Source: Armatimonadota bacterium
GTDB taxonomy: Bacteria > Armatimonadota > Zipacnadia > UBA1398 > JAKPQA01
Direction of reading: 5' to 3'
NCBI GenBank assembly: GCA_029547025.1
Contig: JAKPQA010000028.1
Location: 1 to 44,294 of the forward strand
Length of the DNA stretch: 44,294 nt
Each line of letters begins with the position of its first letter. Within the stretch, counting starts at the first letter, position 1. Shown here one piece after another: positions 1-44,294 of this stretch. A model generated the notes under the pieces. It had not been told where the DNA came from, made no database searches, and saw nothing but the letters and a program-made list of their open reading frames with translations. The translations under genes were made by a program, and so were the position numbers.

Positions 1-2
1 TG

Positions 3-632
3 GCGATTGGAAATGTGCAGGAGAAAGCCAAGGAACTCGCGGAGCAGGCCGCAATGGAGGCCGAGACGACCATCCGCCTGGTCAAGGAGAAGTTCTACGT
101 CGAGGACATCCGTGTCCAGCAGCTCGAGCGCATCAAGCCCGTCCTCGTAATGGGCCACAGCTTCGACGGCAGCAACGAGAAGCTCAACACATTCCTGGCC
201 GAAATCGATGAGCTCATCCTCGAGACGGCCAAGGAGATCGAGAAGGACGCCGACGCCAAGCAGTGGGCCGGGCACATCGACGGATTCGCTGGCCCCGGCA
301 AGGTTGAGGACCTCGCGGCTGCGGCACTCCAGTTTTTCCGCGGGGACCGCGACTGGGGCAAGAAGGAAGGCACCGAGATCCTTGCCGTTGCCATTCGGGG
401 CCAGTGGTCCGTCGCCGAGACCAACATCCTCGGCTTCGTCACCCAGTGGAGGCTTCCCATCCACTTGGCCGTCACCAAGCCCGGTTGGAAGGAGAAGAAC
501 CTGGCTCGCGTCTACGAGGTCAGCCCCGTCGGCCCTGTGGGCGAGGCCGGCAACGCTCCCAAGTCGCCCCCCTTCGATGGCTTCTGGGTCGGCGATAGCT
601 GGATGATGCGCATCACCAACCTGCCAAAGTAA
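3..632 (+). CDS. Hypothetical protein, 5' end cut by window edge
   Basis: The frame is open to the left edge. A GTG lies at 15, but in-frame codons upstream (Ala-Ile-Gly-Asn) continue without a stop, so the true start is probably outside the window. The visible part is about 210 residues. It opens with a charged, probably helical segment rich in Glu, Lys and Ala, followed by a soluble-looking domain with the pieces VLVMGHSFDGS, ILAVAIRGQWS and PPFDGFWVGDSWMMR. I see no signal peptide, membrane segment, Cys pair or known catalytic motif. The gene stops 42 bases before the dehydrogenase at 675 on the same strand. I do not recognise the family and assign no function; codon use looks normal for this genome. 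Confidence 0.7.
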   Translation, partial: AIGNVQEKAKELAEQAAMEAETTIRLVKEKFYVEDIRVQQLERIKPVLVMGHSFDGSNEKLNTFLAEIDELILETAKEIEKDADAKQWAGHIDGFAGPGKVEDLAAAALQFFRGDRDWGKKEGTEILAVAIRGQWSVAETNILGFVTQWRLPIHLAVTKPGWKEKNLARVYEVSPVGPVGEAGNAPKSPPFDGFWVGDSWMMRITNLPK

Positions 633-639
633 CCCCGGC

Positions 640-654
640 GCCTGGGAACCAGGC
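640..654 (+). terminator. Short hairpin after first gene
   Basis: Six perfect pairs (GCCTGG / CCAGGC) around a GAA loop begin eight bases after the stop codon at 632. No T-run follows and the ribosome binding site of the next gene (GGGGGGAG, 661-668) begins soon after, so it may attenuate rather than terminate. Confidence 0.25.
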
Positions 655-674
655 CGGACGGGGGGAGCACGGTC

Positions 675-1727
675 ATGCCACGCGAGCTGGTGACCCGAGA
701 CGGGTCCTCATTCTGGACGCGCGAGTTCCAGTTGCCGGATCTCGGCGACCGCGACGTTCGCATCCGTGTTGACTTTGCCGCCCCCAAGCACGGCACCGAG
801 ACTCATATCGTGCGCGGCAGCCCCTTCGACCGGAAGCGGTGGGACCCGGAGCTCCGGCTCTTCCTGCCCCAGCCGGAGGGCACACAGCCGCCGCCCTCTG
901 AGAGGCCCGAGCGCGCCATCGGGAACATGGTAGTGGGGACGGTGACGGCGGTTGGCGCCGCCGTCACCGCCTACTCGCCGGGTGACCGCGTCTTCGGCTA
1001 CGGCCCGGTTCGCGAGGAGCACCAGGCACCCGAGAACGCGTGGTATCCCCTGGGCAACCTGACGCCCGAGGACGCCGTCTGCGTCGATCCGGCCCACGTG
1101 GCCTTCGTCTCGGTGCGGGATGGCAACATACGCATCGGCGACGATGTGGCCATCTACGGCCTGGGTGCCATTGGTCTCCAGGCGGTGCAGATCGCCCGCG
1201 CGGCGGGGGCCCATCGAGTCTTCGGCGTCGATCCCATCTCCATTCGGCGCGAGTACGCCGCCGCGCACGGCGCCGATGCGGTCCTCGACCCCATGGCCTG
1301 CGACGCCGCCCTCGAGATCAAGCTCGCTACCGGCCGGGCCGGCGTCGATGTGGCCATCGAGACCTCGGGAAGCGGCCGCGCCCTGCACGACGCCATCCGC
1401 TGTATCCGCCAGTGCGGCACCGTGGTCCATGTGCCGTGGGGACCGCACGACTTGCGCGACCTGCACCTCGACGAAGAGTTTCACCTCAATAGGCCCACAC
1501 TCATCGGCAGCCAGGCTTGGGAAGGTTGGGGCTGTGCCGACCGCTCTTACCCGCTGTGGACCCACCGGCGAGCGTTCGAGTCGACCATCCAGCTCTTCCG
1601 CTCCCGCCTGACCAGCGGCCAGGGGATGGTGAGGCCGATTGTGCCCTTCGATCAGGCTCCTGGCGCCCTGCCCGCCATGTTCACCCGGCCCGAGACCACC
1701 ATCAAGATCGGTGTCAGCATGGGGTAG
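675..1727 (+). CDS. Medium-chain dehydrogenase-like protein, zinc-less
   Basis: A 350-residue member of the MDR (zinc-binding alcohol dehydrogenase) superfamily. The N-terminal GroES-like domain ends with the characteristic PGDRVFGYG turn (about 103-111). The Rossmann domain follows, with GLGAIGLQAVQIARAAGA (about 163-180) and an acidic residue after the second strand (FGVDP), which favours NAD(H). The usual catalytic zinc ligands are gone: the place of C-G-T/S-D-x-H reads KHGTETH (38-44), and the GHE motif reads GNM in IGNMVVGTV. A standard zinc-dependent alcohol oxidation is therefore unlikely; zinc-independent MDR reductases or dehydrogenases are the nearest analogy. The ATG at 675 has GGGGGGAG a few bases upstream. 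It is followed at a distance by the membrane protein at 1887; shared function is possible but unproven. The substrate is unknown. Confidence 0.85.
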   Translation: MPRELVTRDGSSFWTREFQLPDLGDRDVRIRVDFAAPKHGTETHIVRGSPFDRKRWDPELRLFLPQPEGTQPPPSERPERAIGNMVVGTVTAVGAAVTAYSPGDRVFGYGPVREEHQAPENAWYPLGNLTPEDAVCVDPAHVAFVSVRDGNIRIGDDVAIYGLGAIGLQAVQIARAAGAHRVFGVDPISIRREYAAAHGADAVLDPMACDAALEIKLATGRAGVDVAIETSGSGRALHDAIRCIRQCGTVVHVPWGPHDLRDLHLDEEFHLNRPTLIGSQAWEGWGCADRSYPLWTHRRAFESTIQLFRSRLTSGQGMVRPIVPFDQAPGALPAMFTRPETTIKIGVSMG

Positions 1728-1886
1728 GGCGCTGCCGGGGCCGGGGCAACGTTCGCGCGGCCGGGCCCCCGGGCCCGATGCGAGCGTCTGCGGCGGGAAG
1801 CTCTGGAGGACCCGCCACCCGTTCCCGTGGAACTGCCCTTAGGCCGCACGGATGTAGCTTGCCTGCGGCGAGGGGAGCGCCGGGGC

Positions 1887-3851
1887 ATGGCCGGTGCCGC
1901 CGATCCACGACCAGCACCGCGGCCGCGCGCACTCGGGATTGGCCTGCTGAGCGCCGCAGCGGCCGTGGTCGTCGTCTCCTACGCCGAGTTGCTCTATGAC
2001 ATGCCGGCGGCGACACTGCAGCTCCCCCTGGCCGCCGTGGGCGTGCTGCTCGTCGTCGGTGGGGCCAACCGAGCCATTGGCCGCACGTGGCCTCGGCAGT
2101 CGCTCGCGGCATCCGAGCTGGTGGTCGTCTACCTGATGACGGCCATCGGCGCGATGCTGGCCGGGCGCGGGCTCATGGAGAAGCTCCTGCCCACACTCGC
2201 CGCATGGAGCTACTTCTCCGACGAGGCCAACCGCTACCTGCCGCTGTTCTCGCCCCACGTGCCCGCGTGGTGGGTTCCCCATGGCGCGACGCACGCGAGC
2301 GATTCGTTGGCCATTCGCGGGCTATACGAGGGCCTGTCGGTGGAAGAGACGCTGCCCTGGGCCGCTTGGTGGCCGGCTCTCGCGGCCTGGGCCGTCCCGA
2401 TCGTCGGCACCTGGTGTATGTTCGTCGCCCTGGCGTCGTGGCTTCGGCGCCCGTGGGCCGAGGGCGAGCGGCTCGCCTTCCCGCTGGCCCAAGTGCCCCT
2501 CGAGCTCGCACGAGCCGGCGCGGGTCAGCACGATGGGTCCGGCCTGATCAGCTCCCGTACCGATGTCCGCATGTTCGCCCTCGGCGCGCTGGTGCCCGTC
2601 CTCGTCTATGCGCTCAACGCATGGAACCGGCACGACCCGAACGTCCCGGCGATCCCGCTCAGCATCAGCCTCAACTCGCTGTTCACCGAGCGCCCGTGGA
2701 CCTTCATGGGCTACACGGCCGTCATTCTGTCCTTTTCGGCCATCGGCTTCGCCTATCTGGTGCCCGCCGAGATGCTGATGTCGGTCTGGGCGTTCTTCCT
2801 GTTCATGCGCTGGCAGGACGTCATCTGGGGTTGGATCGGCCTCCCGCAGGGGGGCATGTCCAGCCAGCCCGCGAGCTGGCACATGGGCTACCAGGCGATG
2901 GGGGCCTACTTCGTCCTTGCGGCGGCCATGCTGACTCGCGCGTGGCGCCACCGTGCGGCGGGTCCGCCGTCGCGGGCGCCAAGGGAGCTGCTTGGCACGC
3001 GGGCTTGCCTCGGCGTGTTCGCCGTGGGCTGGGCTGCCTGCGTGGCTTGGGGGATCACCTCGGGGCTGTCGCCCTGGCTCGCCATGGCCGAGTTCACCGT
3101 GCTCCCCTTGGTGGTCGCGGTCGTGATGTCCCGGGCGGTAGCCGAAGCGGGGTACCTCATGGTTGAGGCCAGCTTCTGCCCGGTCGATCTCGTCGGGCTG
3201 GTGGCGAGGCCCATGAGCATCGGCCCGAGGAACGCGGTGCTGGCAGCTTTCACCGAGACTATCTTCATGCGTGACCTGCGGGGGCTCATCAGCACTCCGA
3301 TTCTCGATGCGCTCTGGATGGCTGAGCCACTTGGCCTACCGCGCCGTCGGCTGCTCGGGCCGATCGTGGTGGCGCTGGCTGGCGGGGCCGTGACAGCGGG
3401 CTTCGTGCACCTGCGGCTCGCCTACGGCATGGGCGGGAACCTGCTCAGCCCGTACCTCTACTCCGGCGGCAACTGCCGCGTGTGTTTCGACTGGGCGAGC
3501 CGGGAGCTCACGGCGGCCTCGGCATTCGATCCGCTGCGGCCGGCCTTCTTTGCGGGCGGCGCGGCGCTGACGGGAGGCCTGATCCTCGCCCGCCGTGCCT
3601 GGGTGCGCTTCCCGCTGCTGCCGCTGGGCTATGCCATGGTGCCCTCATGGGCGACGCTCGTGCTGTGGTTCCCCTGCCTGGTGGCCTGGCTGGTGAAGAA
3701 GACCCTCTTTCGCCTCTACGGCTACCGAGGCTACCTGGCGGCCCGGCCACTCTTCGTGGGCATGATCGTAGGCGAGGTCGTCGTGGCACTGGTCTGGACG
3801 GCCATCGCGGTCGCGTTTCGCCTGCAGCCGCCCTCGATGCCGCTGGGCTGA
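1887..3851 (+). CDS. Polytopic membrane protein, DUF6785/DUF6784-like
   Basis: A 654-residue integral membrane protein with about 14 hydrophobic segments. It resembles the large DUF6785/DUF6784 proteins common in Armatimonadota and Planctomycetota, distantly reminiscent of OPT-type transporters (note the LAFPLAQVPLEL loop). I place the start at ATG 1887 because GAGGGGAG lies just upstream and the first hydrophobic helix begins about 15 residues in. An in-frame GTG at 1827 would add 20 polar residues and lacks a binding site. Aromatic loops such as SYFSDEANRYLPLF and the Trp-rich WQDVIWGWIG suggest a substrate-lined cavity. No ATP-binding or enzymatic motif is seen. Transport is likely but the substrate is unknown. 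The family call comes from overall pattern and is moderately sure; membrane location is very sure. Confidence 0.8.
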   Translation: MAGAADPRPAPRPRALGIGLLSAAAAVVVVSYAELLYDMPAATLQLPLAAVGVLLVVGGANRAIGRTWPRQSLAASELVVVYLMTAIGAMLAGRGLMEKLLPTLAAWSYFSDEANRYLPLFSPHVPAWWVPHGATHASDSLAIRGLYEGLSVEETLPWAAWWPALAAWAVPIVGTWCMFVALASWLRRPWAEGERLAFPLAQVPLELARAGAGQHDGSGLISSRTDVRMFALGALVPVLVYALNAWNRHDPNVPAIPLSISLNSLFTERPWTFMGYTAVILSFSAIGFAYLVPAEMLMSVWAFFLFMRWQDVIWGWIGLPQGGMSSQPASWHMGYQAMGAYFVLAAAMLTRAWRHRAAGPPSRAPRELLGTRACLGVFAVGWAACVAWGITSGLSPWLAMAEFTVLPLVVAVVMSRAVAEAGYLMVEASFCPVDLVGLVARPMSIGPRNAVLAAFTETIFMRDLRGLISTPILDALWMAEPLGLPRRRLLGPIVVALAGGAVTAGFVHLRLAYGMGGNLLSPYLYSGGNCRVCFDWASRELTAASAFDPLRPAFFAGGAALTGGLILARRAWVRFPLLPLGYAMVPSWATLVLWFPCLVAWLVKKTLFRLYGYRGYLAARPLFVGMIVGEVVVALVWTAIAVAFRLQPPSMPLG

Positions 3852-4494
3852 GAGAGGGCACTGCACGTGGCTCAGGAAGACCGGTCAGGAGAACACTGCC
3901 CACGATCATGGTCTGCTGCCCCGCATGGGATCCTGATAGGGACGCATAGGGGGGGTGGTGTCGGGCTGGCGTGTGAGCCGCTTCCGGTCCAGGCTACGTG
4001 TATGCCACGGCTACCTGGAGATCTCCGGCCCAGTTACGCGCTGGCAGACGGATCCAGCGCTCTGACGTCGGTCTCTGGGTTCCTGCATGGTGGTCTACCA
4101 GCCCCAGGGCGATCGTGCGATCGGCGCGGAGGGGCTGGAGATGCCGCCAGGCGTGGTACGGAGCCAAGACAACACACGTCGGGAGCTCGAGTCGTCGGGC
4201 GGAAGAGCGGTCTCGCGCAAGGAGGCGAAAGCGCCGATGGCGAGCCCGGGACCGGGCCATGCGGGGCATGGCAGACTCCCGCTTTGGGAGACCCGAAGGG
4301 TCCCGTACCGTTCGGTTCATCGCCTGTCTTGGTCTCCGTCGCGCACTCAGGCCGAGCAGTCGCCCGCCGAACAGGGCCAATCGCATCGCGTAGATCTACC
4401 TTACTACGTCCGACCGCGGCCCGTTCGGGTCATGACCTGGTCCTGGGGGCAGGGGGGCTTGACGCGGGTCGCGCCGCCGCGCTACACCCAGAAC
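3852..4494. other. Long non-coding stretch with many hairpins
   Basis: About 640 bases with no convincing gene in a region where most gaps are under 100 bases. Open frames exist on both strands but their translations are Arg/Ser-rich, lack domains and have codon use unlike the neighbours. The right half is rich in perfect short inverted repeats (next entry). I checked by eye for tRNA, RNase P RNA, tmRNA, cobalamin riboswitch and group II intron domain V signatures and found none that hold. It could be a structured RNA, the leader of the methyltransferase gene, or a decayed gene. Confidence 0.5.
4224..4301 (+). other. Five back-to-back hairpins, possible structured RNA
   Basis: Five perfect stems follow one another in 78 bases: GGCG-AAAG-CGCC (4224-4235), GCCCG-GGAC-CGGGC (4244-4257), CATGC-GGG-GCATG (4258-4270), CTCCC-GCTTT-GGGAG (4276-4290) and ACCC-GAA-GGGT (4291-4301). 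The last four are separated by at most five bases. Strand is assumed from the downstream gene; the complement folds similarly. Chance hairpins are common at this G+C content, so support is only moderate. Confidence 0.35.
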
Positions 4495-5469
4495 GTGTCC
4501 GACACTGGCAGTGCGCAAGAGGATCTCCGTAGCCTGGAATGCTTCCATCAGGTCTACTTCCGCACCAGCAAGGGCGGGCTTGGTGTGGAGTACGACAATG
4601 CTCGGGCCGAGTTCGCCGCGGTGTTCGCACCCAGTGAGGTGCGCATCCTCCGGGACCGCCCCTCGCGCTGCCGCCTCAGCGTCGAACTCCGGATCACCGA
4701 AGAGGCCCTGGCCGCTCGGGCCGTGCGGCTCGGCTACACACTGGGCATCGTCCGCGTTACGCGACACCCGGTGGAGGGACGCGCCCCGGGTGGTACGCCC
4801 CAGATGCGGGGCCGCTGGCCCATCGGGTGGCTGCGCGAGGGCAACTCGGAGCTTCTCTTCGAGCCGGTGTTCGTCGCGTCCGAGGCGCAGCGGATGGCCG
4901 AGTCGCCACACGTGTTCGCTTTCCCGCAGACGAGGAATGGGCGAGTCCTCGCGGCATCGAGAGGCCACCGGGTGAACCGCCGCCTCTCGCCTCTCGATGC
5001 GCGGTTCGTCGCCAACATCTGCGGGCTGCCGGACGGCGCTCGCGTGCTCGACCCGTTCGCGGGGCTGTGCGTACTCGCGGACGCTCTGGCAAGGCGGGGT
5101 CTGCGCACCACCGTCGCCGACGCCGATCCGGGCCTCCGCATCGGTCTGGAGCAGCACCACCCGGGCTCCGCCGTGATCGCCGATGCTCGAGCGTTGCCCT
5201 ACGCCCACGGAGCCTTCGACGGCATCGTGACAGAGCCCCCCTACCACCCGGCGGACCAACCCGCCGTAGTCGACTCGATGGCCGAGTTGTCGCGGGTGGT
5301 CGTCCCCGGAGGGCGCTTGGCGCTCTTCATCGCCGACTTCATGCTGCCGGACCTCGAGTTCGTCTGGTCCACCCTCGGGCTCCGGGAGTGGTCGCGGTAC
5401 CCGGTCCGGCGGCACGGCATCCACTCGGTGTGCGTCGTGCTGAGCAACGGGGAGGGCGCCCCCCCGTGA
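4495..5469 (+). CDS. TRM11-like SAM-dependent methyltransferase
   Basis: A Rossmann-fold class I methyltransferase of the TRM11/UPF0020 type, which methylates guanine N2 in tRNA. The SAM-binding motif I is VLDPFAGLCVLADALARRG. Motif II ends in an acidic pair (TVADADPG), and the catalytic motif IV reads TEPPYHP where relatives have T/N-D/E-PPY. The N-terminal 120 or so residues (from FHQVYFRTS) could be the substrate-binding, THUMP-like part, but I cannot confirm it. The frame stays open upstream to 4087, though that sequence does not look coding. I chose GTG 4495 as the nearest plausible start; ATG 4432 is the alternative and neither has a clear ribosome binding site. The stop overlaps the GTG start of the amidohydrolase (GTGA at 5466-5469), so the two are translationally coupled. 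A DNA or protein substrate cannot be excluded. Confidence 0.75.
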   Translation: MSDTGSAQEDLRSLECFHQVYFRTSKGGLGVEYDNARAEFAAVFAPSEVRILRDRPSRCRLSVELRITEEALAARAVRLGYTLGIVRVTRHPVEGRAPGGTPQMRGRWPIGWLREGNSELLFEPVFVASEAQRMAESPHVFAFPQTRNGRVLAASRGHRVNRRLSPLDARFVANICGLPDGARVLDPFAGLCVLADALARRGLRTTVADADPGLRIGLEQHHPGSAVIADARALPYAHGAFDGIVTEPPYHPADQPAVVDSMAELSRVVVPGGRLALFIADFMLPDLEFVWSTLGLREWSRYPVRRHGIHSVCVVLSNGEGAPP

Positions 5470-7103
5470 GCCCCCTGCTGTTGTACAACGCACGGGTTCT
5501 GACCATGGCGGAACCTCAGATTGCCCGGGCTGTACTGGTGGCCGACGGGCGCATCGTGGCAGTCGGAGGGCCCGAGCTGGCCGAGGGACCGGACCATCCT
5601 GGCGTGCAGCGCGTGGACCTGGCCGGCCGGTGTGTCACACCGGGGCTCATCGACTCCCACCTGCACCTTCGCGGGCTCGGCGACTCGCTCAGCCAGCTCG
5701 ACCTCGCTGGCGTGGCGGACTTCGGGCGCGCCCTCGAGCTGGTCCGCGGTGCCGCAGCGGAGCTCTGGCCCAATGAGTGGCTCACGGGCGGCCGGTTCGA
5801 CCGCAACCTCTGGAACCTGGGCCGGCTGCCTGACCGTCACGATCTCGACGGCGTGGCACCGGCAACCCCCGTACTGCTCTCGAGCAAGGACGGCCACTCC
5901 CTGTGGGCCAACTCGAGGGCCATTGAGATCGCCGGCGTCGGGCCGTCAACCGCGGAGCCGGCCGGAGGACGCATCTACCGTGATGCCGACGGCTACCCGG
6001 TTGGGCTGTTCGCGGAGAACGCGTGTGAACTGATCCGGCGGGCCGTGCCAGAGCCAGGCCAGGCCACGCGCCTGCGCAGTCTGCGTCGAGCCATCGATCA
6101 CCTGCAACGCTTGGGTGTCACGTGCGTCCACGAGATGTCGGCCGAGGGGCAGGGGCTCGCGCACGACCTGCGGCGGCTCCGCGATGAGCGGGGCCATCTG
6201 GGCCTCCGCGTCCGTCTCTCCGTCGGACCGTCGGATGTCGGTGGGCCTGCGGGCGACGAGGATATCCGCCTGGTGGCCCTCAAGCTCTGGATCGACGGCG
6301 CGCTGGGCTCGCAGACAGCGCTGATGGAGGATCCCTATGAGGGCGATGAGCGGAACCGAGGCGTGCAGGCCGTCGACGATACCACGCTGCACCGCCTCCT
6401 CAAGCACGCGGCGTCGGTGGGGCTGGCATGCTGGGTGCACGCCATCGGCGACCAGGCCGTCCGCCTGGCCATCGAGGGCCTCGAATCCGCAGGCTCCCCT
6501 CCCATCGGGCTCCAGCACCGGATCGAGCACGCCCAGTGCGCCCCCGCGGGACTCATCGAGCGGATGGCACGCCTCGGCGTGGCCGCGTCCGTCCAGCCCA
6601 TTCACCAGACGCAGGACATCGAGATTGCCGAACGCTACTGGGGTCGTCGGTCGCGGTGGGCCTACCCGTTCGCATCCATGCGGCGGGCAGGCATCCCTCT
6701 GGTCTTCGGGTCGGACGCCCCGGTCGAGGACGCCGATCCTCGCCGCGGTCTCTGGGCTGCCGTGACCCGGCAACGCGAGGATGGCACGCCGGCCGGCGGC
6801 TGGTTCCCCGAGGAACGAATCGGGATCGAGGCTGCACTTCGAGCCTATACCGTGGAGTCCGCACAGTCTGTCGGCGACGGAGGCCAGCTCGGGGCGATCG
6901 TGCCCGGCGCCCATGCCGACCTGGTGGTGTGGTCGAGCGACGTGGAGAGGATCACCATCGAAGGGCCTGATGCCTGTCGCGCGGTTGCCACGTGCATTGG
7001 GGGGAGGTGGGTGCACTCAGAGATCGGGGACATTGCCGTTTCCAGCGAAGACCCCAAGGCGATGCCCTTACCGCGATCGGAACGCCAGACCTACCGCAGA
7101 TAG
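5466..7103 (+). CDS. YtcJ-type amidohydrolase (amidohydrolase_3 family)
   Basis: A 545-residue metal-dependent hydrolase of the TIM-barrel amidohydrolase superfamily, closest in layout to YtcJ and N-substituted formamide deformylase-like enzymes. The N-terminal beta-sandwich strand (LLLYNARVLTM, then VADGRIVAVGG) leads to the metal-binding DSHLHLRG. Later motifs are the WIDGALGSQTA segment, HAIGD (second-strand His), QHRIEHAQ (paired His) and the final metal or catalytic Asp in VFGSDAPVED. The C-terminal sandwich returns at IVPGAHADLVVW. The substrate is an amide or C-N bond of unknown identity. The GTG start overlaps the stop of the methyltransferase gene by four bases. Its own 3' end overlaps, tail to tail, the end of the Memo-family gene by 13 bases. 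There is no signal peptide, so it should be cytoplasmic. Confidence 0.9.
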   Translation: MSPLLLYNARVLTMAEPQIARAVLVADGRIVAVGGPELAEGPDHPGVQRVDLAGRCVTPGLIDSHLHLRGLGDSLSQLDLAGVADFGRALELVRGAAAELWPNEWLTGGRFDRNLWNLGRLPDRHDLDGVAPATPVLLSSKDGHSLWANSRAIEIAGVGPSTAEPAGGRIYRDADGYPVGLFAENACELIRRAVPEPGQATRLRSLRRAIDHLQRLGVTCVHEMSAEGQGLAHDLRRLRDERGHLGLRVRLSVGPSDVGGPAGDEDIRLVALKLWIDGALGSQTALMEDPYEGDERNRGVQAVDDTTLHRLLKHAASVGLACWVHAIGDQAVRLAIEGLESAGSPPIGLQHRIEHAQCAPAGLIERMARLGVAASVQPIHQTQDIEIAERYWGRRSRWAYPFASMRRAGIPLVFGSDAPVEDADPRRGLWAAVTRQREDGTPAGGWFPEERIGIEAALRAYTVESAQSVGDGGQLGAIVPGAHADLVVWSSDVERITIEGPDACRAVATCIGGRWVHSEIGDIAVSSEDPKAMPLPRSERQTYRR

Positions 7104-7960
7104 CCGACCGCGCCGTAGCCCACGAAACTCGTCGGGCGCCCCAGCGGCAACACGTCATGGCTCGTCGTGTGTCCAAGGACCATGCCTCGAGTGGCTCCAA
7201 GTGCCTGGCCGCACGCGATGGCCGCGGCAGCGGCCCGGGCGCCACATGCCGCGCGTGAGGCCTCCGCATACGAGACCAGCTCGGTGGCCCGCATCGCCTC
7301 TGCCAGGTCGAGGAAACGCCGATCGTTCTCATTGCGGACCCACTCGAGCGACTCCGCACCGGTGCCTCGCGGCGCGAATCCATAGTTGGGGCCGTAGTGC
7401 GTGAGATCCGTAGAACCCACCGCAACCGCCCGGCGCTTCGATCCCGCGAGGACCCTGCCCACCGCGTCACCAATCTCGGTTGCCGGCGCGCCCCGCGGCA
7501 CGATGATGGGCACCACCGTCGCCTCGGGGAAGCAGTGGCGGACGAAGGGCATCAGGATCTCGATGGAGTGCTCGTCGAAGTGGGCCTCGGGGTCATCGGC
7601 CACGATCCGACCCGCCTCCTCCAGAATGGCTCGGCCCAGCCCCACATCGACACGGACCTCGCCCACCGGCGTCTGCCACGTTCCTGAACTCATGAGCGCT
7701 GCATTCCTCAGCCCATAGTGATCGGCGCCAAATAACGCAACAACCTGGGCATCCGATGCCTGGAGGAAACCAAACGTGAGTGCCGCAGTTGGCCCCGAGA
7801 AGTCCCAGCCGGCATGCGGTGCGATGCCCGCCATGGGTTCGCCCGCCGGCGCGGGAAGCGCCGCCGCCGCGGCATCGAGCATCGCCCGCAGGCGAGTCTC
7901 GCACGACGTAGTGCCCGCGGGGTACCAGCTCCCCGCGCGGTCAGCCGGTCGGATCGCCAT
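7091..7960 (-). CDS. Memo-family protein (AmmeMemoRadiSam system protein B)
   Basis: A 289-residue MEMO1-like protein. It starts MAIRPADRAGSWYPAG, the typical opening, and keeps the conserved metal-site-like residues of the family: His in IAPHAGWDFSG, His in GADHYG, the STDLTHYGPNYGF segment, and Cys in RAACGARAA followed by TTSHD. The fold resembles extradiol dioxygenases, but the bacterial role is unclear. In many genomes this protein travels with an AMMECR1 protein and a pyruvate-formate-lyase-activase-like radical SAM protein. Neither is adjacent here: the radical SAM gene at 10496 is a SPASM type, not that partner. ATG 7960 has GGGAGG upstream. The F-domain gene at 7984 lies 23 bases upstream on the same strand, so the two probably share a transcript. 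Confidence 0.88.
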   Translation of the reverse strand: MAIRPADRAGSWYPAGTTSCETRLRAMLDAAAAALPAPAGEPMAGIAPHAGWDFSGPTAALTFGFLQASDAQVVALFGADHYGLRNAALMSSGTWQTPVGEVRVDVGLGRAILEEAGRIVADDPEAHFDEHSIEILMPFVRHCFPEATVVPIIVPRGAPATEIGDAVGRVLAGSKRRAVAVGSTDLTHYGPNYGFAPRGTGAESLEWVRNENDRRFLDLAEAMRATELVSYAEASRAACGARAAAAAIACGQALGATRGMVLGHTTSHDVLPLGRPTSFVGYGAVGYLR

Positions 7961-7983
7961 GGGAACCTGGCCTCCCAATGCCC

Positions 7984-8826
7984 TCAGGCAGTGGAGTCCT
8001 CGTCGGAGGAGTCGACGCTGAGGTCGATGAGCTCCTGCGGGTCGCGGAACGCCACCCGGTCGGCACGCTCGCGCCGGCGCGCCTCCTCTGCCTCGTCCGC
8101 CAACGCGGAAGGCGCCGGAGACGCCACCTCCGCCGGCCGCTGGGTCCGGCGCATGCGCTGAACCGTCCGCACGACACATTCGCCGCAGATCGAGACTCCA
8201 CCCGACGAGACCATCTCCTCGACCTCGCTGTCGAGCCGGCCGCAGAACGAACAACGATGGACCAGCCTCGGCCGGAACTTGTGCACCAACAGGGCGGCCA
8301 ACACAACGCTCAAGCTCACCGTGAGCACGATGTTCGGTGCCAGGTTGTCCGCGGGTATGATGCCGCCCGCCGTCAGATAGAGCACCCCGGCCACCGCGAA
8401 GGCGACCACCGACACGGCCAGGAGCAGGCCCAGGATCAGCGGCCGCAGCGCCTCGACCACCAGGGCCATGTCCAGGTTCACCGTGACCTCGGGCTGGGAG
8501 CCGGACAGCCCGCCGCGCGCCTCGGCCTCGTAGTGATCGGCCAGGCGCTGCAGCACGTCGGGTAGGGCCCCCTCGATCTCGCCTTGCCGGACGAGTTGAA
8601 TGAAGAAGGGCGAGAAGTCCTGTGGATAGCGCGAGAAGGCCACCGCCAGTGGGACGCCCATCTCCAGGTCTTCCTGAACGCCGAGGAGCACCTCGCGCAG
8701 GTACTCGTTTCCCGTCTGCTGCCTGAGCGTAGCCACCACAGGGAGCAGGTTCACGTCGGCCGACAGCATGGTGCCAAACTGGCGGCAGAAGTGAGCCATC
8801 TCCGGTGCCGGAATGCGAGACTCCAT
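7984..8826 (-). CDS. Single T2SS F domain fused to ClpX-type zinc finger
   Basis: A 280-residue membrane protein with an unusual domain order. Residues 11-100 match the cytoplasmic GspF/PilC helical domain (FCRQFGTMLSADVNLLPV, then a Gly-x-Pro-Leu turn, FSPFFIQLVRQGEIEGALPD). Normal GspF/PilC proteins have two such domains; this has one. Two transmembrane helices follow at about 130-152 and 165-182. Next is a zinc finger, C192-x2-C195-x18-C214-x2-C217, with the look and exact spacing of the ClpX N-terminal C4 finger (CSFCGR ... ICGEC). The tail (about 225-280) is charged and disordered. ATG 8826 is chosen because upstream sequence is not protein-like. No ATPase or pilin genes are nearby. It may recruit a partner or substrate to the membrane rather than drive secretion; that is inference. 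Confidence 0.82.
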   Translation of the reverse strand: MESRIPAPEMAHFCRQFGTMLSADVNLLPVVATLRQQTGNEYLREVLLGVQEDLEMGVPLAVAFSRYPQDFSPFFIQLVRQGEIEGALPDVLQRLADHYEAEARGGLSGSQPEVTVNLDMALVVEALRPLILGLLLAVSVVAFAVAGVLYLTAGGIIPADNLAPNIVLTVSLSVVLAALLVHKFRPRLVHRCSFCGRLDSEVEEMVSSGGVSICGECVVRTVQRMRRTQRPAEVASPAPSALADEAEEARRRERADRVAFRDPQELIDLSVDSSDEDSTA

Positions 8827-8960
8827 AACCTGCACAACCCCCGTACGTTGCCCCCGCGGGCCCGGCAGGCCCGGCGGTGCTGTGAGGCGAAGTTCGATTC
8901 CCCGGGCACGGCATCCTCCCGCGAGTCGAGGCGCCGGCGGGCCCGACTCGGAGGTGGGTT

Positions 8961-9716
8961 GTGATCCCGCGGATCGACGATGCTGAGGCAGCCGCCCGAG
9001 CTCTCGCACGGGCCGAGTCCATACTGGTGATCACCGGCGCGGGCATGTCGGCCGAGAGCGGAATCCCGACGTTCCGCGGTCCCGATGGGCTCTGGGAAGG
9101 CCGGTCGGTTGAGGACGTGGCGACCCCAGAGGGTTTCGCGCGCGACCCGGCTGGCGTGTGGCAATGGTACAGCGATCGCCGACGCAACTGCCTGCAGACA
9201 GAACCACACGCGGGCCACGTGGCCCTGGCGCGACTCGAACACGGACACCGGGCCCCCGTCACGATCGCCACGCAGAACATCGATGGGCTGCATCGGCGCG
9301 CTGGAAGCGGCGATGTCATCGAGCTCCACGGCAGTCTGTTCACCACCCGGTGCTCGAAGTGCTCCCACCAGGTTCCTGAAGACCGCGCATTCTACTCGGA
9401 GCCCCCCACATGCGAGTACTGCGGGGCGCCCATGCGCCCCGGCGTCGTCTGGTTCGGCGAGATGCTGCCCGCAGACCGCTTGCTCCGGGCCCAGGCGCTC
9501 AGCCAGGAGTGCGACGTCGTCCTGGTTGTCGGTACCTCGGCGGTGGTTCAGCCGGTGGCCAGCCTGCCGCTCTACGCCCGGCACTCAGGCGCGACACTGG
9601 TCGAGGTCAACCCTCAGGAGACGCCCCTGACCCCGGTGTGCCACTTCGCGTTCCCTCATGCCGCGGGAGAGGTGCTGCCCCAACTCGTCGACCGGGCCCT
9701 GGCCATGGTAGAGTAG
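8961..9716 (+). CDS. cobB: Sirtuin, NAD-dependent protein deacylase (Sir2/CobB family)
   Basis: A 251-residue class III sirtuin. The Rossmann-fold NAD motif is GAGMSAESGIPTFRG (about 22-36). It is followed by TQNIDGLH, which supplies NAD contacts, and the catalytic His in ELHGS. The structural zinc is held by four cysteines arranged CSKC and CEYC. The second NAD contact is VVGTSAVVQP, and VEVNP follows as usual. It removes acetyl or related acyl groups from protein lysines, using NAD and releasing nicotinamide. The Tyr/Arg pair that marks the desuccinylase type is not obvious, so acyl preference is open. GTG 8961 begins the frame, 134 bases from the divergent F-domain gene, so a promoter pair probably lies between. 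The metallo-beta-lactamase-fold gene follows after 24 bases and is probably cotranscribed. Confidence 0.92.
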   Translation: MIPRIDDAEAAARALARAESILVITGAGMSAESGIPTFRGPDGLWEGRSVEDVATPEGFARDPAGVWQWYSDRRRNCLQTEPHAGHVALARLEHGHRAPVTIATQNIDGLHRRAGSGDVIELHGSLFTTRCSKCSHQVPEDRAFYSEPPTCEYCGAPMRPGVVWFGEMLPADRLLRAQALSQECDVVLVVGTSAVVQPVASLPLYARHSGATLVEVNPQETPLTPVCHFAFPHAAGEVLPQLVDRALAMVE

Positions 9717-9740
9717 GGCATCCCTCGGGGCCCGGAAGGG

Positions 9741-10499
9741 GTGACGTCGACGGCTCTGCCAGTCTACCCAATCGAAGGTACGATCTCGTTCGCGATCATC
9801 GAGGATACCGTCACGGTGATCGATGCCGGGGTCCCCACACCCTCATTGGGTCTGCACACGCCTCGGGCACCGTCACCGGCCCTCCAACCCTACTTCGCGT
9901 TCTTCGCATCACACAACATCACGGTGACCGACGTTCAGCTCGTCGTGATTACCGGCACCGGATGGGCCCACATCTGTGCCCTGGGCGACCTCGTTCGGAT
10001 GACGGGCGCTCGTGTGGTGGTCCACGAGGCCGCTGCCCCGACCGTGAGCGGGCAGGAGCGCCATCCCGTGGCCGATCGGCTCGAGGAGGTCGGCGTGCCC
10101 CTCAGGCCGGTCCCCGTCGCCCGGACCGTCCGCCAGGGCGACCGGCTGTCTTTCCTCGGCGGCTCGCACGTCATCGAGATGCCCGGCCACGGGCCCGGGG
10201 CCATCGCTATCCACTCGCCATCGACCCGCTCGCTATGTGTGGGCGACGCACTCCGCATCGCCGAAGACGGTGGTCTGCTATCCCCGGTGACCTGCCCCAA
10301 CCCCGCTGCACGTCGGCTGCGCCAGGCATTTGCCAGGCGGCTCGACGATCTGCGGCGACTCGCCGCACTCGAGGTCCGCCATCTATTCGCGTCCTACAGC
10401 GAGGTCGAAGGAGGCCCCCGGATGCTCGAGGGCGACATCTCCGGGAAGATACAGGGCTACTTGCGAGAGTTCGATCGGATGCTCGAGCAGGACTCCTAG
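9741..10499 (+). CDS. Metallo-beta-lactamase-fold protein without metal motif
   Basis: A 252-residue protein with the strand order of the MBL fold: an opening sheet ending in VTVIDAGVP, where the family has the D-x-G turn; then VVITGTGWAHICA at the place of the THxHxDHxGG signature; then MPGHGPGAIAIHS, where the family has PGHTPG; then CVGDAL. The signature His-x-His-x-Asp-His has become Gly72-x-Gly74-x-Ala76-His77, so three of four metal ligands of that motif are missing while the later Gly-His and Asp remain. It is probably not a normal two-metal hydrolase; a binding or regulatory protein, or a one-metal enzyme, is possible. The frame is intact with normal codon use, so it is not a decaying pseudogene. 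Its stop shares a CTAG palindrome with the stop of the radical SAM gene on the other strand. Confidence 0.82.
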   Translation: MTSTALPVYPIEGTISFAIIEDTVTVIDAGVPTPSLGLHTPRAPSPALQPYFAFFASHNITVTDVQLVVITGTGWAHICALGDLVRMTGARVVVHEAAAPTVSGQERHPVADRLEEVGVPLRPVPVARTVRQGDRLSFLGGSHVIEMPGHGPGAIAIHSPSTRSLCVGDALRIAEDGGLLSPVTCPNPAARRLRQAFARRLDDLRRLAALEVRHLFASYSEVEGGPRMLEGDISGKIQGYLREFDRMLEQDS

Positions 10500-11626
10500 T
10501 CTCGCCGCAGGCGCTTTGGTTCGTAGATGCAGAACGGCTCCTCGGCCATGATGTCACCCGTGGCTGCGTATGCCCGAGCCCGGCAGCCCATGCACACGGT
10601 GCGGAACTCGCACAGCCCGCACTTCCCGCCCAGGCCCTCCGGGTCGCGCAACTGAGCGAACTCCGGCGAGTGCTGCCAGATATCGCGCAGATCGCGCTCG
10701 AGAACGTTCCCCACGACCAGAGGCAGGTACCCGCACGGCTGAACATCGCCGCGGTGCGACACAAAGCACACCCCGCTACCTGCCAGGCACCCGCGGGTCG
10801 CCGCATGCATCCGGCCGGATGGCGAGCCCTCGGTACCACGGCTTCGGTGGCCGTGGGGTGACATCATCTGACCGCCACGCTGGCGCACGACGCGGAAGTA
10901 GTGGGGCGCGCAGGTCGCACGCAGGCCGATCTGGGCGGTCTTCGAGCGCTCCGCGAGCCACGCGAGTACGTCCTCGTAGCGCTCAGCCTCGATCTGCTGC
11001 GTCTCAGCGATGCGGATCCCACAGCCGACGGGCACCAACAGGAAGAGGTGGAACGCGTCGCATCCCAGGGCGATGGCGCGGTCGAGGGCTTCATCAAGCT
11101 GGTCCACGTTGTGCCGCGCCACGGTCATGTTGATCTGGATGCTGACCCCCAGATCGCGCAGACGGCGGAGACCCGCCACCGCCTGGGCGTACGATCCCGG
11201 TACGCCCCGGAAGCCATCATGGGTCGTCGCATCCGCGCCGTCGAGGCTGATGCTCACTCGTCGAATGCCCGACGTCGCGATCTGCCGCGCCGTCGAGTCG
11301 TCCACCAGCGTCCCGTTGGTCGCCAGCGCGACGGTCAGGCCGCTGTCCGATGCGTGCTGGGCCAGGTCGCGCCAGTCCGGCCGGTACAGAGGCTCCCCGC
11401 CCGTGAGAACCAGAATCGGGTCGGCCCATGCGACCAGGCTATCGATGAAAGCCCGGCCCTGCTCCGTCGTCAACTCGTCGGCGCTGCGCTCCTCCTGCGC
11501 CCATGCGCGACAGTGGACGCAGCGTAGGTTGCACTTGGGCGTCAGCTCCCAGAAGACCAGCCGAGGCCCGGACTGCTGGGCCCGAGCGTCCGACCCGTTC
11601 CCGCCGTGCACAGGACCATGCTCCAT
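10496..11626 (-). CDS. Radical SAM/SPASM protein, AhbD/NirJ-like
   Basis: A 376-residue radical SAM enzyme. The [4Fe-4S]-SAM motif is CNLRCVHC (Cys 32, 36, 39), followed by LTGGEP for SAM binding. The C-terminal SPASM/twitch part carries many cysteines: GCLAGSGVC, VQPCGYLPL, CGLCEFRTVCMGCRARAYAATGD and EPFCIYEP, enough for one or two extra clusters. The TPKCNLRCVHCRA opening and the tail GLCEFRTVCMGCRARA are typical of the family that includes AhbD (decarboxylation of didecarboxysiroheme to heme) and NirJ (heme d1). The same subfamily also contains peptide-modifying enzymes, so substrate is open; no other heme gene or precursor peptide is visible here. The start at ATG 11626 is well supported by AAGGAG five bases upstream. 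The 3' end overlaps the opposing gene by four bases. Confidence 0.85.
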   Translation of the reverse strand: MEHGPVHGGNGSDARAQQSGPRLVFWELTPKCNLRCVHCRAWAQEERSADELTTEQGRAFIDSLVAWADPILVLTGGEPLYRPDWRDLAQHASDSGLTVALATNGTLVDDSTARQIATSGIRRVSISLDGADATTHDGFRGVPGSYAQAVAGLRRLRDLGVSIQINMTVARHNVDQLDEALDRAIALGCDAFHLFLLVPVGCGIRIAETQQIEAERYEDVLAWLAERSKTAQIGLRATCAPHYFRVVRQRGGQMMSPHGHRSRGTEGSPSGRMHAATRGCLAGSGVCFVSHRGDVQPCGYLPLVVGNVLERDLRDIWQHSPEFAQLRDPEGLGGKCGLCEFRTVCMGCRARAYAATGDIMAEEPFCIYEPKRLRRD

Positions 11627-11884
11627 GTGAGCTCCTTCGTATGGAAAGCGTCGTGGTCCAATATCACCGGCCCTATCATACGCAACCGCCGCCCCCATGC
11701 AGAACGCTCCCGGTCCGGGCGCAACAGAATGACAACGGCGGGGGCACAGTCACGTGAATCTTCGGGCGGGGCAGGTGAAGTCGGGCCCCCCGGGGAAAAC
11801 CCAGCAACACCGGGACTCAGGAGCGGCCGCGCTCCGCCCCGGATCGCGAGGGTACGGCATGCTTAGGGGAGAGGAGGTGAGCGC
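11627..11884. promoter_or_regulatory. Divergent intergenic region, radical SAM / flgF
   Basis: This 258-base gap separates the minus-strand radical SAM gene from flgF and must contain both promoters. On the minus strand a TATGAT box (11675-11680) lies about 50 bases before the radical SAM start, with no good -35. On the plus strand I see no convincing sigma-28 or sigma-54 site. A GAGCG-GCCG-CGCTC hairpin occupies 11821-11834, and the very strong Shine-Dalgarno AGGAGGTGA (11872-11880) precedes the TTG start of flgF. Confidence 0.45.
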
Positions 11885-12658
11885 TTGACGCGGGGGCTGT
11901 ACACGTCAGCCTCCGGTATGCTCGCTCTGCAAGTGGCCCTGGACGCGACGGCCAACAACCTGGCCAACGTGGCCACGGTCGGGTACAAACAGGATCGAGC
12001 GGTCTATCACGACTTCCGGGATCTGCTGATCTCGAGGCTCTACGATACGCCGGAGGGCCCGGTGCCCCCAGTTCCGTGGGGGACCCCGCCCATCGGCCGT
12101 CTGGGAACGGGCGTCTATGTGGAGGACATCGCCACGGACTTCACCGCCCAGGGCCCGCTGCAGCAGACCGGGGGCGATCTGGATGTCGCGTTGGTCGGTT
12201 CGGGCTTCCTGGTGGTGCGCACGCCATCGGGCGAGAGGTACACGAGGGCTGGCCAGCTCGTGAGAGACGCGCAGGGGTTCCTGGTGAACGATGACGGCCA
12301 CCTGGTGCTGGGGGAGAACGGACCCATCCGGCTGGCGGCCGACACGCCGACGTCGGAGATCCGGATCGCCGAGAACGGTGAGGTCTTCGAGCGAGACCAG
12401 CGGATCGGGCGCCTTCGGATCGAAGACCTGTTGCCGGGGGCAGTCAAAGAGGGGTACACTCTGGTTCGTGGTACGTCGACGGGTCAGGCGTCCGGCTCGA
12501 CTGTGGTGAAGCAGGGGTACCTGGAAGGGTCCGCAGTCAACGGCATCCGCGAGACCGTCGAACTGATCCAGATCGAGCGAGCGTATCAGGCAGGACAGAG
12601 ATCCATCGAAGCGGTAGATGACAGTCTAGGCCGGCTGTTCGAGAAAGTGGCCGGGTAG
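11885..12658 (+). CDS. flgF: Flagellar basal-body rod protein FlgF
   Basis: A 257-residue proximal-rod protein of the FlgF/FlgG family. The N-terminal rod motif reads YTSASGMLALQVALDATANNLANVATVGYKQ. The central domain has VALVGSGFLVV and YTRAGQLVRDAQGFLV, and the C-terminal helix is VELIQIERAYQAGQRSIEAVDDSLGRL. The shorter length and SGFLVVRTPSGERYTR section favour FlgF over FlgG, and the next gene is the clearer FlgG. Translation starts at TTG 11885, fixed by a near-perfect AGGAGGTGA four bases upstream. It is exported by the flagellar type III system without a cleaved signal. It opens the flgF-G-A-H-I-J series, but a 278-base gap separates it from flgG. Confidence 0.92.
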   Translation: MTRGLYTSASGMLALQVALDATANNLANVATVGYKQDRAVYHDFRDLLISRLYDTPEGPVPPVPWGTPPIGRLGTGVYVEDIATDFTAQGPLQQTGGDLDVALVGSGFLVVRTPSGERYTRAGQLVRDAQGFLVNDDGHLVLGENGPIRLAADTPTSEIRIAENGEVFERDQRIGRLRIEDLLPGAVKEGYTLVRGTSTGQASGSTVVKQGYLEGSAVNGIRETVELIQIERAYQAGQRSIEAVDDSLGRLFEKVAG

Positions 12659-12936
12659 TCGCCAGCGGCGGATTCGCCGCCAACGAGAGTCGAGGCACGA
12701 CGGCTGGACCGAGCTCCTCGCGGAGCCGGAAGCCGCGCACCGCGGACTGACAGAAGCGGTGCCCCAACCCGTGGCAGGGCTAGGCGAGTTCCGAAGCGGC
12801 CTTCGGAGCGGCTCGTCGGGCTTCCCCGGGTCTCCAGCACCTCGCCTCACTCTCGGCGACCCACCGATCAGTGCCACCAGACCGTCAGCCGGCTCGGGAC
12901 AGAGTCCCTGCACCACCACTGGAGGTGTGAGTCGGT
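12659..12936. other. flgF-flgG intergenic gap with three hairpins
   Basis: A 278-base gap, unexpectedly long between two rod genes. GCGGCG-GATT-CGCCGC (12665-12680) follows the flgF stop and could end or attenuate the flgF transcript, although no T-run follows. CCGAAG-CGGC-CTTCGG (12791-12806) and GGGAC-AGA-GTCCC (12896-12908) are also perfect. A separate flgG promoter is implied but I cannot point to convincing boxes. GGAGGTG (12921-12927) is the flgG ribosome binding site. Confidence 0.45.
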
Positions 12937-13722
12937 ATGATGCGGTCGCTGTTCACGGCGGCGGGCGGCATGGCAGCCATGCAGCTGCACGTCGACGTCA
13001 CGGCCAACAACCTATCCAACGTCAACACCTGGGGCTACAAGCGTGCTCGAATCGACTTCCAGGACCTGCTCAGCCAGACGCTGAGGGGGCCGGGGGCGCT
13101 CTCGTCGGGGGGGCAGATGATCCCAACCGGGCTCACCGTGGGCCTCGGCGTCCGCCCCGCCGCCACCGTCCGCGATTTCTCGCAAGGCATGTTCGTCGAG
13201 ACCGGGCTGCCCACCGATGTGGTCATCGAGGGCCAGGGCTTCTACCAGATCCTCCTGCCCGACGGTACCACCGCCTACTCCCGCGACGGATCGTTCAAGC
13301 TGGACGCCAACGGCCAGCTGGTCACCGCCGATGGCAACTACCTCCAGCCCCAGATCACGATCCCCGCCAACACCATCCAGACCACGATCGATTCCTCGGG
13401 CACGGTGACCGTGACCCTGCCCGGCAATGTCCAGCAGAACGTCGGGCAGTTCGAACTCGCGCGATTCGTCAACCCGGCCGGCCTGCTCTCGGTGGGCAAG
13501 AACCTCTTCCTCGAGACGCCGGCCTCCGGCCCGCCCATCACGGGGACACCGGGCACGGACGGCATGGGCACCATCACCCAGGGCTACCTCGAGGGCTCCA
13601 ACGTCCAGGTTGTCAGCGAGATGGTCAACCTGATCATCGGCCAGCGGGCCTTCGAGTCCAACTCCAACACCATCCGCACGTCGGATGACATGCTCGGCAC
13701 CGCCACGGCTCTGAGACGCTAG
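12937..13722 (+). CDS. flgG: Flagellar distal rod protein FlgG
   Basis: A 261-residue distal-rod subunit. The N-terminus is MMRSLFTAAGGMAAMQLHVD, followed by the conserved ANNLSNVNTWGYKRARIDFQDLL. The central domain has VIEGQGFYQILLPDGTTAYSRDGSF, and the C-terminal helix is EMVNLIIGQRAFESNSNTIRTSDDML. These are textbook FlgG features and length. The start is ATG 12937 or the adjacent ATG 12940, preceded by GGAGGTG. FlgG forms the rod segment that crosses the periplasm and passes through the P and L rings, whose genes follow directly (flgA after 15 bases, then flgH and flgI). It lacks a Sec signal, as expected for a flagellar type III substrate. Confidence 0.95.
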   Translation: MMRSLFTAAGGMAAMQLHVDVTANNLSNVNTWGYKRARIDFQDLLSQTLRGPGALSSGGQMIPTGLTVGLGVRPAATVRDFSQGMFVETGLPTDVVIEGQGFYQILLPDGTTAYSRDGSFKLDANGQLVTADGNYLQPQITIPANTIQTTIDSSGTVTVTLPGNVQQNVGQFELARFVNPAGLLSVGKNLFLETPASGPPITGTPGTDGMGTITQGYLEGSNVQVVSEMVNLIIGQRAFESNSNTIRTSDDMLGTATALRR

Positions 13723-13737
13723 GGTGGGTGATGCACC

Positions 13738-14739
13738 ATGAAAGCGCTGTGTCGCACTGCGCTGTGGGTCACCGCCGCCCTGGCGATGACCTCCGCGTCG
13801 TGGGCGAAGACCCAGATCGCGCTGAACCTCCAGCCCGAAGTGGCCTCGGGCCCCGTGACTTTGGGCGACGTGGCCCGGATCACCAGTGGCGAGGCCGGCA
13901 TGGTCGAGCGCCTCTCGGCGGTGCGGATCGGTACGGCCCCTCTCCCGGGGGCCTCGCGCGTCGTCTCCCTGAACTCGATCCTGCTCGCTCTCCGCCAGCA
14001 CGGGCTGAACCCAGACCTGATGGAGATCACTCCCAGGGGTGACATCACGCTCACGACTCACTGCAACCGAATCCTCGGGGCCGAGCTTCTCGAGAAGGCG
14101 CGCGAGCTGGTCCTGGCCGCCCTCCCGTACTCGCCCGACGCCGTCCAGATCCTGGCGAAGAACCTGCCCGAGGAGATCGTGGTCGACCCGGGCGATGTGG
14201 CCGTCTCTGTGGTAGTGCAGCCCAACGAGGACTTCATCGGCTACACATTCCTGACATTTGACATAACGGTCAATGGGCAGCTCAAGCGGCGGGTCAGCCT
14301 CCACCTCCAGGTCAGCGTGACCGCCGAGGTGGCGGTGGCCGCCGGCAACATTCAGCGTGGCCAAGTGCTGTCGGCCGCCGACGTGGTGTTCGAGCCCCGT
14401 GACCTGGCGACGACGGGCGGCCCGTGCGTCACCAGCCTCGACGAGATCGTTGGCATGCGTGCCCGGGTCGGCTTCCGCCAGGGGCAGCTGCTCGTCGCAC
14501 GGATGCTCGAAGCTCCCCCCGCCGTGCAGCGGGGCGATGCGGTCGTCCTCCAGGCCGTCGCCGGATGCGTGCTCATCTCGGCGCCGGCCGTGGCCAAGCA
14601 AGACGGCCGGGTCGGTGACCGCATCCTCGTGCGAAACCAAGCGACGGGCAAAGAGCTCACCGCCAGGATCATCGACAAGAGCACGGTTCGCGTGGATGTC
14701 CGCGCCACCCCGGCGCGGCTGGAAGGAGACGCATCGTGA
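13738..14739 (+). CDS. flgA: Flagellar P-ring assembly chaperone FlgA
   Basis: A 333-residue periplasmic chaperone for P-ring (FlgI) assembly. A Sec signal peptide spans about 1-23 (hydrophobic LWVTAALAMTSASWA). The central part resembles the long FlgA versions seen outside Enterobacteria. The C-terminal half contains the SAF domain (AGNIQRGQVLSAADVVFEPRD) and the typical end (GDAVVLQAVAGCVLISAPAVAKQDGRVGDRILVRN, then VDVRA). It is longer than E. coli FlgA, with an added N-terminal region (about 24-150) whose DVARITSGE segment is seen in related long forms. ATG 13738 is 15 bases from flgG. Its stop overlaps the GTG start of flgH (GTGA, 14736-14739), so the two are translationally coupled. Confidence 0.93.
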   Translation: MKALCRTALWVTAALAMTSASWAKTQIALNLQPEVASGPVTLGDVARITSGEAGMVERLSAVRIGTAPLPGASRVVSLNSILLALRQHGLNPDLMEITPRGDITLTTHCNRILGAELLEKARELVLAALPYSPDAVQILAKNLPEEIVVDPGDVAVSVVVQPNEDFIGYTFLTFDITVNGQLKRRVSLHLQVSVTAEVAVAAGNIQRGQVLSAADVVFEPRDLATTGGPCVTSLDEIVGMRARVGFRQGQLLVARMLEAPPAVQRGDAVVLQAVAGCVLISAPAVAKQDGRVGDRILVRNQATGKELTARIIDKSTVRVDVRATPARLEGDAS

Positions 14740-15341
14740 GATCCCATCGCGCAGTACCGGCACTGCTGGCCTGCGCGGCCGCACTCGCCGTCGCTCGGGG
14801 CGCCAGCGCCCGCTCTCTCTGGGTCGCCCCCGACGGGCTCAGCCCCAAGGGCAGCCGCACGCTCATCGCCGATCCCGTCGCCCGCCAGGTAGGCGACGTC
14901 GTCACCATACTCATCAGCGAGACGACCCAGGCCGGCAATCAGGCGAGTCACGAGACCAGTCAGGACAGCGGCAGTGCACTCAGCGCCGGCCAGGGACTCC
15001 TCAGTTTCATCCCATTCTTCAGCCTGGGTGCCGAAGACAGTTATGGCTTCGAGGGCACCCAGAGCTGGCGCGGCACTTTCGTGGCCCGCATGTCCGCCGT
15101 GGTCAAAGAGGTCATGCCCGGCGGGCTCCTCGTCATCGAGGGCTCCCGGTCCGTCGACGTCAATGGCGAGAAGCAGGAGCTCACGCTGACCGGGACCGTG
15201 CGCGCCATGGACATCTCGAGAGCCAACACCATCAGCTCTCAACAGATTGCGGACGCCAGAATCCGCTACAAAGGCGCAGGGCCCATGGGCCAGAAGGCCA
15301 AGCCGGGGATCCTCACCCGGCTGCTCGATTTCCTGTTCTAG
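14736..15341 (+). CDS. flgH: Flagellar L-ring protein FlgH, apparently not lipidated
   Basis: A 201-residue outer-membrane L-ring protein. Family motifs are ARQVGDVVTILISETTQA, a central YGFEGTQSWRGTFVARMSAVVKEV, then LLVIEGSRSVDVNGEKQ and the C-terminal RANTISSQQIADARIRYKG. Its presence shows an outer membrane. FlgH is normally a lipoprotein, but here the N-terminus looks like an ordinary Sec signal with a cleavage site near GASA-RS. The only Cys (residue 14, in LLAC) comes after just 13 residues, too early for a normal lipobox. The GTG start overlaps the flgA stop by four bases. FlgI follows after 12 bases. Together flgA-H-I make the bushing of the rod. Confidence 0.93.
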   Translation: MRSHRAVPALLACAAALAVARGASARSLWVAPDGLSPKGSRTLIADPVARQVGDVVTILISETTQAGNQASHETSQDSGSALSAGQGLLSFIPFFSLGAEDSYGFEGTQSWRGTFVARMSAVVKEVMPGGLLVIEGSRSVDVNGEKQELTLTGTVRAMDISRANTISSQQIADARIRYKGAGPMGQKAKPGILTRLLDFLF

Positions 15342-15353
15342 GGGGCGATAGCG

Positions 15354-16496
15354 TTGCTGCGTTGGCGCGTGTGTCATGTCTGGACCGCACTGCTGCTCGT
15401 GGCCGCGACCGCTCCGAGCCTCGCGCAGGCGCCGATCGGGTCCGGCACGACCGGCCCTCGCACCCGGCTCAAAGACATCGGCAAAGTCCAGGGCGTGCGG
15501 TCGAACCAGCTCTTTGGCCTCGGAATCGTCGTCGGGCTTGATGGGACCGGCGACTCCCAACAGGCCGTCTTCACCAGTCAGGCACTGCTCAACCTGTTAG
15601 CTCAGCTTGGCGTCAACGTCGAAGGCCAGGTCCGCACCCAGAACGTGGCGACGGTCATGGTTACCGCCGAGCTACCCGCCTTCGTGAAGCCGGGCGACCG
15701 CATTGACGTCACGGTGTCGTCCATCGGCAACGCCAAGAGCCTCCAGGGCGGTCAGCTCATCCAGACGCCTCTGCAGGGCGCGGATGGCGACGTCTACGCC
15801 GTAGCGCAGGGGCCCATCACCATCGGTGGGTTCAATGCCACGGGCGGCGGCGGCGGGGAGCGGGTGACCAAGAACCACCCCACCGCCGGCCGGATCCCCA
15901 ATGGCGCCATCGTCGAGAAAGAAGTCGAGATGGAGATGGTGCAAGAGCGGTCCCTCACCGTCACCCTGAGCCACGCCGACTTCTCTACCGCCTCGAGGGC
16001 GGCGGCCGCCATCAACGAGGCGATCCCTCGGGCGTCGGCACGCGCCATCGACGCCTCGTCGATCCGCGTCAGCCTCCCGCCAGATGCCGAGTTCAGCCTC
16101 ATCGATCTCATCGCCCAGATCGAGACCGTCGAACTTACCGTCGATACACCGGCCAAGATCGTCATCAACGAGAAGACCGGCACCGTCGTCATGGGGGGCA
16201 ACGTGCGCGTCCAGCCCGTGGCCGTGGCCCACGCCAACCTGAGCGTCCAGGTCTCAGCCACGCCCGTCGTCTCCCAGCCGCCACCGCTCTCGTCAGGGCA
16301 GACCGTCGCCGGAACCAAGACCAAACTGACCGTGACCGAAGGCCAGTCCCGGCTCATGCCGGTCATGGGGGGCGATACCATTGACGATGTCATCTCGTCA
16401 TTGAGCGCCATCGGCGCCACGCCGCGCGACATGATCGCGATCCTACAGGCCATGAAGTCCGCCGGAGCCATTCTGGCGGAGATCGAGATGCAGTAG
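15354..16496 (+). CDS. flgI: Flagellar P-ring protein FlgI
   Basis: A 380-residue periplasmic P-ring subunit with a Sec signal (WTALLLVAATAPSLAQA). The family sections are in order: RLKDIGKVQGVRSNQLFGLG, VVGLDGTGDS, NVATVMVTAELPAFVKPGDRIDV, SSIGNAKSLQGGQLIQTPL, GADGDVYAVAQGP, the NGAIVEKEV segment, and near the end MPVMGGDTIDDVISSLSAIGATPRDMIAILQAMKSAGAI. Length is standard. It begins at TTG 15354 with a GGGGG stretch as a weak binding site; no better ATG exists before the signal peptide. It lies between flgH and flgJ on one transcript. Confidence 0.95.
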   Translation: MLRWRVCHVWTALLLVAATAPSLAQAPIGSGTTGPRTRLKDIGKVQGVRSNQLFGLGIVVGLDGTGDSQQAVFTSQALLNLLAQLGVNVEGQVRTQNVATVMVTAELPAFVKPGDRIDVTVSSIGNAKSLQGGQLIQTPLQGADGDVYAVAQGPITIGGFNATGGGGGERVTKNHPTAGRIPNGAIVEKEVEMEMVQERSLTVTLSHADFSTASRAAAAINEAIPRASARAIDASSIRVSLPPDAEFSLIDLIAQIETVELTVDTPAKIVINEKTGTVVMGGNVRVQPVAVAHANLSVQVSATPVVSQPPPLSSGQTVAGTKTKLTVTEGQSRLMPVMGGDTIDDVISSLSAIGATPRDMIAILQAMKSAGAILAEIEMQ

Positions 16497-16528
16497 GCGA
16501 CTGGACCCACGTCAGGGGAGTGATGGGT

Positions 16529-16891
16529 ATGGCTCTGGAGCTTCTCGGGGCGGGGGACGTGCCGGCCTCAGCGCTGAACGTCGCAGACCTGAACAGCTTG
16601 CGGAAGCTGGGCGAGACCTCGGCCGGCCTACGGGCCGCCGCCCAGGAGTTTGAGTCATTCCTTCTGTACCAACTTGTCCAGAGCATGCGCAAGACCATCC
16701 ACAAAGTCGAGATGTTCCACGGCGGACGGGCGGAGGAGATGTGGGAGGGTATGCTGGACCAGGAGCTCACCAGGGAGCTCGCCAAGGCAGGTGGGATTGG
16801 CCTGGCCAAGATGATCTACGACCAAATGGCCTCGCAGGTAGAGAGTGAGGACTCTGCGCCTCCGGGCGCACTTGTGGCCGAACAACGCTAG
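16529..16891 (+). CDS. flgJ: FlgJ-like rod-binding protein, no hydrolase domain
   Basis: A 120-residue protein with only the rod-binding (FlgJ N-terminal) domain: AAQEFESFLLYQLVQSMRKTI, then FHGGRAEEMWEGMLDQEL and KAGGIGLAKMIYDQM. The peptidoglycan-hydrolase half of enterobacterial FlgJ is absent, as in many bacteria where a separate enzyme opens the wall; that enzyme is not in this window. I prefer ATG 16529 because AGGGGAG lies eight bases before it; GTG 16520 and ATG 16523 are in frame and possible. The gene is 23 to 32 bases after flgI and ends the rod/ring series. A hairpin (16944-16962) and a 379-base gap follow before flgM. Confidence 0.88.
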   Translation: MALELLGAGDVPASALNVADLNSLRKLGETSAGLRAAAQEFESFLLYQLVQSMRKTIHKVEMFHGGRAEEMWEGMLDQELTRELAKAGGIGLAKMIYDQMASQVESEDSAPPGALVAEQR

Positions 16892-16943
16892 GGATTCCGT
16901 GTTCCGGGTGCCGCGAAACCCCCGCGGAGACCCTGCCAGGCCC

Positions 16944-16962
16944 GCCGTCACACCACGACGGC
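16944..16962 (+). terminator. Hairpin after flgJ
   Basis: Six perfect pairs, GCCGTC / GACGGC, with a seven-base ACACCAC loop, about 50 bases after the flgJ stop. There is no T-run, as for most hairpins in this G+C-rich window, so it may be a Rho-assisted or weak terminator. Confidence 0.35.
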
Positions 16963-16993
16963 CCAACAAGCAAAGATTCCGGTCCCAATGGGC

Positions 16994-17021
16994 TCAAGAG
17001 GCCTCGCCAATGTGCCGATAG
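16994..17021 (+). promoter_or_regulatory. Candidate sigma-28 promoter for flgM operon
   Basis: TCAAG (16994-16998) resembles the sigma-28 -35 (TAAAG), and GCCGATAG (17014-17021) is one base from the -10 consensus GCCGATAA. The spacing is one base longer than in E. coli. The site sits about 250 bases before flgM, whose operon (flgM, flgN, flgK, flgL) is a classic sigma-28 target. The long leader it implies contains the hairpin at 17131-17149. Confidence 0.45.
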
Positions 17022-17270
17022 AACAAGTGGCAAAACGCGACAGGACCGTGAGGGCGAAGTGTGCCCTGGTGCTCCATCGAAGCAGGAGGCCCGCATGTGG
17101 CAGGCTGCATCGGCGAACTTCCGGCCACAGCCGGTTCGTTCTGAACCGGAACGGTACTGCGTCGCGTTCATCCACGTTCGTGCCACTTGGTGGCCAGGCA
17201 TCAGCAACTCGTTGCGAGGCGCGGCTTCTGAGGTCTTCGGGACCGGCCAGCCCTCTAGGGGGCGTCGGGG

Positions 17271-17576
17271 ATGCTAGTCACGAACCGGAATGTACAGGAT
17301 CTACTCCGATCCTTCGCTCAGCGCACGTCGCGAACCGAAGACGTAGCGCGCGCGGAGGTGGCCAAGCCGGCCGAATCCACGGTCGTCCGCAAGTCGGACG
17401 AAGTCGTCCTCTCGCAGGAGGCGCAGGAGGTGCACCGGGCCTTGCGGGCGCTCAAAGAGACTCCCGAGGTCCGAGAGGACCTGGTGGCCGATCTGCGCCA
17501 GCGGATCCAGGACGGCACCTACAAGGTGGACTCCGAGGAGATCGCTGAACTGCTGCTGTCCGACGACGACGAGTAG
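17271..17576 (+). CDS. flgM: Anti-sigma-28 factor FlgM
   Basis: A 101-residue FlgM. The C-terminal sigma-binding half has VVLSQEAQEVHRALRALKETPEVRED, then LVADLRQRIQDGTYKVDSEEIAELLL, the usual pattern of FlgM (RVxxLKxxIxxGxYxVDxxxIA). The N-terminal half is polar and likely disordered. FlgM holds sigma-28 inactive until hook completion, when it is exported and late genes switch on. ATG 17271 overlaps a GGGG stretch. The gene begins the Bacillus-like late block flgM-flgN-flgK-flgL. A candidate sigma-28 promoter upstream would put FlgM under its own target factor, as in other bacteria. Confidence 0.92.
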   Translation: MLVTNRNVQDLLRSFAQRTSRTEDVARAEVAKPAESTVVRKSDEVVLSQEAQEVHRALRALKETPEVREDLVADLRQRIQDGTYKVDSEEIAELLLSDDDE

Positions 17577-17695
17577 CCCGCCGGCGGCGGCCGATCCGGC
17601 CGTCTCCATCGGGCTACACGCGGCCGATCACTGACCTGGCCAAGATCGCTTCCGCCAACGTCCGTGCGGCAAGAGCCGGGGACGAGAGGTGCCCT

Positions 17696-18199
17696 GTGCC
17701 ACCTGTGGCAGACCTGTTCCACCAGCTCGAGCGGATCCTCGAGGAACAGCTGGCGGGGCTTCGTGAGCTCCTCAGCCTCATGGGGGCTCAGGAGGAAGCC
17801 CTGGTGACGGGCCAGCCGGATCGGATCCGCCCCCTGGTTCGCCTTCAGGAAGCGGCCGCCTCTCGTCTCGAGTGCGCCGAAGAACGGCGACAGGCCGCTT
17901 CGGCCAAGCTGGCTGGCGCTTTGGGGCTTCCACCCGATGCGGCTCTGCGTGAGATCGCGCGGTCCCTTCCGGCCTCAGACGCCCAGAGGGCCCTCGCTCT
18001 ACTGGGCGATATGACCCGGACCATGGGGGATCTGGCCAGTAGCAGCCGCCGCAATGAGGCCCTGGTGCGCCATGCGGTGGCGAGCACGCGCCACGCCATT
18101 GCGGTGCTCACCGAAGCTCAGCTGAGGGCCGACGGGCGTTACGTGCCGCCAGGCCGACCGAGGCGCGCGACTCAGGGCGTGGTGGACTGCCAGGTCTAG
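17696..18199 (+). CDS. flgN: FlgN-family export chaperone
   Basis: A 167-residue helical protein of the FlgN family: LERILEEQLAGLRELLSLMGAQEEALVTG, and then the ASRLECAEERRQAASAKLAG helix. The C-terminal helices end in a tail rich in Arg and Pro. FlgN binds the C-terminal ends of FlgK and FlgL and delivers them to the export gate. Its position between flgM and flgK matches yvyG in Bacillus. GTG 17696 is used, preceded by GAGAGGTG. The 119-base gap from flgM shows no separate promoter. Confidence 0.85.
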   Translation: MPPVADLFHQLERILEEQLAGLRELLSLMGAQEEALVTGQPDRIRPLVRLQEAAASRLECAEERRQAASAKLAGALGLPPDAALREIARSLPASDAQRALALLGDMTRTMGDLASSSRRNEALVRHAVASTRHAIAVLTEAQLRADGRYVPPGRPRRATQGVVDCQV

Positions 18200-18246
18200 T
18201 CGGACACAGCGCCCGTGTTCGCCACGAACGCGAGGTGCGATGACTC

Positions 18247-19665
18247 ATGATGACGAGGTCGACGTTCTTCGGGATAGAACTGGGCAAGCGGGCCATCATG
18301 GCCCAGCGAGCCGGCACCGACGTGGTCGGGCACAACCTGGCCAATCAGAGCACCGAGGGCTATTCCCGCCAAAGCCTGTACCTGGTGCCCTCGAGCCCCT
18401 TCGCGACGCCCACCACCGCGCCCTACAACATGGCAGGGCAGCTAGGCACCGGTGTGATGGCCGAGACGATTGCACGTGCACAGAACGAGTACATCACAAA
18501 CCAAATACGCGGATCGACGTCGCGGCAGGCGCGACTCGACGTGCTGGCCGATACCTACTCACAGCTCGAGGGTATCGTCGACGTCTCCTCGGATGCCTCG
18601 CTGGACCAACTCCTGACCGACTTCTTCTCGGCATGGCACGACCTCAGCCTCTCGCCCGAAGAGACCGCCAACCGGACGGCACTGCGCGAGGCGGCCAGCA
18701 CACTGGCGTCGGAGTTCGGACGCATCGACGCGGCTCTGACGGCCATTCGGGAACAGCTGGATGGTGACATTCAGCTCATGGTCGACACCGTCAACCGGAT
18801 CGGTGCCGACCTCGCCGCCGTGAACCACGAGATCCAGAAGGTCAACGCCTCAGACCAAGTGCCCAACGACCTGATGGATCGCAGAGACGCCTTGCTGCTC
18901 GAACTGAGTAGCTATGTTAGTATAACATCACTCATACAGGAGGACTCCTCGGTCTTTGTGACCATCGGGGGACGCATGTTCGTCCAGGACGACAAGTTCC
19001 ATGGCCTCGCCACGTCTGTGGACACAGCGAACTCGGGATACCTGCGCGTGGTCTACGCGGACCGGCCCCATCTCGAGGTCACGGCCATCGGCGGCAAGCT
19101 CATGGCCACACTGGAGGCCAGGGACCAGGTTGTCCCGGCCTTCGCCGACAGCATTGACGATATCGCGTCAGTGCTGATCACTGAGGTGAACAACCTTCAC
19201 CGAGGTGGCTACGGGCTCAACGACACGACCGGCTATGACTTTTTCACGGGCACCGACGCCGGCACCATCGCCGTGGCCACAGTCATACAGAACGATCACC
19301 GGGCCATCCAGGCGGCCCGCGATCCATCGTCGCCCGGTGACGGTCGCATAGCCCTGGCTATCGCCCAGCTGGTCGGCTCGCAGATGATGGCCCTCGACGG
19401 CGCTACACTGCCGGCGTTCTACCGGGCGGTGATCAGCGAACTGGGCGCCACCGCCGATGGGATTGAGCGGGCGGGCCAGAGCGAGAATCAGGTCGCGGCA
19501 CAGCTTGGGACCATGCGCGAATCCCAGCTGGGCGTGAACATGGATGAGGAGCTGATCAACCTGATCCGATACGAGCAGGGCTATGCGGCGGCGTCGCGCG
19601 TCATCACCACCGTCGACGAGACACTCGATCGGCTCATCAACGCCACGGGGCTCGTCGGGCTCTAG
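18247..19665 (+). CDS. flgK: Hook-filament junction protein FlgK
   Basis: A 472-residue FlgK (HAP1). The N-terminus has FFGIELGKRAIMAQRAGTDVVGHNLANQSTEGYSRQ, the D0 rod/hook motif. The middle contains the conserved QLEGIVDVSSDASLDQLLTDFFSAWHDLS and INxVNNLH-like TEVNNLHRGGYG. The C-terminus ends MDEELINLIRYEQGYAAASRVITTVDETLDRLIN. Size is standard. It forms the junction between hook and filament with FlgL, which follows after 33 bases. A short AT-rich patch with a perfect ATGTTA-GTA-TAACAT palindrome (18914-18928) and rare ATA codons stands out in its middle. ATG 18247 starts the frame. Confidence 0.95.
   Translation: MMTRSTFFGIELGKRAIMAQRAGTDVVGHNLANQSTEGYSRQSLYLVPSSPFATPTTAPYNMAGQLGTGVMAETIARAQNEYITNQIRGSTSRQARLDVLADTYSQLEGIVDVSSDASLDQLLTDFFSAWHDLSLSPEETANRTALREAASTLASEFGRIDAALTAIREQLDGDIQLMVDTVNRIGADLAAVNHEIQKVNASDQVPNDLMDRRDALLLELSSYVSITSLIQEDSSVFVTIGGRMFVQDDKFHGLATSVDTANSGYLRVVYADRPHLEVTAIGGKLMATLEARDQVVPAFADSIDDIASVLITEVNNLHRGGYGLNDTTGYDFFTGTDAGTIAVATVIQNDHRAIQAARDPSSPGDGRIALAIAQLVGSQMMALDGATLPAFYRAVISELGATADGIERAGQSENQVAAQLGTMRESQLGVNMDEELINLIRYEQGYAAASRVITTVDETLDRLINATGLVGL
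18914..18928. repeat. AT-rich palindrome inside flgK
   Basis: ATGTTA-GTA-TAACAT, a perfect six-pair inverted repeat, with codons ATA and ACA around it that are rare in this genome. It lies in the stretch coding YVSITSLIQ. Confidence 0.6.
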
Positions 19666-19698
19666 AACGCCGCCTCGCTCTGGGGAGCTGGATCCACA

Positions 19699-22191
19699 AT
19701 GCGCATCACAAACAACACTCTGACCAATAACCTGAGGCGCAACCTTTCGAGCAACCTCGAGAGGCTGGCCATCCTTCAGGAGCACATCTCGACCAGCAAG
19801 CGCATACTTAAGCCGTCCGACGACCCTATCGGCATCGCACGTGCCCTCAGCCTCTCCCGGGCTATCAGCGTCGCCGAGCAGTACCAGTACAACAGCGAAG
19901 ACACCGTGGCTTTCCTCGAACAGACCGAGACCTCTCTAGCCTCGCTGGGCGATACGCTCGAGTCCGCGCGCGAGCGCATCGTCGAGGCCGCGAACGACAC
20001 GCTGAGCCAAGTCGATCGCCAGGCCATCGCGGCCGAGGTCGACGCCTACATCGACCAGGTCATCAGTGCCGCCAACGCCCAAGAGGGCAGCCGCTCCATC
20101 TTCGCGGGGTATCAGACCACCGACCCAGCCGTGACAGTCGTGCGCGACTCCAGCGGCCGGGTCATCGATGTGGTCTATGATGGGGATGACGGCCTACTGC
20201 TTCGCGAGATCGCCAGCGGCGAGGTCGTCGCGGCCAACTTGACCGGGCGCGAGGTCTTCTTCGGCCAAACCCATCAGGTGACCAGCCTCGACGGCGTTGG
20301 GGCGGGAAATGAGAGGGCCGTACTCGACACGCTTGGGTTGGGGATCACCGACAGCCGTTTCACCATCAACGGGGCCAGCTTCACCGTCTCGACTGTGGCC
20401 CAGTCGCTCGAGGACGTGGCGAGGCTCATCAACGACAGCGCGGTGGCCAATGTGCGCGCCACCATCAGCGATACCGGCCAGCTGATCCTGACCTCGAACA
20501 GTGCCACGCAGACCATGGAGATCCAGAGTGTGTCGGGCAACTTCCTGAACGTGATGGGTGTCCTGGGCGGGTGGCCAGCCACAGGCTCCATCGGCTCCGC
20601 AACCACCGCCGACGCGTTGTCGGCGGTCACCTCAACTTACGGCACGGCGACTGCGGGACGCATCACATTCGACACCGACGCCGCCGGCCTCGTCGTGGCC
20701 GGCACCGTGGCTTGGACGGCCGACCCACGATGGGGCGCGGCTCTCACGACGGGTCAGCAAGCCCAACTCACGGCTCTCAACGCGGGCGGCATGGCACTGC
20801 AACCCGACAGCCTGAGCGCCTTCGGGCTGAGCCTCACCGTCAACGGTGCGCCCTCCACGGCGGGCACCACCGAGATCGTCCTCGCTGGGTCCCAGATCGT
20901 CGGGACTCAGGTCGAGCCCCGGAATGTCTTTGCCACACTCATTCAGCTCCGGGACGATCTGCTGGTCGCCGATGAGGCGTACTTCGCGCCAACGCCCACC
21001 ATCACGGGAACAACCGACGTGGTCCGAGCGGTGCAAGTCTCTCCGGACGGGACTGACGGAACGTACATTCGAGGCTCTCTGTCGATTCAGGTCGATAGCC
21101 AGGGAAGGACTGTGGCGGGGGGCGTGCGCTTCAGTCCGCTCTACGACGGCTTACCTCTCGACGAAGACCAGCAGGCGCAACTCGATGCACTCAATGCCGG
21201 CGGAGTAACTCTGGCATCGGATTCCCTCTCCGCACTGGGGCTCACCCTGACGCTCCAGATTCCGCCGGCCACGGCCGGGACAGCCGTCATCGAGATCGCG
21301 CCGGTCGAGCGCAACATGCGCACCCAGAACCTCAACGAGGTTGGTCTCACCGCGAAGGTCTCGGGCGGGGGGATCGTGGCGGCATGGGGGACGCCGCTCG
21401 ACGGCCGGTCAGGGTCCCATCGGCTGACCGTGAGTCACGTCGCACTGGGGGCCGCCACGGTTGGCGGAGCGGCCAACGTGGTGACCGGCGTCCGCAATGA
21501 CGCCGACCAGAACGCGGGTGTGTTCAGGTTCACCACAGATGCCAACGGTGTGGTGCTCGCCGGGTCGGTCGTCTTCGAGCCCGCAGCCGTCGGCGGCCGC
21601 GCTCCGACGGCGGCCCAGCAGGCCCAGCTCGATGCGCTCAACGCGGGGGGCGTGGCCGTGACCGCCGACGCACTCAGCACTTTCGGTATCCGCCTCACGA
21701 CTAGCGGCGGAGGCCCCCCGTACACCCCCGGCGCCACGATCATCACCATCGCGCCAACAACTGCCACCGTGACCGATGAGTTCTACCCCGCCGATGGGAC
21801 GGGGGTTGTCACGACATCCGACACCATCATGGCCAACGCGCTCAACGAGCTGTCGAACTCGGTCCGGGGAGCCACGGTCGTCACCGGCGACCTGATTGAG
21901 GGGGGCTCGGCGATCATCACATCGACCTCCCGAGTGCGCGAGCTGGACCTCAACCTGGACGTCCAGCTGCGGCAGCACGCCGACGTGGGAGCCCGCTACA
22001 ACCGCGTCGGGGCCAACATCGAGAATCTGAGCACGAACAAGCTCAACTTCCAGTCGCTGCTCAGCAAGGTTGAGGGCCTGGACATGTCGGCGGCCGCGGT
22101 CGAGTACCAGGCCCTCGACAACGTCTACGAGGCATGTCTCTCCGTGGGATCGCGTGTGATCTTGACGACGCTACTAGACTACCTCCGATAG
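19699..22191 (+). CDS. flgL: Enlarged hook-filament junction protein FlgL
   Basis: An 830-residue FlgL (HAP3), about twice the usual 300-400. The N-terminal D0/D1 helices are clear: MRITNNTLTNNLRRNL, then LERLAILQEHISTSKRILKPSDDPIGIARALSLS and the AAEVDAYIDQVISAANAQ helix followed by SIFAGYQT. The C-terminal D1/D0 ends with LSTNKLNFQSLLSKVEGLDMSAAAVEYQALDNVYEACLSVGSRV. Between them is a flagellin hook IN motif (FTINGASFTVS ... LIND, about 215-285). Then three related inserted modules of about 80 residues occupy 319-397, 458-535 and 606-686, each with QQAQLxALNAGG and DSLSAFGLxLT. The insertions would stand out from the junction as extra surface domains. The frame is intact and codon use is normal. 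The gene lies between flgK and a yviE-like gene, as in Bacillus. Confidence 0.92.
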   Translation: MRITNNTLTNNLRRNLSSNLERLAILQEHISTSKRILKPSDDPIGIARALSLSRAISVAEQYQYNSEDTVAFLEQTETSLASLGDTLESARERIVEAANDTLSQVDRQAIAAEVDAYIDQVISAANAQEGSRSIFAGYQTTDPAVTVVRDSSGRVIDVVYDGDDGLLLREIASGEVVAANLTGREVFFGQTHQVTSLDGVGAGNERAVLDTLGLGITDSRFTINGASFTVSTVAQSLEDVARLINDSAVANVRATISDTGQLILTSNSATQTMEIQSVSGNFLNVMGVLGGWPATGSIGSATTADALSAVTSTYGTATAGRITFDTDAAGLVVAGTVAWTADPRWGAALTTGQQAQLTALNAGGMALQPDSLSAFGLSLTVNGAPSTAGTTEIVLAGSQIVGTQVEPRNVFATLIQLRDDLLVADEAYFAPTPTITGTTDVVRAVQVSPDGTDGTYIRGSLSIQVDSQGRTVAGGVRFSPLYDGLPLDEDQQAQLDALNAGGVTLASDSLSALGLTLTLQIPPATAGTAVIEIAPVERNMRTQNLNEVGLTAKVSGGGIVAAWGTPLDGRSGSHRLTVSHVALGAATVGGAANVVTGVRNDADQNAGVFRFTTDANGVVLAGSVVFEPAAVGGRAPTAAQQAQLDALNAGGVAVTADALSTFGIRLTTSGGGPPYTPGATIITIAPTTATVTDEFYPADGTGVVTTSDTIMANALNELSNSVRGATVVTGDLIEGGSAIITSTSRVRELDLNLDVQLRQHADVGARYNRVGANIENLSTNKLNFQSLLSKVEGLDMSAAAVEYQALDNVYEACLSVGSRVILTTLLDYLR
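20653..21756 (+). repeat. flgL: Three diverged ~80-codon repeats inside flgL
   Basis: Repeats at 20653-20889, 21070-21303 and 21514-21756. Shared features in order: an F-x-x-D strand start, G-x-V-V/L-A-G, then QQAQLxALNAGG, a D-S-L-S-A-F/L-G-L turn and a closing strand ending ATIITIAP or similar. Differences are spread throughout, so they are old duplications rather than recent copies. Confidence 0.85.
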
Positions 22192-22274
22192 CCCCTGCCG
22201 CCACACCCCAGCCATGGTGGGAAGGCCGCGGGAGGCCCGGAGAAGCATGGATCGGCAGAACGGGATGGTGACGC

Positions 22275-22859
22275 ATGAGCCAGGTGAGCCAGGTGCGGAT
22301 GCACACTACCTACGCCCGCGTCGCCGTCTACCAGCGTGACACCGAGCTGGATGTCGTGCACCGGCGCGAGCCGTTCACGTCACCGATCCGCACGGAGGTG
22401 CGGCTGGAGAGCTCGGGGCCCTCGGTCGAGATCGATGGAACCGTCATGCGGGAAGCGTTGGGAATCCGGACGAACGAGGCCTTCAGACGGAAACGGGTGT
22501 CCGACAGCTGGGCGGCCGCGGCGGCGTCCCTGGACCGGATTGTCGCCAAAGGCCATGCCCTGGGCGACATCGCCCACGGCCGCACGGTGGCCGACGTGGC
22601 GTCAGCCCAGACCCGGGACCGGCCAGAGCCCGAGTTGGTCGTGGCGGATGTACCGCCTCCGTCGGTGAGTATTGCGCCGAAGACAGTCCAGGTCAGCACC
22701 GAGACTGTGGGCGGAACCAGCCTACTTCGGCGCACCGTGATCCAGATGAACTGGAGCCCGCTGGAGTTCGATGTGCGACTCGAACCGCCGGGCGATGTGG
22801 CGATGGCGGTGGTTCCGGGTGGGTTCGCCGTGGGGCGTGAGGTCGATGCCTTCGCCTAG
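22275..22859 (+). CDS. YviE-like protein (DUF6470 family)
   Basis: A 194-residue protein with position and size of B. subtilis YviE: between flgL and fliW. The N-terminal part begins with polar MSQVSQVRMHTTYARVAVYQ and SPRTEV-like repeats (TSPIRTEVRLESSGPSVEIDG); the middle is Ala-rich helix; the end contains IQMNWSPLEFDVRLEPPGDVAMAVVPG, a strand-rich motif also found in this family. There is no signal peptide or enzyme motif. In Bacillus the gene is part of the flagellar transcript but its role is unclear. I rely on synteny plus overall pattern. It starts 83 bases after flgL and ends 36 bases before fliW. Confidence 0.75.
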   Translation: MSQVSQVRMHTTYARVAVYQRDTELDVVHRREPFTSPIRTEVRLESSGPSVEIDGTVMREALGIRTNEAFRRKRVSDSWAAAAASLDRIVAKGHALGDIAHGRTVADVASAQTRDRPEPELVVADVPPPSVSIAPKTVQVSTETVGGTSLLRRTVIQMNWSPLEFDVRLEPPGDVAMAVVPGGFAVGREVDAFA

Positions 22860-22895
22860 GCGTGCTGCTCCGAGGCGGAAGGGACGGGAGAGCTG

Positions 22896-23366
22896 GTGTC
22901 TGTGAACACGACGCGCTTTGGGGTGATCGATGTCGCACCCGACCGCGTCATCGAGCTGATCGCCCCGATCCTGGGGTTCCCGGGCAGCCTTCACTTTGCC
23001 ATGATCGATGGCGGCGAGGGGAGCCCTTTCACGTGGCTCCAATCGATGGAGGAGCCTGACCTGGCATTCGTGACCATCAGCCCCTTCTCGTTCTTCCCCG
23101 ACTACGATTTCGAGCTTCCCGATGCGGCCCAAGATGAGCTCGAGCTGGAGTCCGTGGACGACGTGGGCGTCTTGGCACTCGTGACGATCCCCAAGGACCC
23201 AAGCCAGATGACGGCGAACCTGTTGGCGCCCGTCGTGGTCAACACGAAGAGCCGGCGGGCGAAGCAGGTCGTCCTGTACGATACGGAGTACACGACCAAA
23301 CACTTCCTGCTACCGGAAGCGGCTCGGCGGGATCCCAAGGCCGCCAGCCAGACTAGGGGCGGCTAG
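22896..23366 (+). CDS. fliW: Flagellar assembly factor FliW
   Basis: A 156-residue FliW. Characteristic segments: VIELIAPILGFPGSLHFAMID, SPFTWLQSMEEPDLAFVTISPF near residues 50-70, DVGVLALVTIPKDPSQMTANLLAPVVVNTKSRRAKQVVLYD. FliW binds CsrA and flagellin in turn, so that free flagellin releases CsrA repression only when filament is being used. The csrA gene follows 79 bases later, the usual pairing. GTG 22896 is used with GGGAGAG upstream. The C-terminal tail after the fold is short and basic. Flagellin itself is not in the window. Confidence 0.94.
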   Translation: MSVNTTRFGVIDVAPDRVIELIAPILGFPGSLHFAMIDGGEGSPFTWLQSMEEPDLAFVTISPFSFFPDYDFELPDAAQDELELESVDDVGVLALVTIPKDPSQMTANLLAPVVVNTKSRRAKQVVLYDTEYTTKHFLLPEAARRDPKAASQTRGG

Positions 23367-23445
23367 GCAACATGGCGGCGGGAGAGTCATCGGCTGCGCG
23401 GGAGCCCCGCGCGGACCCCAGCGGTCGCGGCCACGGAGGGCTAGG

Positions 23446-23706
23446 ATGCTGGTTCTGACACGGAGAATGGACGAGAGCATCGTCATCGGCGACGACATCC
23501 GCATCAAGGTCGTTGCCATCAAGGGCGACCACGTGCGGTTGGGTGTGGAGGCGCCGAGGGCGACGCCGATCCATCGCGAAGAGGTGTACGAGGAGATCCA
23601 GAAAGAGAACCGAGCCGCTGCCGCCTCTCCCCTGGACGCCAGTCAGCTCAACATGGCCGGCGACCTGCTCGCCGGAGTTGCCGAACCCCGCCCGAGTGAC
23701 GAGTAA
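23446..23706 (+). CDS. csrA: Carbon storage regulator CsrA
   Basis: An 86-residue CsrA: MLVLTRRMDESIVIGDDIRIKV, AIKGDHVRLGVEAP, then the RNA-contacting TPIHREEVYEEI segment. The dimeric beta-structure binds GGA loops in mRNA leaders and blocks ribosomes. The residues after about 60 form an added Ala/Leu-rich tail longer than the enterobacterial protein. Its position directly behind fliW suggests the Bacillus-type FliW-CsrA switch that limits flagellin translation. The 79-base gap before it contains GGA triplets that could allow autoregulation, but no defined site is assigned. It ends 25 bases before the opposing end of pckA. Confidence 0.95.
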   Translation: MLVLTRRMDESIVIGDDIRIKVVAIKGDHVRLGVEAPRATPIHREEVYEEIQKENRAAAASPLDASQLNMAGDLLAGVAEPRPSDE

Positions 23707-23731
23707 GCCCCCTGCGCGGAAGTCCTGCCCC

Positions 23732-25333
23732 CTAGAGCCCGTGACGCGCGATCTCCGCCGAGATGTCGTCCGTGAACTTGGCGAAGTTCTGCCGGAACAT
23801 CTGGACGAGTGACGCCGCCGTGGCATCATACGCCTCGTGGTCGGCCCACCGGTCGCGCGGCACGAGGATCTCACTGGGCACCCCCGGACACGACGTCGGA
23901 ACCTCGGCCCGGAACGTGGGATCCGCACGGTACTCGGCCTTCGACAACGTGCCATCGAGGATCGCCTGGATGATGCGGCGAGTCGCCTTGATATCGATGC
24001 GGTGGCCGACTCCGTAGCCACCGCCCGTCCAGCCGGTGTTCACGAGCCAGCAGTCCACATGGTGCCTGCGAATGTTCTCACCAAGCATCTGAGCGTAGAC
24101 CGCGGGGGGGCGAGCCAGGAAGGGTGCGCCGAAGCAGGCACTGAACGTTGCCGAGGGCTCGGTGACGCCGCGCTCGGTTCCCGCGACGCGAGCGGTGTAC
24201 CCCGAGAGGAAGTGGTACATGGCCTGCTCGTACGTGAGCTTGGCCACGGGAGGCAAGACGCCGAACGCATCACAGGTGAGCATAATGATGTTCTTCGGAT
24301 GGCCGCCGCGCCCCTCAGGAACGGAATTGGGGATGCTGTCAATGGGGTAGGCCGCCCGGGTGTTCTCTGTCAGCGTGTCATCGTTGAGGTCAACCCGGCG
24401 CGTGATGCGGTCGACGCGCACGTTCTCGAGGATCGTGCCGAACTTCTCGGTGCACGCGTAGATGTCGGGCTCCGCCTCTCGGGACAACCGGATCACCTTG
24501 GCGTAGCACCCGCCCTCGAAGTTGAAGATGCCGTCTTCGGCCCAGCCGTGTTCATCGTCACCGATCAGCCGGCGCTGCGGGTCGGCCGAGAGGGTCGTCT
24601 TGCCCGTGCCGGACAAGCCGAAGAAGATGGCCACATCGCCATCGGACCCAACGTTGGCCGAGCAGTGCATGGAGAGCACATGCTCATTGGGCAAAAGATA
24701 GTTCAAAATGGTGAACACACACTTTTTAATCTCCCCGCCGTACTGAGTGCCCCCGATGATGGCCAGGTTCTTGCCAAAGTTAATGATAATGAATGCCTCG
24801 GACTGTGTGCCATCGAGCTCGGACATGGCATGGAAGTGCGGCGCGTGGATGATCGTAACCTGGGGTACATGATCCCGGACCTCGTCACGGTTGGCGATGT
24901 GGATGAACATAGTCCGCGTGAACAGACTGTGCCACGCCGTCTCGGTGATGACCCGCACCGGAATGCGGTAGCGGGGATGATTACACACGTAGCAGTCCTG
25001 GACGAACACGTCCTGGCCCTGCATATAGGCCAGCAAGCGCTGGTGGAGCTGGTCGAACTGGACGCTGGAGAAGGGCCGGTTGACCTGGTCGTCCCACCAA
25101 ATATGTGCCTCACTCGATGGTTCACGCACGATGAACTTGTCGCGCGGCGAGCGCCCCGTGTGGTGGCCCGTGCGGACGCTCAGAGGCCCCTGGTGACTGA
25201 TGATGCCTTCCCGGCGCCGTACCGCATGCTCGTAGAGCTCAGCCGTCGTGGCATTCCAGTGCACCTCCCCGAAGTTCCGGAGGCCGTGCTCCTGCAGCTT
25301 CGCTCTCCACTGGTCCTTCTCGGTTGGGCTCAT
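23732..25333 (-). CDS. pckA: ATP-dependent phosphoenolpyruvate carboxykinase
   Basis: A 533-residue PckA that converts oxaloacetate and ATP to PEP and CO2, the entry step of gluconeogenesis. The kinase P-loop is GLSGTGKTTLSADPQR. Upstream is SVRTGHHTGRSPRDKFIV, with Arg for oxaloacetate; the metal and substrate site continues through YGGEIKKCVFTILNYLLP and SMHCSANVG. Then DEHGWAEDGIFNFEGGCYAK follows. Length and motifs match the ATP (not GTP) type. ATG 25333 has GAGGAGGG upstream, and a good promoter lies at 25363-25390. A stretch coding KKCVFTILNYLLP is markedly AT-rich compared with its surroundings. The gene converges on csrA with 25 bases between stops and no clear hairpin. Confidence 0.97.
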   Translation of the reverse strand: MSPTEKDQWRAKLQEHGLRNFGEVHWNATTAELYEHAVRRREGIISHQGPLSVRTGHHTGRSPRDKFIVREPSSEAHIWWDDQVNRPFSSVQFDQLHQRLLAYMQGQDVFVQDCYVCNHPRYRIPVRVITETAWHSLFTRTMFIHIANRDEVRDHVPQVTIIHAPHFHAMSELDGTQSEAFIIINFGKNLAIIGGTQYGGEIKKCVFTILNYLLPNEHVLSMHCSANVGSDGDVAIFFGLSGTGKTTLSADPQRRLIGDDEHGWAEDGIFNFEGGCYAKVIRLSREAEPDIYACTEKFGTILENVRVDRITRRVDLNDDTLTENTRAAYPIDSIPNSVPEGRGGHPKNIIMLTCDAFGVLPPVAKLTYEQAMYHFLSGYTARVAGTERGVTEPSATFSACFGAPFLARPPAVYAQMLGENIRRHHVDCWLVNTGWTGGGYGVGHRIDIKATRRIIQAILDGTLSKAEYRADPTFRAEVPTSCPGVPSEILVPRDRWADHEAYDATAASLVQMFRQNFAKFTDDISAEIARHGL

Positions 25334-25362
25334 CCGCAGCCACCCTCCTCACGCAATGGGCG

Positions 25363-25390
25363 ATTATAGCGACCCGGCCGCGGATCTCAA
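25363..25390 (-). promoter_or_regulatory. Sigma-70-type promoter of pckA
   Basis: On the minus strand TTGAGA (25385-25390), 16 bases, then TATAAT (25363-25368): five of six and six of six matches. The -10 is about 30 bases before the pckA start. It is the best full promoter seen in the window. Confidence 0.75.
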
Positions 25391-25422
25391 AGCATGGGAT
25401 CATCTGGGTGACGCGGTATCCT

Positions 25423-26952
25423 TCAGCGTGCGACCAGCCCGGGGGGCGGTCCGCCCATGACGCCGCCGGGGCCGGGCGCGCTGGGCCCCCCGGCGCCTCC
25501 ACCACCATGGATGGGTGGGGCTATGATCCGCCTTTCGAGGCTAAGGGTCGCCTCAATCTGACGCAACACAGCGTCTCGCCCCGGGAGGGGCACGGCGGCC
25601 AGGGCGGTGAGCGCGCACACGGCGACCAGGCCGATCCGGCCGTGCGCCCTGCGGGACCACTCATGCCAGCAGTAGAGCCCCCAGCGAACCGCGTACGCTG
25701 CCAGTGCGACCGCCAGCATGGCGAGAGCGACGGCGCCCGGCCGCCAACCATGGCCGGTGGAGGCCAGGGGTAGAGCCGCCGCTCCGAGCACCAGGGTCAG
25801 GCCGGCCAACGCGGCGGCTGCTCCCCCAGTCAGGGCGGAAGGGGCCGCAAAGCACCAGGGGCCCTCGGAGGCGGAGGCGGCGAGACCCGCTCGGGCCGCC
25901 GCAAGGCCGATCAACGCGAAAGCCACTCCGGCCGCGCCAGGGCGGTCGCCGAGTTGAACGGCCAGGGCGAGCACACCCACGTGTGACAAGAGCGCCCAGG
26001 CGAACGCGCTTCCAGGCCGCCGGGCCCAGAGAGCGCCCGCCGCACCTGCCACCGCAAGCACCACGGCCAGGCTGCGCGTCACAGCCGAGGCAGACTCCCA
26101 GCACTCATAGGGAAACACGCTCAGAGCCACGCGGATGAACACCATGCCCTGCGCCGCGAACAGCCCCCCGGCGATCGAGACCAGGACCGGCGAGCTGTAA
26201 CGCCGGGCGGCGTCGGGGAGGACCCAGGGATTCGCGGCGCCGGCCCATGCCACGAAGCCGAGGACCCAGAGCGCCGCGAGGGTACCCAGGACGTGGGGGC
26301 CGCCCATCGACACGCGGGCGCGCAAGTCCCCCAGTTCGTAGAGCGGAAGCTCGGGCAGGCCCGCAACCGGCGCGTGTGCCAGGGACGACAGTCGAACCAA
26401 GACGATGACCAGAAGGAGAGCGCCCACCTGGGACACGGCCAGATAACGCAGAGGAGTCGATGGACCGCTCGCCTGCTGGGGTCCCCCTCGAGCAACCAGG
26501 AGGGCCCCAAGGGCGACCGCCGCCTCGATGGCCAGGGCGAGCATGAGAAGATTCTGAGCCAGAACGAGAAGCGTACCGGCGGCGGCCAGGGCAAGGAGGA
26601 GCGGGAAAGGGACTGCATGGCTCGTGCCACGCAGAAGACCCGTGGCACAGGCGACGGCGAAGAGAGCGAGCATGGCCGCAAGAACGGGGCCCGCAAGACC
26701 ATCCATGCAGAGGCCCCAGCGATCGCTGACTGATGAGCCAAACACTACAAGCGCAGGGGAATGCCACGCTCCCAGTGCGGCGACGAGAGCCAGAACACAC
26801 ACAAGGGTCGCGGTCACTGCGGAGGCCGTCTGTGGGTCGGCCCGGTCACCGGTGCGCTCGGAAAGCGCTCGCACCACCGGGGCACTGAGTAGGACCGTCA
26901 GCGCTCCAGCCACCAACACGGCGGGGATTGCCGCCAACAACACGCCACCCAT
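25423..26952 (-). CDS. NuoN/NuoM-like membrane protein without any lysine
   Basis: A 509-residue polytopic protein, about 14 hydrophobic segments, related to the proton-conducting subunits of complex I and Mrp antiporters. The family helix carrying the key Glu is visible (LALAIEAAVALGALLVA, Glu143), followed by TPLRYLAVSQVGALLLVI, as in NuoN. A NPWVLPDAARRYSSPVLVS section corresponds to the P-x-H-x-W-L-P-D-A region. However, the essential trans-membrane lysines are missing; the whole protein contains no Lys at all, and the conserved His of PxHxWLPDA is absent. The C-terminal tail is Gly/Pro-rich. No other nuo gene is nearby. ATG 26952 is chosen from the hydrophobic start. A bare -10 (27004-27009) lies upstream. 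It is probably a relative that lost or changed proton transport. Confidence 0.78.
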   Translation of the reverse strand: MGGVLLAAIPAVLVAGALTVLLSAPVVRALSERTGDRADPQTASAVTATLVCVLALVAALGAWHSPALVVFGSSVSDRWGLCMDGLAGPVLAAMLALFAVACATGLLRGTSHAVPFPLLLALAAAGTLLVLAQNLLMLALAIEAAVALGALLVARGGPQQASGPSTPLRYLAVSQVGALLLVIVLVRLSSLAHAPVAGLPELPLYELGDLRARVSMGGPHVLGTLAALWVLGFVAWAGAANPWVLPDAARRYSSPVLVSIAGGLFAAQGMVFIRVALSVFPYECWESASAVTRSLAVVLAVAGAAGALWARRPGSAFAWALLSHVGVLALAVQLGDRPGAAGVAFALIGLAAARAGLAASASEGPWCFAAPSALTGGAAAALAGLTLVLGAAALPLASTGHGWRPGAVALAMLAVALAAYAVRWGLYCWHEWSRRAHGRIGLVAVCALTALAAVPLPGRDAVLRQIEATLSLERRIIAPPIHGGGGAGGPSAPGPGGVMGGPPPGLVAR

Positions 26953-27257
26953 GGGTCGACCGCCCTTACCGACGCGGAGAGGCGGATGTCCGCCCTCGCT
27001 GCCATTATAGCAGTCGTTGTTCGTGCGACGGCGCGGCGGGACGAGCGTCGCGAAAGCGCAAGAAAGATCAGCGAGCGCAGAGGCCTTTTCCGGCACGAGG
27101 CAGAACATGGCGGTGTTGAACAGGGGGCGATGCAGGGGCCGGGATATTCCAGGCTCTTACCGGCCGCGCAGCGCTACGCTGATGCAACTCGGCGAGGTTG
27201 GGGCGGCAAGCCTTGACTTCGGCCCGCGTTTGGGGCCAGGGCGAAGCTGGGAGAGAG
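26953..27257. promoter_or_regulatory. Divergent intergenic region with minus-strand -10
   Basis: This 305-base gap holds a perfect TATAAT on the minus strand at 27004-27009, 51 bases before the NuoN-like start, with no matching -35. On the plus strand TTGACT occurs at 27215-27220 but no -10 follows at proper distance. I see no gene or stable repeat here. Confidence 0.45.
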
Positions 27258-27620
27258 ATGACGTCCGAAGAGCGCGACGAGATCTTCAAGCGCGCCGAGA
27301 AGCTGCGTATCAACGGCGACTATGAGGCGGCGCGCCCTCTGTACGAAGAGCTGCTGGGCGCGGACGGCAATGACCATGGTGCCGTGCTCGGACTGGCCTA
27401 CTGCCAGCTGAACATCGGCGAGTTCGAGGAGGCCATCGAGACGTTCCAGCGCGCCAAAGAGGTGGACCCCACCCATGTCAAAGGCCGGCTGGAGCTCGCC
27501 AAGTCCATGGCGATGCTGGCCATGTACGATGAGGCCAAGGCCGAGTTCCTGGGTGTTCTGGAGCTGGATCCTGAGAACGAGGATGCCCTCGAGCAGCTTG
27601 AGTACTTCCCCGACGACTAG
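27258..27620 (+). CDS. Small TPR protein
   Basis: A 120-residue soluble protein made almost entirely of three tetratricopeptide repeats. The first is EIFKRAEKLRINGDYEAARPLYEELL, then a segment with AVLGLAYCQLNIGEFEEAIETFQRAKEVDP, then RLELAKSMAMLAMYDEAKAEFLGVLELDP. The small-Ala and Pro positions of the repeat are in place. The acidic end (ALEQLEYFPDD) may cap the solenoid. The start at ATG 27258 follows GGGAGAGAG; the frame is open to 27198, but upstream codons do not look coding. The partner is unknown. The strong terminator at 27653-27686 indicates it is transcribed apart from the ASKHA gene after it. Confidence 0.85.
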   Translation: MTSEERDEIFKRAEKLRINGDYEAARPLYEELLGADGNDHGAVLGLAYCQLNIGEFEEAIETFQRAKEVDPTHVKGRLELAKSMAMLAMYDEAKAEFLGVLELDPENEDALEQLEYFPDD

Positions 27621-27652
27621 GCTGTACCGCAGCATGACATGACTGCTGGCGT

Positions 27653-27686
27653 CGACCCCAAAGGCCCATCGGGGTCGTCTTGTTGT
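27653..27686 (+). terminator. Rho-independent terminator after TPR gene
   Basis: CGACCCC (27653-27659) pairs with GGGGTCG (27671-27677) around an 11-base loop, followed at once by TCTTGTTGT. This is the only hairpin in the window with a real T-rich tail, and it sits 33 bases after the TPR stop. Confidence 0.75.
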
Positions 27687-27729
27687 ACCCGGAGCCTCCC
27701 CATGCAGTTCCGGTAGTGGTGGGTGAACC

Positions 27730-29592
27730 GTGCACAGCGTCAACGTCAAGTTCGAGCCGGACAACGTACGTGGCCAAGTGGCAGCGGGGTCCACGGTGGC
27801 CGAGGCCGCGTCCCACCTGGCGGTGCCGATCGCGCAGCCTTGTGGCGCCCTGGGGCAGTGCGGCAAGTGCCAGTGTGTCGTCCGCGCCGCGCGCGTCGAG
27901 GAGACCGGTGACCAGCGCGCCGTTCTCGGCGATTCGCTGTACGACCGGGGAGTGCGGCTTGCATGTCAGACCCGGCTCCTCTCCGACGCGGAGATCGAGA
28001 TTCTGCCCGTTGCCCGAGTTGGCGAGCAGCGGATCCTGGTGGACGCCTCGACGGACCTGGCCGCGGTTGAGCCCGATGTGCGGCTCTCGAAGACGTACCT
28101 GGAGCTTGATCCTCCTACGCTGACCGACCAGAGAGCCGACCTCGACCGGATCGTCGACGCCCTGGCGGCCGAGGGAGTCCGGGTCGAGGTCACCGAGGCT
28201 CCGCGCATGGTTCGTGGTCTCGCCCATCTCTGCCGTGCGAGCCAGTACCGAGTCACGGCGGTAGCGGCCGACGGCGGCCTGGTCGCCGTCGAGCCGGGCG
28301 ACACGCGCGCCCACGCCTACGCGGTGGCCGTGGACATCGGCACAACCACGGTGGTGGCGTACCTGGCCGACCTGCGCTCGGGCCATCGCCGGGCCGTCGC
28401 ATCGGCGGTAAACCCCCAGGTTGCATACGGCGACGACGTGGTATCGCGTATCCGCTATCTGCAGGATCACGAAGACGGCATCGTGACGCTTCAGGGCGCT
28501 GTTGTGTCGACCGTCGACGGGCTGATCGGCGAGCTGGTGACTGAGGCCGGCATTGACGACGCCTGGATCTACCGGGTCGTGGTGGTCGGCAATGCCACCA
28601 TGACGCACCTGCTGTGGGGCGCCGATCCGTCGGCCATCGCACAGGCGCCCTACATCCCTACCTACCGCATGTCGCTCGGCGGACGTGCCGCCGACGTGGG
28701 GCTGTGCCGGGCACCATGCGCCCGCCTGCTGTCACTGCCAGGGATCGCGGGATGGATTGGCGCCGACACGACGGGTGTGATACTCTCGGCGCGGCTCCAC
28801 GAGGCGACGGAGCCCTTCGTTGCGGTGGACATCGGCACGAACGGTGAGATTGTGCTGGGGCGCGATGGGCGCCTGTTGGCCTGTTCGGCCGCAGCGGGCC
28901 CTGCGTTCGAGGGTGCCCAGATCTTTCAGGGCATGCGGGCCGCCCCCGGCGCCGTCGACACGGTGGACCTGGCAGGCGCTGAGATCCGTTACACGACCAT
29001 CGGCGGCAGTCCGGCGCGCGGGATCTGCGGGTCCGGCTTGTTCGACGCGATGGCGGCGCTGCGCCGCGCGGGAGTGGTCAACGAGGCGGGGACCATGCTC
29101 CGGCCGGAGGCTGCAGAGCCCCACGGGCTGGCCCCGGAGCTGGCGGCGCGGCTCACCATGGTGGATGACCAACCGGCATTCGTGCTGGTACCCGACGCTG
29201 AGACGGCACTGGATGGGCCCGTGGTCCTGACACAGCGTGACGTCCGGCAGATCCAGTTGGCCAAGGGGGCCATCGCGGCGGGCATCCAGATTGGCCTCTG
29301 CGAGCTGGGGATGGAGCCAGACCAGGTGGCCCGCGTGGTTCTAGCGGGCGCCTTCGGCAGCTATGTGCGGCCCCAGAGCGCGGCCGATATCGGCCTGTTC
29401 CCTCCGGAGCTGGTATCGCGCACCACGAGTGTCGGCAACGCGGCCGGCGCGGGGGCATTCGTGGCGGCGGTCTCGGACCAACGACGGCACGAGGCGGATG
29501 CCATTGCCGCGTCGGTTGAGTACCTGGAGCTGGCGACACGTTTGGATTTCAGTGAGGCGTTCGCGGAAGCCATGGTGTTCCCAAGCCTGTAG
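27730..29592 (+). CDS. RACo-like ferredoxin/ASKHA protein (DUF4445)
   Basis: A 620-residue reductive activator of corrinoid proteins by architecture. The N-terminal 2Fe-2S ferredoxin has Cys 38, 44, 47 and 79 (CGALGQCGKC ... LACQ), with an extra Cys at 49. A linker follows, then the ASKHA ATPase domain: VDIGTTTVVAYLADL, DDVVSRIRYLQ, VVVVGNATMTHLLWG, then FVAVDIGTNGEIVLG with the second phosphate loop and SPARGICGSGLFDAMA, and LAGAFGSYVRP. Relatives use ATP to reduce inactive Co(II) corrinoid cofactors of methyltransferases. No corrinoid protein or methyltransferase is adjacent, so the client is unknown. GTG 27730 is used; GTG 27724 lies just upstream. It follows a terminator and ends 72 bases before the nucleotidyltransferase gene. 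Confidence 0.9.
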   Translation: MHSVNVKFEPDNVRGQVAAGSTVAEAASHLAVPIAQPCGALGQCGKCQCVVRAARVEETGDQRAVLGDSLYDRGVRLACQTRLLSDAEIEILPVARVGEQRILVDASTDLAAVEPDVRLSKTYLELDPPTLTDQRADLDRIVDALAAEGVRVEVTEAPRMVRGLAHLCRASQYRVTAVAADGGLVAVEPGDTRAHAYAVAVDIGTTTVVAYLADLRSGHRRAVASAVNPQVAYGDDVVSRIRYLQDHEDGIVTLQGAVVSTVDGLIGELVTEAGIDDAWIYRVVVVGNATMTHLLWGADPSAIAQAPYIPTYRMSLGGRAADVGLCRAPCARLLSLPGIAGWIGADTTGVILSARLHEATEPFVAVDIGTNGEIVLGRDGRLLACSAAAGPAFEGAQIFQGMRAAPGAVDTVDLAGAEIRYTTIGGSPARGICGSGLFDAMAALRRAGVVNEAGTMLRPEAAEPHGLAPELAARLTMVDDQPAFVLVPDAETALDGPVVLTQRDVRQIQLAKGAIAAGIQIGLCELGMEPDQVARVVLAGAFGSYVRPQSAADIGLFPPELVSRTTSVGNAAGAGAFVAAVSDQRRHEADAIAASVEYLELATRLDFSEAFAEAMVFPSL

Positions 29593-29664
29593 CTGCCGCG
29601 GCTCTGCCGGGGGCCGCGACCGATTCGTGGCTCGGGTGGGTGTGCGGAGGAGGTTGTCGAGACG

Positions 29665-30771
29665 GTGAAGGCGGTGATTCTGGCAGCCGGTCGTGGGACC
29701 CGAATGATGCCCCTGACGACCACGCGCCCGAAGATGATGATCCCGGTCATCAATCGGCCGATTCTCGAACACATCGTAGTGGGTCTGCGCGATGCGGGCG
29801 TCCGGGAGTTCCTGTTCGTTACGGGCCACCTCGGGGAACAGATCGCCGGGCATTTCGGCGATGGCTCGAACCTCGGTGTGAACATCGACTACCGGCCACA
29901 GGATACGGAAGCCACTGCCAAGTACGGTACAGCCATCGCGGCGGGGCTGGCCCGGGACTTCGTTGGCGATGAGCCATTCCTGCTCACCTTTGGCGACATC
30001 ATGACACCGCCCGAGAACTACGCCGCCCTTATGGCCGCATACGAGGCCACTCCGGGCTCGGCTTTCCTGTGTGTCAATCGTGTCGACGATGTCTCGAGCG
30101 GGGGCGCGGTCTTCGTGGAGGAAGGCCGGGTGGTCGACATGATCGAGAAGCCACCGGCCGGAACGGTGACGACTCAGTTTATCAACTCAGGCATCTTCAT
30201 CCTACGCCCGGAGGTATTCCCCGCCATTGACGACCTGACTCCCTCGGCTCGCGGTGAGTACGAGCTGACCACGGCGCTGGTCCGGACGATCCGCGAGGGC
30301 ATCCCGACCCATGCTCACGAGCTCCAGGGGTACTGGTCCAACGTGGGGGACCCCGACGAAGTGATGTGGCTCACGCGCCTTCTGCTCCAGCGTCTGGCGG
30401 CTACCCGGAGCAAGTTGGAGCGCCGGTTACACCGCGACGACCGTTTCGGCGGCCCGGTGTTCGTGGGTCGAAATGTCGACATCCATCCGGACGCGCAGAT
30501 CACAGGCCCCGTGGTGATCGGCGACAACTGCCAGATTGGCAATGCCCATGTGGGGTTCTACACGACACTGGGCGAGAGGTGCCGCGTCGCCGACGGGGCT
30601 CGAGTCGTCTCCAGCGCGGTCCTGCCCGGCACGACCATCGGCGAGAACAGCCACGTGGGGCATGCGCTGCTGGGTAGCGGAGTGCGCGTTCGCCGGAATG
30701 CGCGGCTGCTGGGCACGTGCGATCAGACGACCGTGGTGGGGGATAACGGGGTCATCGCGGCGGCCAGCTAG
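29665..30771 (+). CDS. Sugar-1-phosphate nucleotidyltransferase with left-handed helix tail
   Basis: A 368-residue NDP-sugar pyrophosphorylase. The N-terminal signature is KAVILAAGRGTRMMPLTTTRPKMMIPV, then IEHIV-like NRPILEHIVVG, LTFGDIM for metal and nucleotide, IEKPP and FINSGIFILRPE. The C-terminal part (about 270-360) has hexapeptide repeats typical of a left-handed beta helix (VFVGRNVDIHPDAQITGPVVIGDNCQIG). It joins a sugar-1-phosphate to an NTP, releasing pyrophosphate; glucose-1-phosphate with dTTP or UTP, or mannose-1-phosphate with GTP, are possible. GTG 29665 starts the frame with GAGACG before it. It lies apart from other sugar genes. Confidence 0.9.
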   Translation: MKAVILAAGRGTRMMPLTTTRPKMMIPVINRPILEHIVVGLRDAGVREFLFVTGHLGEQIAGHFGDGSNLGVNIDYRPQDTEATAKYGTAIAAGLARDFVGDEPFLLTFGDIMTPPENYAALMAAYEATPGSAFLCVNRVDDVSSGGAVFVEEGRVVDMIEKPPAGTVTTQFINSGIFILRPEVFPAIDDLTPSARGEYELTTALVRTIREGIPTHAHELQGYWSNVGDPDEVMWLTRLLLQRLAATRSKLERRLHRDDRFGGPVFVGRNVDIHPDAQITGPVVIGDNCQIGNAHVGFYTTLGERCRVADGARVVSSAVLPGTTIGENSHVGHALLGSGVRVRRNARLLGTCDQTTVVGDNGVIAAAS

Positions 30772-30841
30772 ACCTCCAGTTGAGCCGGGCACTCCGTCGG
30801 ACCGGCCGATGCCACACGCCGAGCACGGGGCTGGGACATGG

Positions 30842-30847
30842 TATACT
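30842..30847 (+). promoter_or_regulatory. -10 box (TATACT) just before small membrane gene
   Basis: TATACT ends six bases before the ATG at 30854, so transcription from it would begin at or almost at the start codon, giving a leaderless message. No good -35 is seen. Confidence 0.4.
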
Positions 30848-30853
30848 CGACCC

Positions 30854-31264
30854 ATGCCTCCGCCGCTGAGCAAACTCATTCCGATGGCCGTCGGCGCGGC
30901 ACTGATCCTGCTCCTACTGAGCCTGGCCGCCTGGCGTCGTCTTTCGGACGCGGGACGGCCCGACCTTGGCGCTCGAGCAGCGCGGAACCTGCTGGGCACC
31001 GGACTGGCGGTGGGTGCCGCGGCATACGTCGGTGCGGCCGCCATTGGATTCGACCTCCTGGAGTACGCGGCTCGCGTCCAGAACGGGACTGCGCCATGGC
31101 CGCCCCTCGGCTTGGCGGCGGCGAGCATCGCCCTCGGGGTCGTGCTGGTCGCCCGGTTCCTGTCGATCATGCAAGCAATCTCTAACCCTGCCGTGGCGCC
31201 TGCTCCCGGACCGGCGCCGGGCGACGACAACGGCCTGGGAACCGCGGATTCGGTCCCTCGCTAG
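30854..31264 (+). CDS. Small three-helix membrane protein
   Basis: A 136-residue protein with three clear hydrophobic segments: LIPMAVGAALILLLLSLAAW (about 8-27), GTGLAVGAAAYVGAAAIGF (about 48-66) and LGLAAASIALGVVLVARF (about 85-102). A Pro/Ala/Asp-rich tail follows. I do not recognise a family or motif. The frame is open far upstream to 30536 inside the nucleotidyltransferase gene, so ATG 30854 is chosen because the hydrophobic sequence starts there. A -10 box directly upstream suggests leaderless expression. The secreted stalk-domain protein gene follows 24 bases later on the same strand, so they may form a pair. Confidence 0.7.
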   Translation: MPPPLSKLIPMAVGAALILLLLSLAAWRRLSDAGRPDLGARAARNLLGTGLAVGAAAYVGAAAIGFDLLEYAARVQNGTAPWPPLGLAAASIALGVVLVARFLSIMQAISNPAVAPAPGPAPGDDNGLGTADSVPR

Positions 31265-31288
31265 ACCCCCGATCGGGCGGTGTGACCC

Positions 31289-32488
31289 ATGGTGCGACCT
31301 GCGATCGTTCTCCTGATGGTGGCCTCGCTCGGCCAGGCGGCCGTCGGGCAGACCGGCGACCCCAGAGCCATCCTGGACCTGTATCAGTCGATCCTCGCGC
31401 GGGGTGACACTCAGGGTGCTCTGGGGTTGTGCGCGCTCCCGGCAGGAGTGCAGCCAGACGCCCTGGCCGACTACCTGCGCGGCGTCCAGGCCATGGCCGC
31501 CGAGACGGACGTTGCGGGTGTCGCCCGGGCACTGGCGCTGTTCGTTCCCGCTCTCACCGGCCCGGTCACCCGGAATGTGGTGGGTCAGGGCGCGGAGGGC
31601 ACTCAGGCATGGGTCGAGTGTGAGACGGCGGCGCCGCTGACATACCGAGAGAAGATCTTCTTCGTGCAGGTCGATGGCAGTTGGCGCATCGACCTGGTCC
31701 GAACTCTGGTTGAGAACGCCCGGGGCACGAAGATCGAGTCCGTGATGACATCCATCGACCAACAGGCTGAGTGTGCTGCGCGCATGAGGCAGCTCTCCAT
31801 CGCCCTGGGCCGGTATATGGATGAACACGGCCAGCGTCTGCCCAGGGCGGAGGAATGGGTGACCGCCGCCAAGGCGTATCTCCAGAACCCGGCTGCCGTC
31901 AGCTGTCCGTCGGCGGCCGGCGACGTACCGTCCATCGCCATGAACGGACAGCTATCCGGCCTGCGAGGAGTGGACATTGCGGCCCCGGAGAGGACCGTGC
32001 TGCTATTCGACTCGCAGCCTGGAGTGTCCGTGGGGACCGACGAATCCGCCATGGCCAGACGTCACAACCACCTGGCGACGGTGCTCCTCGCCAGCGGCAC
32101 CGTGGTGACGGTCGACAGCACGGCCACGCTCAAGTGGACGCCCGGCGCAACGCGGCCGGCGACTCCTTCGGGCGGCGTCACCCGCCCCACTGCTATCCGG
32201 AACGCGGTCGAGTACGTGGTGTTGCGCGACATCGTGGAGCCCCTCGGCGGCCGGGTGTCATGGAACGCGCAGACCAAGACCATCACCGCGATGCTCGGGG
32301 GCAGGACCCTCGACGTGACCGACGGGCAGTCGACCGCGATGCTGGATGGCGCCCCGTTGCCGCTCGCGGCGCCGCCGGTCACCATCGACGGAAAGCTCTT
32401 GGTGCCGGCCAGCACGGTGAGCCGGGCATTCAGACTGTGGATGCGATGGTCGGACGGACAGGTCACGGTCTCCCTCGGCCAAGACTAG
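31289..32488 (+). CDS. Secreted protein with H-X9-DG-like and stalk domains
   Basis: A 399-residue exported protein: Sec signal MVRPAIVLLMVASLGQAAVGQ, a helical region (about 25-150), then a segment like the prepilin-type H-X9-DG domain. Its pieces are CAARMRQLSIALGRYMDEHG, AVSCPSAAG, VLLFDS and MARRHNHLATVLLASGTVV, where relatives have RHxxxxNVxFxDGHV. The C-terminal 100 residues match copper-amine-oxidase N-terminal-like stalk domains (RNAVEYVVLRDIVEPLGGRVSWNAQTKTI, then LLVPASTVSRAF). Relatives are anchored or secreted wall-associated proteins, not oxidases. The mature part carries no prepilin cleavage site, so it is not a pilin. The function is unknown. It is preceded closely by the small membrane protein. 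Confidence 0.8.
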   Translation: MVRPAIVLLMVASLGQAAVGQTGDPRAILDLYQSILARGDTQGALGLCALPAGVQPDALADYLRGVQAMAAETDVAGVARALALFVPALTGPVTRNVVGQGAEGTQAWVECETAAPLTYREKIFFVQVDGSWRIDLVRTLVENARGTKIESVMTSIDQQAECAARMRQLSIALGRYMDEHGQRLPRAEEWVTAAKAYLQNPAAVSCPSAAGDVPSIAMNGQLSGLRGVDIAAPERTVLLFDSQPGVSVGTDESAMARRHNHLATVLLASGTVVTVDSTATLKWTPGATRPATPSGGVTRPTAIRNAVEYVVLRDIVEPLGGRVSWNAQTKTITAMLGGRTLDVTDGQSTAMLDGAPLPLAAPPVTIDGKLLVPASTVSRAFRLWMRWSDGQVTVSLGQD

Positions 32489-32530
32489 CCATAACCGGCC
32501 GTATCCGCCTCTGTTGGGAGCGATGCCAGC

Positions 32531-32920
32531 ATGGCGCATCATGAAGCACTGACCAGCCCCGCCGCCGCCCCGCCCATTGGCCCCTATTCCCACGCCGTTC
32601 GGTGTGGCGACCTGCTGTTCGTGTCCGGGCAGCTGCCGGCTGACCCGGCTACCGGGGCACTGGTGGAGGGCGGGGCAGGCGCCCAGGCCGCCCGCGTGCT
32701 CGAGAACCTCCGGGTCCTCCTCGAATCCCTGGACTCGGGCTTGCCGCACGTGCTCAAGACCACCGTGTTTCTCACCGACATGGACGACTTCGCTGAGGTC
32801 AATGAGGTGTACGCCCGCTACTTCTCGCAGGCGCCCCCGGCGCGGAGCTGTGTGGCGGTTGCGGCACTGCCGAAGGGTGCCCGGGTCGAGATGGACTGTA
32901 TCGCCGCCTTGGGCGAGTGA
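32531..32920 (+). CDS. ridA: RidA family reactive intermediate deaminase
   Basis: A 129-residue YjgF/YER057c/UK114 protein. The signature parts are APPIGPYSHAVRCGDLLFVSGQLP, the central QAARVLENLRVLLESLDSGL with KTTVFLTDMDDFAEVNEVYARYF, and the catalytic-face Arg in RSCVAVAALPKGARVEMDCIA. It forms a trimer whose clefts hydrolyse 2-aminoacrylate and related enamines from PLP enzymes. Key Tyr, Arg and Glu positions are present, so it should be active. ATG 32531 has GGGAGCG upstream. The pseudouridine synthase starts six bases after its stop. Confidence 0.94.
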   Translation: MAHHEALTSPAAAPPIGPYSHAVRCGDLLFVSGQLPADPATGALVEGGAGAQAARVLENLRVLLESLDSGLPHVLKTTVFLTDMDDFAEVNEVYARYFSQAPPARSCVAVAALPKGARVEMDCIAALGE

Positions 32921-32926
32921 GGCGGA

Positions 32927-33697
32927 TTGCCCGAGACAGGCGTGCGCCTCAACAAGCTGCTGGCCCGCCGGGGAGTCGGGTCTCGAGCGGCGGTTGAACG
33001 TCTCATTGCCGACGGGCATGTCACCGTTGATGGTGAGCCGGTCACAATCCAGGGGTTCCGCCTCTGGGATCGTGCGGTGGTCGAGATCGACGGTCGGCCA
33101 CTGCCTCCCCCATGCGGTTTCCGCTACGTGGCTTTCCACAAGCCTCCGGGTTACGTGACGACACGGCGCGACGTGTCGGGGAAGCCTACCATCTGCGATA
33201 TCCTGCCACCAGAGCTAGAGATGCTCCATCCCGTGGGCCGGCTGGACCGGGACTCGGAGGGACTCCTGATCCTGACGACTGACGGCGAACTCACTCTGCA
33301 CTTGACGCACCCAGGGCACGAAGTGGAGAAGGTCTACCACGCGCTGGTGCGCGGCGTGCCCTCCGAGGCCGCGATCCGCTGCCTGTCCGAGGGTCTTGAT
33401 CTGCGCGATGGGCCGACGCGGCCCGCCCGGGCGGAGGTGCTGAGCCCCGCGGAGGACGGCTGCACGTGGGTCCTCATCGGCCTCAGAGAGGGGCGCAGAA
33501 GGCAGGTGCGCCGGATGCTGAGGGCCGTGGGCCACTTGGTGCAGCGGCTGGTCCGAGTGAGCATCGGGCCGGTGGCGCTCGGGGATCTGGCGCCGGGCGC
33601 GTGGCGCGACCTGATGCCGGAGGAAGTTCGCGCCTTGCGACGATGCGGCTGCACACCGACCGGGCCGACTCGCCCGCGATTTCGCGTCCAGACTTAG
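32927..33697 (+). CDS. rluB: RluB/RsuA family pseudouridine synthase
   Basis: A 256-residue rRNA pseudouridine synthase. The N-terminal S4 RNA-binding domain is VRLNKLLARRGVGSRAAVERLIADGHVTVDG; the catalytic domain has YVAFHKPPGYVTT, then the active Asp in HPVGRLDRDSEGLLILTTDG. The C-terminal EGRRRQVRRMLRAVGHLVQRLVRVSIG is the family end. RluB modifies U2605 in 23S rRNA in E. coli; RsuA and RluE/F are relatives, so the exact site is inferred. TTG 32927 is used, directly after ridA. The tail beyond the domain is short and basic. Confidence 0.93.
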   Translation: MPETGVRLNKLLARRGVGSRAAVERLIADGHVTVDGEPVTIQGFRLWDRAVVEIDGRPLPPPCGFRYVAFHKPPGYVTTRRDVSGKPTICDILPPELEMLHPVGRLDRDSEGLLILTTDGELTLHLTHPGHEVEKVYHALVRGVPSEAAIRCLSEGLDLRDGPTRPARAEVLSPAEDGCTWVLIGLREGRRRQVRRMLRAVGHLVQRLVRVSIGPVALGDLAPGAWRDLMPEEVRALRRCGCTPTGPTRPRFRVQT

Positions 33698-33860
33698 AGG
33701 CGAAGGGCTAACTCATAGACGGGTCGAATCCCATAGAGGCCTGTGGTCTGCCGACGCGAGCCATACGCGCACTCTTGACGCAGGCCATAGGGAGCTCCGG
33801 TCGTCGCCGCCACGCGCAGACCGGGCCCCAGAGGCTCACCATGTGTAGGAGGTCGTAGCG
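33698..33860. other. Short gap before lipoprotein gene
   Basis: No gene is seen. CCGGTC and GACCGG form a six-pair stem with a 16-base loop around 33799-33826. AGGAGG (33846-33851) is the ribosome binding site of the lipoprotein gene. Confidence 0.4.
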
Positions 33861-34220
33861 TTGAGGACTCTTCTTCTGCTTCTGGTTGCTGCAGTGGTAG
33901 TTGTGGGCCTAGTGGCCTTGACGGGCTGCCCACCCAAGGATGACGGTGGCGCCGGGGAGCCCATTGTGACCAAGCCCGTGAATGCCGGTAAGGCGCCTGG
34001 CGGTCCCGCCAAAGTCGAGGAGAAGACGGGCCCGGCAGAGACCGAGGATGCGGCCAAGACCGAGGAGCCCGCCGGCGACGAAGCCAAGACCGGCGACGAA
34101 GCCAAGACCGGCGAGGAAGCCAAGACCGCCGATAAGGCGGCCGCCCCGGCCGATGAGAAGGCGCCGGATGAGGAGAAGACCAAACCCGCCGCCCCGGACA
34201 CCGAGAAGGCCCCAGAGTAG
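33861..34220 (+). CDS. Small low-complexity lipoprotein
   Basis: A 119-residue predicted lipoprotein. The signal is MRTLLLLLVAAVVVVGLVAL, then the lipobox LTGC with the lipidated Cys at 23. The remaining part is highly charged, almost only Glu, Asp, Lys, Ala, Pro, Thr and Gly, without hydrophobic core, so it should be a disordered chain anchored to a membrane. Three copies of an 18-base unit lie in its middle (34074-34127). TTG 33861 follows AGGAGG at good distance. A spacer between membrane and wall or an outer-surface tail are possible. I see no specific function. Confidence 0.8.
   Translation: MRTLLLLLVAAVVVVGLVALTGCPPKDDGGAGEPIVTKPVNAGKAPGGPAKVEEKTGPAETEDAAKTEEPAGDEAKTGDEAKTGEEAKTADKAAAPADEKAPDEEKTKPAAPDTEKAPE
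34074..34127 (+). repeat. Three tandem 18-bp units in lipoprotein gene
   Basis: Units at 34074-34091, 34092-34109 and 34110-34127; the first two are identical and the third differs by one base. They encode Gly-Asp/Glu-Glu-Ala-Lys-Thr. Copy number could vary by slippage. Confidence 0.9.
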
Positions 34221-34360
34221 ACGCGTGTCGACCCCTCCGGGGGTCACCAGTTGGCATCGGAAGACGCAGCTCGCCCACGCGGCGGGCTGCGCCTTCTTGT
34301 GCCCGCTCTCGGGCCACAGTCCCGCGGCCCCGGCCGCCCGTCTGAAGGGGCTCCGCCCGC

Positions 34361-35287
34361 TTGCCTGCCGTGGACCAGGTTACGCAGCTGTTCGTGCACA
34401 ACGTGCTGCCCGTGCTGTGCATCATGGCCGCCGGCTACGTTGCGCAGAAGCGCCTCAATCTCGACATCGTCACCCTCAATCGCCTCAACCTGTACGTCTT
34501 CGTTCCCGGGCTCCTGCTGGCATGCCTCATGAATCCAGGGCTCGACCTTGGAGCCAGCGGCGTGATCGCCGTGCTCTGCGCCGCCCATCAGGTCGCGCTG
34601 CTGGGGCTGGGTTGGTTTCTGTGCCGCGTCTTCCGCGTCGACCGAGACAGTGCGGCTACGGCCAGCCTCGCGGCCATGAGCGGCAACTGCGGCAACTTCG
34701 GTATTCCCCTGATCGAGCTCGCCTTCGGGCCTGCGGGCGTGGCCCTGCAGGCGGTGGTCATCGCGATCAGCAACCTGGGATGCTACACGCTGGGCGTGGC
34801 AGCCGTCTCGTACGGCAAGCACAAGACCGGCGGTCTGGTGGCCTCGTTGCTGCGGCTCCCCAGCCTGTACGCTGTGGCCCTGGCCCTGGCTCTCCGCCAC
34901 TGCGGGCGGGCGCTCCCCGGCCCCGTGGCCGTGGCCGTCGACTATGTCTATCGCGGCCTGGTGCCCGTGGCTCTGGTGACATTGGGAGCCCAACTCGCTG
35001 CGGCCCGAGGGCGGGGACAGCCCGTGCCGCTCACAGTTGCCGTGGTGCTGCGGCTGGTCGTGGCACCCCTGATGATGTACGGGCTCGTGCGTCTGGTGGG
35101 AGTGAACGGTCTCGCGGCCCGGGTGCTCGTGGTCGGCGCCGCCGTGCCCGCGGCCGTCAACACCGTGGTCCTCGCCGTCGAGTTCGATAACCAGCCCTCG
35201 CTGGCCGCGCACATCGTGCTCGTGACCACCCTGCTCGCCGCTGTCACGGTGAGCGTGGCTCTCTACGGCGTCTCCATCGCCCTGTAG
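34361..35287 (+). CDS. AEC family transporter (auxin efflux carrier-like)
   Basis: A 308-residue membrane protein with about ten helices and the AEC (auxin efflux carrier) pattern: FVHNVLPVLCIMAAGYVAQKR at the N-terminus, then LNLYVFVPGLLLACLMNP, SGNCGNFGIPLIELAFG in the crossing helix, then VALVTLGAQLAA and PAAVNTVVLAVEFDNQ near the end, the typical Asn-containing motif. Bacterial relatives move malate and other organic acids. The substrate here is unknown. TTG 34361 is the farthest start, with GAAGGGG upstream; GTG 34370 is possible. It follows the lipoprotein gene after 140 bases. Confidence 0.88.
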   Translation: MPAVDQVTQLFVHNVLPVLCIMAAGYVAQKRLNLDIVTLNRLNLYVFVPGLLLACLMNPGLDLGASGVIAVLCAAHQVALLGLGWFLCRVFRVDRDSAATASLAAMSGNCGNFGIPLIELAFGPAGVALQAVVIAISNLGCYTLGVAAVSYGKHKTGGLVASLLRLPSLYAVALALALRHCGRALPGPVAVAVDYVYRGLVPVALVTLGAQLAAARGRGQPVPLTVAVVLRLVVAPLMMYGLVRLVGVNGLAARVLVVGAAVPAAVNTVVLAVEFDNQPSLAAHIVLVTTLLAAVTVSVALYGVSIAL

Positions 35288-35303
35288 ACGCCCACCAGTC
35301 GGC

Positions 35304-35309
35304 TATAAT
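35304..35309 (+). promoter_or_regulatory. -10 box TATAAT before the Dpd-like gene
   Basis: A perfect TATAAT 17 bases after the AEC stop and 52 before the GTG at 35362. No good -35 is visible at 16-18 bases upstream. It probably drives the 35362 gene and perhaps the isomerase and cupin after it. Confidence 0.45.
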
Positions 35310-35361
35310 CGGCCACGCGTTCCACCAGCCCGCGACTCCCTCCGCGAGAGGCGAATGCGCC

Positions 35362-37932
35362 GTGGTCGATCTTCAGACCCGTTTCGTTGGCATCGATCTG
35401 TCATCACCAATCCTCGTGGCCAGCGCAGGCATCACTGAGAAGGTGGACCTGCTCCGCCGGGCCCAGGAACACGGCGCGGCCGGGGCGGTGATGAAATCCC
35501 TCTTTGAGCGTGAGACATCGCGCCAGTCGCCCTCGCCGCGCTTCCGGGTCATCAAGCATGACCTGAAGCGGCGGCCTACCTTCTCTCTCTACTCGTACGA
35601 ACAGGCCAGCGAGTGGGGCCCCGAGCGGTATGCCGAGGAGGTGCACCGGGCGACTGAGGAGCTGGACATGCTCGTGATCCCCTCGATCAACTGCCTGACC
35701 CCCGAGGGCTGGGCGCGCTATGCCCGCGCCATGGAGGAGGCGGGGGCGCGAGCACTCGAGCTCAATACTTCCTGCCCACACGGATCGATCACATTCAGTG
35801 GCACGGAGGTGGAGAAGACGATCTACGAGTCGGTTCGCGCCGCGCGCGAAGCCACCACCATCCCGCTCATCGTGAAACTGAGCCCCATGGTGACGAACCC
35901 GGGCAACATAGCGGCCGAGCTGGAGCGCATTGGCGTTCAGGCCGTGACGCTGTTCAACCGGTCGACAGGCCTTGAGGTTGACGTCGAGGCCGAACGTCCG
36001 GTGATGCACGGTGGCTATGCCGGCCACGGAGGGCCTTGGGCGATCCAGTACCCACTCCGGTGGATCAGTCAGCTCGCGCCCCAACTGGGTATCGACATTG
36101 CAGGCACCAGCGGTATCACTTCGGGCGAGGACGTGGTGAAGTACCTCCTGTGTGGCGCGGCCGTGGTGCAGATCTGCACCGCCGTGGTGATGAACGGTTA
36201 CGAGGCCATCGGCCAGATCCGGCGAGAGCTGACCGCGTGGATGGAGCGCAAGGGCTACCGGAGCCCTGACGAGTTCAGGGGCCGCGTGTGCGACCGCATT
36301 CTGGGGCTCGAGGAGGTCGACCGGACCACACGCTGGATGGCTCGGGTCGCTCGCGATGTGGCCCCACCGTGCCAAGTCGACTGCCCCATCGGCACGTCGA
36401 TTCAGGGGTATGTCCAGGCCATCGCCAGCGGCAAGCCCGAACTTGCCTACGAGATCGCGTCGGCGCGGAACCCCTTCCCATCCATCTGCGGGCGCGTCTG
36501 CCATCACCCATGCGAGGCGGCGTGCACTCGCGTGGATATCGACGACCCGCTGGCGATCGCGGCACTCAAGCGCTACGCCGCGGACCGCGCCAGGGAGCTC
36601 GGGATCGCGCCGCCTACGCAGCCGGTGAGGTCCACGCGCCCTGCGCGGGTCGCCGTCATCGGCGGCGGCCCGGCCGGGCTCACGGCGGCTCGCGAACTGA
36701 GGCGGCTCGGGTACCCGGTCGAGCTTTTCGAGGCTGCCCCCGCGCTGGGCGGCATGATGATGCTGGGCATCCCCCGATTCCGGCTGCCCAAGGGCATCAT
36801 CGAGGAGGAGATCCAGGCGGTCATTGACCTCGGGGTCGCGGTGCACACTGGCGCGAGGCTCGGGCGGGACTTCACGGTCGAGAGCCTGCGAATGCAGGGC
36901 TTCGACGCCGTGCTTCTCGCCATCGGAGCTCACAAGCCCATGCCGTTGGGAGTCCCCGGCGAGCATTACCCGCACGTGCTGAGGGGGCTGGACGTGCTCC
37001 GCGGCGCCAGCCTGGGGCAACCCATCGAACTCGCTGGCCATGTGGTCGTGTTTGGCGGAGGCGATGTGGCTTTCGATGCAGCTCGGACGGCGGTACGGCT
37101 TGGGGCGGAGTCGGTGACCGTGGCCTATCGGCGGTCGTCCGATGAGATGCCCGCCAGCCGTCAGGAGCGCGAGGACGCGCAGGAGGAGGGGGTGCGTATC
37201 CTCTACCTCTGTGCGCCGCTGGAGGTGTCTCCGGGGTTTGTGCGCTGCGTTCGGAACCGGTTGGGCGACGTTGGCACCGACGGCCGGCGCCGTCCCGAGC
37301 CCATCGAAGGCTCGGAGTTTGAGCTGGCCGCCGACTGGGTGATCGCCGCGGTGGGGCAGGAACCCGACTTAGCCGCTCAGCCGGAGCTGGCGGCGCTCCT
37401 CGAACGGCTTCGTGCCCCAGGGGCGGAGGCAGCCCACGTCGATGGCGTGTTCGCCGCCGGCGATGCGCTGACCGGGCCCCAGACGCTCATCGACGCCATC
37501 GCCGGCGGGCACACGGCGGCGGCGCGGATCCACGAGTACCTCTCGGGCGAGCGGACCGAGCCGCTCGCCATCCCCGCCGGGCGTGTCGACAAGGCTTCAC
37601 TGCACGACGAGGAGACGATCCTCACCCGGCGCCAGCGCCCAAGGATGAGGCCGGCCTCAGAGCGCGTGCGCGACTTCGACGAGGTCTCGCTCGGCTTCTC
37701 CGATGCCCAGGCCATGGCCGAAGCCCAGCGCTGCATTAGCTGCGTCGAGTGCGCGGCCTGCGGCCAGTGTGCGCGCATCTGCATCTACGGCGCCATCGAG
37801 GTGCACAACGGGGAGCCCACCATTACGACCCAGTGCGATGGCTGCGGCCTGTGTGTCGAGCTGTGCCCGCAGGGGGCCATCCGCATGGTCGAGCGTGCCG
37901 ATACGCCAGGCATCGCGGCACTCGTCGAGTAG
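35362..37932 (+). CDS. Permuted dihydropyrimidine-dehydrogenase-like flavoprotein
   Basis: An 856-residue fusion. Residues 1-330 are a dihydroorotate-dehydrogenase-like FMN barrel (GIDLSSPILVASAGIT, then MKSLFE, ALELNTSCPHG, LIVKLSP, GTSGITSGEDVVKYL). Next is a GltD-like Fe-S part (CQVDCPIGTS at 337; ICGRVCHHPCEAAC). The FAD motif is VAVIGGGPAGLTAARELRRLG (about 431), the NAD(P)H motif VVVFGGGDVAFDAART (about 562), then two [4Fe-4S] sites (CAACGQCARIC; CDGCGLCVELC). All parts of dihydropyrimidine dehydrogenase are present, but the FMN barrel is first instead of after the GltD-like part. The barrel lacks the Cys that is catalytic in Dpd after SCPHG, so uracil reduction is unlikely. GTG 35362 starts it. 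The substrate is unknown. Confidence 0.88.
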   Translation: MVDLQTRFVGIDLSSPILVASAGITEKVDLLRRAQEHGAAGAVMKSLFERETSRQSPSPRFRVIKHDLKRRPTFSLYSYEQASEWGPERYAEEVHRATEELDMLVIPSINCLTPEGWARYARAMEEAGARALELNTSCPHGSITFSGTEVEKTIYESVRAAREATTIPLIVKLSPMVTNPGNIAAELERIGVQAVTLFNRSTGLEVDVEAERPVMHGGYAGHGGPWAIQYPLRWISQLAPQLGIDIAGTSGITSGEDVVKYLLCGAAVVQICTAVVMNGYEAIGQIRRELTAWMERKGYRSPDEFRGRVCDRILGLEEVDRTTRWMARVARDVAPPCQVDCPIGTSIQGYVQAIASGKPELAYEIASARNPFPSICGRVCHHPCEAACTRVDIDDPLAIAALKRYAADRARELGIAPPTQPVRSTRPARVAVIGGGPAGLTAARELRRLGYPVELFEAAPALGGMMMLGIPRFRLPKGIIEEEIQAVIDLGVAVHTGARLGRDFTVESLRMQGFDAVLLAIGAHKPMPLGVPGEHYPHVLRGLDVLRGASLGQPIELAGHVVVFGGGDVAFDAARTAVRLGAESVTVAYRRSSDEMPASRQEREDAQEEGVRILYLCAPLEVSPGFVRCVRNRLGDVGTDGRRRPEPIEGSEFELAADWVIAAVGQEPDLAAQPELAALLERLRAPGAEAAHVDGVFAAGDALTGPQTLIDAIAGGHTAAARIHEYLSGERTEPLAIPAGRVDKASLHDEETILTRRQRPRMRPASERVRDFDEVSLGFSDAQAMAEAQRCISCVECAACGQCARICIYGAIEVHNGEPTITTQCDGCGLCVELCPQGAIRMVERADTPGIAALVE

Positions 37933-37948
37933 GGGAGGGGGCTGATCC

Positions 37949-38767
37949 ATGCGTCTCGGTTTCCGCACGGCAGGCTTCGCCGCTTGGCCCATCGAGAGGA
38001 CTCTCCGCGCCCTGAAGGAACTCGGCTACGACGGCGTCGAGGTGTGCCTCGAGATCCACGAGCTGTGCCCAGGCACCGTCACGCCAGAGCGGCTTTCCGG
38101 CGTGGGCCGCGCTCTGGCGGGTTCCGGCCTCGAACTAGCGTCGGTGAGCTACCACGCGGACGGAGAGGACCTGACGACCCGTGTGCCCAACACCATCCGC
38201 GCCGTGGAGATGACGTGCGAACTGGGCTGCGGGATCCTCATCGTGAACGCCGAGAGGGCCGACGCCGACCGGCGCGCCGAGCAGTGGCGGGCGCTGGTCG
38301 GGCGCTTCCGGCGCATCTGCGAGCGCGCAGAGGAGTGCCAGGTCTGGGTGGCCGTCGAACCCGAACCGCTGCTGCTGGTCCACGGGATGGACGACTGGGC
38401 GCGGCTCCGGGATGAGGTCGCGTCGGATCGGCTGGCGATCAACCTCGACATCGGCCACTGCGAAATCACGGACGACGTTCCCGCAGCTATTCGGCGCTTC
38501 GCGAGCCACATCGTGCACGTCCACTTCGAGGACATCCGCGGCAAGGTCCACCAGCATCTGGTGCCCGGAGAGGGCGACATGGACCTCTCGGCGGTCGTCC
38601 GGGCGTTGAGGGAAGTGGACTACGACGGGTACCTGACGATCGACCTGTTCCACATTGCCGATGACCCTCTGGGGTACGCCCAGCGGTGTCTCGAGCCGAT
38701 GCGGCGACTGATGGCAGTCTACGGCCCGGTTGCCCCGGAGCGACGAGGGGAGATGCGAAATGGCTGA
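37949..38767 (+). CDS. Sugar phosphate isomerase/epimerase (TIM barrel)
   Basis: A 272-residue protein of the xylose-isomerase-like TIM-barrel family. Metal-site residues are in VAVEPEP (Glu), INLDIGHCEI (Asp and His) and IVHVHFEDIRG (His), and the end motif is YLTIDLFH. The start MRLGFRTAGFAAWPIERTLRALKELGYDGVEV is typical. It isomerises or epimerises a sugar or related polyol, but which one is unknown. ATG 37949 begins 17 bases after the fusion flavoprotein, with GGGAGGG before it. Its stop is overlapped by eight bases by the cupin start, so they are translationally coupled. Confidence 0.88.
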   Translation: MRLGFRTAGFAAWPIERTLRALKELGYDGVEVCLEIHELCPGTVTPERLSGVGRALAGSGLELASVSYHADGEDLTTRVPNTIRAVEMTCELGCGILIVNAERADADRRAEQWRALVGRFRRICERAEECQVWVAVEPEPLLLVHGMDDWARLRDEVASDRLAINLDIGHCEITDDVPAAIRRFASHIVHVHFEDIRGKVHQHLVPGEGDMDLSAVVRALREVDYDGYLTIDLFHIADDPLGYAQRCLEPMRRLMAVYGPVAPERRGEMRNG

Positions 38768-39101
38768 CAAGGAGACACCGGCCTGGGGGCGCGGCGAGGC
38801 GGCCGCGAACCTGGCCGACCTGGTCTCATACCAGGAGGGCACGGTCGTGAGCCGGGCCCTAGTCGACAAGAGTGTGGGCACGGTGACGCTGTTCGCCTTC
38901 GGCGAGGGCGAGGGTCTGAGCGAGCACACCGCGCCGTATGACGCCATGGTGGCCGTGCTGGACGGCGAGGCCGAGATCACCATCGGCGGCAAGCCCATCA
39001 TTGTGGGTGCCGGGCAGTTCACCGTCATGCCGGCGAACGTCCCCCACGCCCTGCGGGCTCTCTCGGCGTTCAAGATGCTGCTCATCATGGTACGGGCGTA
39101 G
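38760..39101 (+). CDS. Single-domain cupin protein
   Basis: A 113-residue cupin. The first motif reads GLSEHTAPYDAMVAVLDGEAEITIGG, with one His where two are usual, and the second PANVPHALRAL. It may bind one metal with fewer ligands, or none. It has the length of small bacterial cupins that bind sugars or act as sensors or isomerases. ATG 38760 overlaps the end of the isomerase gene by eight bases, so a shared pathway is likely. The frame opens at 38730, but that would overlap more and lacks a binding site. Confidence 0.86.
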   Translation: MADKETPAWGRGEAAANLADLVSYQEGTVVSRALVDKSVGTVTLFAFGEGEGLSEHTAPYDAMVAVLDGEAEITIGGKPIIVGAGQFTVMPANVPHALRALSAFKMLLIMVRA

Positions 39102-39164
39102 GAGCCCGGCGTTTCCCCCGTGAGCCCGAGAACAGCGGAGTCGACCGGCGCACTCGGAGGAGAG

Positions 39165-41837
39165 ATGAGCCAACGGCCAGACCGGAGGCGAAGCTGGGTC
39201 GTCACCGCAATGACGGTCATCGCCGCCTACGCGGTGCTCACCCATGTGGCTGAGCTCGAGCGTGTGGCCCAGGTGCTCGCTTCCGGGAGTGCGGCGTGGC
39301 TGCTGGTGGCCCTCGCCCTCCAGACGCTCTACTACACGGCTTTCGCCGCCGTGTACCAGCGCGCGTTCCGCACGGCGGGCGTCAGGCTCGGATTGAGCGA
39401 GATGGCCCCGGTCGTCCTCGCGTCGGTGTTCGCCAACCTGGCCGCGCCCCACACGGGCCCCATGGTGTTCGTGGAGCATGCGACGCGGAAAGGCCACCCG
39501 CTGGGTCGCGCCGTGGCGGGAGTCGTCCTCGCGGCCGCCGTCGACATCGCCACCTTCGCCCTGATCCTGGCGGCGGGTCTCGCCTACCTGTTCTCCGTAC
39601 ACTCGCTCCAGCCATACGAGGTCGCGGGAGCCGTGGGGATGGGTGTCACGATCCTCGCGTGGTCAACGGCGCTCGTCCTGGGAGTAACGCGACCTGAGCT
39701 CCTCGGGCGGCTATTGGCGCGTCTCCAGCGCACGGCCAACGCCGTCGCGCGCCGAGTGAGGCTGCCCCTGGCGATCGCTGACGACTGGGCGGCCCGCACG
39801 GCGCATGAGTATGGAGACGCCGCGACCGTCATCGCGCAGGACCGCCCGGGCATTGTGGTCACGGCAGCCATCGCCTGGGTGGCGCACGTGATTGACCTCG
39901 CCAGTCTGTACGCCGTGGCCGTAGCCTACGGCGTCGCACTGAGCCCGGGTGGCTTGGTGGCGGCCTTCTCTATCGGCGTGCTCTTTTGGGTCGTCTCCGT
40001 CACCCCCCAGGGGGTCGGACTGGCTGAGGGCAGCATGGCTCTCGTCCTCGTGTCGATGGGCGCGGACGCGGACGCCGCTGTGGCGGTCGCCCTCGTGTTT
40101 CGGGGCCTGTCCTTTTGGCTCCCGATGGGGCTGGGGTACGCCGCTGTTCGGCGCATGCCCTGGGCTCGGGGCCCGGCCAGGGCCGCGGCTGAGCCGGCCG
40201 GGCTACAGGCCATCGCTACACTCACGGCCGCCATGGGCGTGCTCAACGTGGTGTCGGCAGTGACACCCTCGCTCCGCGGGCGCTTGCTTCAGCTCTCCGA
40301 AGTGATGCCCCTCCAGGTCGCCTATGCCGGACACCTCGCGGCCGGGCTGGCCGGCTTCGCCCTCCTGGCCGTCTCGGGGGGCCTTCGCCGTCGCAAGCGC
40401 GCGGCGTGGGTCATCGCGACCACTGTGCTCTGCGCCTCCGTGGCCAGCCATCTCGTCAAGGGGCTCGACTATGAGGAAGCGGCCCTGTCAACCGGCCTCA
40501 TTGTCTGGCTCGTGGCCGCGCGCAGGCACTTCCACGCCGCCTCCGATCCGAGGACGGTTCGCCAGGCCCTGGCCATAGTGGCTGCCGCCGTCGCGTTCAC
40601 CGTGTTCTACGGGGCGACGGGCTTCTATCTGCTCGACCGCCACTACGCCGTCGACTACGGCCTGCGTGACGCCATCGTGCAGACGCTGGTGATGTTCTCC
40701 TCCTTCCGCGACCCCGGGATCGAGCCGGTCACCCATTTCGGCCGGTACTTCGCGGACTCCATTTACACCGTGGCAGCCGTAACCCTTGGGTACGGGCTTC
40801 TCGCCTGCCTGCGCCCCGCCGTGCTGCGCCGCCCGGCGACGCCCGAGGAGCGCGAACGAGCTCGCCGCATCGTCGAGGCCGAGGGCCGGTCCTCACTGGC
40901 ACCCTTCGCGCTCCTGCCGGACAAGGCCTACCGCTTCTCGCCGGGAGGCTCGGTCACGGCCTACACCGTCAAGGGCCGCGTAGCCGTCGCACTGGGCGAT
41001 CCCATCGGGCCGCCTCGCGATGCCAGGGCCGCTATCGCCGACTTCGTGGCCCAATGCTCACTGCACGACTGGGTGCCCGCCTACTACCAGACACTCCCGA
41101 CCTATCTCGACCTGTATGCGGCCGCAGGCCTCCGCGCGCTCTGCATCGGCCATGAGGCCATAGTCAGGCTGTCCAGCTTCACTCTCGACGGCAAGCCCGG
41201 GCGCGCCTTGCGCACCCCCGTGAACCGGCTCACGAGGCTCGGATACGAGACCCGGCTGCACGAGCCGCCCCTTGACGACGACCTGCTGGCCGAGCTTCGG
41301 CGCGTGAGCGATGACTGGCTCGCGCTCAAGCATGGCCGAGAGAAGGGCTTCTCGCTCGGGTGGTTCGACGAAGACTACATCGGCGCGTGCCCGGTGCTCG
41401 CTGTCCACGCACCCGATGGCCACATCCGCGCTTTTGCGAACATCATCAGCGAGTACCAACTTAACGAGGTGACCATCGACCTGATGCGGCACGACGCCGC
41501 GGCCGAGCGCGGCACCATGGACCTCTTGTTCGTGCGACTGATGGAATGGGCGAAGGGACGCGGCTACGACGGCTTCAACTTGGGTCTGGCGCCCTTGGCG
41601 GGCATCGGAGACGAGCCGCAGGATCCGCTGGTGGAGAAGGCCCTCCGGTTCGTCTACGAGCACGTCACGCGGTTCTACAACTTCAGGGGGCTGTACGACT
41701 ACAAGGACAAGTTCCACCCGGAGTGGAGCCCTCGGTACCTGATCTACCCGGCCACGGAGCATCTTCTCGCTATCGGGACGGCCATCGTCCGCGCCAGTTC
41801 CGGCACGAGCTCGCTGTGGGCGTACCTGCGCAGATGA
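39165..41837 (+). CDS. mprF: MprF-like flippase / aminoacyl-lipid synthase
   Basis: An 890-residue bifunctional membrane protein. The N-terminal two thirds are about 14 helices of the lysylphosphatidylglycerol flippase (UPF0104) type with LFWVVSVTPQGVGLAEGSMALVLV. The C-terminal third (about 590-880) is the DUF2156 GNAT-like domain that transfers an amino acid from aminoacyl-tRNA to phosphatidylglycerol. Its motifs are ALLPDKAYRFSPGGSVTAYTVKGRVAVALGDPIG, WLALKHGREKGFSLGWFDEDY, DLMRHDAAAERGTMDLLFVRLMEWAKGRGYDGFNLGLAPLAG and the end KDKFHPEWSPRYLIYP. It decreases surface charge and resists cationic peptides. I prefer ATG 39165, which has GGAGGAG, to GTG 39120, which has no binding site. A perfect hairpin follows the stop directly. 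Confidence 0.93.
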   Translation: MSQRPDRRRSWVVTAMTVIAAYAVLTHVAELERVAQVLASGSAAWLLVALALQTLYYTAFAAVYQRAFRTAGVRLGLSEMAPVVLASVFANLAAPHTGPMVFVEHATRKGHPLGRAVAGVVLAAAVDIATFALILAAGLAYLFSVHSLQPYEVAGAVGMGVTILAWSTALVLGVTRPELLGRLLARLQRTANAVARRVRLPLAIADDWAARTAHEYGDAATVIAQDRPGIVVTAAIAWVAHVIDLASLYAVAVAYGVALSPGGLVAAFSIGVLFWVVSVTPQGVGLAEGSMALVLVSMGADADAAVAVALVFRGLSFWLPMGLGYAAVRRMPWARGPARAAAEPAGLQAIATLTAAMGVLNVVSAVTPSLRGRLLQLSEVMPLQVAYAGHLAAGLAGFALLAVSGGLRRRKRAAWVIATTVLCASVASHLVKGLDYEEAALSTGLIVWLVAARRHFHAASDPRTVRQALAIVAAAVAFTVFYGATGFYLLDRHYAVDYGLRDAIVQTLVMFSSFRDPGIEPVTHFGRYFADSIYTVAAVTLGYGLLACLRPAVLRRPATPEERERARRIVEAEGRSSLAPFALLPDKAYRFSPGGSVTAYTVKGRVAVALGDPIGPPRDARAAIADFVAQCSLHDWVPAYYQTLPTYLDLYAAAGLRALCIGHEAIVRLSSFTLDGKPGRALRTPVNRLTRLGYETRLHEPPLDDDLLAELRRVSDDWLALKHGREKGFSLGWFDEDYIGACPVLAVHAPDGHIRAFANIISEYQLNEVTIDLMRHDAAAERGTMDLLFVRLMEWAKGRGYDGFNLGLAPLAGIGDEPQDPLVEKALRFVYEHVTRFYNFRGLYDYKDKFHPEWSPRYLIYPATEHLLAIGTAIVRASSGTSSLWAYLRR

Positions 41838-41839
41838 CA

Positions 41840-41864
41840 ACGGCCCGCCGGGTGGGCGGGCCGT
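41840..41864. terminator. Bidirectional hairpin between mprF and ssrA
   Basis: Ten perfect pairs (ACGGCCCGCC / GGCGGGCCGT) with a five-base loop, starting two bases after the mprF stop and ending seven bases before the encoded CCA of the tmRNA on the other strand. There is no T-run on either strand. It can serve both converging transcripts. Confidence 0.75.
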
Positions 41865-41871
41865 CTGCACA

Positions 41872-42221
41872 TGGTGGAGGCGGCGGGAGTCGAACCCGCG
41901 TCCGAGGAGGGACCAGAAGTAGCCACTACGAGCGTGTCTCGTGTTTATGTCTAGCTCCGGGAGCCCCCACGAGCAGGAACCCCCATCGCGAGTTCACCTG
42001 CGATGTCCCCGCGCGGGCGATGAACGGACCCGGTAGGGTTAGCCGACTTCATGACGCCGTCTTGACCCGCGTCGGCGGGCGGATCAGACGACGCTGGCTA
42101 GCTACGCAGCCAGAGGAAGCTCAGTGTTGGCAGTTATTGGTTCCCGCGAGATTAACGAGCCTGCGGGGAGCTCGGCTCGCGACTACAACCCATCCGCACC
42201 CCGTCGAGACCAGTCGCCCCC
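41872..42221 (-). ncRNA. ssrA: tmRNA (ssrA), tag ANTELPLAA
   Basis: A complete one-piece tmRNA of 350 bases. The 3' end has an encoded CCA (41872-41874), discriminator A, and an acceptor stem of seven pairs with the 5' GGGGGCG, including the G3-U pair that marks alanine charging. The T arm GCGGG-TTCGACT-CCCGC is intact. Near the 5' side is the conserved GACTGGTCTCGACGGGG. The reading frame starts with resume codon GCC (42129-42131), after AATAACT, and codes A-N-T-E-L-P-L-A-A, then TAG (42102-42104). With the charged Ala the added tag is AANTELPLAA. It rescues stalled ribosomes and marks products for proteolysis. SmpB is not in the window. A TATAAT lies ten bases upstream of the mature 5' end. 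Confidence 0.96.
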
Positions 42222-42231
42222 TTTCACACCC

Positions 42232-42261
42232 ATTATACCACCCGGAGGTCGGGACGTTCAG
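42232..42261 (-). promoter_or_regulatory. Promoter of ssrA, overlapping upstream stop codon
   Basis: On the minus strand a perfect TATAAT (42232-42237) lies ten bases before the mature tmRNA end; the -35 candidate CTGAAC (42256-42261, spacing 18) matches three of six. The TAA of this -10 is also the stop codon of the zinc-ribbon gene ending at 42233. Confidence 0.65.
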
Positions 42262-42586
42262 CCGCATGACACGCGCGGCAAGTGCACGGTTCCTCGTCGT
42301 CGAGATCAGGCTCCGGCTCAGGCACCAGGCTCAAGTGCCCTACCGGAGCGTAGACCCGGCACTCCGGGCACTGAGCCGCGACCGCCTTCGCCCGGCCGAG
42401 TGTGGGCTCGAACCAGGCCGGCGTGCCCGTGGCCCGGATCGCCTCCACGGCGTCGGCCACACGATCCGAGCGCTGCACCTCAGCGGGCTTCACCACGGGG
42501 GGCTCCGGATGAGCCGTGCACAGAAGCTGCTGCCCGTAGAGGCGCAGCCAGGTTAGAATGCCGTCGGCACGAGCCCGGATCACCAT
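42233..42586 (-). CDS. Small Cys-pair (zinc-ribbon-like) protein
   Basis: A 117-residue soluble protein. The N-terminal half is MVIRARADGILTWLRLYGQQL, followed by VADAVEAIRATGTPAWFEPT; the C-terminal half has CPEC, then a 27-residue acidic stretch ending DLDDEEP, then CTCRACH. Two Cys pairs suggest a zinc ribbon, though CRACH also reads as the CxxCH heme motif. There is no signal peptide, so c-type heme is unlikely. Codon use is strongly like the other genes, so I think it is real. ATG 42586 is the only good start; no strong binding site. It is divergent to the beta-propeller gene and precedes ssrA, whose promoter it overlaps. The family is unknown. Confidence 0.65.
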   Translation of the reverse strand: MVIRARADGILTWLRLYGQQLLCTAHPEPPVVKPAEVQRSDRVADAVEAIRATGTPAWFEPTLGRAKAVAAQCPECRVYAPVGHLSLVPEPEPDLDDEEPCTCRACHAAERPDLRVV

Positions 42587-42740
42587 GATGGGTACTCGTT
42601 CGCCGGTCGCGCGGGGCCGTCCTGCGTCGACCCGTGCCCGAGGCACGGAACCACACCCCGCTCCGGCGCATCCTACGAATGTTGGATCACCCGGGAATCG
42701 GCACCGGTGGGCTCTCGGGCGAGTTTGAGAGGTGTTGATC

Positions 42741-44135
42741 ATGAGAGTAGCAACGACTCTGGTGGTGTGCGTGTGGCTGGCCTCGCTGGCAGTGGCTCAG
42801 GAAACGCCGGCGCCACAGTTCGGTGTCGAGGTCAACGACCGCATCGACTCCACCATGGCCTACACGGAGATCGGAAAGAACGGTGTGTGCTCGCTGTGGG
42901 TCATCGGCGGTCGCAGGCCTCGGGTGCTCGTGAGCGGCGACATACCCGTCGCCCCTCGGTGGGTTGTGAGAGACCGCGCGTTCCAGTGGTCTCCGGACGG
43001 GAGACGGATCGCCTTCGCGTCGCCGCGAGACAACAAGTTCGACATCTACCTCGCGCAGCCGACGGGTGGCGCCCCTTCGCGAGTGGCCCACGCCTTCGGA
43101 CCCGGCAAGCTGGCCTTCGACTGGGACCCGACATCGCGTTTCCTGTCGATCTGGGTCGACGACGGCCGGGGCGGCCCCGTATTCGTGCTCGACACGGCCG
43201 AGCACGAGCTTGCCGAGGTGTCGGCGGGAATGGTGGCAACACGGCCGGTCTGGGCCACATCCCAGCCCAAACTGGCATTTGTGGCACGGAGCGACAAGGG
43301 CCGCGCCCTGTATGTCGTCGAGGCAGGAGCCGAGCGGGCCAAGGCGTCGGTGTGCGCCGAGGGCGGCCTCTCCGGCAACGTCTGGTGGTCGCCCACGGGG
43401 GCCGAGTTGGTGGCCGAGGCGGCCGACGCTGACGGCACGCCTCGCGTCCTGTACATGGCCAGCGCCTCGGGGGGGCAGGTGAGGCCCATCTCGCAGAACG
43501 TCGCTCAGCCACGCTTCGCGGACTGGTCACCCGATGGGCGGCGAGTGGCTTTCGCCGGGCAGGTCGGCGGAACCGGGCTCGCCCTCTACCTCGCGACGGC
43601 TCCGTGGGCCGCGCCGCCGGTGGCCATCGTCGGCGCACCCGGTGACGGCATGCTGCTGGAGCAGGTGGGCGATGCCATTGGAAGCGAGCAGTGGGCGGCC
43701 TGGTCGCCGTCAGGCGACGCGCTCTGCTACGTCGCCGGACCATCGGACACGGTCAAGAACCGCTGGCTCTATGTGGCCGGGCCCGACGGCTCGGGTCGGC
43801 GGGCAATGTCAGAGCCCGTCGAGTGCCGGGGCTTCCGATGGTCACCCGACGGCCGTTCGCTGCTGTTTGCTGGCCGCCGCGGATCCCAGGGGCGGCTCTC
43901 CATCACGGCCTACGTGGTTCCCGCGTCTGGCTCGTCAGCCGATCTGCGCCGACTGGTGCCCAACGTGGGACACATTGCCTGGTCGCCCGACGGCCGGTAC
44001 GTCTCATATGTGACGTTTGACATCTACGACCGAAACCACCAGCTACTACAGGTGGCTGATCCCACAGGCGCGGCCAACCCGCAACGCGTGGCCGAAGCCA
44101 TGGAGGAGTATGCCTGGGCCCCGGTGGGGCGGTAG
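42741..44135 (+). CDS. Secreted TolB-like beta-propeller protein
   Basis: A 464-residue exported protein. The signal peptide is MRVATTLVVCVWLASLAVAQ, followed by at least five PD40/TolB-type repeats with the core W-S-P-D-G-R: FQWSPDGRRIAFAS, FADWSPDGRRVAFAG, WAAWSPSGDALCYVAG, FRWSPDGRSLLFAG and IAWSPDGRYVSYVT. They should form a six- or seven-bladed propeller in the periplasm. There is no catalytic (peptidase) domain fused. True TolB sits with tolA/pal; this does not, so it is a TolB-like protein of unknown partner. ATG 42741 follows GAGAGGTG at seven bases; in-frame GTG 42732 is less likely. Confidence 0.87.
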   Translation: MRVATTLVVCVWLASLAVAQETPAPQFGVEVNDRIDSTMAYTEIGKNGVCSLWVIGGRRPRVLVSGDIPVAPRWVVRDRAFQWSPDGRRIAFASPRDNKFDIYLAQPTGGAPSRVAHAFGPGKLAFDWDPTSRFLSIWVDDGRGGPVFVLDTAEHELAEVSAGMVATRPVWATSQPKLAFVARSDKGRALYVVEAGAERAKASVCAEGGLSGNVWWSPTGAELVAEAADADGTPRVLYMASASGGQVRPISQNVAQPRFADWSPDGRRVAFAGQVGGTGLALYLATAPWAAPPVAIVGAPGDGMLLEQVGDAIGSEQWAAWSPSGDALCYVAGPSDTVKNRWLYVAGPDGSGRRAMSEPVECRGFRWSPDGRSLLFAGRRGSQGRLSITAYVVPASGSSADLRRLVPNVGHIAWSPDGRYVSYVTFDIYDRNHQLLQVADPTGAANPQRVAEAMEEYAWAPVGR

Positions 44136-44294
44136 GGTCATTGGCGGTAGCTTAGGGCTCCCGTGGCCCATCCGCCTGGTTGCGGAGGGGCGCCATGGGG
44201 GGAACCACGCGTCTCCCAGCGTGGTGGGCCCCCAACGCGCCCGATCCGCACGCCTCAACCTCGGGCCGGTCAGGGGCCCCGCGCCCTCGGGGCG
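44136..44294. other. Non-coding end of window with hairpin
   Basis: ACCACGC-GTCTCCCA-GCGTGGT (44204-44225) is a seven-pair inverted repeat about 70 bases after the propeller stop, possibly a terminator without a T-run. No gene start is seen before the window ends. Confidence 0.4.

Follow-up and report, generated by a model that had tools for sequence, protein, structure and literature searches.

A conserved Armatimonadota protein with a ClpX-type zinc finger in place of the second half of a pilus platform protein

What is a protein that combines a single GspF/PilC-type F domain, two membrane helices and a ClpX-type zinc finger, and what might it do at the membrane? We met this question in the window, the whole 44,294-nucleotide stretch of DNA analysed here, where a sequence-only reading had described such a protein at 7984-8826. 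These coordinates were correct, and the gene lies on the minus strand with the following features.

7984..8826, minus: F domain/membrane hairpin/ClpX-type finger protein of 280 aa (ATG at 8826, stop at 7984-7986), supported by orthologues
8515..8790, minus: T2SSF domain (residues 13-104), the counterpart of cytoplasmic domain 1 in PilC/GspF (Pfam, fold and F1/F2 domain tree)
8365..8469, minus: first membrane helix, residues 120-154; its Arg-Pro (128-129) takes the place of the Tyr-Pro of platform proteins
8278..8352, minus: second membrane helix, residues 159-183
8167..8256, minus: C4 ClpX-type zinc finger, residues 191-220 with C192, C195, C214 and C217 (Pfam, orthologues and fold)
7987..8136, minus: acidic tail, residues 231-280, predicted to be disordered

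Both domains named in that reading scored significantly in HMM checks. T2SSF (PF00482) covered residues 13-104 with 74.9 bits against a cut-off of 25.2 (E = 7.1e-21), and zf-C4_ClpX (PF06689) covered residues 191-220 with 39.4 bits against a cut-off of 27 (E = 5.4e-10). The exact ClpX spacing (C192-x2-C195-x18-C214-x2-C217) and the two membrane helices, seen as hydrophobic stretches at about 118-159 and 161-185 and modelled by AlphaFold2 at 120-154 and 159-183, were also confirmed. In phmmer searches the closest solved sequences were domain 1 of PilC and GspF, followed by the ClpX zinc-binding domain. An HMM match above the gathering score together with the six-helix F fold places the protein in the T2SSF superfamily, and a match above the cut-off, the finger fold and the four cysteines do the same for the PF06689 finger. 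Since the NCBIfam models of GspF, PilC and ClpX matched only partially and far under their cut-offs (73 bits against 424 for GspF), the protein is neither GspF nor ClpX. Pfam found no AAA+ ATPase domain after the finger, as a ClpX chaperone would have, and there is one F domain with two membrane helices where a PilC/GspF platform has two F domains and three.

The AlphaFold2 model, built on an 11-row family alignment, had a mean pLDDT of 77 and agreed with the proposed domains. Its F domain was confident (pLDDT 93-97 by ten-residue blocks over residues 11-100), the finger formed a small beta-hairpin plus helix around residues 190-229, and the tail was disordered. The F domain matched domain 1 of PilC, OutF and EpsF (Foldseek TM by target 0.80-0.92; VIA Z 18-19, with 18.9 for PilC domain 1). 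The finger matched the ClpX zinc-binding domain (Foldseek TM 0.79-0.86; VIA Z 6.6 against 2ds8, rmsd 1.0 Å over 41/41 residues), where a VIA Z below 8 may reflect a common arrangement and the identification also rests on sequence.

The host phylum of the family is Armatimonadota. A profile search of 291 genomes gave 49 with matches at E <= 4e-45, and the next proteins, at 4e-34 and weaker, were ordinary PilC/GspF-type proteins. The finger is carried by 11 of the 49 family genomes, which belong to seven taxonomic families (f1, f2, f12, f13, f14, f22 and f23), and Cys 192, 195, 214 and 217 are invariant in all 11 full-length orthologues. The remaining 38 genomes (families f3-f10, one class) have a short form of mostly about 190 aa that lacks the finger and stops after the second helix (32 of the 38 were read and placed on the tree). 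In a twelfth genome, G210 (family f37), the finger has diverged to C-x2-C-x16-C-x2-C and escapes the Pfam model. In total, this half-platform family was found in 16 of the 45 Armatimonadota families. Because orthologues with four invariant cysteines occur in 11 genomes of seven families, the fusion is no assembly accident, and the identical fusion in independent genomes rules out a chimera. The fusion protein is real, ancient within the phylum and conserved. A contig scan of genomes, with a sensitivity limited by the search pattern, revealed no T2SSF plus finger fusion outside Armatimonadota; nine candidate loci from Bacillota were rejected as ordinary two-F proteins. Among the matches listed, phage records gave F-domain matches only, at 35-40% coverage.

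To which half of a platform protein does the F domain correspond? In a tree of separate domains it grouped with F1 and apart from F2 of PilC (100/100), so the protein is the F1 half of a platform protein, and its finger occupies the place of F2 and TM3. The first cytoplasmic domain and two membrane helices thus come from a PilC/GspF ancestor, whose F2 and TM3 have been replaced by the finger and acidic tail. In a PilC-rooted tree of the F-TM-TM region, the finger forms were basal and the short forms made up one clade (100/99); G210 is a long branch of unsure position. The economical reading of this topology is one fusion and one loss, with the finger ancestral in the half-platform family and lost once, in the largest subclade, where the F domain was kept. 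One could take that loss, together with the loss of the TM1 proline in the same clade, as the decay of a platform-gene relic under weak constraint, but the breadth of the family across the phylum and the persistence of invariant cysteines and F-domain residues at 30-47% identity make a relic extremely unlikely.

Work on PulF described two conserved pairs, Tyr-Pro in TMS1 and Glu-Pro in TMS3, and we tested for this hallmark, accepting Gln-Pro in TMS3 (PMC10790770). The window protein has Arg-Pro in TM1 and no TMS3. The other finger forms have Arg-Pro or Trp-Pro in TM1 (Trp-Ile in f13, motif absent in G210), the short forms have lost the proline, and the link from F1 to TM1 is about 15 residues longer in the family than in platform proteins. 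Since Tyr-Pro is altered, Glu-Pro is absent and the link is lengthened, a normal force-transmitting pilus platform is unlikely. Compared with PilC, GspF and PulF, the window protein shares the domain-1-type F domain followed by two membrane helices, but lacks F2, TM3 and the N-domain and adds the finger and tail.

A reduced platform is a separate alternative, in which the protein would assemble pilins in the manner of TadB or TadC, together with the PilB and PilC of the genome. The sequence-only reading's rule of two F domains in normal F proteins has exceptions, as TadB, TadC and SpoIIIAB each have one; TadB and TadC, reported as fission products of a two-domain ancestor, show that single-domain platforms work (PMC10191384), and the F domain here is clearly of the platform family. 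However, the window protein has its F domain first with no helix before it, no adjacent partner F gene, and the family gene was not in a Tad locus in any locus read. Neither a second single-F gene, as in the adjacent pair of a Tad locus, nor a constant pilin, prepilin peptidase or other second-F neighbour appeared in the neighbourhoods read, and the genomes have separate full PilC loci. With the altered hallmarks described above, we consider a working reduced platform unlikely. SpoIIIAB, the GspF-like protein of sporulation, is a further parallel: it has a single F-like domain in a non-pilus setting and a related fold (Z 9.8, 6bs9), but only about 8% identity and no finger. Its partner in sporulating Bacillota is the ATPase SpoIIIAA. 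Elsewhere in the window's genome, two very diverged GspF-like proteins of 401 and 394 aa lie in tandem (L112:696-3090, G000:C180).

The finger raises the question of whether ClpX is involved. The family finger keeps the zinc ligands, FCG (SCG in G210) and IC-x2-C (not in G210), thereby sharing both spacing and signature with ClpX. It differs in lying towards the C terminus of a membrane protein, and in the residues past the fourth cysteine: L-C-N-x-I-[IL] was missing from 12/12 family fingers, whereas eight of the nine ClpX proteins read in these genomes had it and the other had L-C-N-E-V-L. In nine of ten finger-form genomes scanned, Pfam found the finger exactly twice, in one ClpX-sized protein (G000:C137 in the window's genome) and in the family protein; in G210 it was found only in the ClpX-sized protein. 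ClpX fingers form dimers to which adaptors dock (PMC12373786, PMC7226468), and an SspB peptide is among their ligands (PMC12373786). By analogy, a dimer role is plausible for the family finger.

The sequence-only reading had suggested that the protein could tether a protease adaptor or client at the membrane. As a ClpXP membrane adaptor, its finger would pair with the ClpX zinc-binding domain or capture adaptors, bringing protease or clients to the membrane. The restriction of the finger to a ClpX-sized and a family protein, the agreement of the folds and the adaptor docking of ClpX fingers would fit this role. Tails from f12, f13, f14 and f22 (L010-L012, L014-L016, L018) also end in E-x-[FI]-x-I-[LVI]-[KRPT], which we take to recall the ClpX-binding tail of SspB. 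This motif is a weak lead as a docking motif, and it is missing from the window protein, f2 and f23; the window protein and f2 carry an R-D-P...[IV]-D-L motif at the tail end instead. Against an adaptor role, no SspB homologue was found in 12 genomes tested, ten of them with the family finger, the ClpX-specific residues past the fourth cysteine are not kept, and one large subclade lost the finger while its F domain stayed. No Clp gene was recognised beside the family gene in 30 neighbourhoods read. The tether thus found no support in these data, and we regard a ClpXP adaptor as unlikely.

We then turned to the gene neighbourhoods. The genes flanking the window copy are as follows.

7091..7960, minus: Memo-family gene (PF01875, Pfam), starting 23 bp past the F/finger stop (start and ribosome site read)
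8961..9716, plus: Sir2-family deacylase (PF02146, Pfam), the divergent neighbour

The Memo and F/finger genes are probably co-transcribed in the window's genome. Beyond Sir2 are metallo-beta-lactamase-fold and radical-SAM genes and then a flagellar run. None of this is conserved, as Sir2, Memo and the flagellar run were absent from the relatives' neighbourhoods read. The flagellar run itself (11885-23706, plus) contains FlgF/G-type rod proteins, FlgH, FlgI and FlgK by Pfam, with FlgA, FlgL, FliW and CsrA assigned by reading only. A seemingly conserved neighbour at 19 loci proved to be the antisense of the F/finger gene itself.

All eight finger loci outside the window's class have efp upstream on the same strand, in four cases separated from the finger gene by a few to about 25 bp, and five have dnaE downstream. 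This linkage could point to a translation-linked membrane protein that works with EF-P, its finger perhaps touching the ribosome or nascent chain. However, efp is not adjacent to the finger gene in the window or its order, and linkage to efp and dnaE may mean only a shared housekeeping operon. To our knowledge an F domain has no role at the ribosome, and we judge a function with EF-P very unlikely.

The remark that no pilus or secretion genes lie beside the gene was right for the window, but not for seven relatives, in which a GspE/PilB-type ATPase is the divergent neighbour. This MshEN-T2SSE ATPase lies about 0.3-2.6 kb from the short form in seven genomes of four families (G246, G247, G260, G262 and G264 from neighbourhoods read, G259 and G261 from coordinates). 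The linked ATPases and their orthologues formed one group (90/93), to which belong unlinked copies in G253, G255 and G271 as well as sister copies in the finger-form genomes G004, G005 and G007, all of other classes. Of the 19 short-form loci read, 11 have a gene for a small TPR protein just upstream. Two of the unlinked copies have settings of their own: the locus in G253 (L122:4050-7785, minus) has the orphan ATPase followed by a two-F protein without obvious membrane helix and then a TPR protein ending in a zinc ribbon, and L121 of G255 holds the ATPase and a TPR zinc-ribbon protein. They look like another rearranged ATPase/F/TPR/zinc set. In G007, an F domain (residues 45-132) is fused ahead of a degenerate GspE-type ATPase with the Walker motif GPAGSGRT (L042:1-1686, plus); the F/finger gene follows on that strand after about 4 kb.

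Does the ATPase also travel with the family where the genes are apart? A profile of the ATPase clade, scored on the four best candidates per genome, gave 36 genomes at >= 772 bits; the next score was 681. The half-platform family was present in 35 of these 36; the exception among 241 genomes without the family was G273, which is 87% complete and lies within a positive taxonomic family. By form, the clade occurred in 32 of 38 short-form genomes and 3 of 11 finger-form genomes, and not in G210. By taxonomic family, it occurred in 11 of 16 with the half-platform family and 0 of 29 without. Fisher p was 4e-32 per genome and hypergeometric p 4e-7 per taxonomic family, both values uncorrected for relatedness.

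Direct binding of platform proteins to the extension ATPase has been reported, with each Cyto domain modelled on one ATPase N2 domain (PMC10191384, PMC10790770). Our tentative preference, held at somewhat less than an even chance, is that the protein serves as a scaffold on which a GspE-family ATPase docks at the membrane, and that the finger and acidic tail provide a second module for docking or dimerisation. The HMM and fold domains, the F1 grouping, the gene linkage and the genome co-occurrence argue for it. The protein would most likely span the inner membrane so that its two ends both lie in the cytoplasm. Its F domain would dock a hexameric GspE/PilB-family ATPase, probably an orphan outside pilus loci, and the finger may dimerise or dock a partner at the place of F2. 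Because the linker between F domain and TM1 is flexible and the hallmark residues are altered, we infer that it would anchor or regulate the ATPase rather than turn pilin into filament. In the finger-less subclade, the small upstream TPR protein may supply partner binding.

Several observations argue against ATPase docking. The co-occurrence is confounded by shared ancestry, and the finger gene outside the window's class follows efp, often with dnaE next, and is not beside an ATPase. In addition, the profile search of the four best candidates per genome placed no member of the orphan clade in the window's genome or in the finger-form families f2, f22 and f23, so a partner there would be another GspE-type ATPase, of which each genome holds several. 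An MshEN-T2SSE-HDOD fusion of 887 aa lies away from platform genes in the window's genome (G000:C108, L108:6462-9125; Pfam) and could be the partner of the window protein, with no link between the two seen. A bolder version of the docking scaffold is a non-pilus module in which the orphan MshEN-GspE ATPase and its half-platform anchor would be coupled by the ClpX-derived finger to a second machine, possibly ClpXP. This is improbable in our estimate, as is the rewired use of ATPase anchor and ClpX finger, not described before, that it would entail.

The protein is a T2SSF-family variant whose combination of a T2SSF domain with a ClpX finger we did not find reported in the open-access literature, where absence is weak evidence. 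Since evolution separated the F1 half from the F2 half here, the family is a natural test of what F1 alone does at its interface with a GspE-type ATPase, which is poorly understood in type IV filament machines. If the docking scaffold holds, a pair of F domain and secretion ATPase can be taken out of pilus assembly and put to new use as a scaffold at the membrane, and a ClpX finger can function apart from ClpX.
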